In this document: piece by piece, positions 1-40,500 of the stretch | Layout: each line of letters starts with the position of its first letter | Position numbering within the stretch: position 1 is the stretch's first letter | Source: an uncultured Acidimicrobiaceae bacterium | Lineage (GTDB): Bacteria > Actinomycetota > Acidimicrobiia > Acidimicrobiales > Ilumatobacteraceae | Assembly (NCBI GenBank): GCA_937890395.1 | Contig: CALACK010000198.1 | Coordinates: forward strand, 1 to 40,500 | DNA length: 40,500 bases | Direction of reading: 5' to 3' | Position numbers and translations under genes: made by a program | Notes under the pieces: generated by a model | Told to the model about the DNA's origin: nothing | What the model saw: only the letters and a program-made list of their open reading frames with translations | Databases searched by the model: none

Positions 1-404
1 AAAACTGGTGTACTCGGTGAGCCTGTAACTGTGTCAAGGCCTTGTGACTGGCGAGCTAAAACACAAACTTTTTTAGACGTGCCTGAGACGATCACAGCAG
101 TGCTTTCGGTGAGATGTCGACAGTTGCTCACAGTTACTGCCGAAGCGGGATTGATTCGGTCTATGCAACTTCCTTGCAAAGATGCTCCCGACAATGCCGC
201 GCGAAGCCGATCGCCGATCTTCGTGTTTTGCTCCATAAAGTCAGCGCGGTCAGTAATCATTGACGTGGTTGAATATGCCGATGAGATCACGCCCATCAGT
301 ACAACCGTGAGTATCCCGGTGATCATCATCGCTACAGCAATGTCTACTAATCCGACTGAACCGCGCTCGCGTCGAGCAAGATCAGACAATTTAAAAGTGT
401 TCAT
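1..404 (-). CDS. Type IV pilin-like minor pseudopilin, partial (3' end outside window)
   Basis: The minus-strand frame stays open from an ATG at 404 to the window edge, giving about 134 residues. The N-terminus has a short basic leader ending RRERG, then a hydrophobic stretch (about residues 16-41) like the N-terminal helix of type IV prepilins. The leader is not canonical: an Asp sits at +6 after the Gly, where prepilins usually have Glu at +5. The start overlaps the stop of the upstream PilV-like gene in a TGATG arrangement, so the two are probably translationally coupled. The context (prepilin peptidase, PilV-like protein, this gene) points to a minor pilin cassette. Two Cys in the visible part (VSNCRH, KKVCVL) could form a disulfide. 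Being truncated, its length and C-terminal domain are unknown. Confidence 0.7.
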   Translation of the reverse strand, partial: MNTFKLSDLARRERGSVGLVDIAVAMMITGILTVVLMGVISSAYSTTSMITDRADFMEQNTKIGDRLRAALSGASLQGSCIDRINPASAVTVSNCRHLTESTAVIVSGTSKKVCVLARQSQGLDTVTGSPSTPV

Positions 405-1252
405 CACGGCAGTGCGCTATAGGCGATTTGAGTTGTTGCGCCATTGGTGATCGTGATGTTTGACGACCCACCAAATGCCGATGCAGTTGACTTCGCGGCT
501 TTATAGGAGCCGGCCGGCAAATACGCAAACCACGCGCAACCTGAACTGTCGCCACTAAAAATTGTTGCATAGCGCCGCAACTTATACGAAGTGTTGTTGA
601 TCGCCTGCAAATCAACTGCTTGCGTCGCGGTCATACTGGTGACAATCAATCTGCCAAAACTTGTTGAATACGCTGCGGCGTCGGGTGGCACCGACTCGTA
701 TTTTGTCAAAGAATATGACTTGTCGGTTGTGCTGCCATCTGCGATACCGAACTTCCAAGTAACGGTGGTGATTCTTTTGATGGCAGTTGGCGTCATCGTG
801 GCAAAAGTTGCGGGTGATGTTGGTGTTTGCAGATTCGTGCATGTCACAGAAGACAGACCATCGGCGCCCGGCCCTGGCAACCAACTATTACGAAGAGTTG
901 CCGAGTAAACAACATTCTTTCTGGTTACTGATGTTGAAACATCTCCAAGAATCGCATTTGCGTTATCTAGAGCAAGTGCCGTGTTGCACCTAGTTGTCGC
1001 CGCGACGATCACAGACGAAACTTCGGCGCCAGTCTGAAGCCCGCATCCATAAACTGATGCATTTTCTGCAATTTGTTCTGCGGCTAGTCGCGCGTTAATT
1101 GCATCTTTAGAAAGTCTTGCTTGTGACGACATTGCAAAAGTTACCGTTAGCAAACCTAGCGACGCAAGGCCGACAAGTCCCATCGCAATTACTGCTTCGA
1201 TCATTGCGAATCCGTGATCAGAGCGAAGTTGTTTGCGCCTCACACATCTCAA
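404..1252 (-). CDS. PilV-like minor type IV pilin
   Basis: A 282-aa protein with a class III (prepilin) signal: a basic leader ending SDHG followed by FAMIEAVIAM, so cleavage after Gly leaves Phe at +1 and Glu at +5. A hydrophobic helix follows to about residue 45. The rest is Ser/Thr-rich with scattered Cys, as in exported pilin heads. The size and the IEA..A start resemble PilV/PilW-type minor pilins that prime pilus assembly; this is inference from the N-terminus and context. The start is a TTG at 1252 with GGAG about 6 nt upstream, inside the end of the prepilin peptidase gene. The 3' end overlaps the next pilin-like gene by 1 base. The three genes look like one minus-strand operon. Confidence 0.75.
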   Translation of the reverse strand: MRCVRRKQLRSDHGFAMIEAVIAMGLVGLASLGLLTVTFAMSSQARLSKDAINARLAAEQIAENASVYGCGLQTGAEVSSVIVAATTRCNTALALDNANAILGDVSTSVTRKNVVYSATLRNSWLPGPGADGLSSVTCTNLQTPTSPATFATMTPTAIKRITTVTWKFGIADGSTTDKSYSLTKYESVPPDAAAYSTSFGRLIVTSMTATQAVDLQAINNTSYKLRRYATIFSGDSSGCAWFAYLPAGSYKAAKSTASAFGGSSNITITNGATTQIAYSALP

Positions 1253-1253
1253 T

Positions 1254-1994
1254 TCATACTCCAGCTTTCCAACTGAAGTCAGCGATGATGGTTATTATTG
1301 CACCGAGTGCGAGCGCTGGCCCAAGTGGAATCGAAACTTTGCGAATGCGGCGCTGCATGATTCCAAATACGACAGTCCATAACACTGCTATAACTGCGGC
1401 GATTAAATATGCGCCAAATGCGGCGCCCCAACCCAACCACCCGAGTGGAAACCAAACAATCGGCGCGAATTTGACATCGCCTTCGCCAAGACCGCCACGC
1501 GAAACAAAGTAAAAAATTAGTGCAACACCTGTCGCGAGAATTGCGACGACAACTCCGCGCTTAAAGTCTTGCCACGAGTCGTTTACAAGCGCATCGGCAA
1601 AAAATCCAATCAACTCAAAGATCGCGAGTGTGATTATTGCCCGATTCGGAAGTCGTCGCGTTAATGCATCGATTGTCGCCGTGACCGCAAGACCGATACA
1701 TGACAGGGCAAGAACTACCGAGGCGATAGATGCACCGTGCTGGTTAATTACGCTCACAGCGATTATGCAAGATGTCATCTCAATTAGCGGATATTTAATT
1801 GAAATTCGTGCTTTGCAATGTCGGCAGCGACCGCGTAAAAACAGCCAAGTGAAAACTGGAATCAAATCAATCGGTGCGAGCAGTTCGTTACATGACGGAC
1901 ATTGCGACCGGCCTTTGACAAATTTTTCATTGCGCGGCAGGCGATGAATTAAAACAGTCGCAAAACTCCCAAGCATTAGCCCGACTACAGCCAT
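1254..1994 (-). CDS. pilD: Prepilin peptidase / N-methyltransferase (A24 family)
   Basis: Integral membrane aspartic peptidase that cleaves and N-methylates type IV prepilins. From the ATG at 1994 the order is: first membrane helix with GSFATVLIHRLPR; a cytoplasmic loop with two Cys pairs (CPSC and CRHC), the zinc-binding methylase signature; then several membrane segments. The two catalytic Asp are in TIDALTRRLPNR and in the GxGD motif GLGEGDVKFAP. The reading frame extends upstream to 2369 but that part has no family similarity and collides with the divergent gene at 2152, so I start at the first membrane helix. A GTG at 2000 is an equally possible start. It heads the minor pilin operon and presumably processes all pilins of the locus. 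Confidence 0.9.
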   Translation of the reverse strand: MAVVGLMLGSFATVLIHRLPRNEKFVKGRSQCPSCNELLAPIDLIPVFTWLFLRGRCRHCKARISIKYPLIEMTSCIIAVSVINQHGASIASVVLALSCIGLAVTATIDALTRRLPNRAIITLAIFELIGFFADALVNDSWQDFKRGVVVAILATGVALIFYFVSRGGLGEGDVKFAPIVWFPLGWLGWGAAFGAYLIAAVIAVLWTVVFGIMQRRIRKVSIPLGPALALGAIITIIADFSWKAGV

Positions 1995-2151
1995 AATCAC
2001 GGCTAAAACTCGACGGTCGTGTGTAGCGATCGCTCCTTCGGCAATTTTCAATAACAACGGATACCTACTTTCAGAACCGATTTTAGACTGTTTGGTGCGT
2101 CCCCATCGCTCACCCAAAAAGACATTGAATTCGTTTAAGATTAACAAGCCG

Positions 2152-2934
2152 ATGGAAATTGACCCGAATTCTGAAGATTTTGTACCTTCGGTGTTGATGC
2201 CATTGGCTACGCGGTTGAAAAATGGCGAGAACGAGCAGGTATTAAAGGACGAATTATTGACTTTGGTCTTGCCGTGGGTGCGCCAACAAGTCAGTTCGAA
2301 TATTCGGCGCATTCCGGTTAACGCCGACCCGGCAAATGTCTCAAGCCATATGCACGAAGCAGCTTTCAAGGCAGTGGCAAAAATTGATTGGCAACAGATC
2401 GATAAATGGCCGATGTATCTTGGCTCGCTAGTTCGACATTCTGCTCAAGAGGCTGCACGAGGTGACGACTATTTGTCGCGTCAGCAAAGAGTTCTGCGAA
2501 GACAGTTTCGAAATGCATGTATTGCCGAAGAAACAAAGCAACAGAGCCCAATCACAATTCAAGACCGCGAACGAATCGCGCTAGTAATTTCAGAAGGTCA
2601 AGCAGAACTTGCAAACGAGTTGCTTGTCAGTTGGCACCCACGAGAAGTTTCGACAGTACCCGACTCAATGAGCGAACAAATTTCGGTTGAAGACGAAGTT
2701 GAGCAACAGATGGTCAAGCAGAAAATAAAAAATTGGCTTGAAAACGAACTTCCTGCGGATATTCGCAATTTGGTTATTGACTGGATGCGACTGCCTCGCG
2801 CCAATATTTTGCCAGCCAGACTTGAAAAACAACTTCAACCATATATTTTAAGTCTGATGAATGCAGTTGACGATTTCGACACGGCTGAAATTTTTGCCGA
2901 ACTGTATTCTCAAGATGCATCAGTAGAAGTTTAA
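2152..2934 (+). CDS. Divergent sigma-70-family-like protein
   Basis: 260-aa soluble protein of uncertain function. Residues about 25-110 resemble sigma-70 region 2 running into region 3: a helical stretch (LPWVRQQVSSNIRR), an acidic/aromatic helix (HEAAFKAVAKIDW), then WPMYLGSLVRHSAQEAARGDDYLSRQQR, which aligns by eye with the I-R-x-x-x-x-D-x-x-R-x-x-D-x-x-x-R pattern of flagellar-type sigma factors. A clear region 4 helix-turn-helix is not visible in the C-terminal half, so it may be degenerate or not a true sigma factor. I chose the ATG at 2152 because the upstream extension is non-conserved in character and overlaps the region upstream of pilD. It is the first gene of a chain running to the class E sortase, so it may regulate that chain or the pilus genes (inference). 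Confidence 0.45.
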   Translation: MEIDPNSEDFVPSVLMPLATRLKNGENEQVLKDELLTLVLPWVRQQVSSNIRRIPVNADPANVSSHMHEAAFKAVAKIDWQQIDKWPMYLGSLVRHSAQEAARGDDYLSRQQRVLRRQFRNACIAEETKQQSPITIQDRERIALVISEGQAELANELLVSWHPREVSTVPDSMSEQISVEDEVEQQMVKQKIKNWLENELPADIRNLVIDWMRLPRANILPARLEKQLQPYILSLMNAVDDFDTAEIFAELYSQDASVEV

Positions 2935-2935
2935 A

Positions 2936-3367
2936 ATGAATGCCCGCCCGTCGCGGCTAGTGACACCAAAACTAGTTGAGAGAAAATGCGAAAAGTGCTC
3001 ATGTTTTTTGGCAATCCACAATTTAGAGAAACTTTGTTCGCCGTGTGCCAACCAAGAAAAGCGAAAAAGTTGGCTTTCGAAAAGTTTGAACCCCTCGTTT
3101 GTTACGAGCGCGGAAGAACTCGCCAAGATTGGCATTATTGAACTAATCACAATCAATAAACTGACAGCCGAAGTTGCAATCCCATTACTTTTAAAATCTG
3201 GGGTTTTACCTAGCCGCTTGCGCCGTTATCAATCTCTTTTGATTCAACTAGTTGCGTTGCAAGGTGTTTCAAACTCGGCAGCCGCTCGAAAACTCAACGT
3301 AACCCGCTGGACAGTCGCCGCTTGGCGCGAAAGACTTGGGATTAGGCTCACTAAAATAGACACATGA
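2936..3367 (+). CDS. Zinc-ribbon plus helix-turn-helix protein
   Basis: 143-aa small basic protein, family not recognised. The N-terminal third carries a CxxC...CxxC pair (CEKC at about residue 18 and CSPC at about 35), a likely structural zinc ribbon. The C-terminus has a helix-turn-helix-like stretch, GVSNSAAARKLNVTRWTVAAW, with the Ala-Ala-x-x-Leu-x-V-x-x-x-T-V spacing of resolvase/Trp-repressor-like HTHs. This suggests a DNA-binding accessory or regulator. It starts 1 bp after the preceding TAA, and its TGA overlaps the next ATG in an ATGA junction, so it is cotranscribed with its neighbours. A role in regulating the sortase chain is inference only. Confidence 0.6.
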   Translation: MNARPSRLVTPKLVERKCEKCSCFLAIHNLEKLCSPCANQEKRKSWLSKSLNPSFVTSAEELAKIGIIELITINKLTAEVAIPLLLKSGVLPSRLRRYQSLLIQLVALQGVSNSAAARKLNVTRWTVAAWRERLGIRLTKIDT

Positions 3368-5307
3368 GTTTAAATCGCCTACTTGGGGTACCTGGCCCAG
3401 AACCAGAAAACGGAAAGTCCCAAGTACGAAACCCAAATTTTGCAGACAATCGTTTGATTGTTCTGGGTAATAGTTCGGTGTTGATGGATGAGCTCAAAAA
3501 GCTCCGGCCACATCGTTCTGAAGATTCAGTTTTAATTGACTGGTCGCCGCAATCTGGTTCAACCAAGAATCTTGTCGAGAAGATTACTTCGATGGAGTCA
3601 GTTGAAATAGTTGACTTGGTCATCGTAAATTCTTGTGTGCCTGACCATGTCACCTCAGAGCGTGAGATGCGCAAACTATTTTCAGACATAAGACTGCCGA
3701 TGAAGGCAATTTCAGCAAGCGGCATCGCAGAAAAAAGCTTCAGATGGTGGATGTGCGTAGAACTTGAAGATAGTTCACCTGCGACGTTAAATATTTGGCA
3801 AGCCTCGGGTCGGTTGGTGTTTCGACATGCTGCCGAGTCGGCAAATCTTGTAGGCACACTTGTGCTCGTAGGCGACGCAGCTCAAGGCGCGAGCGATCTT
3901 CGAACGATGCTTGATAGCGAACATATTTCGTCTTCGCGCGTGCTTGGTTTCGGTATTTCAACCGATGGATCAGTTGATCTGGCGAAGAACAATTTCTCAA
4001 TGACGCCGATTTCTAAAGCTCATGAGGGCGGCAATATGTCTGCAGTCGATTTGCCGACCGAAAAAAATTATCTAATCGCCGAGATTGACATGGCTAAAGA
4101 TTCGCTCACTGATCTTGCAGACGAACTTCGTCAATCACAGCAAAATCTTCTCACATCTAATGCGTCGCTAGTTTCGAAACGCGAAGATGTCGAGAAAATT
4201 GGTCTTGAGATGGCTGTTCAATCACACGAATTATTCGCAGTCGAAACTGACCTGACGACTCAACGTGGAAACGTTGCAGTTATGTCAGATCAAGCCGATT
4301 CACTTCGCCGAGAGATTGAATATTTAGTGAAGCATCATGCTTCGCTGACCGAAACACTCGTTAACGAGCGAGCGTCGCTGCAAGTTATTAGAGATGAAAT
4401 GACCATCCAAATAGCCCGAGCCGAGCAAATTCAGTCGGCATTGACCCGAGCCGAAATTGATGCATCACATCAGCGCACTTTGTCGGATGAAGCAGTTCGC
4501 CTTGCCGAGGCTGCTCACGCCCGATTAAACGAGATAGTTGCCGAAACAACCAACTCTCAACAGATTTTGAATGAAGTTAAAAATGAAGTCACAAATCGCA
4601 AACAAGAATTGATTCGACTTGATATTCAGCGTGCCGAGAAGGCTAAAGAAACCGCAGAATATGAAGAAACTTTGACTGCACGCTCTTTGGTGTTGCAACG
4701 CGAACTTGAGACGATGCAACAAATGCAACGAGAAGTGCTCGCAACTCTTGAACGCGCCCGCACCGAGAGAACCGTAATTCATGCAGAACTCGCGAAACTT
4801 GCTGACTCGGGTAAAGATCCACAAGTTGAAATTTTGCGTATTTCTCGAGACTTTTTGACGGTCGAACTGGCCGAAATCGAGGGAGCAAAGTCGAGAATTT
4901 CAAAAGAAACCGATTTGATTAATTCAACAATCGAAGAGTCAAGAGAACTCGCAGCAGAATTCGAAATGAGCCGTGCGGCTGCACAGCAACAGTTTGATCA
5001 AGTCAGAGCGAAGGTCATTGAGATTCAAGAAAAAGAACTTGACGCTCAACTGGCCTTAAATAGTCTTGAAGACAAGGTCTCAGCGTTTCAAAAAGAGCGA
5101 GATGAACTCGTTAGGTTTGAAGAAGAACTAACAGAACGGGCCAAAGAGTTAGACCGAACTGAAAAAGATTTCGAAAGTGAAGTCGCCAAGCGAATTGCAG
5201 CGCATCTTGACGAACTTTCGGCGATGGGCTCTCGAGCACGTAAGAAAGCAATTAAAAAAGCAGTAGACAACATCACTTCAGAGAGCGAAGGCGACGAACA
5301 ACTATGA
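3364..5307 (+). CDS. Large coiled-coil protein with N-terminal alpha/beta domain
   Basis: 647 residues, no recognised family. Residues about 25-215 look globular, with alternating hydrophobic strands (RLIVLGN, VDLVIVNS, GTLVLVGDA) suggesting an alpha/beta fold of unknown activity. From about residue 235 to 635 it is an almost uninterrupted heptad-rich region dense in Glu, Arg, Gln and Leu, typical of a long parallel coiled coil. The tail is basic (RARKKAIKKA) and then acidic. There is no signal peptide or membrane segment, so it is probably cytoplasmic and possibly a scaffold or filament. It is linked by ATGA overlaps to the genes on both sides. Conserved coupling with a sortase and a pilus cluster would suggest a cell-surface assembly or polarity role, but that is speculative. 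Confidence 0.7.
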   Translation: MSLNRLLGVPGPEPENGKSQVRNPNFADNRLIVLGNSSVLMDELKKLRPHRSEDSVLIDWSPQSGSTKNLVEKITSMESVEIVDLVIVNSCVPDHVTSEREMRKLFSDIRLPMKAISASGIAEKSFRWWMCVELEDSSPATLNIWQASGRLVFRHAAESANLVGTLVLVGDAAQGASDLRTMLDSEHISSSRVLGFGISTDGSVDLAKNNFSMTPISKAHEGGNMSAVDLPTEKNYLIAEIDMAKDSLTDLADELRQSQQNLLTSNASLVSKREDVEKIGLEMAVQSHELFAVETDLTTQRGNVAVMSDQADSLRREIEYLVKHHASLTETLVNERASLQVIRDEMTIQIARAEQIQSALTRAEIDASHQRTLSDEAVRLAEAAHARLNEIVAETTNSQQILNEVKNEVTNRKQELIRLDIQRAEKAKETAEYEETLTARSLVLQRELETMQQMQREVLATLERARTERTVIHAELAKLADSGKDPQVEILRISRDFLTVELAEIEGAKSRISKETDLINSTIEESRELAAEFEMSRAAAQQQFDQVRAKVIEIQEKELDAQLALNSLEDKVSAFQKERDELVRFEEELTERAKELDRTEKDFESEVAKRIAAHLDELSAMGSRARKKAIKKAVDNITSESEGDEQL

Positions 5308-5639
5308 CGGGCTTCAACCAAAACAACAATTCAAGCGACGACTCAAAAGATATAGGTAGTTCAAAATCGCGTTCAAAGTTCATCGATGTAAACCCTGTTG
5401 AGGTAACCGGCGAGATTGCTCGACCGCCGTTTATTGCATCCACTGAAGAGGTCAACAAGTCGTCGTTGCGCAATATCATCAACGCGGTTGACTTTCCGGG
5501 GTCGTCTGGCACTGGCGAAACCACAGACGGCGCGAGCGCAACTGTTCGACTTCGCTCTGATTACACATTGGTTGAAGATTCGGTTATCGCCACAATCCCT
5601 GAAAAAAAACGACGATCTAAATCTAAATTTTTTCGGTGA
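5304..5639 (+). CDS. Small polar protein of the sortase chain, unknown function
   Basis: 111-aa hydrophilic protein without a signal peptide, membrane segment or recognised domain. It is rich in Ser, Asp, Asn and Thr, with a strongly basic C-terminus (PEKKRRSKSKFFR), so much of it may be disordered. Its ATG overlaps the stop of the coiled-coil gene (ATGA), and its TGA overlaps the GTG of the sortase gene (GTGA), so translation is probably coupled in both directions. That tight placement is the main reason to accept it as real. Function unknown; it could be an adaptor between the cytoplasmic coiled-coil protein and the membrane sortase, but nothing in the sequence proves this. Confidence 0.6.
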   Translation: MTGFNQNNNSSDDSKDIGSSKSRSKFIDVNPVEVTGEIARPPFIASTEEVNKSSLRNIINAVDFPGSSGTGETTDGASATVRLRSDYTLVEDSVIATIPEKKRRSKSKFFR

Positions 5640-6961
5640 TCGATAAACCCTTACCGTTTCGTCAAGCGCACTCAAGGCCACCGCGTGTAAGGCGGTCGCT
5701 GCGAATGCTTGGAATGGGGCTGACGTGGGCCAGTTTTATTGGTGTTTTGTTTGTGCTGTTTCAACTCTTTGGCACCGGAGTTTTTGAATATCAATCACAA
5801 AGCAAGCTAAGCAGTAAATTTGAAGCCGCTTCGCCTTCGATTGAGTTGATTGCAACACCGATCTTTTTGCCAACTACAACAATCGAAACGACGACGACAA
5901 CTACTAGTTCGACAACTTCGATACCGGCGCCAGTTACAACTATTGCGTCAAACCAAACGACCGCAGTCGACGAGAATATTGCGCCGGTCGAGGTAGTGCC
6001 AACAACATTGCCTGCCGAAATAGCCCCGACGACATTGCCTGCCGAAATAGCCCCGACAACTTTGCCGCCGGTTATAGACCCGACAATGGTTCAGCAATCA
6101 ACCGCGGCGATAAAGCGCGTCACCAAAGCATCCGAAGGTGATGTAATTGGGCGAATTATGGCGCCATCAATCGGGTTAGATAAATTCATCGTTGAAGGTG
6201 CTGCCGTGAATGAGTTACGATCGGCAATTGGCCGATACCGCGGTACTGCATTCTTGGGCAACAAAGGAAACGTCGCACTTGCCGGTCATAGAACTACCTA
6301 CGGTGCGCCGTTCGGTCGTATCGGCGAGTTGCTTCCTGGTGACAAAATAAATGTTTTGACGCCTGTTGGTACCGCAATTTATGAAGTGATGGACCCAGTA
6401 GTCGCATCAAAATTATGGGCCGGAACGGTTCGTGAAATCGGCGGTGGTTATTCAGTCGTTGGGCCAAGCGACGAGTTCGTATTGGCTGATGTTGGGGATA
6501 ATCGACTGACGCTTACAGCATGTCATCCGAAGTTCAGTGCAGAAGAGCGGATTATCGTAGTTGCTCAACTAGTCGGCGAACCTTTCGCAATGCTCAACCC
6601 CGAATTCGGTAAATCGATTGCGCAAATCACAACACCACCAACGCTCGCAAACGGCGAAGCCGCGCCTTCGACACCAGCTGATCCATCGCTCAACTCAACA
6701 GAACAGTTATTTGACCCTTCGGTTAATGTCGACGTCACCCCAGTAGCCATTCAGACTCTTAAAGTGACACTTGATGGTCTGCCAAATCAAATTGCACCGT
6801 CGATAGTTTTTGCATTGTTGACATTAGTTGTGATGACTGCAATTGCTGCAGCCTCTGAGAAATTTGGACGATTGCGTGCCTACATTTTTGGCTCGGCGCC
6901 GTTTTTTATTGTCTTATGGTTCTTTTTTAGAAATTTAGAACTTTTGTTGCCTGCCTACTAG
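5636..6961 (+). CDS. Class E sortase with long Thr/Pro linker
   Basis: Membrane transpeptidase that joins proteins with an LAxTG-type signal to the cell wall. A basic N-terminus precedes a membrane helix (about residues 28-47), then a Thr/Pro-rich extracytoplasmic linker (about 75-160) with two copies of a PAEIAPTTL unit. The catalytic domain spans about 165-325: His217 in ALAGHRTTYG, Cys296 in LTLTACHPKFS and Arg305 in EERIIV, matching the His-Cys-Arg triad and the TLxxCxP pattern of class E. A low-complexity stretch and two C-terminal membrane helices follow. At 441 aa it is long for the class, because of the linker and tail. The start is a GTG overlapping the upstream stop. It is the last gene of its chain. 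A likely substrate is encoded at 9541-10200. Confidence 0.9.
   Translation: MIDKPLPFRQAHSRPPRVRRSLRMLGMGLTWASFIGVLFVLFQLFGTGVFEYQSQSKLSSKFEAASPSIELIATPIFLPTTTIETTTTTTSSTTSIPAPVTTIASNQTTAVDENIAPVEVVPTTLPAEIAPTTLPAEIAPTTLPPVIDPTMVQQSTAAIKRVTKASEGDVIGRIMAPSIGLDKFIVEGAAVNELRSAIGRYRGTAFLGNKGNVALAGHRTTYGAPFGRIGELLPGDKINVLTPVGTAIYEVMDPVVASKLWAGTVREIGGGYSVVGPSDEFVLADVGDNRLTLTACHPKFSAEERIIVVAQLVGEPFAMLNPEFGKSIAQITTPPTLANGEAAPSTPADPSLNSTEQLFDPSVNVDVTPVAIQTLKVTLDGLPNQIAPSIVFALLTLVVMTAIAAASEKFGRLRAYIFGSAPFFIVLWFFFRNLELLLPAY
6007..6060 (+). repeat. Two tandem copies of a 27-bp unit in the sortase linker
   Basis: Two adjacent 27-bp copies (6007-6033 and 6034-6060) differ at one base and encode LPAEIAPTT twice. 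A diverged third unit follows (LPPVIDPT). The unit length is a multiple of three, so copy-number change would only alter linker length. Confidence 0.85.
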
Positions 6962-6976
6962 AAGCAAGTAAACAAA

Positions 6977-7004
6977 AAACGGTGCCAGCGAACTGGCACC
7001 GTTT
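6977..7004. terminator. Bidirectional intrinsic terminator between sortase and pilin genes
   Basis: A perfect 12-bp stem (AAACGGTGCCAG / CTGGCACCGTTT) with a CGAA loop, read as TTCG on the minus strand. It lies between the convergent sortase and pilin stops. On the minus strand the stem runs into six T, a good terminator for the pilin. On the plus strand the tail is GTTTCTTTT, weaker but plausible. Confidence 0.85.
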
Positions 7005-7021
7005 CTTTTAAAACTGACTAG
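6981..7021. repeat. 41-bp direct repeat, copy A (downstream of pilin 1)
   Basis: Identical over 41 bp to 7895-7935 and in the same orientation. It covers most of the hairpin plus the following CTTTTAAAACTGACTAG. The two copies bracket the pilin gene 7026-7823, 914 bp apart, so recombination between them would remove exactly that gene. Confidence 0.9.
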
Positions 7022-7025
7022 CTGG

Positions 7026-7823
7026 CTAGTTACCAGCTCCACCTGCTGCACCAGTTGCATCACGCCATGACGAGTAGAACTCGCTTGGTTGCGCGTAGTA
7101 CGCCGTAACGAAGCCCGCTTGACCAAAAACAAGACCGCTTGACTGTTTTGCAGCGTTGCAGTTACTCTGAGTTAGCGCAAGAGTTTGTGTGTTATCGGCA
7201 TCTGCAGCATTTGAACGCGCGCGAATTTGGGCGTATGCAGCACCGTTTGTCTGCAAAAGTGTCCATGTCGCAATTGATGCATTTTGTGTGTTCAAAGCCG
7301 GAGCCATAACGATTGGAGCAATGCTGCCAGCATTGAAGAACTTACCTTCAACTGTGAATCGTGCAATCCAGCAGGTTCCGCTTGATGAAAGTGCCGTAGC
7401 AAAAAATGCTTGGCAGCCAAGTAGTTCAGCGTTTGAGTTCCATGTTCGGCGAGCATCAACGCTCACAGTTCGAGCACTTGTCGATGCAGTTGCTGCGGCG
7501 ATCACGTCAACGTTTGGCTCAATTTTCTGCAAGTCAGCAGCAAGTGCTGTTGTGACTGAGACACCAGCGTCAGAACCGCAACCAGCAGTCGATGCGTCTG
7601 AAAAGTCACCTTGGTTCTGGTAAAGACCAAGTGCAGCATTCATTACCAAGTTGATTGAATTCTGGGCTTCTTTATCGTATGCGTTGTTTCGCGATCCCAA
7701 GAAACTGGGCACTGCGACAGAGGCCAAAATACCAACGACAAGCATGGCGACAGCCAATTCTGTAAGGGTGAAGCCCCTTTGAAGTTTGAGGGTTGTTCTG
7801 AGGACTTTGATATTTAGCTTCAT
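7026..7823 (-). CDS. pilA: Major type IV pilin, paralogue 1
   Basis: 265-aa prepilin. The leader is basic (MKLNIKVLRTTLKLQRG) and cleavage after Gly gives FTLTE, with Glu at +5, followed by a hydrophobic helix to about residue 42. The ATG at 7823 is chosen because AAGGA lies about 7 nt upstream; the frame extends to 7913 but that part runs into the repeat and hairpin. The head domain is Ala/Ser/Thr-rich with Cys residues in positions shared by all three paralogues. It is very close to the pilin at 10417-11184, including two long identical nucleotide blocks. The 3' terminator is at 6977-7004. It is separated from pilin 2 by an imperfect hairpin, so it is transcribed by read-through or from its own weak promoter. 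Confidence 0.92.
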   Translation of the reverse strand: MKLNIKVLRTTLKLQRGFTLTELAVAMLVVGILASVAVPSFLGSRNNAYDKEAQNSINLVMNAALGLYQNQGDFSDASTAGCGSDAGVSVTTALAADLQKIEPNVDVIAAATASTSARTVSVDARRTWNSNAELLGCQAFFATALSSSGTCWIARFTVEGKFFNAGSIAPIVMAPALNTQNASIATWTLLQTNGAAYAQIRARSNAADADNTQTLALTQSNCNAAKQSSGLVFGQAGFVTAYYAQPSEFYSSWRDATGAAGGAGN

Positions 7824-7894
7824 GGTTTTTCCTTTTGATTTATTAGTTTGAACAGTACAGCTGCCTATAACCGAGAATGTGGATATGCAAATGG

Positions 7895-7918
7895 GGTGCC
7901 AGCGAACTGGCACCGTTT
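7895..7918 (-). terminator. Imperfect hairpin downstream of pilin 2
   Basis: The 8-bp stem GGTGCCAG / CTGGCACC with TTCG loop (minus strand) is the same as in the terminator at 6977-7004, but on the minus strand it is followed by CCATTTGC, not a T-tract. It may act as a pause or mRNA-stabilising 3' hairpin, allowing some read-through into pilin 1. Confidence 0.55.
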
Positions 7919-7935
7919 CTTTTAAAACTGACTAG
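7895..7935. repeat. 41-bp direct repeat, copy B (upstream of pilin 1)
   Basis: Second perfect copy of the 41-bp sequence at 6981-7021. The two copies bracket the pilin 1 gene and its upstream region. Confidence 0.9.
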
Positions 7936-7948
7936 TGAACGGGAGAAT

Positions 7949-7990
7949 TAACTAATTAACTAACTAACTAGCTAGATAACTAGCTATTAA
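7949..7990. repeat. Degenerate TAAC/TAGC tetranucleotide array at the pilin 2 stop
   Basis: A low-complexity run of TAAC, TAAT, TAGC and TAGA tetramers, including TAACTAACTAACTAGCTAG, ends in the stop codon region of pilin 2. It gives stop codons in several minus-strand frames. It may be slippage debris; no function is evident. Confidence 0.6.
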
Positions 7991-8766
7991 CTGTTAGATC
8001 CGTTGGCTCCAGCTTGTACGTCTTTCCAAGAGGTGTAGAACTCAGTTGATTTGATTACGTTGGCTGTTGAACTGACACTTCCGGTTCCTTGTGTTGAGGC
8101 TTTGCATGCCGTACCGATTGCAGCAAGTCCGTTTGTGTTATCGGCATCAGCACCAGTTGACCGACCGCGAATGTAAGCGAAGGCTTTTCCGTTTACTTGT
8201 AGCAGTGTCCATGTTGCTACGGCAGCGTTTTGGGTGTTCAGCGGGGTAGCCAGTTGAATTGGCAATGTTGTATCTGAGGAGAGAAACTTACCTTCAACCG
8301 TGAAGCGCACGATCCAGCAACTTCCACTTCGCGAAAGTGCAGTGGCATAGAACGCTTGGCAACCAAGAAGTTCGCTGTTTGAGCTCCAGGTTTGGGCGGC
8401 TTGCACGCTGACAACTTGCGGGTTGGTCGAACTTGATGAAGCGGCAACTGCATCTACGCCTGGCTCAATTTTTTGAATATCTGCAGGCAATTGCGCAGAG
8501 TCTCCACATTGAGCTGTTGATGCATCTGAGAAGTCACCTTGGTTTGCGTAAAGGATATCTGCGGCTTTAAGCACAGCACTAAGAGAAGCTTGTGCTTCTT
8601 TGTCGTATGCATTGTTTCGCGCGCCTAAGAAACTCGGCACTACGACGCTGGCCAGAATACTGACCACGAGCATGCTGATCGCGAGTTCAGTGAGTGTGAA
8701 ACCACTTTCGCGGTTCATAATTTTGGCTGTTGCTTTCTTAACTATTCGTGTAAATGCTGAATTCAT
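7987..8766 (-). CDS. pilA: Major type IV pilin, paralogue 2
   Basis: 259-aa prepilin. The leader ends NRESG and cleavage leaves FTLTELAISM with Glu at +5; the hydrophobic helix continues to VVPSFLGARNNAYDKEAQ, a block shared by all three paralogues. GGGAG lies 7 nt before the ATG at 8766. It is the most diverged of the three: the helix end and the NQGDFSDAS, LLGCQAF and FTVEGKF blocks are kept, while other loops differ. The Cys pattern is conserved, suggesting the same disulfide-stapled head. It is divergent from the gene at 8964, with about 197 bp between them that should hold both promoters. It could be a second structural pilin or an alternative subunit; the sequence does not say which dominates the fibre. 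Confidence 0.92.
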   Translation of the reverse strand: MNSAFTRIVKKATAKIMNRESGFTLTELAISMLVVSILASVVVPSFLGARNNAYDKEAQASLSAVLKAADILYANQGDFSDASTAQCGDSAQLPADIQKIEPGVDAVAASSSSTNPQVVSVQAAQTWSSNSELLGCQAFYATALSRSGSCWIVRFTVEGKFLSSDTTLPIQLATPLNTQNAAVATWTLLQVNGKAFAYIRGRSTGADADNTNGLAAIGTACKASTQGTGSVSSTANVIKSTEFYTSWKDVQAGANGSNS

Positions 8767-8851
8767 CAGAATTCTCCCTTGATTGAGTTTTTAACTCCGC
8801 ATCAAAATAATAGTTAACATCGTTTCAGCAAGTGTGGATACCTAGCACAGC

Positions 8852-8864
8852 CGACACCGTGTCG
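8852..8864. promoter_or_regulatory. Candidate operator in the divergent intergenic region
   Basis: The 13-bp perfect inverted repeat CGACAC-C-GTGTCG lies close to the midpoint of the 197-bp gap between the divergent pilin 2 and 8964 genes. Position and symmetry suit a dimeric regulator acting on both promoters. No regulator is identified. Confidence 0.4.
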
Positions 8865-8963
8865 ACAAATCACGAGAATCCAATAAAGTCACTAAATAAG
8901 CGCGAATTCAAGAGTATTGTCTAGTTGAACAGCAAGATATGAGAGAGCGAAACCCTTCAAACT

Positions 8964-9491
8964 ATGAGCGATAGCACCAACAGTGGCAGTCCGGTGAGTG
9001 ATGACTCGAACAGCTCTGACCGCATCGAAGGTGTTGAACCAGACGAGTCACAATCTGGCGGATATCGCAAAAGCGAAGAATCCACTGAAGATAAATTTCC
9101 CAACGAGGCGCTGGCGCATGTTCGTGTGCTGGATGTTGGAGAACCGGCTCGCGAGGTCGCTCGTCAACTCGGCTTAGAGATTCAGAGTGCACTGCCCGAG
9201 CCAGGCGAAAGACCTGTGGTGTTGGTCGTTTCAGAGCCAAGTGAAGTAGACACATTGCTAGACGTCGAAAATCGTGCATGGATCGGTTGCGTGGTCGCAT
9301 GGCAATTGCCTGAAGAGTCAGTTGAGCGTCTCTACCAACTTGGAGTGTCGGTATTCGTCGGCTTGCCCGATTTCAGCGAATTGTTGCATGCAATTGAATA
9401 TTTACCAGACGGAGCAGATGTTGTGGCGTCTCGTTCTTTTGCGGCGCGACTTGCAACAATTGAAAAGTTGCTTACTAGTAAATCTAAATAG
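8964..9491 (+). CDS. Pseudo-receiver-like protein with disordered N-terminus
   Basis: 175 residues, no family recognised with certainty. The first 45 or so are acidic and Ser/Asp/Glu-rich, probably disordered. The rest alternates strands and helices (VRVLDVG, RPVVLVVSE, WIGCVVAW, VSVFVGLPD), like a small Rossmann-type or degenerate response-regulator receiver fold, but the acidic pocket and the phosphorylatable Asp are not obvious. There is no signal peptide or membrane segment. The ATG at 8964 has only a weak upstream ribosome site. Sitting between pilin genes and divergent from pilin 2, it could be a regulator or localisation factor of the pilus. This is inference; the only firm statement is that it is a coding frame in a well-placed position. 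Confidence 0.6.
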   Translation: MSDSTNSGSPVSDDSNSSDRIEGVEPDESQSGGYRKSEESTEDKFPNEALAHVRVLDVGEPAREVARQLGLEIQSALPEPGERPVVLVVSEPSEVDTLLDVENRAWIGCVVAWQLPEESVERLYQLGVSVFVGLPDFSELLHAIEYLPDGADVVASRSFAARLATIEKLLTSKSK

Positions 9492-9540
9492 CGTCAGTTT
9501 TTATTGGCCGCGGATTGTGGCGTTTGACGCCAGGTTGCTG

Positions 9541-10200
9541 TTATCGCTTGTTATTGAAGCGGTTGCCTGATGCAGACCATGACGGTGCAACGGTTCGGCG
9601 ACGCGAGAACATGATGTTGATCAGTCCAATTAAAGCAATAGTTGCGAGTACTGGCAGAACGATGATCGTATTCAGACCGGTTTTGGCAAGTTCAGTGTCA
9701 AGGACAACTGGCTCGGTTGGTGTCAAGGTGACTACCCCAGGCGTTACCGGCACTTGTGGCTCTGGCGCTGTGATTACCGCAGTTTCAACTTTTATGGCTG
9801 CCGACGAAGATAACTGAGCCGAATTTGGTGCCACGCAGTTGAAAGCTAAATAGTATGTGCCGCTTTGAATGTTGATTGGCAGCATTACTGCTGCACGCAC
9901 GTATCCGGCTGCATTGACTTTTGGCGCCGCGTAGGCAGAGATTACGTTTCCGGTTTGCGGGTTGTCTGAACGAAGTTCGAGGCTTGTCGTGCCAGACGGT
10001 GAACAACCACCCGAAGTAAATTCAATTTTCTCAAACGAAAGGTATGAGGCCTTCGGGTTTTGAATTACTAACTGGCCATCTGCGCGGGGTTTAAGCAGGT
10101 CTAGCTTCGAAGTTGTCTTGGCAGCCGACACTGGATTTGGCGAAATAATTAAGGAGAGCAAAATAGTCAATCCTGATATCGCGTTTAACTTGCGCTTCAT
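9541..10200 (-). CDS. Secreted LAKTG-anchored surface protein
   Basis: 219-aa exported protein and probable sortase substrate. There is an N-terminal signal peptide (MKRKLNAISG then a hydrophobic core, likely cut after VSA near residue 26). The mature part (about 27-140) is probably a beta-sandwich with two Cys (66 and 122) that could pair. A Pro/Thr/Val-rich wall-spanning stretch (about 140-168) leads to a C-terminal sorting signal: LAKTG at residues 171-175, a hydrophobic helix (about 177-198) and the stop-transfer SRRR. After this comes an unusual 15-18 residue polar tail. LAxTG is the motif favoured by class E sortases, and one is encoded at 5636-6961. AGGAG lies 7-8 nt before the ATG. 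It may be a pilus-associated or wall protein; its binding partner is unknown. Confidence 0.85.
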   Translation of the reverse strand: MKRKLNAISGLTILLSLIISPNPVSAAKTTSKLDLLKPRADGQLVIQNPKASYLSFEKIEFTSGGCSPSGTTSLELRSDNPQTGNVISAYAAPKVNAAGYVRAAVMLPINIQSGTYYLAFNCVAPNSAQLSSSAAIKVETAVITAPEPQVPVTPGVVTLTPTEPVVLDTELAKTGLNTIIVLPVLATIALIGLINIMFSRRRTVAPSWSASGNRFNNKR

Positions 10201-10234
10201 TATTTACTCTCCTTTCCGTGTTGATCTCGGGTGC

Positions 10235-10252
10235 TACGAAAGCTATTTCGTA
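10235..10252. promoter_or_regulatory. Inverted repeat upstream of the LAKTG protein gene
   Basis: TACGAAA-GCTA-TTTCGTA, a perfect 7-bp arm repeat 35-52 bp upstream of the ATG at 10200. It could be an operator or a hairpin in the leader of the message. Confidence 0.4.
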
Positions 10253-10292
10253 CTAAAAAAATTAATTTGTACCATCACCGTACCGAAAACTC

Positions 10293-10302
10293 GGGGGGGG
10301 GG
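10293..10302. repeat. G10 homopolymer tract upstream of the LAKTG protein gene
   Basis: Ten consecutive G on the plus strand (C on the coding strand), 93-102 bp upstream of the LAKTG gene start. Such tracts mutate by slippage and can alter promoter spacing; an assembly or sequencing error is also possible. Confidence 0.8.
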
Positions 10303-10336
10303 TTACAACTATTTCAATGACTCGTGTTTTCAAAAC

Positions 10337-10354
10337 GCGCCAGCGAACTGGCGC
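10337..10354 (-). terminator. Distal terminator hairpin behind pilin 3
   Basis: 7-bp stem GCGCCAG / CTGGCGC with a TTCG loop (minus strand), followed on that strand by GTTTTG. It is the second of two tandem hairpins downstream of pilin 3. Confidence 0.65.
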
Positions 10355-10365
10355 TTGTCTTCAAA

Positions 10366-10391
10366 GTGGGCGCCAGCGAACTGGCGCCCAC
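10366..10391 (-). terminator. Proximal hairpin behind pilin 3
   Basis: Perfect 11-bp stem GTGGGCGCCAG / CTGGCGCCCAC with a TTCG loop on the minus strand, 26 bp past the pilin 3 stop. It has the same loop and inner stem as the hairpins at 6977, 7895 and 10337. The T-tract is poor on this one, so it may protect the 3' end, with termination at the distal hairpin. Confidence 0.65.
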
Positions 10392-10416
10392 TCTCTGAAG
10401 GCATTTTATGAATTAA

Positions 10417-11184
10417 CTAGTTACGAGCTCCACCTGCTGCACCAGTTGTGTCACGCCATGACGAGTAGAACTCGCTTGGTAGCGCGTAGTAAAGAGCAGC
10501 AGTTGTTGATCCGCTTGACTGGAATGCAGCGTTGCAGTTACTCTGAGTTAGCGCAAGAGTTTGTGTGTTATCGGCATCTGCAGCATTTGAACGCGCGCGA
10601 ATTTGGGCGTATGCAGCACCGTTTGTCTGCAAAAGTGTCCATGTCGCAATTGATGCATTTTGTGTGTTCAAAGCCGGAGCCATAACGATTGGAGCAATGC
10701 TGCCAGCATTGAAGAACTTACCTTCAACTGTGAATCGTGCAATCCAGCAGGTTCCGCTCGAAGACAGTGCTGTAGCAAAAAATGCTTGACAGCCAAGGAG
10801 TTCAGCGTTTGAGTTCCATGTTTGCTTTGAAGTAACGCTCACAGTTCGAGCACTTGTCGATGCAACTGCTGCGGCGATCACGTCAATGTTTGGCTCAAGT
10901 TTCTGCAAGTCGGCAGCAAGTGGTGTTGAATCGCCACATTGCGCACTGTTTGCGTCTGAAAAGTCACCTTGGTTCTGGTAAAGACCAAGTGCAGCATTCA
11001 TTACCAAGTTGATTGAATTCTGGGCTTCTTTATCGTATGCATTGTTTCGTGAGCCTAAAAAGCTTGGCACTGCGACAGAGGCCAAAATACCCACTACAAG
11101 CATGGCGACAGCCAATTCTGTGAGGGTAAAACCACTTTCGCGTCCAACCAATTTGGACTTAATTTTGCTAATTAACTTACTCAT
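10417..11184 (-). CDS. pilA: Major type IV pilin, paralogue 3
   Basis: 255-aa prepilin. The leader ends GRESG and cleavage leaves FTLTELAVAM with Glu at +5. The helix, the NAYDKEAQ block and the Cys pattern are shared with paralogues 1 and 2. The ribosome site is strong: GGAGG just before the CATATG at 11184. The gene is nearest to paralogue 1: 10525-10758 is base-identical to 7149-7382 (234 bp), and 10951-11040 to 7593-7682 (90 bp), with diverged stretches between. Variation falls in two windows, after NQGDFSDA and after SNCNAA near the C-terminus. It has its own candidate promoter (11259-11286) and leader hairpin (11206-11237), and is divergent from the assembly operon. It may be the best-expressed subunit (inference from the ribosome site and promoter). 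Confidence 0.92.
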   Translation of the reverse strand: MSKLISKIKSKLVGRESGFTLTELAVAMLVVGILASVAVPSFLGSRNNAYDKEAQNSINLVMNAALGLYQNQGDFSDANSAQCGDSTPLAADLQKLEPNIDVIAAAVASTSARTVSVTSKQTWNSNAELLGCQAFFATALSSSGTCWIARFTVEGKFFNAGSIAPIVMAPALNTQNASIATWTLLQTNGAAYAQIRARSNAADADNTQTLALTQSNCNAAFQSSGSTTAALYYALPSEFYSSWRDTTGAAGGARN

Positions 11185-11205
11185 ATGCCTCCAGTTGTTT
11201 GAATA

Positions 11206-11237
11206 TTTGTTACTAATAAAGCTTTACTAGTAACAAA
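11206..11237. promoter_or_regulatory. 32-bp near-perfect palindrome in the pilin 3 leader
   Basis: The outer arms TTTGTTACTA / TAGTAACAAA and the core TAAAGCTTTA pair over 15 of 16 positions, with one mismatch (11216/11227). It lies 22-53 bp upstream of the pilin 3 ATG and downstream of the candidate promoter, so it would form a long hairpin in the mRNA leader just before the ribosome site. It could instead be an operator. Confidence 0.6.
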
Positions 11238-11258
11238 TTGCATGTCGTTTTAACCTGC

Positions 11259-11286
11259 AATATAGAGAGTTGGCTGATTTTTTCAA
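11259..11286 (-). promoter_or_regulatory. Candidate promoter of pilin 3
   Basis: On the minus strand, TTGAAA (-35), a 16-nt spacer and TATATT (-10). Transcription would start near 11252, giving a leader of about 65 nt that contains the palindrome at 11206-11237. Confidence 0.5.
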
Positions 11287-11339
11287 ATTTTGACAAGGAT
11301 CTTCCACACTTTTAGAGATTGTTTTGAAATTTAGATCGT

Positions 11340-11357
11340 CACCTCCAGTTAGAGGTG
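11340..11357. promoter_or_regulatory. Small inverted repeat upstream of the pil assembly operon
   Basis: CACCTC-CAGTTA-GAGGTG, 6-bp arms, 81-98 bp upstream of the PilM gene. It could be an operator or a leader hairpin. A TTGACA at 11290-11295 upstream is a possible -35, but its -10 partner is poor. Confidence 0.35.
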
Positions 11358-11437
11358 GGGAATAGACTGGACAAATTAGCGCAATATTTGCCGACACTCA
11401 CTGTTGTGAACTTGTCCTACGAACCGAGGCTTAAACG

Positions 11438-12964
11438 ATGAGTCAAATTACTCAGACGTTCGTCGGCGCAGAAATTGACGGCACGACACTTCGTGTTGTT
11501 CGCCTTGAGGGTCGAACAGTCGTCTACTACGAGAAGTTTCGTCAACTAAATAGTTCTGCCGTTGCATCAATAATGCATCAAGGTAAATCCAAAAACACTC
11601 GTGCTGTGCTTTCGTGGGGGTCATCAGGTGTAGCGATGCAGCGCGTTCAAGCCCCCGGTGTCGTCGCTCGAAAAATGCAGCCGGTTATTCGCGAATTGAT
11701 TAATCGTCATCTTCCATCTGGAAGCGAATTGCCGGGTGCTGGTCTCGTTCAGTCGAGGTTTGATGTTGCAAGACCCACTGCAATGGTTGGCGCGATCACT
11801 TCTGAGACTGCGTTAAACCTGCGCTATGAATTAGACAATTCAAATTGCGGATTAATTGTTGCGCCATTCACACTTAATCACGAAGGTTTATATTTGGCAG
11901 TTCGTGAGTCGTGCGCCGAAATGACTCTCGTGCGCGGCGGCATACCAGTATCTTCTCGTCAACTTAATTGTGGCGGTGCATCACCGTGGCCACAAGGTGA
12001 TAATGCAACGCAAACTCAATCATTATTTTCGCCAGAAAATGTTGTTGCATTGCGTCGATATCTAGCAAGCCTTGCACGCGAAGTGCATCGAACGATTGAA
12101 CTCTGGGAGCGAAACGGTGACACTTGCCCGCGCGACCTATGGACTTTTGGCTCTGGGGCAACACTGCCTCAACTACCGGCATTTTTAGAAAATGTCGGGG
12201 TGACAGTTCTGCCGGCACCAGTTAGTAGCAGCCTTGATGTTTCACAGATTCCAGAGGCTGAGCGGCTTGCTGCTTACGGTTCGCTTGCTGCGGCAACTAT
12301 GCAACTTGAATATCAACCATTTGTCGATGTATCAAGATATTTCAGTCGACGTTTGAGCCGACGACTTGCAAAACAGTCTCCGTCGAAAAGTCTGCAGCCA
12401 TTTGAAGGAGTAATCACCGGCGACGGCTCGCGAGGCTTTGCAAGTCCTGTATTTAGTTCTTCAAGAATTTCACAAGTGCCGCGTGGTTTGGCAGTTGGCC
12501 TATCGGTCGTTGTCGTTGCGGCATTATTCGCGACATTTGCTTGGGTTTCGGCAGGGCGAACTGCAGCAAGTCTCGAGCGTGTTATTGCGACTGCGCAACG
12601 CGAAGTTAAGTCGAGCAAAGCCGCCGCAGAACTTGCCGCAAGAAAACAATCAGCAGCGACACAGTTAAATTCAATTTCGCAATTCACACCGCCGATTTGG
12701 TCGGCCGCCGTTGTTGCACTTCTGTCGTCTCTTCCGGCTGAGCCGATCGTTAATTCAGTTTCATTCAATGTCGAAAATGGGCTTGTTAGTGCGAGATTTA
12801 TCGTCAAGATTCCTGCCGAAATGCTCGACGAGTGGCAGCGCGCTCTTGCCACAAGTGGCGCATCGATTTCTATAACAGAACTAGATGCAACCGAAAATGG
12901 GCCGGTTGAGTACGCATTCGTGTTTCCGCTTGGTGTGCCATTCGTGCCTTTCGGTGATGCATGA
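11438..12964 (+). CDS. pilM: PilM-PilN fusion: type IV pilus inner-membrane assembly protein
   Basis: 508 aa, first gene of the pilus assembly operon. Residues 1 to about 290 resemble PilM, an actin-like ATPase-fold cytoplasmic protein: VGAEIDGTTLRVVRLEG at the start is the first phosphate-loop-like strand pair, and WTFGSGATLPQLPAFL is the later FGGGA-type motif. After a polar, probably cytoplasmic linker there is one membrane helix (about 349-372, rich in Val and Ala). Then comes a helical stretch and a small alpha/beta domain ending near 500, with the topology expected of PilN. In most systems PilM and PilN are separate and PilN's N-terminus docks on PilM; here they appear to be one chain. 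The ATG is 1.4 kb from the operon's PilO start and overlaps it as ATGA. The domain calls rest on pattern and gene order, not alignment. Confidence 0.75.
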   Translation: MSQITQTFVGAEIDGTTLRVVRLEGRTVVYYEKFRQLNSSAVASIMHQGKSKNTRAVLSWGSSGVAMQRVQAPGVVARKMQPVIRELINRHLPSGSELPGAGLVQSRFDVARPTAMVGAITSETALNLRYELDNSNCGLIVAPFTLNHEGLYLAVRESCAEMTLVRGGIPVSSRQLNCGGASPWPQGDNATQTQSLFSPENVVALRRYLASLAREVHRTIELWERNGDTCPRDLWTFGSGATLPQLPAFLENVGVTVLPAPVSSSLDVSQIPEAERLAAYGSLAAATMQLEYQPFVDVSRYFSRRLSRRLAKQSPSKSLQPFEGVITGDGSRGFASPVFSSSRISQVPRGLAVGLSVVVVAALFATFAWVSAGRTAASLERVIATAQREVKSSKAAAELAARKQSAATQLNSISQFTPPIWSAAVVALLSSLPAEPIVNSVSFNVENGLVSARFIVKIPAEMLDEWQRALATSGASISITELDATENGPVEYAFVFPLGVPFVPFGDA

Positions 12965-13548
12965 GCCGCCGAAACATCTTTATAAGTATCGGCGCAGTTG
13001 TTGTTGCGTTGATCTTTGTTGGCGTTTTCGGATTGATTAATAATCGTCGTGACCATGTTGATCGGCTTCGAGAAACTGCCGATCTAGTGTTTCTTGAGTC
13101 GGCCGCGATTCGCGCCAAGTCGGCCAATATAGATCTCACAGGTGACCCAAATTTAAGTCTTCTCGCACCATCAACGCTGACGAGCGCAGACTTGGTCAGC
13201 GCAATTCGCAGAGAAGCCGAAGTTTTAACGCTTGGTGTTGTTGAAGCCAAAGCGCCCGCTGAATCGATGACTGTAGAAGCAGCGCTTACTGCTTTAAACA
13301 TCGACCCAACTTCGTTAACAGAACTTTTTACAGTGGTTACGGCTGTGGTTGAAGTTACGGGTGATGTTCCTCGGCTAATTCAGTTGATTGATAAAACGAG
13401 AGATGCGCGCATTACTGGCCCGTTGATCGGTATCGCCAGCATCAAGTTTAATTTTGCCGGCAATCAAACAGTGGCAACTCTCGAGTTAGTTGGCATCAGA
13501 TTTAATGAACAGCAAATATCTGTAGCGCCCGAAACTACTTTGCCTTGA
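12961..13548 (+). CDS. pilO: PilO-like type IV pilus assembly protein
   Basis: 195-aa bitopic membrane protein. A short basic start and one membrane helix (about residues 6-24) are followed by a coil-prone stretch (NNRRDHVDRLRETADLV) and a ferredoxin-like C-terminal domain with strands such as IASIKFNFAG and VATLELVGIRF. The size, topology and position after the PilM/PilN protein match PilO, which pairs with PilN to form the alignment complex linking cytoplasmic motors to the fibre. The ATG overlaps the upstream stop (ATGA), and its own TGA overlaps the TTG start of pilB. Sequence similarity to PilO families is weak by eye, so the name rests mostly on gene order. Confidence 0.7.
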   Translation: MSRRNIFISIGAVVVALIFVGVFGLINNRRDHVDRLRETADLVFLESAAIRAKSANIDLTGDPNLSLLAPSTLTSADLVSAIRREAEVLTLGVVEAKAPAESMTVEAALTALNIDPTSLTELFTVVTAVVEVTGDVPRLIQLIDKTRDARITGPLIGIASIKFNFAGNQTVATLELVGIRFNEQQISVAPETTLP

Positions 13549-15254
13549 CGACGACAACAAAAGAGTTTTTGCCCGAACTCCGAGAAGCAATTGCGCTTCT
13601 CAAAAAAGCAGTACCAGCAATTGCTGAGGATCTTCCGAGATATGAAGCGGCTGCAGAAGTAGGTTGGCTCAACGGCATCAGGCCCGTGCGAGCAATGATC
13701 GCTGCAGGACTTTCGATTACAGATCTCGAACTCGCTATTTGGTCGTCAAAAGGTTTTGAATATTTAGCCCAGTTGCCAGGTTTAGTTCCGCCAGATTTAG
13801 TTGAGCGGATTCCACCACATGAAGCGCTAGATCTGGGGGCCTTTGCAGTTGGTCGTCGTGACAACACCGTTGTCATTGCGGTTTTAGACCCAACCAATGC
13901 AAAGGTGATGACAGAGCTTCGCGCTCGTTTCACAGATTATGAAGTCGGCTTCGTAGTTACAAATCGACCCGCACTGCAGGCTGCCGCAGAGCGACACGAA
14001 GACACTGATGTTGTTGATGAGTTGGCAGATGAAGAATCTCTAAGTCGTGCGAGCCAATTGCAAGAAGTCGAAAAGCGCCTTGCTGCAGAAGGTCGCGTTG
14101 CCGAACTCGCCGATGTAATGATCGAGCGCGCGATTATGTCGGGTGCTTCTGACATTCACATTGAACCTGACGATAATCGTTGCGAAATTAGGTTTCGTCT
14201 GGACGGAATCTTGACGGCGGCTGGTACTTATCCGATTGAATTTGGTCAGATACTTGTAAACCGAATCAAGATCATGTCGCAACTTGACGTGGGCGATAGA
14301 CGATCACCACAAGATGGTCGAGCATCGGCAACATTTGGTGGTCACACAGTTGACTTGAGAGTTGTGACGATCCCTTCGGCTTGGGGTGGCGAGTCATGCG
14401 TTATTCGGTTATTAGATCAAACACGAGTCAGATCACGACTTGCATCAATTGGTTTCAGTCGAGCAGTTCGTGTGCAATTTGATAATTTGTGCTCACTTCA
14501 AGGCGGAGTGATCTTGGCAACCGGTCCGACTGGGTCTGGTAAAACGACGACGCTTTATAGCGCGCTAAGAAAACTTACGACACCATTAGTAAAGACAATC
14601 ACGGTTGAAGACCCAGTTGAATATCGTCTCTCTGGAATGTTGCAAGTGCAAGTTAATCGCGCGGCAAATTTCGATTTCGCGGCTGCATTGCGAGCAGTTT
14701 TACGTGCTGACCCCGATGTTTTACTAGTTGGAGAAATTCGAGATGCAGAAACTGCAAAGACGGCGATGGGCGCTGCACTAACTGGGCAAGTCGTCATGGC
14801 ATCGTTGCACGCTTCGACCGCCGCTACTGCACCGTTGCGCTTAATCGATCTCGGTATCGAACCATTCATGGTTTCAGCGGCAGTTCGTGGAGTAATCAAT
14901 CAGCGATTATTGCGCCGACTTTGCCGACAGTGTCGAACACCGTATGTACCGCGTCGCTCAGTACTTGATGAGGCTCAATGGCCATTTGAGCGGCCAGAAA
15001 GATTGTGGGGGCCGCGAATTGGCGGCTGCGAAAACTGTTTTGATACCGGGTTTAAAGGTCGGGCAGTTGTTGCCGAAGTGATGAAAGTTACCGACGAACT
15101 CAGGTCTGCAATTATCGCTCGCGCCGACCCTGCATTAATTGAACTGATTGCAATTAATTCGGGAATGGTGCCGATTCGTCATGATGCGTTGCAACTTGCA
15201 CGGCAAGGTGCGACCTCGCTTGAAGAGGTTGCCCGAGTTCTTGGTGAAAACTAA
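13545..15254 (+). CDS. pilB: Type IV pilus extension ATPase PilB (GspE family)
   Basis: 569-aa hexameric motor that powers pilin addition. An N-terminal GspE-II/MshEN-like domain (about 1-160) is followed by a linker and the ATPase core. The core begins with SGASDIHIEPDDNRCEIRFR, then Walker A GPTGSGKTTT (about residue 327), the Asp-box region ITVEDPVEY, Walker B LLVGEIRDAETA and the His-box SLHAST. Two Cys pairs (CRQC and CENC) near residues 460-500 form the zinc site typical of GspE/PilB. The start is a rare TTG overlapping the pilO stop (TTGA), which may lower translation. No PilT retraction ATPase is seen in the window. Confidence 0.95.
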   Translation: MTTTTKEFLPELREAIALLKKAVPAIAEDLPRYEAAAEVGWLNGIRPVRAMIAAGLSITDLELAIWSSKGFEYLAQLPGLVPPDLVERIPPHEALDLGAFAVGRRDNTVVIAVLDPTNAKVMTELRARFTDYEVGFVVTNRPALQAAAERHEDTDVVDELADEESLSRASQLQEVEKRLAAEGRVAELADVMIERAIMSGASDIHIEPDDNRCEIRFRLDGILTAAGTYPIEFGQILVNRIKIMSQLDVGDRRSPQDGRASATFGGHTVDLRVVTIPSAWGGESCVIRLLDQTRVRSRLASIGFSRAVRVQFDNLCSLQGGVILATGPTGSGKTTTLYSALRKLTTPLVKTITVEDPVEYRLSGMLQVQVNRAANFDFAAALRAVLRADPDVLLVGEIRDAETAKTAMGAALTGQVVMASLHASTAATAPLRLIDLGIEPFMVSAAVRGVINQRLLRRLCRQCRTPYVPRRSVLDEAQWPFERPERLWGPRIGGCENCFDTGFKGRAVVAEVMKVTDELRSAIIARADPALIELIAINSGMVPIRHDALQLARQGATSLEEVARVLGEN

Positions 15255-15274
15255 TTTATACTGTCTAATAATTA

Positions 15275-16492
15275 ATGTCTCACACATACTTTTTTAAGGG
15301 CTCTGATCGACTTGATCGCAAACGCAAGGGTCAAATTGTCGCGGTTGATCGCGAATCCGCGAAGGCCAAGTTATATCGTCGCGGGGTTTATGTAAAGCGA
15401 CTGAGGCGGCGAATATTTTTCGATCTGTTTTCACGAGACTTAGATTTCATCCATCCAAGATTGCCGTTAGAAGAAGTGCTCTGGATCTCTCGTAATCTTT
15501 CAAGTTTGTTGACCAGTGGTATACGCCTTCCGGAGGCTTGCGAACTAATTACAGATCAACGACCAGGCAAGCGACCGGCGCGAGTCATGACAAAAATTCG
15601 ACTTGATCTCGAAGCAGGAATGGGTGTCGGCGATGCATTCGTTGCTCAACAGCATCGTCTCGGCAAAGTTCCTACTGCGATGATCAAAGCTGGCGAGGCC
15701 ACAGGGTCACTAGTCGCAACATTTAAGGGCATCATTGATTTGTGTGATGCGCAAATTAGATTGCGAAAAAATCTGAAGCGCGCAGTTCAATATCCGCTCG
15801 CTGTGATGTCAACAACAATCACGGTTTTGCTGGCAATGGTTTTTTTCGTGGTGCCGCGCTTCGTTGATATGTATTCGCAACTCAATGCAAAGCTTCCGGC
15901 TTTGACGCAGTTCGTGGTTGATCTGAGCATCACACTTACTCGTCAAGCCTGGGCGTTTCCTACTATTTTGGGTTTGTTGATTGCGTTGGGTTATCTTCTT
16001 CGAAAGATTCCAACTGGGCGAATTATCACAGATAATTTATTTCTAAAGGTTCCACGACTTGGTGCGCTTATCCATCGGTCAATTACTACTCGCAGTGCTG
16101 CGACGTTGAGCGCTTTGCTCACAGCGAAAGTTTCAATGCTCGACTCTCTAGAAATGACCGGTGAGGCAAGTGGCAACGTGGTGTTTCAAGAAGCATTTCT
16201 AGGGATCCAAGATTTAATTGCACAGGGCGAGTCTGTTACCGACTCATTTTCAAGTATCGACGAGTTGCCATTAGTATTTCGCGATCTTGCAGCAGTTGGT
16301 GATGCCTCTGGAGACCTTGCAGGTGTTCTTGCGCGGTATGCGGCTGATACCGAAGAAGATCTCAAACGAGATGGTGAAGATTTCGCAAAGGCAATTGAGC
16401 CGTATTTGATTTTGGGTCTTGGTGTGATCGTAGGTACAGCAGTGATTGCGCTGTACCTACCGATCTTCCAACTCGTAACAATCGTTGGCTAG
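15275..16492 (+). CDS. pilC: Type IV pilus platform protein PilC (GspF family)
   Basis: 405-aa polytopic inner-membrane protein that works with PilB. It has two copies of the GspF helical domain, the first beginning around LEEVLWISRNLSSLLTSGI (about residue 66), the second around the region TTRSAATLSALLTAKVSM (about 268). Membrane helices lie between the domains (about 170-195 and 222-242) and at the C-terminus (about 375-400). The first 60 residues are basic and soluble. It is the last gene of the assembly operon, 20 bp after pilB. Its TAG abuts the stop of the convergent YHYH gene, so any terminator must lie inside that gene. Confidence 0.95.
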   Translation: MSHTYFFKGSDRLDRKRKGQIVAVDRESAKAKLYRRGVYVKRLRRRIFFDLFSRDLDFIHPRLPLEEVLWISRNLSSLLTSGIRLPEACELITDQRPGKRPARVMTKIRLDLEAGMGVGDAFVAQQHRLGKVPTAMIKAGEATGSLVATFKGIIDLCDAQIRLRKNLKRAVQYPLAVMSTTITVLLAMVFFVVPRFVDMYSQLNAKLPALTQFVVDLSITLTRQAWAFPTILGLLIALGYLLRKIPTGRIITDNLFLKVPRLGALIHRSITTRSAATLSALLTAKVSMLDSLEMTGEASGNVVFQEAFLGIQDLIAQGESVTDSFSSIDELPLVFRDLAAVGDASGDLAGVLARYAADTEEDLKRDGEDFAKAIEPYLILGLGVIVGTAVIALYLPIFQLVTIVG

Positions 16493-18655
16493 TTAAAAAC
16501 CCAGGTAAGTACTTTTCTTATCGTTGACCCAAAATGATGGGATCGAATTGATCTTCCCGCGCCAAGCACCTCGCAGTAGAAGATGCAAGGTATATGCCTT
16601 TCCGAGCGGGCTCACTGCCGCTTCAGTGTGCGCATGATAGTGATAGCCGATGCCATCATGGTCGTGACCGCCGTATTCGTCAAGCGCAACCGAGTATCCG
16701 ATCATCGAACCATTTGCTGCGAGATATTTACCGAATAAGGCAACACCGTCTAAACCGAATCCGAGCAGTGGTGGATGGGTTTTGCCGGTGTAGTCATCTG
16801 AGTTGTAAAGACTTAGCCCATTGTTTAATGCGCTAAACCCATCTGCGTGATAATGCAACCCCATGCCTTGACCTACGTGAACACCAATGCTGCAGATTTC
16901 TGCGGCAGGTTGTGATTGATTAACCGTGTTGTTCATCGCTGGGTAGATTTCGACGCCGTCAAATGCGATTCCGTTCGTGCTAGTGCTGGCGTAATTAAAT
17001 GTGTTTGGCGCGGCCGAACTCTTGCCATCAGAAAGCAATGACTTAACAAAAGTGTTTTCGGTAAGGCTTGAGACTAAACCGTAGTCACGCAATGGAATCC
17101 TGTTCATTGCCAACTGCAGTACTGCATCTCGTGTGACTTTGCTCGATGCATAGCCGCCACCGCTTGTGCCATCACCAGGTGGTCTACGAATATCGTTGAG
17201 ATTGCTTGGCTTGTCAGTTATTGAATAACTAGCCATGACCATAAACGGGTGATACATGCCTGAAGAGTCTTTTTCGTTCGTGAAATAAACAAACGGCGTT
17301 GTCTGTTGACCGAGAGTGCCATTTGCGATACTGCTACTTTGCAGAGTAACCCCGAGTGCGCCGTCACGGTAATTTTTGTACAACAAAGTGTCATAGCGCA
17401 ATTTGCCACCCTGTGCCTCGACCAAGGTTTTGATCTCGGCAATTTTTGCATCTGCAGCAGATTTTGTTGCAGAACTCGAGCCAACAACTGAAATTTGAGG
17501 CTTATAAGTAGCAGTTATGTCTCTCAATACGCCGTTGCTGCTTTCGTAACTTGAAGTCGACTCGTTCTTGACACCTGCAAGCGAAACTCGTTCGTTGCTT
17601 ACGAAAGCAACGCCATCTGGGTTGAAATCAGTTGGCATGTCGTAGTTGATTGGCGAACTAAACAAATGCAATTGCGTAGCATCGCCAATTGATGGCACAA
17701 GCGAGAACGACCCATTGCTCAGTTTCACGTAGTAGTTTGCCGCGCTAAAACTTGAGTCGAGTGAGTGCGTATACATTGAAGTGCTTAACGAATATCGCTT
17801 TTTTGCCTGCAAAAGTTTTGTTGAGTTGTCATAACTAAAAGAGATGAAACCCGTTGAGGCAGTTGTGAAACCCCAGTTAATTTTGAAAACTAATTTATTT
17901 GAACTTGCTGATTCGAAATCGAGCGAGTAAATGTTATGTAAAACTGAGTCGATTCTGAACTGTGATGTATCGGTGGTGTCAGGAGCCGCATTGAAAATAC
18001 CTTTCAGATATGACTCAAATATCTGCGCAGTCAATGGGGCTGCTGGCGCCGCATATGAAGAAGCCGAATCAATTGTCAAATAGTTTGCAGCGAGCGCGCC
18101 GGAGCTGTTATCGCCAATCATAAATTTGGTTCGATTTGAAACAGCAGACAGAGCACTCAGAGTTTTGCCCGAGAGTGATCGCTTGAGAATTACTGACATT
18201 GGCGCTGGTGTGTAATAAATCGGACTATTACTTGTTGTTGCGACGGTCGCAATAGTTGTAACGGTCGTGCCAGTTGTTGCAGAAGTATTCGTAGCGCCTG
18301 AGCCACCAATTGATAGTGCCTTGGTTGCGGCGATTGCTTTGAAGCTGCCTTTTTTCGCAATTTTCAAAGTCACAATGCAAGAACCAGATGGTTTAGTAGT
18401 TACCTGAGTTTTGGCCTTGTTTATTGAGCAGTCGCCCTTAACATTCCAAGTTTTTTTGCCATTCGAATTTGAGTTTGCAAGTTCTTTGACAGAAATTACG
18501 GCAGACGGTGGCAGTGAGGTCTCTCGCCACTTGATGTCGGTGGCTGGGGCCGCAAGAGCACTCGAGAAAGTTGCAGTCGCTGCGAGCAACGCGAGCAACA
18601 CAATTTTAATTGGGCTTTTTACTAGTTGATTTTTAGCTAGTCGATTTTTAGTCAT
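16493..18655 (-). CDS. Large secreted YHYH-domain protein
   Basis: 720-aa exported protein. A basic start and hydrophobic core (about residues 14-36, ending ALA) form a signal peptide. A small Cys-containing domain (about 40-115) is followed by a Thr/Ser-rich linker and a long middle region of unknown fold. The C-terminal 150 residues carry two His-rich motifs, GLHYHADG (about 600) and GYHYHAH (about 670), characteristic of the YHYH domain, whose function is not established but whose His clusters suggest metal binding. It follows the pilus operon in the convergent orientation, with no spacer between the stop codons. It may be a surface or wall-associated protein; no sorting signal is seen. 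Confidence 0.8.
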   Translation of the reverse strand: MTKNRLAKNQLVKSPIKIVLLALLAATATFSSALAAPATDIKWRETSLPPSAVISVKELANSNSNGKKTWNVKGDCSINKAKTQVTTKPSGSCIVTLKIAKKGSFKAIAATKALSIGGSGATNTSATTGTTVTTIATVATTSNSPIYYTPAPMSVILKRSLSGKTLSALSAVSNRTKFMIGDNSSGALAANYLTIDSASSYAAPAAPLTAQIFESYLKGIFNAAPDTTDTSQFRIDSVLHNIYSLDFESASSNKLVFKINWGFTTASTGFISFSYDNSTKLLQAKKRYSLSTSMYTHSLDSSFSAANYYVKLSNGSFSLVPSIGDATQLHLFSSPINYDMPTDFNPDGVAFVSNERVSLAGVKNESTSSYESSNGVLRDITATYKPQISVVGSSSATKSAADAKIAEIKTLVEAQGGKLRYDTLLYKNYRDGALGVTLQSSSIANGTLGQQTTPFVYFTNEKDSSGMYHPFMVMASYSITDKPSNLNDIRRPPGDGTSGGGYASSKVTRDAVLQLAMNRIPLRDYGLVSSLTENTFVKSLLSDGKSSAAPNTFNYASTSTNGIAFDGVEIYPAMNNTVNQSQPAAEICSIGVHVGQGMGLHYHADGFSALNNGLSLYNSDDYTGKTHPPLLGFGLDGVALFGKYLAANGSMIGYSVALDEYGGHDHDGIGYHYHAHTEAAVSPLGKAYTLHLLLRGAWRGKINSIPSFWVNDKKSTYLGF

Positions 18656-18736
18656 GCAGTACTTTAGTGCTAAAAAACCGAGTATCAGCCGATCGGCGCT
18701 ATTTTTTGCCCTTAGTTAATCTCTTGTTAGTCAAAT

Positions 18737-18763
18737 TTACGCCAGTAATTTTGACCGGCGTAA
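18737..18763 (-). terminator. Likely terminator of the HU gene
   Basis: 7-bp stem TTACGCC / GGCGTAA with a 13-nt loop, 17 bp past the HU stop. On the minus strand the tail is AAATTTGAC, so the T-tract is weak; on the plus strand a run of T follows the stem. Confidence 0.45.
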
Positions 18764-18779
18764 GTTTTTTGTAGCGGTT

Positions 18780-19130
18780 TTAGCGCTTTTTAGCTACATC
18801 GCCTTTTGGCTCAATAACAGGCTTGCGCACTGTGATGATCGTTGGTGGTGTCGCAACGCCAAGAGCGATGTCTTTGAATCCTTTTAGTGCGGTAATTTTC
18901 GCAACAGTCTTTGCCTTCACTTGCACTTGCTCACCAGTTGCCGGGTTACGAGCCATGCGCGCTGGTCGTGACTTCTTGGCAAATTTTGCGAAGCCAGAAA
19001 TGTTAACGACATCACCACTGGCAACTGTTGCCAAGATTACGTCAATTGTGCCTTCGACTACAGCAGTTGCTGTTTTTTTATCGACGTCGGCGTGGATTGC
19101 TACTGCTTGGATGAGGTCACGTTTTTTCAT
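18780..19130 (-). CDS. hup: HU family DNA-binding protein
   Basis: 116-aa nucleoid protein that bends DNA as a dimer. The ATG at 19130 (MKKRDLIQAVA) is the normal HU start; the frame extends seven codons upstream without support. The order is two N-terminal helices (to about 45), the beta-arm region containing RPARMARNPATGE (about 60-75), the HU signature, and a final helix. A C-terminal extension of about 25 residues follows (VATPPTIITVRKPVIEPKGDVAKKR), basic at the end. Short Lys/Pro tails are a known feature of actinobacterial HU, but this one is much shorter than in mycobacteria. It is monocistronic in appearance. Confidence 0.93.
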   Translation of the reverse strand: MKKRDLIQAVAIHADVDKKTATAVVEGTIDVILATVASGDVVNISGFAKFAKKSRPARMARNPATGEQVQVKAKTVAKITALKGFKDIALGVATPPTIITVRKPVIEPKGDVAKKR

Positions 19131-19226
19131 ATGCCAAGATATTACGCACAAACTTAGATCAGGTGGGTGATAGGCAACCCATATTTTGTATGGCTTTTAT
19201 AGGTTCTGTTATCGCGACTACAAATT

Positions 19227-20126
19227 TTATGTATTAGAAGCCTCAAAAATGGCTTGAATTGCGGTATCTAGTGCGCCGTTGAATTGAGTCTCAGACTGTT
19301 GCACTGAAAGGCCTTCGGTTAGTGCGCGCGAAAAACTCGCGATAACTCCGTGATTTTGCGCGAGTTGTTTATTTGCTTCTTCTCGGCTGTATCCACCTGA
19401 GAGTGCGACCACGCGCACGACTCGCGGATGTTTGACGAGCTCTGCGTAAAAACCAGTTTCGTTTGGCAGCGTGAGTTTAAGCATCACATTTTGGTCGGCA
19501 CTTAGCGAGTTCAGTTGACCGATAATTTCGGCTTTCAACAAAACTTCAGCGGCGCTTTTCTCAGGGCTATTGATGTCAACTTCTGGCTCAATAATTGGCA
19601 CAAGACCAGCAGCAACGATTTGTTTACCGATTTCAAATTGTTGTTTGACAACATCTGTAATGCCAGTTTTATTGGCGAGTTTGATCACTGAGCGCATCTT
19701 TGTGCCAAAAACTCCGTGTGATTTGGCACTCTCAAGTCGCGTGCTGAGTTCTGGTATCGGCTTCATAATCTGTGCGCCATCAGCCTCGTCAGCCAAACCA
19801 CTGTCGATTTTCAAGAATGGCAGAATCGATTTTTCTTGCCACAAGTATTCTGCGGTGCCTTTGCCGTCAATTGTGCGGTTCATAGTCATTTCAAACAAAA
19901 TCGCACCAAGAATTCGCGAGCCAGTGAACGCTGGGCTTTTAATAATTCTTGATCGCATCGCGTGAACAAGATCAAACATCTCAGCATCGTTCTTATATTC
20001 TGATTCTTCGACGCCGTAAAGTTTGAGTGCCTTCGGCGTACTGCCGCCACTTTGGTCTAGGGCGGCGATGAAGCCTTTGTCGGTCTTAGCTTTTTGAAGT
20101 TGTTCTGGATTGATGCCTGCGCTCAT
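19227..20126 (-). CDS. fda: Class I fructose-bisphosphate aldolase
   Basis: 299-aa glycolytic/gluconeogenic enzyme that splits fructose 1,6-bisphosphate into DHAP and glyceraldehyde 3-phosphate through a Schiff base, without a metal. Lys217 in VMLKLTLP is the likely Schiff-base residue; FIAALDQSGGSTPKAL near the start and RVVALSGGYSREEA near the end are family blocks that shape the phosphate sites. The length fits the bacterial Fda type. AAAGGA lies about 9 nt before the ATG at 20126. It appears to be a single-gene unit between HU and acuI. Confidence 0.93.
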   Translation of the reverse strand: MSAGINPEQLQKAKTDKGFIAALDQSGGSTPKALKLYGVEESEYKNDAEMFDLVHAMRSRIIKSPAFTGSRILGAILFEMTMNRTIDGKGTAEYLWQEKSILPFLKIDSGLADEADGAQIMKPIPELSTRLESAKSHGVFGTKMRSVIKLANKTGITDVVKQQFEIGKQIVAAGLVPIIEPEVDINSPEKSAAEVLLKAEIIGQLNSLSADQNVMLKLTLPNETGFYAELVKHPRVVRVVALSGGYSREEANKQLAQNHGVIASFSRALTEGLSVQQSETQFNGALDTAIQAIFEASNT

Positions 20127-20202
20127 GCGTGTTGTCCTTTGTGCGATTGGCTAGATATTAACGCAGTTCAGGTAGACGAGATAAATCTATAAATCGATAA
20201 AG

Positions 20203-21207
20203 CTATAAGTGCGGATTAACCAGCACGCGCCCGCGCATATTTCCGGCAAGAATCTTGTCAAGTTGGGCACTCAAGTCGCTTAAGCCGATGATCTCGACGC
20301 TCTGTGTTTCGAGCCATGAAGGTTTCAAATCTGTGGCGATTCGCTGCCACATTGCCTTGCGCGGCTCAAGCGGCGTTTGCACGCTGTCGATGCCGAGCAG
20401 GTTGACGCCACGCAAAATAAATGGCAGTACAGATGTTGGCAAATTTGTGCCACCGGTGAGTCCACTCGCGGCAACGCTGCATCCATATTTTAAAGTACGC
20501 AAAATGTAGGCGAGTGTTGCACCGCCAACGCAGTCGATCGCACCAGCCCATCGCTCGCGTTCAAGTGGTTTGGCAGACTCGGCTGAAGTTTCTGCGCGGT
20601 CAATAATTTCGCTGGCGCCGATTTGCTTAAGCCATTCGGCAGTTTCTGGCTTGCCCGTGCTGGCGACAACTTCGTAGCCGCGCAAGGCGAGCATGCCGAC
20701 GGCGACTGAACCCACGCCGCCAGTGGCGCCAGTTACGAGAACTGGGCCCGTGTTTGGTTTGAGGCCCGCTTTCTCAAGTGCATCAACTGAAAGTGCGGCG
20801 GTGTAACCCGCAGTGCCGATCATCATTGCGGTGCGTGCGTCGAGACCTTTTGGCATCGGCACGAGCCAAGCCGATTGCACTCGTGCGTATTGCGAAAACC
20901 CGCCATGATGTGCAACACCAATGTCGTATCCATGGGCAATCACATTGTCGCCGACGTTGAAATTTGGGTTTGAAGACTCAACGATTTTGCCGGCCAAGTC
21001 AACGCCACCAATAAGCGGATCAATTCGTGCGATGCGACCTGACTCGGTGCTGGCGAGCCCGTCTTTGAAGTTGATGCCAGAGAATTCGACTTGAATAAGT
21101 ACATCGCCGTCGCCAAGTTGATCAATTGGCATGTCGACAATTTTGCGTGCCCAGCCCGATTCGGTTTTGCCGACAGTGAAAGCGCGAGTCGTATTAGGTG
21201 TGTTCAT
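20203..21207 (-). CDS. acuI: Acryloyl-CoA reductase AcuI (YhdH/YhfP family)
   Basis: 334-aa NADPH-dependent medium-chain reductase of the YhdH/YhfP group, whose characterised members reduce acryloyl-CoA to propionyl-CoA. Family landmarks are EFSGINFKDGLA (about 43-54), GVDLAGKIVES (about 68-78), the nucleotide-binding VTGATGGVGSVAVG (about 158-171) and the C-terminal GNMRGRVLVNP. AcuI detoxifies acrylate and acryloyl-CoA arising from dimethylsulfoniopropionate (DMSP) breakdown. It lies 2.2 kb from a DmdA-like gene on the other strand, with an XRE regulator between. Other YhdH-group members are only annotated as quinone oxidoreductases, so the substrate is likely but not proven. Confidence 0.85.
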   Translation of the reverse strand: MNTPNTTRAFTVGKTESGWARKIVDMPIDQLGDGDVLIQVEFSGINFKDGLASTESGRIARIDPLIGGVDLAGKIVESSNPNFNVGDNVIAHGYDIGVAHHGGFSQYARVQSAWLVPMPKGLDARTAMMIGTAGYTAALSVDALEKAGLKPNTGPVLVTGATGGVGSVAVGMLALRGYEVVASTGKPETAEWLKQIGASEIIDRAETSAESAKPLERERWAGAIDCVGGATLAYILRTLKYGCSVAASGLTGGTNLPTSVLPFILRGVNLLGIDSVQTPLEPRKAMWQRIATDLKPSWLETQSVEIIGLSDLSAQLDKILAGNMRGRVLVNPHL

Positions 21208-21236
21208 CTGATTTTCTCTTTTCCGTTTAGTGCTAG

Positions 21237-22046
21237 TTATTGATTAATAGTTAATAGTTTATGGATTTCGGGTTTGCAGTCTTGGCTAAGCGTCAATGTT
21301 GAGTTCGTATATGACCACACTTCATCATGCACTTCGAACAATTCGTTGATTGCTTTTGTCGGGTTGGCCAGTTTGTTTAGGTCGGCGATTTTGTAGACGC
21401 AAACATTGAAAGCCGCTTGTGCGCCGGCCGCAGTTACGGCATGGTTAACAACATCTGCCCATTTATTTTCAAACTTGAGCACAGCCTGCGGGTTGTCAAA
21501 CTCGGTCATTACTTCAGAAGTCTCGCTGAATACTAAACCCAGAGTTTGACTGGCGATTCTGCTGCGCAATTTTTGCAATTCGCTGTTTAATGCGTGTGTG
21601 ATGTCTGCTGGTTTATAGAGTCGCGATTTTGTTTGACGCAGGTCGATGTCGCCTGTCTTCTCGGCGCAAAGCCAGGTTTGTGGTTGGTTGATCGATGCTT
21701 GTTTGACAATCTCTAGTGGAGTAGTCGCCGAGTGGTCGACGATCAATAACACATGGCGACTTGAAATCTGCATTGCTTGGTTGAACAGAGTATTGGCATC
21801 GATATTTAGCGCAAAAGCCAACTGGGCGATGACATCAACCGTGGGTGTCGGCGTCTTTTTGGTTTTTGAATTCGTATTGCGAGCGCGTTCGAGTGCGACG
21901 ACGTATGGCTGCGAAATTTTTGCGCGTTGGGCGAGTTCGCGTGTTGATAATCCGAGTTGATGACGTTTTGCATTGAGGAGCGTGGCAAAACCCGCTGAGT
22001 TGAACTGCAGCAACGAATTAGTTGGCTGCGGTTTGCTTTTAGTCAT
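21237..22046 (-). CDS. XRE-family transcriptional regulator
   Basis: 269-aa cytoplasmic protein. A helix-turn-helix domain occupies about residues 17-90 (LNAKRHQLGLSTRELAQRAKISQPYVVALERAR), as in Cro/CI-type regulators, with an insertion of Thr/Lys/Pro after the recognition helix. The C-terminal 170 residues are alpha/beta with no recognised ligand domain. It is divergent from the DUF2182 gene, only 24 bp away, and upstream of acuI on the same strand (29 bp between the stop and the acuI start), so it may be cotranscribed with acuI and control the divergent genes. Transcription may begin at or next to the ATG, see the box at 22055. Confidence 0.85.
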   Translation of the reverse strand: MTKSKPQPTNSLLQFNSAGFATLLNAKRHQLGLSTRELAQRAKISQPYVVALERARNTNSKTKKTPTPTVDVIAQLAFALNIDANTLFNQAMQISSRHVLLIVDHSATTPLEIVKQASINQPQTWLCAEKTGDIDLRQTKSRLYKPADITHALNSELQKLRSRIASQTLGLVFSETSEVMTEFDNPQAVLKFENKWADVVNHAVTAAGAQAAFNVCVYKIADLNKLANPTKAINELFEVHDEVWSYTNSTLTLSQDCKPEIHKLLTINQ

Positions 22047-22054
22047 CTCTGATA

Positions 22055-22062
22055 ACTATAGT
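22055..22062. promoter_or_regulatory. Symmetric -10 box shared by divergent genes
   Basis: ACTATAGT is its own reverse complement, so both strands read TATAGT. The box ends exactly 8 nt before the XRE ATG (22046) on one strand and 8 nt before the GTG of DUF2182 (22071) on the other. Both transcripts would start at or within a base or two of the start codon and be leaderless; neither gene has a ribosome site. Confidence 0.6.
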
Positions 22063-22070
22063 AATCGCTA

Positions 22071-22796
22071 GTGATACAAAGCAAATTAGTCGCCAATTCG
22101 CCATGGCCGCTATTTATGTTGTCGGTTGCGAGTGGTTGGTTTTTGCTATTACGGCACCACATTTCAACTAGTAGTGCCGTGCATTCGCATGCATCATCGC
22201 ACGCATCATCGAACGTGTTTTTAATGTGGACGTTAATGACATTAGTAATGATGTCGACGACGGCAGTGCCTGTATTGATGTCGTTACGTAGCATTACGAG
22301 CAACGCATCGCAGCAAATTTGGTGGGCTTTCGTGTTTGGTTATGCGCTTATTTGGCTCGGTTTTGCACTTGCTGCATCGTCGTTGCAGTTGGCAATTGCT
22401 GAACTCAATTTATTTGACTCGCAAAATGGTTTGAATAAAATTTTGAGTGGCGGTTTATTGATTACTGCTGGTTTGTATCAGTTTTCATCGCTCAAGCAGA
22501 AGTGCCAATCAGAGTGTGTTGCACCGATGCAGTTTTTTATTCGTCACTGGCGCGACGGGGTGAGTGGAAGTTTTAAAATGGGTTTGCGTCACGGTGTAAC
22601 TTGTGTTGGTTGTTGTTGGGCGCTAATGCTGTTGGCTTTTGTTGGCGGGCTGACAAACATTTGGTTCATGGTGCTCAGCGCCGCTGTTATGGCGATCGAG
22701 AAGTTCCCCGTGATTGGCCGACGAATTACGTTGCCACTTGGAGTATTAATAATTGTTTGGGGAGTCGCCGTATCGGCGAGTTTATTTACGAAATAA
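22071..22796 (+). CDS. DUF2182 integral membrane protein
   Basis: 241-aa polytopic protein with about six membrane segments. It matches the DUF2182 pattern: TLMTLVMMSTTAVPVL in the first part, AGLYQFSSLKQKCQSEC in the middle, GLRHGVTCVGCCWALMLL, and MAIEKFPVIG near the end. The Cys pairs and a His-rich loop after the first helix (HSHASSHASS) suggest metal binding. The start is a GTG at 22071, positioned by the shared -10 box; an internal ATG at 22116 is an alternative. It precedes a DUF1326 gene, a pairing seen in many bacteria, so the two probably work together. The function is not established. Confidence 0.85.
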   Translation: MIQSKLVANSPWPLFMLSVASGWFLLLRHHISTSSAVHSHASSHASSNVFLMWTLMTLVMMSTTAVPVLMSLRSITSNASQQIWWAFVFGYALIWLGFALAASSLQLAIAELNLFDSQNGLNKILSGGLLITAGLYQFSSLKQKCQSECVAPMQFFIRHWRDGVSGSFKMGLRHGVTCVGCCWALMLLAFVGGLTNIWFMVLSAAVMAIEKFPVIGRRITLPLGVLIIVWGVAVSASLFTK

Positions 22797-22818
22797 CAAA
22801 AACGAAAGGCACAAAAAA

Positions 22819-23454
22819 ATGAATACAAAAATTGAACAGAAAAACGCAGAGACTTGGTCAATCGAGGGTGAGTTGATTCTGAATTGCAACTGCACAGTGT
22901 TTTGCCCGTGTGTTGTTTCGCTAGGTGCACATCCGCCAACTGAGGGTTACTGTCAGGCGTGGTTAGGCGTGCGAATTGATAAAGGCAAATCTGGTCTGAC
23001 ATTTTTGTCGGGTTTGAATGTGGCGATGCTGCTCGATATCCCCGGCAAAATGGAGCGCGGCAACTGGACGACTGCTCTATGGATAGACGACCGCGCCACC
23101 GATGAACAGTTTGAGAAACTTGAAAAGATTTTCACTGGTGCAAGTCGTGGTACGACTGGTTTATTCAAGATGCTGGTTGGCAAATACCTTGGTGCTGAGC
23201 GCGCACCGATAAGTTTCGTCACCGAGGGTCAAAAACGCACGTTGAGTGTAGGCAAATATATTCAAGGTTCTGTTGAGCCGATAACTGGTTCGCGCGAGGG
23301 CGAAGAAGTCTCCGTTGTTAACACGCAATATTGGATGGGTCCAGAGGTCGTTGTGGCCAAAGCATCGCAAGGTCGAGTGCGAGCGTTCGGTCATGTCTGG
23401 AACTTCGAAGGTCGTAGCGCCGAAATTTGCAACATTAAATGGGTCGGCCCATAA
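22819..23454 (+). CDS. DUF1326 family protein
   Basis: 211-aa soluble protein of the DUF1326 family. The ATG at 22819 follows AAAGG by about 8 nt; the frame extends upstream into the end of DUF2182 without support. Near the start is the family signature with a Cys cluster, CNCTVFCPC (about 23-31), then GYCQAWLGVRIDKG; the Cys set could bind a metal or undergo redox change. It is 22 bp after DUF2182 and 2 bp before the DmdA-like gene, so the three form an operon. No activity is known for the family. Confidence 0.88.
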   Translation: MNTKIEQKNAETWSIEGELILNCNCTVFCPCVVSLGAHPPTEGYCQAWLGVRIDKGKSGLTFLSGLNVAMLLDIPGKMERGNWTTALWIDDRATDEQFEKLEKIFTGASRGTTGLFKMLVGKYLGAERAPISFVTEGQKRTLSVGKYIQGSVEPITGSREGEEVSVVNTQYWMGPEVVVAKASQGRVRAFGHVWNFEGRSAEICNIKWVGP

Positions 23455-23456
23455 AT

Positions 23457-24611
23457 ATGAGATACACACCAACGGTTAAGACGCCAAAGAATTCGCCACA
23501 ATTAGCGATAACTCGGCGTACTCGCTCTACACCATTTTCGAGTCGCATCGAAGAGTTTGGGGTTGAGGCGTACACGATTTATAACCACATGTTGCTGCCA
23601 ACTCGCATTCGTGGTGTTGAAGAAGATTACTTTCATTTGCGCAACAACGTTCAACTGTGGGATGTCTCGTGTCAGCGACAAGTTGAATTAGTTGGCCCAG
23701 ATGCTGCGCGTTTAGCTCAGTTGATGACGGTTCGAGATTTGCGCAAACTCGAGATTGGTAAGTGTGCGCTCGCGCCAGTGTGCGATCAAGACGGGTTTTT
23801 ATTAAACGACCCCGTGGCGATTCGCGTAGCCGAAGATCGTTTTTGGTTTTCTATTTCTGATCTGGATATTTTGTTATGGGCGCAAGGCATCGCGCTCGGC
23901 ATGAAGCTTGATGTGAAAATTTTCGAGCCAGACATTTGGCCGCTTGCAGTGCAAGGCCCAAAAGCTGAAGATGTCGTCGTTGCCGTGTTTGGTGAGGCTG
24001 TACGTAAAACGAAATTCTTCAGGTTTGACAACCTTGAGTTCATGGGTCATAAGTTTTTGGTTGCTCGCAGCGGTTGGAGTGCTCAAGGTGGCTTTGAGAT
24101 TTATGTCGACGATGCCGTGATTGGCGGGCAACTTTATGATGCGTTGGCCGAGGCCGGTAAACAATTTGATATTGGTCCGGGTTGCCCAAACTTGATAGAG
24201 CGAATTGAAGCCGGTCTGATGACTTATGGTTCAGACATCACACGTGCAGACACACCTCTTGAAGCGGCGATGGAGCAGTATGTTTCGCTTGATGCCGATA
24301 TTGATGCGATTGGTCTTGATGCAATTCGTGCAGTCGCCAAGCGCGGCATTGACCGCCGCGTTTGCGGATTGACAATTGACGGACCAAAAGTACCAGCCAA
24401 TAGAAACCCGTGGCCTGTAAAAGTTGGTGGCAAACAAATTGGTTCTGTGACTTCGGCAGTTTGGTCGCCAAGACTCGAGACGAATGTTTCACTTGGGCAG
24501 TTAGCGATTGACTACACACCTGTCGGAACAAAAGTTTTGGTGCAAACTCCAGCAGGCGAGTTCAGCGCTCAAGTTTCACCAGTGCCGTTTGACAGCGCAA
24601 CTAAAAAATAA
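23457..24611 (+). CDS. dmdA: DmdA-like protein (GcvT family), probable DMSP demethylase
   Basis: 384-aa GcvT-fold, tetrahydrofolate-dependent protein. The N-terminus (RRTRSTPFSSRIEEFGVEAYTIYNHM), the WDVSCQRQVELVGPDA block and LAVQGPKAEDV, RSGWSAQGGFEIYVDD and GCPNLIERIEAG follow what I recall of DmdA, which demethylates DMSP to methylmercaptopropionate, more closely than glycine-cleavage T protein. The nearby acuI supports this, since dmdA and acuI adjoin in marine roseobacters. Paralogous GcvT-like methyltransferases with other substrates exist, so the substrate is inferred. The ATG at 23457 is 2 bp after the DUF1326 stop; an in-frame ATG at 23439 would overlap it. There is no signal peptide; it is cytoplasmic. 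Confidence 0.65.
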   Translation: MRYTPTVKTPKNSPQLAITRRTRSTPFSSRIEEFGVEAYTIYNHMLLPTRIRGVEEDYFHLRNNVQLWDVSCQRQVELVGPDAARLAQLMTVRDLRKLEIGKCALAPVCDQDGFLLNDPVAIRVAEDRFWFSISDLDILLWAQGIALGMKLDVKIFEPDIWPLAVQGPKAEDVVVAVFGEAVRKTKFFRFDNLEFMGHKFLVARSGWSAQGGFEIYVDDAVIGGQLYDALAEAGKQFDIGPGCPNLIERIEAGLMTYGSDITRADTPLEAAMEQYVSLDADIDAIGLDAIRAVAKRGIDRRVCGLTIDGPKVPANRNPWPVKVGGKQIGSVTSAVWSPRLETNVSLGQLAIDYTPVGTKVLVQTPAGEFSAQVSPVPFDSATKK

Positions 24612-24651
24612 ATTAAATTTTTTGGTGCGACAGTTATTGCAGCGTTAAAAA

Positions 24652-25581
24652 CTATTTTCGTCGAGAGTCACGGGCCGCGGGCATCCAGTTTTCGCCAGCA
24701 GTTTTATCAATTCGCGAAAGCAAAGTTTTACTATGCGGCAAGACAAGGTCGCAGAATTTTTGAGTTTTTTCTTCACCTAAGTTTCGCCATGCATGCTCAG
24801 CCAATTTATTAGTTGAGTCTTCAAGTTGTTGGCGAAACTCTAAGCCCGCACTGTTTATTTTTCTATCTGTGACATAGCCGCGCTGGTCAAGCAAAGACCA
24901 GGCTTCATCAAGTTGCGCATCGTTGGCACCGCGACTTCGTGGAATCCAATCGCCGGGATATCCCAAAAAAGCATCGTGCAACAAACCTGCTTGAACTCCG
25001 CTGATGTCGTGTGCTGCAAGAATCGCCCAGTGTGTGTCGCCGCGCCACTCACGAATGCAATTGATTGCTAACCATGCCGACAACGCGGGTTGATTTTCGC
25101 AACGTGGCCAACCAAGATGCGCTGCGTAAAGGGCTCGTCCTGAAATCGGCAAAGATTCTGCAGCCTGCCATAATTCATTAGCCATCTCTCCGAGGGCGAC
25201 AACAATTTCTGGAACGAATTCGTTTAAGCCCTGCACAACTGCTTCATTGCGCACACGGTACGCATCTTCAAATGTTGTCTTCTCGCGAGCAAGTCTTAGT
25301 GCGAGTCGAATAAAGTCGGCATGAATTGAATAGCATGCGGCGATTACAACTTCGTCGCCAGCACTTGCAAGAGGTGCGCATCGCGACGCAATGTAATAAC
25401 CAAGTCCGTTTTCAACGCCGAGCGCTGTGTATCGCTTTATTGCATTTGGGTCCCAATAAATCCAGCCCACTAATCGGTGCGATGCCAGCGACGCCTGTGC
25501 GCTCAGCACCTGCCACTGCGTCGCGCTACCAGGGCTTGCGCTCGACGGCGGTGTATTTGAAGAACTAGTCATATTTGTCAC
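24652..25581 (-). CDS. SCO6745/SalK-like actinobacterial protein
   Basis: 309-aa soluble protein resembling the actinobacterial SCO6745 family, named after a Streptomyces gene and related to SalK. Landmarks are HRLVGWIYWDPNAIKRYTALG (about 35-55) and GLGYYIASRCAPLA, followed by mostly helical sequence with RSRGANDAQLDEAW and a winged-helix-like C-terminal region. The role is unknown. The first codon is a GTG at 25581; an ATG at 25572 is as likely. It converges with the DmdA-like operon, 40 bp apart, and is divergent from the oxidoreductase gene at 25647. Confidence 0.65.
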   Translation of the reverse strand: MTNMTSSSNTPPSSASPGSATQWQVLSAQASLASHRLVGWIYWDPNAIKRYTALGVENGLGYYIASRCAPLASAGDEVVIAACYSIHADFIRLALRLAREKTTFEDAYRVRNEAVVQGLNEFVPEIVVALGEMANELWQAAESLPISGRALYAAHLGWPRCENQPALSAWLAINCIREWRGDTHWAILAAHDISGVQAGLLHDAFLGYPGDWIPRSRGANDAQLDEAWSLLDQRGYVTDRKINSAGLEFRQQLEDSTNKLAEHAWRNLGEEKTQKFCDLVLPHSKTLLSRIDKTAGENWMPAARDSRRK

Positions 25582-25646
25582 GCTTATCTAGCAACTTTAA
25601 TGTTTGTGTGTGAAGCATCTGTCGTCAGAATACAGTGGTTTCGGTA

Positions 25647-26708
25647 ATGAGCACTAAATCTATACGAGTCGGGTTGCTGGCCTATGGGGCGATTGGCTTT
25701 GAGCACAATATTGCTGTTCAAAATACAAATGGATTAATTCTCAGTGCCGTGTGTGACACGAAGCCTGAGCGACTAGTTGCGGCTCGCGAACTGGCACCAG
25801 ATTTTGTTGGCTTCAGCGACGCAACCGAAATGCTCGATTCGGGATTGCTCGACTTGGTAGTGATTTCTACCCCACCGAATAGTCACTTTTTTTGGGCCAA
25901 AGAATCACTTCAGCGAGGCATTCATGTTGTACTTGAAAAGCCGATGGCGCTAACCGCGGACGAATGCGATGAGTTAATTAAATTGGCGAGTCTTAAAAAT
26001 TTGCTACTTGTTGTTTATCAAAATCGTCGGTTTGACGCAGATTTTGTAACGATGCGTTCGCTGATTTCATCTGGCGTAATCGGTGAGGTTTATCAACTTG
26101 ACACTTTCGTCGGGGGATACTCGAGGCCCTGCGACTACTGGCATTCTGACGCCGTTGTTTCTGGCGGCGCGATTTTTGACTGGGGCAGTCACTTCATTGA
26201 TCAAATTTTAAATCTAATTAGTGATGATGTCGCTCATGTCAGTGGACAAAATCACAAACGAGTTTGGACGCACGCAACAAATGCAGATCATGCTCAAGTG
26301 ACGATTACATTCGCAACTGGTAAGCAGGCAACTTTCGTTCACTCAGATCTCGCCGCAGCACGAAAGCCAAAGTTCTATGTTCTCGGTACCCTTGGCGCAA
26401 TTGTCGCTGATTGGAACCCCGCCGCCGAACCGGCAGTTGCCGATCTTCCAGCTATTTTGACATTACATAGTCAAGATTCGACTTCGACAATTGTTCAGTT
26501 AGAAAAACTAGATGAATACCAATTTCACAAATCAATAGTTGATTATCTAACAACTGGTGCGCCGATGTCGGTTACTGCTTTGCAGTCACGCAATGTTGTT
26601 GCAATTATGCAAGCAGCAGAAGAGTCGGCGCGCAATAATGCGATGCCGGTATCGCCGAGAATTCGTCTAGTTTCTGGTGCTAACTCAGCTAGCGAAGTTT
26701 TGCGATGA
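25647..26708 (+). CDS. Gfo/Idh/MocA family oxidoreductase
   Basis: 353-aa NAD(P)-dependent dehydrogenase. The N-terminal Rossmann domain starts IRVGLLAYGAIGFEHN, with a GxxGxG-like loop in which the second Gly is Ala, and has VVISTPPNSHF and HVVLEKPMALT, the EKP motif carrying the catalytic Lys. The C-terminal alpha/beta domain has GGAIFDWGSHFIDQI, with the usual Asp/His pair. The ATG at 25647 is preferred over a GTG at 25635. Members act on sugars, inositols or related polyols; the substrate cannot be told. Its stop overlaps the next gene of the same family (ATGA), so the two probably act on one pathway. Confidence 0.88.
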   Translation: MSTKSIRVGLLAYGAIGFEHNIAVQNTNGLILSAVCDTKPERLVAARELAPDFVGFSDATEMLDSGLLDLVVISTPPNSHFFWAKESLQRGIHVVLEKPMALTADECDELIKLASLKNLLLVVYQNRRFDADFVTMRSLISSGVIGEVYQLDTFVGGYSRPCDYWHSDAVVSGGAIFDWGSHFIDQILNLISDDVAHVSGQNHKRVWTHATNADHAQVTITFATGKQATFVHSDLAAARKPKFYVLGTLGAIVADWNPAAEPAVADLPAILTLHSQDSTSTIVQLEKLDEYQFHKSIVDYLTTGAPMSVTALQSRNVVAIMQAAEESARNNAMPVSPRIRLVSGANSASEVLR

Positions 26709-27646
26709 CGGTCAATTGGGGTTTTCTCGGCGCAGGGTGGATTGCAAACAGAGCTACAGCGCCAGCCGTTCGCGCTGCCAATAATGCGCAACTTTTTGGC
26801 GTAGCAAGCCGTGATAGAGCCCGCTCAGCAAAGTTCGAGCCACAAAATGTTTATGACTCTTACCAACAGTTGTTAGATGATCCGCAAATCGAAGTTGTTT
26901 ATATAAGTCTTGCGAATCATCAGCATCTTGAATGGGTGACACGATCTTTAGAAGCAGGCAAACATGTGCTGTGTGAGAAACCACTTGGTTTGAACGCAAT
27001 TGAAGTTCAGAAAATGATTGAATGCGCGCAACGTTGTAATCGATTGTTGGTTGAAGCAGTATGGACTCGTTGGCACCCACGATTTAAACGAATCGCAGAG
27101 GTAGTTGCATCTGGTGAGATTGGCGAACTGTTAACTATTGAGTCGCAGTTCACTTTCAAATCAGAGATGACCGAAAATTACCGCCTTGACCCTGCGTTAG
27201 GCGGCGGAGCGCTATTAGATATTGGTTGCTATCAAATAAATGCATGGGTCGCGTTAACAAACGGTGCGAAAGATCTGAAACTCAATATTGTTGAGAGAAA
27301 ACTTGGCCCAACCAAAATTGACTTAACGACTGACGTGAAAGCAACAATCAACAACCAAATAGAGGCACACTTTAGAAGTTCGTTTGATTTTGATGCACCG
27401 CAGAAACTAAAAATTGACGGACGTTCTGGCAGCATTGCTACCGAAAGTGGTGAATCTTTTTCAACGTGGCGCGAGCCAAGTTCGTTGAGGGTTAACGATC
27501 GAATCGAGCAGTTTTATTCTGTTGATGCTTTTGTTGAGATGATTCAACAAGTCAGCGAACAAGTTGCGAACAACTCAGGGTGGGTGATGCCACTCACAGA
27601 TTCGTTGCGAGTTGCTCAGATTCTTGACCAAATTATTGCCAGTTAA
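26705..27646 (+). CDS. Gfo/Idh/MocA family oxidoreductase, second copy
   Basis: 313-aa dehydrogenase. The nucleotide loop is canonical (GFLGAGWIANR), and VYISLANHQHLEW and HVLCEKPLGLN carry the family Lys. GGGALLDIGCYQINAW replaces the Asp-x-x-x-His pattern of many members with DIGCYQ, as in the group related to trans-dihydrobenzene-diol/glucose-fructose-type dehydrogenases. The ATG overlaps the stop of the preceding paralogue. The zinc transporter genes begin 11 bp downstream, so the transcript may continue into them, though no functional link is evident. Confidence 0.88.
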   Translation: MTVNWGFLGAGWIANRATAPAVRAANNAQLFGVASRDRARSAKFEPQNVYDSYQQLLDDPQIEVVYISLANHQHLEWVTRSLEAGKHVLCEKPLGLNAIEVQKMIECAQRCNRLLVEAVWTRWHPRFKRIAEVVASGEIGELLTIESQFTFKSEMTENYRLDPALGGGALLDIGCYQINAWVALTNGAKDLKLNIVERKLGPTKIDLTTDVKATINNQIEAHFRSSFDFDAPQKLKIDGRSGSIATESGESFSTWREPSSLRVNDRIEQFYSVDAFVEMIQQVSEQVANNSGWVMPLTDSLRVAQILDQIIAS

Positions 27647-27657
27647 GAGATCAATTC

Positions 27658-28683
27658 GTGAGATTTAAATTTCTTTTCGCTGTGTTGGTTGTTGCAACAG
27701 GTTGTGCAAGTACCGAGAAAATATCAACCAGTCAAAGTGTTGGTTGTGGTTTTGGCGAAACTGTTAGGGGTAGGCCGTTAAATATTGCGACAACAGTTGC
27801 CCCGATCACGAGCATTGTCGCAAACATTGTGGGTGGCACTGGCTCGATAGTTGCTGGGGTTGTCCCAGAAGGCACCAACTCGCATACATTCGAACCTAAG
27901 CCAAGTGATGCCGCCACACTTGAATCTGCTGACATTATTTTTATCAATGGTTTAGTGCTTGAAGAACCAACAAAAGATCTTGCCATGGCAAACATCAAGA
28001 CTTCGGCGAACATTTGCGAACTTGGCACCGAAGTTTTGCCCGAGTCTGAATACATTTATGACTTCTCGTTTCCAAAAGAGGGTGGCAAACCGAACCCTCA
28101 TTTATGGACAAACCCACCGATGGCAAAACAGTATGCGCAGGTTGTACGAGATGTACTTGTGCGTCGAGACCCGACAAATGCAGCAATTTACGAAAGTAAC
28201 TTTTCTGCATTCGCTTTGAAGATTGACGCGCTTGATGGCGCAATTGAAATTGCGACCGCGACTATCCCTGAAGATCAACGCAAACTGCTCACTTATCATG
28301 ACGCGTATGCATACTTCGCAAAAAATTATGGCTTCACAGTGATCGGCGCAATTCAGCCCTCTTCATTTGATGAACCAACTCCAAAAGAAATTGGCGGATT
28401 GATCTTGCAAGTGAAAAATCAAAGCGTTAAGGCAATTTTTGGTAGTGAGGTATTTCCGTCCACTGTGCTTGAACAAATCGGTGCCGAAACTGCTGTGAGA
28501 TATGTTGATGTTCTGCGTGATGATGATTTGATTGGTGAACCAGGTGACCCAGAACATTCATATCTTGGTTTGATGCGTTTTGATTTTGTAACAATTGTTG
28601 AGGCACTAGGCGGTGATGCTTCGGCGTTGAAATCTCTCGATGTTCGAGACGTGGTAAAAGATGAGGCAAAGTATCCACAGTAG
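27658..28683 (+). CDS. znuA: Zinc-type ABC transporter substrate-binding lipoprotein
   Basis: 341-aa cluster-9 (ZnuA/TroA-type) metal-binding protein. A GTG start gives a short lipoprotein signal, with lipobox VATGC and lipid-bearing Cys16. The metal ligands appear to be His76 in GTNSHTFEP, His148 in PHLWTNP, His214 in LLTYHDAYAYF and Glu264 in FGSEVFP. A His at the third position favours zinc over the manganese type, which has Glu there; this is from family knowledge. The long His-rich loop of ZnuA is missing. The ATP-binding gene starts inside its last 23 bp. Confidence 0.88.
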   Translation: MRFKFLFAVLVVATGCASTEKISTSQSVGCGFGETVRGRPLNIATTVAPITSIVANIVGGTGSIVAGVVPEGTNSHTFEPKPSDAATLESADIIFINGLVLEEPTKDLAMANIKTSANICELGTEVLPESEYIYDFSFPKEGGKPNPHLWTNPPMAKQYAQVVRDVLVRRDPTNAAIYESNFSAFALKIDALDGAIEIATATIPEDQRKLLTYHDAYAYFAKNYGFTVIGAIQPSSFDEPTPKEIGGLILQVKNQSVKAIFGSEVFPSTVLEQIGAETAVRYVDVLRDDDLIGEPGDPEHSYLGLMRFDFVTIVEALGGDASALKSLDVRDVVKDEAKYPQ

Positions 28684-29452
28684 AACTGATAGTCCGTTGA
28701 TTGTTTGCGAACATGTTTCGTGCACCTATGGCAACGCACCAGTACTTAGCGACGTTTATTTCAATATCAATCGCGGAGAATTCGTCGGCATTGTCGGCCC
28801 ATCTGGGTCTGGCAAGACAACTTTGATTAAAGCAATAATTGGTGCACAACCAGTCGCGCACGGTTCAATAACGATCGCATCTCAATTAACGATTGGCTAC
28901 GTACCACAAGTTGAAACTGTCGACTGGTACTTTCCGGTAACGGTTGAAGAAGTAATTGTGATGACTCGTGCCAAAACTAAATTGTGGCCACGAATCACTT
29001 CGCAAGAGCGCACAGAGGTTCGTGAAGTTCTAGAAAAACTTGGTATTGCTGATGTTGCACATCGTCACATTCGCGAACTCTCGGGTGGGCAACAACAACG
29101 AGTATTTCTTGCTCGGGCGATGTTTTGTCAGCCTGATATTTTGGTTTTAGATGAGCCGACTTCAGGAGTCGATGTTCGTACACGTCATGAGATCTTGCAT
29201 CTTCTTGCAGATTTACATCAAGATGGTTTGACGATTTTGTTGACTACACACGATCTGAATGGTCTGGCGGCCCATTTGCCGCGTCTTGTTTGTTTGAATA
29301 AAACCGTAATCGCTGACGGAAACCCACGCGAGGTTCTTACTTCGAAAGTTCTTGAAGCAACCTATGGCGCACCAATGGAAGTTCTTGAGCATGGTGGAAT
29401 GCCACTTGTGGTTGACCATGGTCGTGTCGCAATGCGCGGAGAAGGCAAATGA
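28661..29452 (+). CDS. znuC: Zinc/manganese ABC transporter ATP-binding protein
   Basis: 263-aa ABC ATPase of the metal-uptake group. Walker A is GPSGSGKTTL (about residues 46-55), the signature LSGGQQQRVFLARAM (about 139), Walker B ILVLDEPTSGVD and the H-loop LLTTHDLNG. The ATG at 28661 overlaps the end of the lipoprotein gene by 23 bp; a later start is possible but the first strand SPLIVCEHVSCTYG needs only the first dozen residues. Its stop overlaps the permease start (ATGA). Confidence 0.93.
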   Translation: MRQSIHSRTDSPLIVCEHVSCTYGNAPVLSDVYFNINRGEFVGIVGPSGSGKTTLIKAIIGAQPVAHGSITIASQLTIGYVPQVETVDWYFPVTVEEVIVMTRAKTKLWPRITSQERTEVREVLEKLGIADVAHRHIRELSGGQQQRVFLARAMFCQPDILVLDEPTSGVDVRTRHEILHLLADLHQDGLTILLTTHDLNGLAAHLPRLVCLNKTVIADGNPREVLTSKVLEATYGAPMEVLEHGGMPLVVDHGRVAMRGEGK

Positions 29453-30300
29453 TTATTGCACTAGATATTTTCGAGCCGTATGGTTTTCAATTTTTTCGTA
29501 ACGGGTTGGTCGTTGCAACAATTGCGGGTGCGCTATGTGGTCTGCTCGGTGTTTTCGTAATTCTTCGTGGCATGAGTTATATCGGACACGGTTTATCGCA
29601 TGCAGTGTTTGGTGGAGCAGCAGCCAGCGCAGTTATTAAAGTCAACTATTTTCTTGGCGCAGGCATTTGGGGTGTCGTGTCTGGCCTATTAATCGCCCGC
29701 GTCGCGCGCCGACGTGTGATCGGTGCCGATGCCGCAATTGGCGTTGTTACGACTGCTTCATTCGCACTTGGCCTTGCATTGATGAACCGCTATGGCCAAG
29801 CGTCAAAGAGCATTGAAGCGGTGCTATTCGGCAGCGTGCTCGGTGTAAAAGTTGCAGATATTTATGCTGTCGCGCTTGTTGCGTTACTCGGTCTTGCCGT
29901 GGTCATACTTGGATATCGAAAGCTACTTTTTTCAACATTCGATCGAGATGTTGCTCAAGTTAGTAATGTGCGAGTTTCTCTTGTAGAAGCCGTGTTGTTG
30001 GCGATGATCTCGTTGACGATTTTGGTGACGATGCGCGTGATCGGCACGCTGTTGATATCGGCCCTGCTGGTGATTCCTGCTGCGTCAGCACGAATGACGA
30101 CTAATAGTTTTTCGCGTCTGTTATGGATCTCACCAATTATTGGCGCAGTAACTTGTTTTGTCGGCATGAATTTGAGCTATCACTTAGATACTTCTGCAAG
30201 TGCGACAATAATTTTGCTTGATGCGTTTGTGTTTGTAGTTGTTTATGCAATTGCTGGCACAAGAAACCGTGCCAAGATGGCTTCACTCGGACGTCTGTAA
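29449..30300 (+). CDS. znuB: Zinc/manganese ABC transporter permease
   Basis: 283-aa integral membrane protein with eight or so helices, of the ABC-3 metal permease family. FVILRGMSYIGHGLSHAVFGG near the start and RVIGTLLISALLVIPAASA near the end are the family signatures. It completes the lipoprotein-ATPase-permease set, with ATGA coupling to the ATPase. No Zur box was recognised upstream of the set, so regulation is undetermined. Confidence 0.93.
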   Translation: MIIALDIFEPYGFQFFRNGLVVATIAGALCGLLGVFVILRGMSYIGHGLSHAVFGGAAASAVIKVNYFLGAGIWGVVSGLLIARVARRRVIGADAAIGVVTTASFALGLALMNRYGQASKSIEAVLFGSVLGVKVADIYAVALVALLGLAVVILGYRKLLFSTFDRDVAQVSNVRVSLVEAVLLAMISLTILVTMRVIGTLLISALLVIPAASARMTTNSFSRLLWISPIIGAVTCFVGMNLSYHLDTSASATIILLDAFVFVVVYAIAGTRNRAKMASLGRL

Positions 30301-30351
30301 TTCGCTCACTAGTTTTGCGCATTAATCATGAGCGCTAATTATGTGCATTAA

Positions 30352-31632
30352 TTAACTAGTCCGAAAACCCCACTGCGCGCCATCTGGTGTGTCGCGAACT
30401 TCAACATTGATTGCAGCCAAGCGATCGCGGATAATGTCAGATAAATCAAATCGCTTATCGCTTCGCACCTGAGCACGCAGATCAAGTAGTACTTGCACAA
30501 ATGGCCCTAATACGTCGCGCGGGTCGCGCAACCCACCAGTAGCCGCCGCCGCCAAACGCGTGATCATGCTGCGCAGTACTGCCCGCGCGTGATCAGTTGC
30601 GTCACTTTGCAGAGTGTCGCCCGACCATCCTGAAATCGCATCGTCTAGTTCAAGTGCTGCGCGAGCTGCTCCATCGGCATCTGAATTAGCAAGTGCCTCA
30701 GAAAAGACTTGATTTAAGCGATCTGTTGCTTCACGTAAGTTATTGTCGAAAATTGCAGGTGCTGCTGCGACAGCTGTCGACCCAGCCAAAGGTTTTGTTT
30801 GAGTCGTTGCTGTTGTGTTTGAATCTCGTGTTGTTGTTTTTGCCGGGTCGCGCAATCGATCCACAGAAAAAGTTTCACCTGATGCAATCTGAGTTGATTC
30901 GCCACGAACTCGAATCGTTACGACACCCTTACCAACAACATTGACAGTTTCAGTATCAAGATCAATAACCAAACCGGTGTGTTCATCTACTCCAAGTACA
31001 TAAACATCGTCTGGTAACTCGCGTTCAAGCATTGCGAGTCGTCGTTCACCCATATAACAAAACCGTGTGTCGTGGTGCCCGCCCTCTGCATTGTTGTAAT
31101 GCGGGATCAGCGCAACATTGACACCGATTTCGCCGAGGATATTTAGACCGTCTAACCAGCGCGGGTCTTCGCCAACTTTATAGATTTCATAAACAGGCAA
31201 AGTGAATTTACCTAGTGTCAGCGCGGCTGCCGACGCAAAAGTAACAATGCCGCCGTCGTGAAGTTTTTTATTAAGTAAACCTGCAAGTGACGTGCCCGAC
31301 CATTGACGCAACGCATATGTCGGAGATCCCGGCCCTGCAAAGACATAATCTGCATCTGCAACTTTTTGAAGACCGCGTTCAACAGCAAGCGCGTCAGCAC
31401 CGATTATCTCGGTGAGCCCGGCGACTTCAAGTACAAGATTGATGCTTGTCTGAAAATATTCAGACGCTTTTGTTGCAAGTTCGGGAGCATTTTCTTGAAA
31501 TCCATATGGAGTGTCAAGTAAAACTGCACGCGACGTCTTAGCTAATTTTGCAGCAAGCATGCGATGAGTTGAAACCATCGTCGGCGAAGTTTCGCCTGAT
31601 CCCATTACTGCAAGAATGTGTGGAAGTGTCAT
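30352..31632 (-). CDS. Peptidase S51-like protein fused to a CysS/YqeB-type C-terminal domain
   Basis: 426 aa. Residues 1-235 resemble the class I glutamine amidotransferase-like fold of peptidase S51/cyanophycinase: ILAVMGSGETSP at the start, YVFAGPGSPTYALRQW (about 95-110), GGIVTFASAAALTLG with Ser at the nucleophile elbow, and LGVDEHTGLVIDL. A low-complexity Thr/Ala linker follows (about 265-290). The last 130 residues end RFDLSDIIRDRLAAINVEVRDTPDGAQWGFR, closely like the C-terminal end of cysteinyl-tRNA synthetase (the DALR-type helical domain plus IRDxLxxxGVxxxDTPxGxxW). No aminoacylation core is present. Its ATG overlaps the stop of the alpha/beta hydrolase (TGATG). Function unknown. 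Confidence 0.75.
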   Translation of the reverse strand: MTLPHILAVMGSGETSPTMVSTHRMLAAKLAKTSRAVLLDTPYGFQENAPELATKASEYFQTSINLVLEVAGLTEIIGADALAVERGLQKVADADYVFAGPGSPTYALRQWSGTSLAGLLNKKLHDGGIVTFASAAALTLGKFTLPVYEIYKVGEDPRWLDGLNILGEIGVNVALIPHYNNAEGGHHDTRFCYMGERRLAMLERELPDDVYVLGVDEHTGLVIDLDTETVNVVGKGVVTIRVRGESTQIASGETFSVDRLRDPAKTTTRDSNTTATTQTKPLAGSTAVAAAPAIFDNNLREATDRLNQVFSEALANSDADGAARAALELDDAISGWSGDTLQSDATDHARAVLRSMITRLAAAATGGLRDPRDVLGPFVQVLLDLRAQVRSDKRFDLSDIIRDRLAAINVEVRDTPDGAQWGFRTS

Positions 31633-32549
31633 CAGAAAAATCCGTCGGTTATGGCTGTGTGCACGACCTGCGCAAAGCGCGCAGGGTGTTGTGCATGTAG
31701 GTCATGATCAGCAGGGCTAAACCATTCAACCCTCACCTTGGGCACTAATTGCGAAGCGTGTTCAATGGCACTGCGTTTAGTTTCGTTAAAAATGCCTTGT
31801 GGCCCTTCGGCTGGCACAAACATAACAGGCACCGAAATCTGATCATATATCTGTGTGGGATGATGCTCCCATAATCCGCGCAAGACCATCATGTGTCGCT
31901 CAAAATTTAGCCATGGACGCAAAGTGCCATCGGGTAGATGCTCCATGCACGCCAGAGCGCCGTTGATGCCTGTTTCTGGCCAGTCAGGGTGGCTACGCTG
32001 CATGTAATTTCTAAAGTCTGCGATCTTCGTTCCAGCGGTTCTCGGCGGACGTAGTGCTTCTGCGCAATCGTCCCAAAGAGGATAATGATTCTGCAATTCA
32101 AGAAAGCCGCCATCAACACAGACAACACCGCGCACTAATTCTGGATGAGTGTGCGCAAGTTCAAGAACAACGTTGCCGCCCCACGATTGACCGCAGACTA
32201 CTGGGTTTACAAAACCATCTCGTTGAATCTCGCGTAGTAGTCCGGCCAAGTCTTGTGTCACCGTTTGCAAGTCGTAACCAGTTTCAGGTTTTTCACTTAG
32301 TCCGTGACCACGAAGATCAACTGCGGTAATGAGGTGACCAAGTGCGCACAACGCGAGTGCGGCACCTTCCCACAACATTGCATTTGAAGCAAGTCCGTGC
32401 ACGAGCACAATCGGTGTTTTGTTGTGGGTTGTCGCGTTGCCCCATGTAACTGTGTGAAGTCGAACACCATTTGCAGTATCAGTCGAATTGCTCATCGGCA
32501 CAACCGCACTAATTGGTGTTGAAGAATTCATTGCAGTCAGACTAGGCAT
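31632..32549 (-). CDS. Alpha/beta hydrolase
   Basis: 305 aa from the ATG at 32549. The oxyanion strand VLVHGLASNAMLW, the Asp-rich VDLRGHGLSE, the nucleophile elbow GQSWGGNV and the late DHDLHAQHP carrying the catalytic His give a complete hydrolase fold. The substrate is unknown. The frame extends to 32633 but would overlap the divergent serC start, so an internal start is more likely; ATGs at 32531 and 32495 are further options. It is coupled by TGATG to the S51/CysS-tail gene, suggesting a shared function. Confidence 0.8.
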   Translation of the reverse strand: MPSLTAMNSSTPISAVVPMSNSTDTANGVRLHTVTWGNATTHNKTPIVLVHGLASNAMLWEGAALALCALGHLITAVDLRGHGLSEKPETGYDLQTVTQDLAGLLREIQRDGFVNPVVCGQSWGGNVVLELAHTHPELVRGVVCVDGGFLELQNHYPLWDDCAEALRPPRTAGTKIADFRNYMQRSHPDWPETGINGALACMEHLPDGTLRPWLNFERHMMVLRGLWEHHPTQIYDQISVPVMFVPAEGPQGIFNETKRSAIEHASQLVPKVRVEWFSPADHDLHAQHPARFAQVVHTAITDGFF

Positions 32550-32623
32550 CTGTAACAACAAAAATTCTCTTACTTTTCGTAAACCACCGTATATTTCTCC
32601 GTTCGTAGTGCGAAACTTTGTGC

Positions 32624-33760
32624 ATGGTTGCACGTGAATTAACAGAAATCAAAATTCCAAGCGAGTTACTTCCAAGCGATGGACGATTCGGTAGTGGACC
32701 ATCAAAGATTCGAGCATCGCAAATTGACGCCCTGGTGTCGGCTTCGACTCATTTGCTGGGTACTTCACATCGTCAAGAACCAGTTAAAAGATTAGTTAGC
32801 TCGGTACGTGAGCAGCTTTGTCAACTATTCACACTTCCGGAAGGTTGGCAGGTTTTAATTGGCAACGGCGGCGCGAGTTTGTTTTGGGATGCAGCGACAT
32901 TTGGTTTAATCAACGAGCGCAGTCAGCACTATGTATTTGGTGAGTTCTCGTCTAAGTTCGCCATAGCCGTGCAAAAAGCACCACATCTAAGTGAACCGAT
33001 AATTGTTGAGTCATATGCTGGCACCGCACCGATAATAAAAACGGCGCAAGATTCGCAAGTTGATACATATTGTTTAACGCACAACGAAACTTCAACTGGC
33101 GCGATGATGAAATTACTTCGGCCATCTCAACCTGCTGATGCATTGGTTGTAGTTGATGCGACTTCAGCGGCTGGTTCAATGGCTTGGTCGACAGATGAAG
33201 TTGACGTCTATTATTTTTCGCCTCAGAAAGGATTTGCATCAGAAGGTGGTACCTGGATCGCGTTGTGTTCACCACGAGCCATTGAGCGAATTGAATCAAT
33301 CGCTAAATCAACACGATGGTGTCCTGCTTCGCTCGATTTATCAATTGCCCTTGAAAACTCAAAAGCAAATCAGACATATAACACACCTTCAATTTCTACA
33401 TTTGTTCTGCTGAATAATCAATTGACCTGGATGCTCGAAAATGGTGGATTGGATTGGTGCGTTAGTCGAACCAGTAGTTCGTCGAAGCATCTTTACGACT
33501 GGGCTGAACAACGAAAGTTCGCAACGCCGTTTATTGTTAATCCTGAGTTCCGTTCACCAGTTGTTGGCACGATCGATCTAATCGGTGTCGACGCTAACGA
33601 TGTCAATGCGGTGTTGCGCGCCAACAAAATTGTCGACACAGACTCGTATCGCAAACTCGGCCGTAACCAGCTGAGAGTCTCAATGTTTCCAGCCGTTGAG
33701 CCAACTGATGTGCAAAAACTTACTGCTTGTATTGATTTCATTGTTGAGGCAATTTCATGA
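32624..33760 (+). CDS. serC: Phosphoserine aminotransferase (actinobacterial type)
   Basis: 378-aa PLP enzyme converting 3-phosphohydroxypyruvate and glutamate to phosphoserine, step two of serine synthesis. IPSELLPSDGRFGSGPSKIR at the start and FSPQKGFASEGG with the PLP-binding Lys202 are characteristic of the actinobacterial/archaeal SerC group. The ATG at 32624 is chosen; a TTG lies two codons upstream. The stop overlaps the serA ATG (ATGA), so the two consecutive pathway enzymes are coupled. Confidence 0.93.
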   Translation: MVARELTEIKIPSELLPSDGRFGSGPSKIRASQIDALVSASTHLLGTSHRQEPVKRLVSSVREQLCQLFTLPEGWQVLIGNGGASLFWDAATFGLINERSQHYVFGEFSSKFAIAVQKAPHLSEPIIVESYAGTAPIIKTAQDSQVDTYCLTHNETSTGAMMKLLRPSQPADALVVVDATSAAGSMAWSTDEVDVYYFSPQKGFASEGGTWIALCSPRAIERIESIAKSTRWCPASLDLSIALENSKANQTYNTPSISTFVLLNNQLTWMLENGGLDWCVSRTSSSSKHLYDWAEQRKFATPFIVNPEFRSPVVGTIDLIGVDANDVNAVLRANKIVDTDSYRKLGRNQLRVSMFPAVEPTDVQKLTACIDFIVEAIS

Positions 33761-35334
33761 CTAGGCCCCGCGTAGTTATTGCAGAAGAAATAGCTGAGTT
33801 AGGCTTAGAGCGATTAAGAAATGCTGGGTTTGAAGTCGATATTCAACTCGAGAAAAGCCCTGATGATCTACGGAATTGCATTGTTGGCGCAAGCGCATTA
33901 ATTATTCGCTCAGCGACAAATGTAGATGCACAGTTGTTGGCGGCTGGCAATGAACTTGTCGTTGTGGCACGTGCTGGCGTTGGTCTTGACAATGTTGATA
34001 TTGCGGCCGCGACAGCCTGTGGAGTAATGGTCGTCAACGCACCAGAATCGAACATCTTGTCGGCCGCTGAACACACGATGGCCTTAATTTTGGCTATTTC
34101 ACGTAATGTTCCGCAGGCGCATCGTGCACTAACGCAAGGGCGTTGGGAGCGAAGTAAATGGGAGGGAATTGAACTTGCGTCAAAGACACTTGGCATATTG
34201 GGTCTAGGTCGAATTGGTGCACTCGTTGCACAACGCGCGCTGGCTTTTGAAATGCGAATTATTGCTTTTGATCCATTTATTTCAGCCGAACGTGCGCGAG
34301 AACTAAATGTTGAGATGATGTCAATTGATGAAGTAATTGCACAGTCAGACATTTTGACAATACATTTACCAAAGAATAAACAAACGGTTAATTTGATAGA
34401 CACCAAAATGCTCGCAATGGCTAAACCGTCATTAAGAATTGTTAACGTTGCTCGGGGTGGAATCATTAATGAATCTGATTTGGCTCAAGCCTTAGGCAAT
34501 GGCACGATCGCTGGTGCAGCAATTGACGTTTTCGAAACTGAGCCGACTAAATCTTCGCCATTGTTCGAACTCGACAATGTTGTTGTTACTCCACATTTGG
34601 GTGCGAGTACTCGCGAAGCCCAAGATCGTGCAGGTGAAGTAGTCGCCGATATGGTTTGCCTAGCGCTAAATAACGAGTTCGTTCCATTTGCGGTCAACCT
34701 TGAGGCGAGTGATGCCAACGAGACGCTCAAACCTTTTGTTCCACTCGCTCAAAAACTTGGTCGTGTATTTGCATCACTCGTTGATGTGCCACCTGAGATT
34801 TTTGAAATTTCTATCACTGGAGAAATTGGTGCATATGACCCAGGCTTAATTTCGATCAGCGCTTTGAAAGGTGCGCTTTCTGTATGGACAAACAAAGCAG
34901 TAAGTCTTGTGAATGCACCGATCATCGCTAGACAATTAAAGATTCAAGTTAATAAAACTTCTTCAAAAACCACGCAACATCGCGATTACGTCAATCTAGT
35001 CACGCTGCGTTCGGGAAACCATAACTTGTCGGCGACGCTCACTGGTCGGCGACGTGAAGCCAGAATTGTGATTATTGATGACCATCTGACTGACATTCCA
35101 CCTTCTGAGCACATGTTGATAGTTAAAAATGATGATCGACCCGGTGCAATTGGTCGTGTTGCGACGGCGCTCGGCAATGCCAATATCAACATTGCAAACA
35201 TGGATGTTGGTAATACTGAAACTGTTGGTAGCGCATTGATGTGCATCTCAACTACGACAGCAGTCTCAAAAGAAGTGATTGAAACTTTACGCACACTCGA
35301 TGGAATCACGAGCGTTACCGCAATTGGTTCTTGA
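33757..35334 (+). CDS. serA: D-3-phosphoglycerate dehydrogenase, long form
   Basis: 525-aa enzyme for the first step of serine synthesis. The order is substrate domain, NAD domain with LGILGLGRIGALVA (about 145-158), VNVARGGIINE with the catalytic Arg (about 230), TPHLGAST with the catalytic His (about 278), then the intervening ASB domain (about 320-450) and a C-terminal ACT domain (about 450-525, MLIVKNDDRPGAIGRVA), the usual serine-sensing module. The length matches mycobacterial-type SerA. It is downstream of serC, which reverses the biochemical order. Confidence 0.95.
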   Translation: MTRPRVVIAEEIAELGLERLRNAGFEVDIQLEKSPDDLRNCIVGASALIIRSATNVDAQLLAAGNELVVVARAGVGLDNVDIAAATACGVMVVNAPESNILSAAEHTMALILAISRNVPQAHRALTQGRWERSKWEGIELASKTLGILGLGRIGALVAQRALAFEMRIIAFDPFISAERARELNVEMMSIDEVIAQSDILTIHLPKNKQTVNLIDTKMLAMAKPSLRIVNVARGGIINESDLAQALGNGTIAGAAIDVFETEPTKSSPLFELDNVVVTPHLGASTREAQDRAGEVVADMVCLALNNEFVPFAVNLEASDANETLKPFVPLAQKLGRVFASLVDVPPEIFEISITGEIGAYDPGLISISALKGALSVWTNKAVSLVNAPIIARQLKIQVNKTSSKTTQHRDYVNLVTLRSGNHNLSATLTGRRREARIVIIDDHLTDIPPSEHMLIVKNDDRPGAIGRVATALGNANINIANMDVGNTETVGSALMCISTTTAVSKEVIETLRTLDGITSVTAIGS

Positions 35335-35370
35335 GATATCGTGTCGGTGTGATTTATCGAGAGTTAGTTT

Positions 35371-35811
35371 GTGATTAATTTAATTTTGCTTGCGAATTTC
35401 GTCGCTACTTGTTTAATGACGGGTGTTATCTGGTTTGTGCAGTGGGTTCACTATCCGCTGTTAGCGCAGGTGCCAGTTGATCGCGCGGTTGAAACTGCTG
35501 TCGAGCATCAACGACGCACAGGACAAGTGTTGGCGATACCGATGGCCGTTGAGGGTTTCACAACATTGGGTTTATTAATTAGCCGGCCAGAAAGTGTACA
35601 AATTTTTTGGCCATGGTTTGGCGCAGTGTTGTTGGCAGTTGCTCTTGGCAGCACCGTGTTTGTTTCTGTGCCGTTGCATGCAAAAATGGCGACCAACCCG
35701 ACTGCAGATGTCGGGCAACGATTAGTCGTGACGAATTGGCCGCGCACAATTGCGTGGTCGTTACGTGCAGTGGTGTGTGCTGTGATGATTTTGCAAGTCC
35801 TTCAGGCGTAA
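35371..35811 (+). CDS. Small four-helix membrane protein, unknown
   Basis: 146 aa with about four membrane helices (about 3-25, 55-70, 78-100 and 126-145). WFVQWVHYPLLAQVP after the first helix and TNWPRTIAWSLRAV before the last are polar motifs likely conserved in the family; I recall similar uncharacterised actinobacterial proteins but cannot name one. The start is a GTG at 35371. It is 37 bp after serA and 10 bp before DUF2071, so it may be part of the same transcript. Confidence 0.65.
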   Translation: MINLILLANFVATCLMTGVIWFVQWVHYPLLAQVPVDRAVETAVEHQRRTGQVLAIPMAVEGFTTLGLLISRPESVQIFWPWFGAVLLAVALGSTVFVSVPLHAKMATNPTADVGQRLVVTNWPRTIAWSLRAVVCAVMILQVLQA

Positions 35812-35820
35812 CCAGGTGCG

Positions 35821-36549
35821 ATGATGTCTTCGCAAGATTGCCCACAGCCTGTTCGACGCGCGGTTATGAAACAAGGCTGGTATGACCTTGCATACATTCA
35901 CTATCGCTACAAAGTTGAAGAAGTTGCACGCATTTTGCCGCCGGGTCTTGAAGTTGATGTTTGTGATGGCTCGGCGTGGGTCGGGCTAATTCCGTTTTCG
36001 ATGCGTGGCATCGGCGTGCCGGGTTTGCCAGCGGTGCCGTATCTTGGATCTTTTCCTGAGGTGAATGTTCGCACTTATGTGCGTCGCAACGGAATACCTG
36101 GCGTTTGGTTTTGTTCGTTGGATATCAATCGGTTGCTGCCGACTATCGTCGCGCGTACGACTTATACATTGCCTTACTGTTTTGGCAAGGCGAGCAACAA
36201 ACGTGTTGGCGACGAATTACATACATCAGTTGTGCGCAGGTGGCCGCGTGGTAGTGCCGAAACAAAGATTCACTTAAAAATTTTAGAACCAATTGCAGAG
36301 CCGTCTCCGTTAGAAGTGTTTTTGAGCGCAAGATGGGGTTTATATACGACTACACGAGCTGGCAGTTTGCGTTACGCGCCGATCTCGCACGATCGCTGGC
36401 AATTACAGCGCGCAGAAATAATTTCACTTGATGACTCTTTGGTTGCTGCTGCTGGTTTTGAGTCGCCACGAGCAGAGATCAACGGCGAACCGCATGTGAT
36501 GTTTTCTAGCGGCGTACAAGTTCGTGTTGGCTTGCCCCGACGCGCCTGA
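35821..36549 (+). CDS. DUF2071 (YqjF-like) family protein
   Basis: 242-aa soluble protein of the DUF2071/YqjF family. YIHYRYKVEEVARILPPGLEVDVCDGSAWVGLIPFSM (about 26-62) and the later FPEVNVRTYVRRNGIPGVWFCSLDI are the hallmark blocks; it also has LYTTTRAGSLRYAPI. The fold is acetoacetate-decarboxylase-like in relatives, but the activity is unknown. Two adjacent ATGs start the frame; either may be used. Confidence 0.85.
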   Translation: MMSSQDCPQPVRRAVMKQGWYDLAYIHYRYKVEEVARILPPGLEVDVCDGSAWVGLIPFSMRGIGVPGLPAVPYLGSFPEVNVRTYVRRNGIPGVWFCSLDINRLLPTIVARTTYTLPYCFGKASNKRVGDELHTSVVRRWPRGSAETKIHLKILEPIAEPSPLEVFLSARWGLYTTTRAGSLRYAPISHDRWQLQRAEIISLDDSLVAAAGFESPRAEINGEPHVMFSSGVQVRVGLPRRA

Positions 36550-36571
36550 ATAATTGTGCAAAATTTGCGAG

Positions 36572-36709
36572 TTAGTTTTTTGATGATCCTGGTCGATAGT
36601 TTCCGCGGTCGGCAGCAGCCCTGAGCACCGTCATGCCGTAGACAAATGCACCAGTCATAACAATTAAGAAGATTACGCTTCCGAAACCAAATAGAGCTCC
36701 TAGTGACAT
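36572..36709 (-). CDS. 45-aa single-pass membrane protein
   Basis: A short frame starting MSLGALFGFGSVIFL has one membrane helix (about residues 4-24) and then a basic, polar tail ending PGSSKN. AAGGA lies 6 nt before the ATG and overlaps the end of the 63-aa gene upstream (the stop TGA and this ATG are 2 bp apart). The good ribosome site and coupling support a real gene. Function unknown; small membrane proteins of this kind often modify a larger complex. Confidence 0.6.
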   Translation of the reverse strand: MSLGALFGFGSVIFLIVMTGAFVYGMTVLRAAADRGNYRPGSSKN

Positions 36710-36711
36710 AG

Positions 36712-36903
36712 TCAGTCCTTTGCGCCCTTACCCGATAACAAAAATGCTCCGAGTGCGAGAATTGAAGGCACCCAAACACCAACGTAGATTCCGTTCAGTC
36801 TGTCTTCAACCGAAGAACTCTGAAAATAAAGCCACACGCTCAGCACGAGACTGGCGGCTGCCGATAAAAGGGTCGTGACTCGTAAAACTGTTTCTGGTTT
36901 CAT
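36712..36903 (-). CDS. 63-aa two-helix membrane protein
   Basis: Two hydrophobic segments (about 8-28 and 40-57) with a short polar loop (SSSVEDRLNG) and a charged end (SGKGAKD). GGAGGA lies 9 nt upstream of the ATG at 36903. It is followed after 2 bp by the 45-aa membrane protein. No family is recognised. Located between DUF2071 (convergent) and pcs (same strand, 68 bp upstream), so it may be cotranscribed with pcs. Confidence 0.6.
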   Translation of the reverse strand: MKPETVLRVTTLLSAAASLVLSVWLYFQSSSVEDRLNGIYVGVWVPSILALGAFLLSGKGAKD

Positions 36904-36971
36904 TTAAGTGATTCCTCCAATTTGTAACTATAGACGATTTAGTACGAAAATTACCGACACAGCGGTGATTT

Positions 36972-37697
36972 TTAGTCAGTGGTTACGAGTTCGAGTTTTA
37001 CAAATTTATGCCGTATCACAATTGCGCTTATACAAATTGGACCGACTAAAAGCATGCTGTGCTCAAGCGTTGATAGTTCTGCTGTGCGAAACGAAAATAC
37101 GGTGATCACTAGCATCCAAAAAGACATTGCGAAGACGTTCAGCTTACGAAATTCTAAAACCTGCAATGTATGAGGAAACTCAACGTTACTTAAAGTGAGC
37201 ATCGCGAGTAGAAAAGAGATTGCAATATTCAGGTTCATATCTAAACCTAATAGCCAAATAGTTGGGATAACCAAGTTCCATGCTGCAGGGAAGCCTCTAA
37301 ACCAATGCTGGGCGTTTGCAATAGTTGTTTGGCTAAACCATAATGCTGACGATCCAAGAATTGCGGCGACAGCCAATTGGCCAGCTAAGTCGTGCGAGAC
37401 AATTTCGAACTGCCACATAAATGCAGCGGGAACAACCACGCAAGTTACGTAATCAATGACAAGATCCAAAATGTATCCGTCAAATCTCGGTAATTCTGAA
37501 TTGCTCATCCAACGTCGAGCGATTGGGCCATCAATGCCATCAATCAGAACAGCGATCATCATCCAAACGACTGCTGCTGTAGGCGATTTATCAAGTACTG
37601 CGACGAGTGCTGCCATGCCAGCCAGAATTCCGGTGACCGTTAAACCATGAATTGAGAGATCTACTTGATTTGATTTAAATTTGATTTTGCTTCGCAT
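36972..37697 (-). CDS. pcs: Phosphatidylcholine synthase
   Basis: 241-aa polytopic membrane enzyme that makes phosphatidylcholine directly from CDP-diacylglycerol and choline. The CDP-alcohol phosphotransferase motif is Asp56-Gly57-x2-Ala60-Arg61-x12-Gly74-x3-Asp78-x3-Asp82; the 12-residue gap, rather than 8, is the known mark of Pcs. IHGLTVTGILAG at the N-terminus and HWFRGFPAAWNLV (about 130-145) are further Pcs-like blocks. Around eight membrane helices are predicted. It is divergent from the gene at 37728, 30 bp away. Choline must come from outside, as no choline synthesis gene is in view. Confidence 0.88.
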   Translation of the reverse strand: MRSKIKFKSNQVDLSIHGLTVTGILAGMAALVAVLDKSPTAAVVWMMIAVLIDGIDGPIARRWMSNSELPRFDGYILDLVIDYVTCVVVPAAFMWQFEIVSHDLAGQLAVAAILGSSALWFSQTTIANAQHWFRGFPAAWNLVIPTIWLLGLDMNLNIAISFLLAMLTLSNVEFPHTLQVLEFRKLNVFAMSFWMLVITVFSFRTAELSTLEHSMLLVGPICISAIVIRHKFVKLELVTTD

Positions 37698-37727
37698 GAC
37701 TTACGTGATTGTACTCTGATTTGTACC

Positions 37728-38114
37728 ATGAAATTATTAAGTCGTCGGTTGACGTTGTCTGTGATTTGGATGGTTGTAACGCTGCATTGGTCAGTGGCGA
37801 GAATTCTTGCAGTGTCGGTGTGGCTATCTGAATATGGAATCAGCACTAAAATTTTTGCTGCGGTTGAAATTTCGTCGTCTTTAATTTATGGTGCCAGTTC
37901 GGCGAAAGCAGTTTCGAATCACTTTCGTAAGCGAAAACTCTCGGTGCTCTTTTGGGGCTTTATTGCTTTTGTGAGTTACATCACGCCTGATGCTTATGTA
38001 TTGGTAAATGGTCGCACCTTGCCGACTATTTATTACATAGTTATTGTTCTGCTTGCCGTGTTGTTCGGTGCTTATGCAGTATTTGTGATTGCCAGAGCCG
38101 TGAGATCATCATGA
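37728..38114 (+). CDS. Membrane protein of unknown function
   Basis: 128 aa with about four membrane helices: LSVIWMVVTLHWSVARILAV near the start, FAAVEISSSLIYGASSA, LFWGFIAFVSYI and YYIVIVLLAVLFGAYAVFV. No family is recognised. The ATG is 30 bp from the divergent pcs start, and the stop overlaps the ATG of the flavin monooxygenase (ATGA), implying cotranscription with it. Confidence 0.65.
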   Translation: MKLLSRRLTLSVIWMVVTLHWSVARILAVSVWLSEYGISTKIFAAVEISSSLIYGASSAKAVSNHFRKRKLSVLFWGFIAFVSYITPDAYVLVNGRTLPTIYYIVIVLLAVLFGAYAVFVIARAVRSS

Positions 38115-40027
38115 GTTTAAATCTTGAACAGGCTTTTCAAGAGGCCTCAATACCGACGCTATTGATGTGTCTAGTTCAGCTGACCGGTGACGAATCATGG
38201 CTGCGCGAGCCATATTTGCCTAAGCGAGACACAAACTTATTTGCCGATGAGTCTGGTGGTATCGCCGAATCGGCACAACAACAAATTCGTGACTCGCTCG
38301 CGATCGTGCTTGGCGAAATATCGGATGGCAAGCGAGAGATTCTGTCGCCACCCAACACTGAGTTGTTTACAAGAATGATGAGTCTGTGTGTTGCCGAAGA
38401 AGTCGCGCCCGAATATGCGCCGATGATGATGGAGGCGATGGGTTTGACGCAACGCGATATCGGTTGGACGAAACTATCGGCTGCTTCGAGCGAGACACTC
38501 AAGAAATTTACGGTTTTAATAATCGGTGCCGGTTTTTCTGGTATTTGCGCGGCGATCAAACTTGATCAACTTGGTATTCGCTGGATGATGGCTGACGCGA
38601 ATGCCGAGATCGGCGGCACTTGGCTCGTGAATGATTATCCAGAAGCAGGGGTTGATACTCCGAATCATTTTTATTCGTTTACGTTTGCGCCAAATCACCG
38701 GTGGCCGAAGTATTTTTCAAAGCGAATTGATGTTTTGAATTACTGTAAGTCAGTTGCCGAAAAGTTCAAAGTTGCTGACCGCATTAGTTTGAACACCGAA
38801 GTTGTGTCTACGACTTGGGATGAAGCGTCGCAGAAATGGAAAGTTGTGTTGCGCGATCGACACGGTCAGTTGCGCGAGTCTCACGCCAACGTCGTAATCT
38901 CTGGCGTCGGGCAACTCAATCGTCCTAAAAAGTCATTCATTAAGGGCCTCGAATCATTTTCTGGCCCGTGCTTTCATTCGGCGCAGTGGCGCCACGATGT
39001 TGACCTTTCTGGCAAACGAGTTGCGATCATTGGCACTGGGGCAAGTGCGATGCAGATTCTGCGCACTGTCGCGTCGAAAGCCAGTGATGTGACAATTTTT
39101 CAACGGTCACCGCAATGGGTGCGACCAAGCAATGACTATCACCGAGATGTCAAGCCACAAACAATGTGGCTATTTGAAAATGTTCCGTTTTATTTTGATT
39201 GGTATCGCTTTGGTCTTTTCTGGAGATTCGGAGATGGATTGCTGCCGACTTTGCGCCGAGATGAAACTTGGCCACATCAGCAACGATCAATGAATTCACG
39301 TAACGATAAACATCGAGTACAACTCACTGAATATCTGCTCACGCAACTTGAAGGTCGCACTGATCTAGTGAACAAAACTTTGCCCGACTATCCGCCATAT
39401 GGCAAACGAATTCTCGTCGACAACGATTGGTACAAAACTCTGACGCGTGACAATGTCGAACTAGTTGCGTCTGGGGTAGACCATGTTGACGGCAATCAAA
39501 TAGTTGCCCTTGACGGTTCGTCGCGCGAAACCGATGTAATCATTTTGGCGACTGGTTTTGAGGCCGGCAAGATGCTTGCTTCGGTGGCTGTAACTGGTCG
39601 AAACGGCACGACGCTACGAGATACGTGGGGTGACGATAATCCGCGCGCATATAAAGGTATGACGATGCCAAACTTTCCAAATTTGTTTTGCTTGTATGGG
39701 CCAAATACCAATGTGGCGCATGGTGGCAGTGTGATTTTTCAGGCTGAATGCCAAATGCGTTACATCACTAGTTGTATTACTCAGATGATTGAATCGCAAA
39801 TATCGGCAGTTGACGTGCGCCCTGAAGTACATGATGCGTATAACAAAGCAGTCGACGACGAACACGACCAACTTGTGTGGTCACACCCGGGCATGGATAG
39901 TTGGTACAAAAATTCTCAAGGTCGAATATTTTCTCCAATGCCGTGGCGGTTTGTCGACTATTGGTCAATGACTCACGATGCTGATCTAAGTGACTATCTG
40001 GTCACTGCAAAACGCGCGATTATTTAG
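38111..40027 (+). CDS. Baeyer-Villiger-type flavin monooxygenase
   Basis: 638 aa. An N-terminal extension of about 130 helical residues precedes the FAD Rossmann motif LIIGAGFSGICAAIKL (about 136-151), then GGTWLVNDYPEAGVDTPNHFYSF. The fingerprint FSGPCFHSAQW (about 283-293) fits the Baeyer-Villiger pattern FxGxxxH(T/S)xxW, and is followed by a second dinucleotide motif IIGTGASAMQI (about 305-315) for NADPH. The extension suggests the larger cyclododecanone/4-hydroxyacetophenone-type BVMO subgroup. It likely oxygenates a ketone; the substrate is unknown. Cytoplasmic. Its TAG overlaps the stop of the convergent DUF4395 gene by 4 bp. Confidence 0.9.
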   Translation: MSLNLEQAFQEASIPTLLMCLVQLTGDESWLREPYLPKRDTNLFADESGGIAESAQQQIRDSLAIVLGEISDGKREILSPPNTELFTRMMSLCVAEEVAPEYAPMMMEAMGLTQRDIGWTKLSAASSETLKKFTVLIIGAGFSGICAAIKLDQLGIRWMMADANAEIGGTWLVNDYPEAGVDTPNHFYSFTFAPNHRWPKYFSKRIDVLNYCKSVAEKFKVADRISLNTEVVSTTWDEASQKWKVVLRDRHGQLRESHANVVISGVGQLNRPKKSFIKGLESFSGPCFHSAQWRHDVDLSGKRVAIIGTGASAMQILRTVASKASDVTIFQRSPQWVRPSNDYHRDVKPQTMWLFENVPFYFDWYRFGLFWRFGDGLLPTLRRDETWPHQQRSMNSRNDKHRVQLTEYLLTQLEGRTDLVNKTLPDYPPYGKRILVDNDWYKTLTRDNVELVASGVDHVDGNQIVALDGSSRETDVIILATGFEAGKMLASVAVTGRNGTTLRDTWGDDNPRAYKGMTMPNFPNLFCLYGPNTNVAHGGSVIFQAECQMRYITSCITQMIESQISAVDVRPEVHDAYNKAVDDEHDQLVWSHPGMDSWYKNSQGRIFSPMPWRFVDYWSMTHDADLSDYLVTAKRAII

Positions 40028-40500
40028 GCAAGAACGCGCAACGAAATATCGTTGCAAGATTCGCAAACACTTTGCGGAATCACGCCGCGTTTCATCAAGA
40101 AACTAAACATGATGCAGCCGAGGCAAATTGCGAAGACAGATTCGAGAGTGGCGGCGAAGATCAGCGCGCCGATAACTAGTTTCGCGGCGAATGAATAGTC
40201 GAGCAAGGTGAGGATGAGTGCTGTCGCGGCAAAGGTTAATCCAATTGTTTGAGCAAATCTTTTTGGTGGGCCAGGCACAAATTTGTGATTGAAATTTAAT
40301 TTTGGTGTGACGATGCGTGTCACAAAAATCGCAAGTGGACTAAATGTCGGGCCAGCAGCAACTCGAGCGGCGAAACCGTATGTCAACGCGACGAGAATGA
40401 GTGTTTGCGAGGTCAATAAAAACACCACGCTGGTTAAGACGACGCCGGCGGCGACAAGTCGCGCTGAGGTTTCGTTGGCTGGGTTGGGAAAAGGAAAGCG
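40024..40500 (-). CDS. DUF4395 membrane protein, partial (5' end outside window)
   Basis: The open frame continues past a GTG at 40428 to the window edge with typical family sequence (FPFPNPANETSARLVAAG), so the true start lies beyond 40500. At least 158 residues are visible, with about four membrane helices, the GPPKRFAQTIGL block and the C-terminal SVFAICLGCIMF, in which the CLGC pair is characteristic of DUF4395. In other bacteria such genes often lie beside thiol-redox genes; that cannot be checked here. Confidence 0.8.
   Translation of the reverse strand, partial: RFPFPNPANETSARLVAAGVVLTSVVFLLTSQTLILVALTYGFAARVAAGPTFSPLAIFVTRIVTPKLNFNHKFVPGPPKRFAQTIGLTFAATALILTLLDYSFAAKLVIGALIFAATLESVFAICLGCIMFSFLMKRGVIPQSVCESCNDISLRVLA

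Follow-up and report, generated by a model that had tools for sequence, protein, structure and literature searches.

Why are a sortase, two putative regulators and a long coiled-coil protein encoded together in the middle of a type IV pilus locus? We addressed this question in a window of 40,500 nucleotides (the whole stretch of DNA that was analysed), in which five adjacent genes form the following chain:

g1, 2152–2934, forward strand, 260 aa: sigma-28/WhiG-derived protein that keeps region 2 and the start of region 3
g2, 2936–3367, forward strand, 143 aa: protein with a zinc ribbon and a helix-turn-helix
g3, 3364–5307, forward strand, 647 aa: coiled-coil protein with a short-chain-dehydrogenase-like N-terminal domain
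g4, 5304–5639, forward strand, 111 aa: small polar protein with a conserved tail
g5, 5636–6961, forward strand, 441 aa: class E-like sortase

The junctions measure, in order, +1, -4, -4 and -4 bp, i.e., a 1-bp gap followed by three 4-bp overlaps. A minor-prepilin/prepilin-peptidase pair lies to the left of the chain and three prepilin genes alike in sequence lie to its right; the coordinates and junction lengths confirm the coupling between pilin genes reported in a preliminary description of this DNA.

All five genes are found in the same order in six genomes from four genera of one family (G000, which is the genome of the window, G043, G004, G228, G144 and G227), and the order in G024 (g2–g5) and G006 (g1–g3) agrees as far as the contig ends. 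The preliminary description had regarded the chain as coupled and as unlike standard sortase or pilus clusters, and had allowed for a gene order found only here. The order next to the pilin genes is conserved in the six genomes, so it is not restricted to this one, and its retention beside the pilus locus in four genera supports the earlier view. Chain genes are rare, occurring in 9 of 221 family genomes, and the pilM-like gene of the locus occurs in seven of the 221, all seven of which carry chain genes (in G024 and G228 the two are on different contigs). The 4-bp g2/g3 overlap is kept in all four genera; g4 and g5 are separated by 44–45 bp in G144 and G228, as far as the starts are readable, and it is uncertain where g5 begins in G227. 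In the three distant genera g4 was located through the reading frames between g3 and g5 rather than by BLAST, and its tail is conserved (R-L ... T.V ... RR). Broken frames affect g3 in G004, which was left out of alignment A3 and entered A11 with its first unbroken part alone, and g5 in G144, for which the catalytic frame alone was aligned. Conserved and overlapping, the five genes form a unit linked to this pilus locus, which otherwise comprises:

minor prepilin, 404–1252, reverse strand: weak N_methyl (E 0.0059, below cut-off) and pilV matches; position conserved
prepilin peptidase PilD, 1254–2369, reverse strand: Pfam A24_N_bact E 4.8e-30; position conserved; start probably near 2000
prepilin 1, 7026–7913, reverse strand: N_methyl E 2.2e-6 (the one right-hand prepilin of the three that was profile-scanned); start probably 7823
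prepilin 2, 7987–8766, reverse strand: resembles prepilins 1 and 3
conserved neighbour, 8964–9491, forward strand: convergent with the gene at 9541–10200; no family match above cut-off
predicted sortase substrate, 9541–10200, reverse strand: C-terminus with LAKTG, then a hydrophobic stretch and RRR; signal-peptide-like N-terminus
prepilin 3, 10417–11184, reverse strand: resembles prepilins 1 and 2
PilM-like protein, 11438–12964, forward strand: named by position, no Pfam match
PilN/O-like protein, 12961–13548, forward strand: named by position, no Pfam match
PilB with MshEN domain, 13545–15254, forward strand: T2SSE E 1.1e-109, MshEN E 2.4e-10
PilC, 15275–16492, forward strand: T2SSF E 1.3e-40

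The type IV pilus parts (prepilins, prepilin peptidase, PilB and PilC) are thus all present. G000 encodes three T2SSE ATPases, namely PilB and two whose neighbours read as Tad-type. Because no retraction ATPase (PilT) was recognised in this genome, which is 90.9% complete, the pilus is more probably adhesive than used for twitching.

The g1 profile (A6) matched WhiG (6pfv_A, E 7.9e-6) and FliA (6pmi, E 3.2e-4) in the PDB, the four best matches being WhiG, WhiG, FliA and sigma-28. Comparison with a WhiG alignment by hhalign, for which the WhiG rows were chosen among matches of the g1 profile, gave a probability of 96.5 and an E value of 7e-10; the control comparison with the g3 alignment gave a probability of 0.1. 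Sigma chains also accounted for all 50 matches listed of 208 in a Foldseek fold search (best E 8.7e-4). In the reverse direction, a WhiG profile recovered g1 in four of the nine genomes examined in which it is assembled (E values: G139, 5.6e-9; G227, 3.9e-5; G144, 1.6e-4; G417, 3.7e-4) and did not report it in the other five, including the genome of the window. The Pfam sigma-70 region models did not match g1 at E values up to 1, and the NCBIfam FliA/WhiG model reached E 0.044 only. The region corresponding to the region-4 helix-turn-helix is a gap in all seven aligned rows. As judged by profiles and modelled fold, g1 derives from the sigma-28/WhiG family and lacks the DNA-reading helix-turn-helix of region 4; given this gap, we class it as derived from the family and not as a member. 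The association of g1 with pili extends to G139, where it lies beside pilC, pilB and a PilT-like gene, and to G606, where it lies beside two prepilins and a PilT-like gene, and in neither genome were g3–g5 found nearby. No pilus genes accompany the g1–g2 pair of G417 within the 16 kb examined.

In g2, the zinc-ribbon cysteines C18, C21, C34 and C37 are invariant, and the HTH_23 model matches below cut-off, at E 7.4e-4 in the window and 4.7e-5 in L016. The preliminary description had spoken of regulators, and this designation is supported by profile and fold for g1 and by the zinc ribbon and helix-turn-helix for g2. The g2 gene is present in 9 of 11 genomes searched and adjoins g1 in all nine with both assembled, G006 included; G606 and G690 have g1, and g2 was not found there. 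We considered g2 as a counterpart of sigma region 4 and did not adopt this assignment, since the hhalign comparison of its alignment (A7) with region 4 of the WhiG alignment gave a probability of 5 (E 0.008). The PDB profile search returned RpoN C-terminal domains only at E 0.5–0.7, and one g2 member matched Pfam Sigma54_DBD at E 0.034. A similar string, RxTVAxYR, occurs in the RpoN box, which is a lead only. PHROGs and PADLOC yielded nothing for the chain proteins searched except two weak g2 rows.

From these features we infer that g1 and g2 may together constitute a two-part sigma factor. The lack of region 4 would equally suit a g1 that no longer drives transcription and acts as a decoy, for example by titrating a partner of canonical WhiG, and G000 does encode a full-length WhiG-type match elsewhere (C37:15367–16101). 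However, a decoy would not need g2, which brings another helix-turn-helix and adjoins g1 in nine genomes, and we regard the decoy as distinctly unlikely.

Promoter searches of the whole window on both strands used the flagellar/WhiG consensus (TAAA, 14-16, GCCGATAA) and 30 dinucleotide shuffles. With up to two mismatches, 13 sites were found versus 9.2 (sd 3.2) in shuffles, 6 of 30 of which reach 13, and none of the sites lies within 230 bp upstream of nine gene starts in the locus. With up to three mismatches there were 149 sites versus 102.5 (sd 12.4), a count reached by 0 of 30 shuffles; one such site, before pilM, falls within 230 bp of the nine starts, and we tentatively attribute the excess, which lies away from the locus starts, to the base composition of coding DNA. 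When 11 upstream stretches were aligned in search of a motif shared by the pilin genes, only scattered columns and no clear element emerged. Generic scans found 19 promoter-like sites (16.8 expected) and 33 terminator-like sites (20.8 expected).

The g3 protein comprises an N-terminal domain (residues ~25–212) and a coiled coil from residue ~232, with its most conserved segment at 349–384. Structure prediction of the N-terminal domain, proposed in the preliminary description, indicated a short-chain-dehydrogenase-like fold at low confidence (pLDDT 57.3), and this weak model limits the label to that wording; the best VIA match is a polyketide-synthase reductase region (Z 12.9, rmsd 3.4 over 170 residues). 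The same description had pictured g3 as a scaffold placing pili. If g3 were a cytoplasmic scaffold for positioning the pilus machine and the sortase, with g1 and g2 as minor regulators, its long coiled coil and its coupling to a membrane sortase would fit, and it has a match to HmpF, a coiled-coil protein of pilus motility, that is very weak (E 0.045) and of the kind any coiled coil may give. However, two of the four genera (L015 and L017) lack the N-terminal domain, identity between genera is 23–30% for g3 versus 42–51% for g1 and g5, and g1 occurs with pilus genes where g3 is not nearby. We found no positive support for pilus placement and consider the scaffold unlikely.

Another possible role of g3 is that of an RsiG-type anti-sigma factor holding g1 in response to c-di-GMP, in the way that RsiG acts on WhiG in Rubrobacter, where the two control type IV pili (PMC8325347). 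The triplet E(X)3S(X)2R is invariant in the most conserved segment of g3; 9 of 20,000 column shuffles also yield one, and G000 has two GGDEF matches. However, none of the five g3 rows has the complete signature, E(X)3S(X)2R(X)3Q(X)3D (only E, S and R are invariant), and none of the seven g1 rows retains the K, G and R residues that contact c-di-GMP in WhiG (this trio was mapped by spacing, exact in 4 of 11 sigma rows). RsiG is also not among the PDB sequence matches listed for g3, and the triplet search was post hoc, following the abstract of the Rubrobacter paper. Such a role for g3 is highly improbable.

The Pfam Sortase model matches g5 at E 2.6e-22 (79.3 bits versus a cut-off of 26.6), and H218, C296 and R305 are invariant in five rows, which identifies g5, by these criteria, as a sortase with intact catalytic residues. 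It has one N-terminal and two C-terminal hydrophobic spans and ends in LLPAY. Class E is the best among the NCBIfam classes listed, at 120.2 bits versus a cut-off of 160, hence our label "class E-like"; the earlier call of a class E sortase holds for the sortase domain and falls short for the class. In a tree of 16 of 30 fetched sortases (14 were dropped because the motif pattern missed their catalytic site), the chain sortases are separated from the others by a branch with support of 100/100.

The candidate substrate is the LAXTG-type protein at 9541–10200, the gene for which is present in all five genomes with that stretch assembled. A sorting-signal scan was positive in 4 of 13 loci, one protein each and all of them chain loci, and missed the G043 protein because its frame runs on; the signals read LAKTG, LAVTG or MAHTG. 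Within the window no pilin subunit carries a sorting signal, and the 9541–10200 protein alone does. One protein of the locus thus bears a class E-type sorting signal at its C-terminus, and g5 likely anchors it. The earlier suggestion of wall-protein anchoring thereby acquires a concrete candidate.

As g5 is the sole sortase found in the genus of the window, one in each of four genomes searched (70–91% complete; four of the five chain-bearing genomes, all but G006), it may also serve other proteins. It could accordingly be a general sortase of the genome, incidentally placed in the pilus locus, with the 9541–10200 protein as one of many substrates. Against this, the three other genera, with 2–5 further sortases each, still keep the chain-clade sortase in the unit, and the unit goes with this pilus in all seven genomes with the pilM-like gene. 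A general sortase at an incidental site appears unlikely.

Our best reading, to which we assign a probability of about 0.45, is that the chain serves a single kind of type IV pilus as a dedicated cassette for control and wall anchoring. In this cassette g1 would contact core polymerase and the -10 element, g2 would contact upstream DNA through its helix-turn-helix, and the two as a two-part sigma factor would turn on the pilus locus. The g3 and g4 proteins would be cytoplasmic partners that hold or tune g1/g2. With g5 attaching the LAXTG protein to peptidoglycan, production of the pilus and anchoring of a companion surface protein would go together. A fuller version, in which the pilus has its own two-part sigma factor, a giant coiled-coil anti-sigma factor keeping part of the RsiG c-di-GMP site, and a sortase welding a dedicated surface protein onto the cell wall at the site of the pilus, is very unlikely.

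SigO-RsoA of Bacillus subtilis (PMC10141391) is a two-subunit sigma factor. As in that system, regions 2/3 here lie on one protein, and the other DNA-binding part would lie on a second; unlike that system, g2 is a zinc ribbon and helix-turn-helix protein (region-4 match probability 5), g1 has sigma-28/WhiG ancestry and the genes sit in a pilus locus. With WhiG-RsiG of Rubrobacter (PMC8325347), the chain shares a flagellar-clade sigma factor tied to an actinobacterial type IV pilus with a coiled-coil protein in play. It differs in that g1 lacks the region-4 helix-turn-helix and that its gene shares the pilus locus with those of a separate helix-turn-helix protein and a sortase, and in that the c-di-GMP contact residues of g1 and the full RsiG signature of g3 are missing. 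The g5 protein resembles SrtE of Streptomyces and Actinoplanes (PMC5148588, PMC13251363) in catalytic domain and residues and in the LAXTG-type signal of the candidate substrate, whereas its gene is coupled to sigma-like and coiled-coil genes within a type IV pilus locus, and the protein falls into its own clade among the sortases compared. A sortase adjoins pilus genes also in sortase-built Gram-positive pili (PMC3244431), but here the pilins are of the type IV prepilin kind and lack sorting signals, and the sortase would act on a companion protein. The listings of our literature searches showed no description of a sortase in a comparable type IV pilus locus, nor of these five genes together.

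If the proposed cassette is correct, type IV pili and sortase anchoring, usually treated separately in Gram-positives, would be linked in one unit, and the locus would offer a natural example of a pilus-linked sigma factor whose parts are encoded by two genes. It would also add to what is known of how WhiG-type sigma factors serve pili in actinobacteria, and g1, g2, g5 and the LAXTG protein are small, testable proteins.

The preliminary description had proposed five coupled genes beside the type IV pilus genes, and this chain was confirmed at 2152-6961, with junctions of +1, -4, -4 and -4 bp. The window is an entire contig (C198) of genome G000, which measures 2.17 Mb and is 90.9% complete. 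The features discussed here are as follows.

2152-2934, +: g1, sigma-28/WhiG-derived protein
2936-3367, +: g2, zinc ribbon and HTH protein
3364-5307, +: g3, coiled-coil protein
5304-5639, +: g4, small polar protein
5636-6961, +: g5, class E-like sortase
9541-10200, -: predicted sortase substrate, C-terminus with LAKTG, a hydrophobic stretch and RRR
13545-15254: PilB, with an MshEN domain (E 2.4e-10)
16493-18655, -: 720-aa protein matching no Pfam family at E 0.01; its counterpart in G004 likewise follows pilC

Among 221 Ilumatobacteraceae genomes, g3 was present in eight (tblastn) and g1 in eight (g1 profile search), giving nine genomes when pooled. In six of these (G000, G043, G004, G228, G144 and G227), representing four genera, all of g1-g5 are present in order; a minor prepilin gene adjoins the chain in all six and a recognised prepilin peptidase gene in five, the exception being G227. 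G024 and G006 show the same arrangement up to their contig ends, and G139 has g1-g2 alone. The 4-bp g2/g3 overlap is common to all four genera, and that of g4/g5 is clear in the window's genus only. Compared with its counterparts in the other genera, the window's g1 is 46–51% identical, its g2 39–47%, its g5 42–48% and its g3 just 23–30%. The g4 homologues of distant genera are short and alike mainly at the C-terminus. The five-gene unit is real and conserved. In samples drawn more widely, g1 was found in G417 and G000 and no others at order level (397 genomes), in G606, G690 and G000 at class level (394 genomes, E < 1e-30), and in G000 and G606 only across the phylum (396 genomes, E 1e-10). 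At E 0.001 the profile matched 132 of the 394 class-level genomes, a count that includes weaker matches, and those inspected were WhiG/FliA-type sigma factors.

Each of g3 of G004 (locus L014, about 4801) and g5 of G144 (locus L016, about 11850) is divided over two reading frames, reflecting either assembly error or real decay. Between peptidase and g1, two other genera carry a VanY-type carboxypeptidase (L016 6049-7179, Pfam VanY E 9.3e-19; locus L015 4205-5350, identified by eye) and an approximately 230-aa protein without family (L016 7154-7837, L015 5152-5847); the window has neither there.

No Pfam family matched g1 above cut-off. Searched against all PDB sequences, a profile of seven g1 sequences ranked WhiG (E 7.9e-6 and 1.9e-5), FliA (3.2e-4) and sigma-28 (3.3e-3) at the top, followed by unrelated matches at E 0.17. 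For the AlphaFold model (pLDDT 72.6, pTM 0.44), the best 50 of 208 Foldseek matches were sigma chains, just one of them with E < 0.001. At full length VIA Z reached 10.8 with large rmsd; restricted to regions 1.2-2, the fit was good (5h6x, Z 9.3, 3.5 Å over 95 residues; 7lq4 WhiG, Z 8.9, 3.7 Å over 94). Because helical bundles can reach Z values of this size by chance, as the tool warns, the sequence profile carries more weight than the fold. Homology of g1 to the sigma-28 family is well supported. When aligned together with 11 WhiG/FliA-type sigma factors, the seven g1 sequences each lack 6–8 residues at the first helix of the region-4 HTH. The g2 protein has four invariant cysteines in CxxC pairs plus an HTH; it was present in nine of 11 genomes searched and not found in G606 and G690. 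That g1 and g2 form a two-part sigma factor is plausible, if unproven.

The coiled coil of g3 is most conserved at residues 349–384, with E364, S368 and R371 invariant. This triplet partly resembles the signature of RsiG, the anti-sigma factor of WhiG; against this, the signature Q and D are missing in g3 and the c-di-GMP contacts are missing in g1. The N-terminal domain, present in the window's genus and G144 and absent from G228 and G227, looks like a short-chain dehydrogenase fold in a weak model.

The g5 protein is a secure sortase homologue and has the sortase triad. It is the sole sortase found in G000, G004, G043 and G024 (70–91% complete); the nine other genomes searched have 2–6 each. 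The chain sortases (n = 7) lie together on one side of a branch with support 100/100, closest to a G417 sortase that adjoins ABC-transporter-like genes, not pilus genes. The likely substrate of g5 is the 9541-10200 protein, which has a signal-peptide-like N-terminus as read and two invariant cysteines, and whose relatives carry LAVTG (G144) or MAHTG (G227). It occurs in all five genomes with this stretch assembled (G000, G043, G004, G144 and G227), the contigs of G024, G228 and G006 being cut there. A strict sorting-signal scan of 13 loci recovered this type of protein in four and nothing else, missing the G043 copy because its frame extends past the tail limit.

A palindromic hairpin (TGCCAGCGAACTGGCAC or close) has four copies in the pilin-gene spacers (6983-6999, 7897-7913, 10338-10354 and 10371-10387); the window holds five matches with ≤3 mismatches versus 0.38 expected, and copies also lie upstream of pilin genes in relatives. 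These hairpins may be terminators or a mobile repeat. Tandem prepilin paralogues (7026-11184) number three in the window and in locus L010 of a close relative and four in another, L012, which suggests duplication or exchange. MshEN domains, as in PilB here, bind c-di-GMP in some relatives.

In G139, pilC, pilB and a PilT-like gene are oriented convergently to g1-g2, and in G606 g1 adjoins a PilT-like gene and a pair of almost identical prepilin genes, "PilT-like" being our reading of the sequences. The G606 prepilins (locus L068, 10894-11400 and 11634-12140) are one residue apart.

The pilM-like protein of this pilus locus occurs in seven of the 221 family genomes, all seven chain-bearing, with gene and chain on separate contigs in G024 and G228. 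Two genomes with chain genes lack it, namely G006, which is 75% complete and has its contig cut, and G139, whose pilus locus is a different one. Within the window's genus, a PilB-class ATPase (E about 1e-110) was present in all four chain carriers examined and absent from three chain-less mates examined (G005, G017 and G042). Such ATPases also occur in chain-less genomes of other genera (G117, G208 and G126), and the chain is therefore linked to one type of pilus, not to type IV pili generally.
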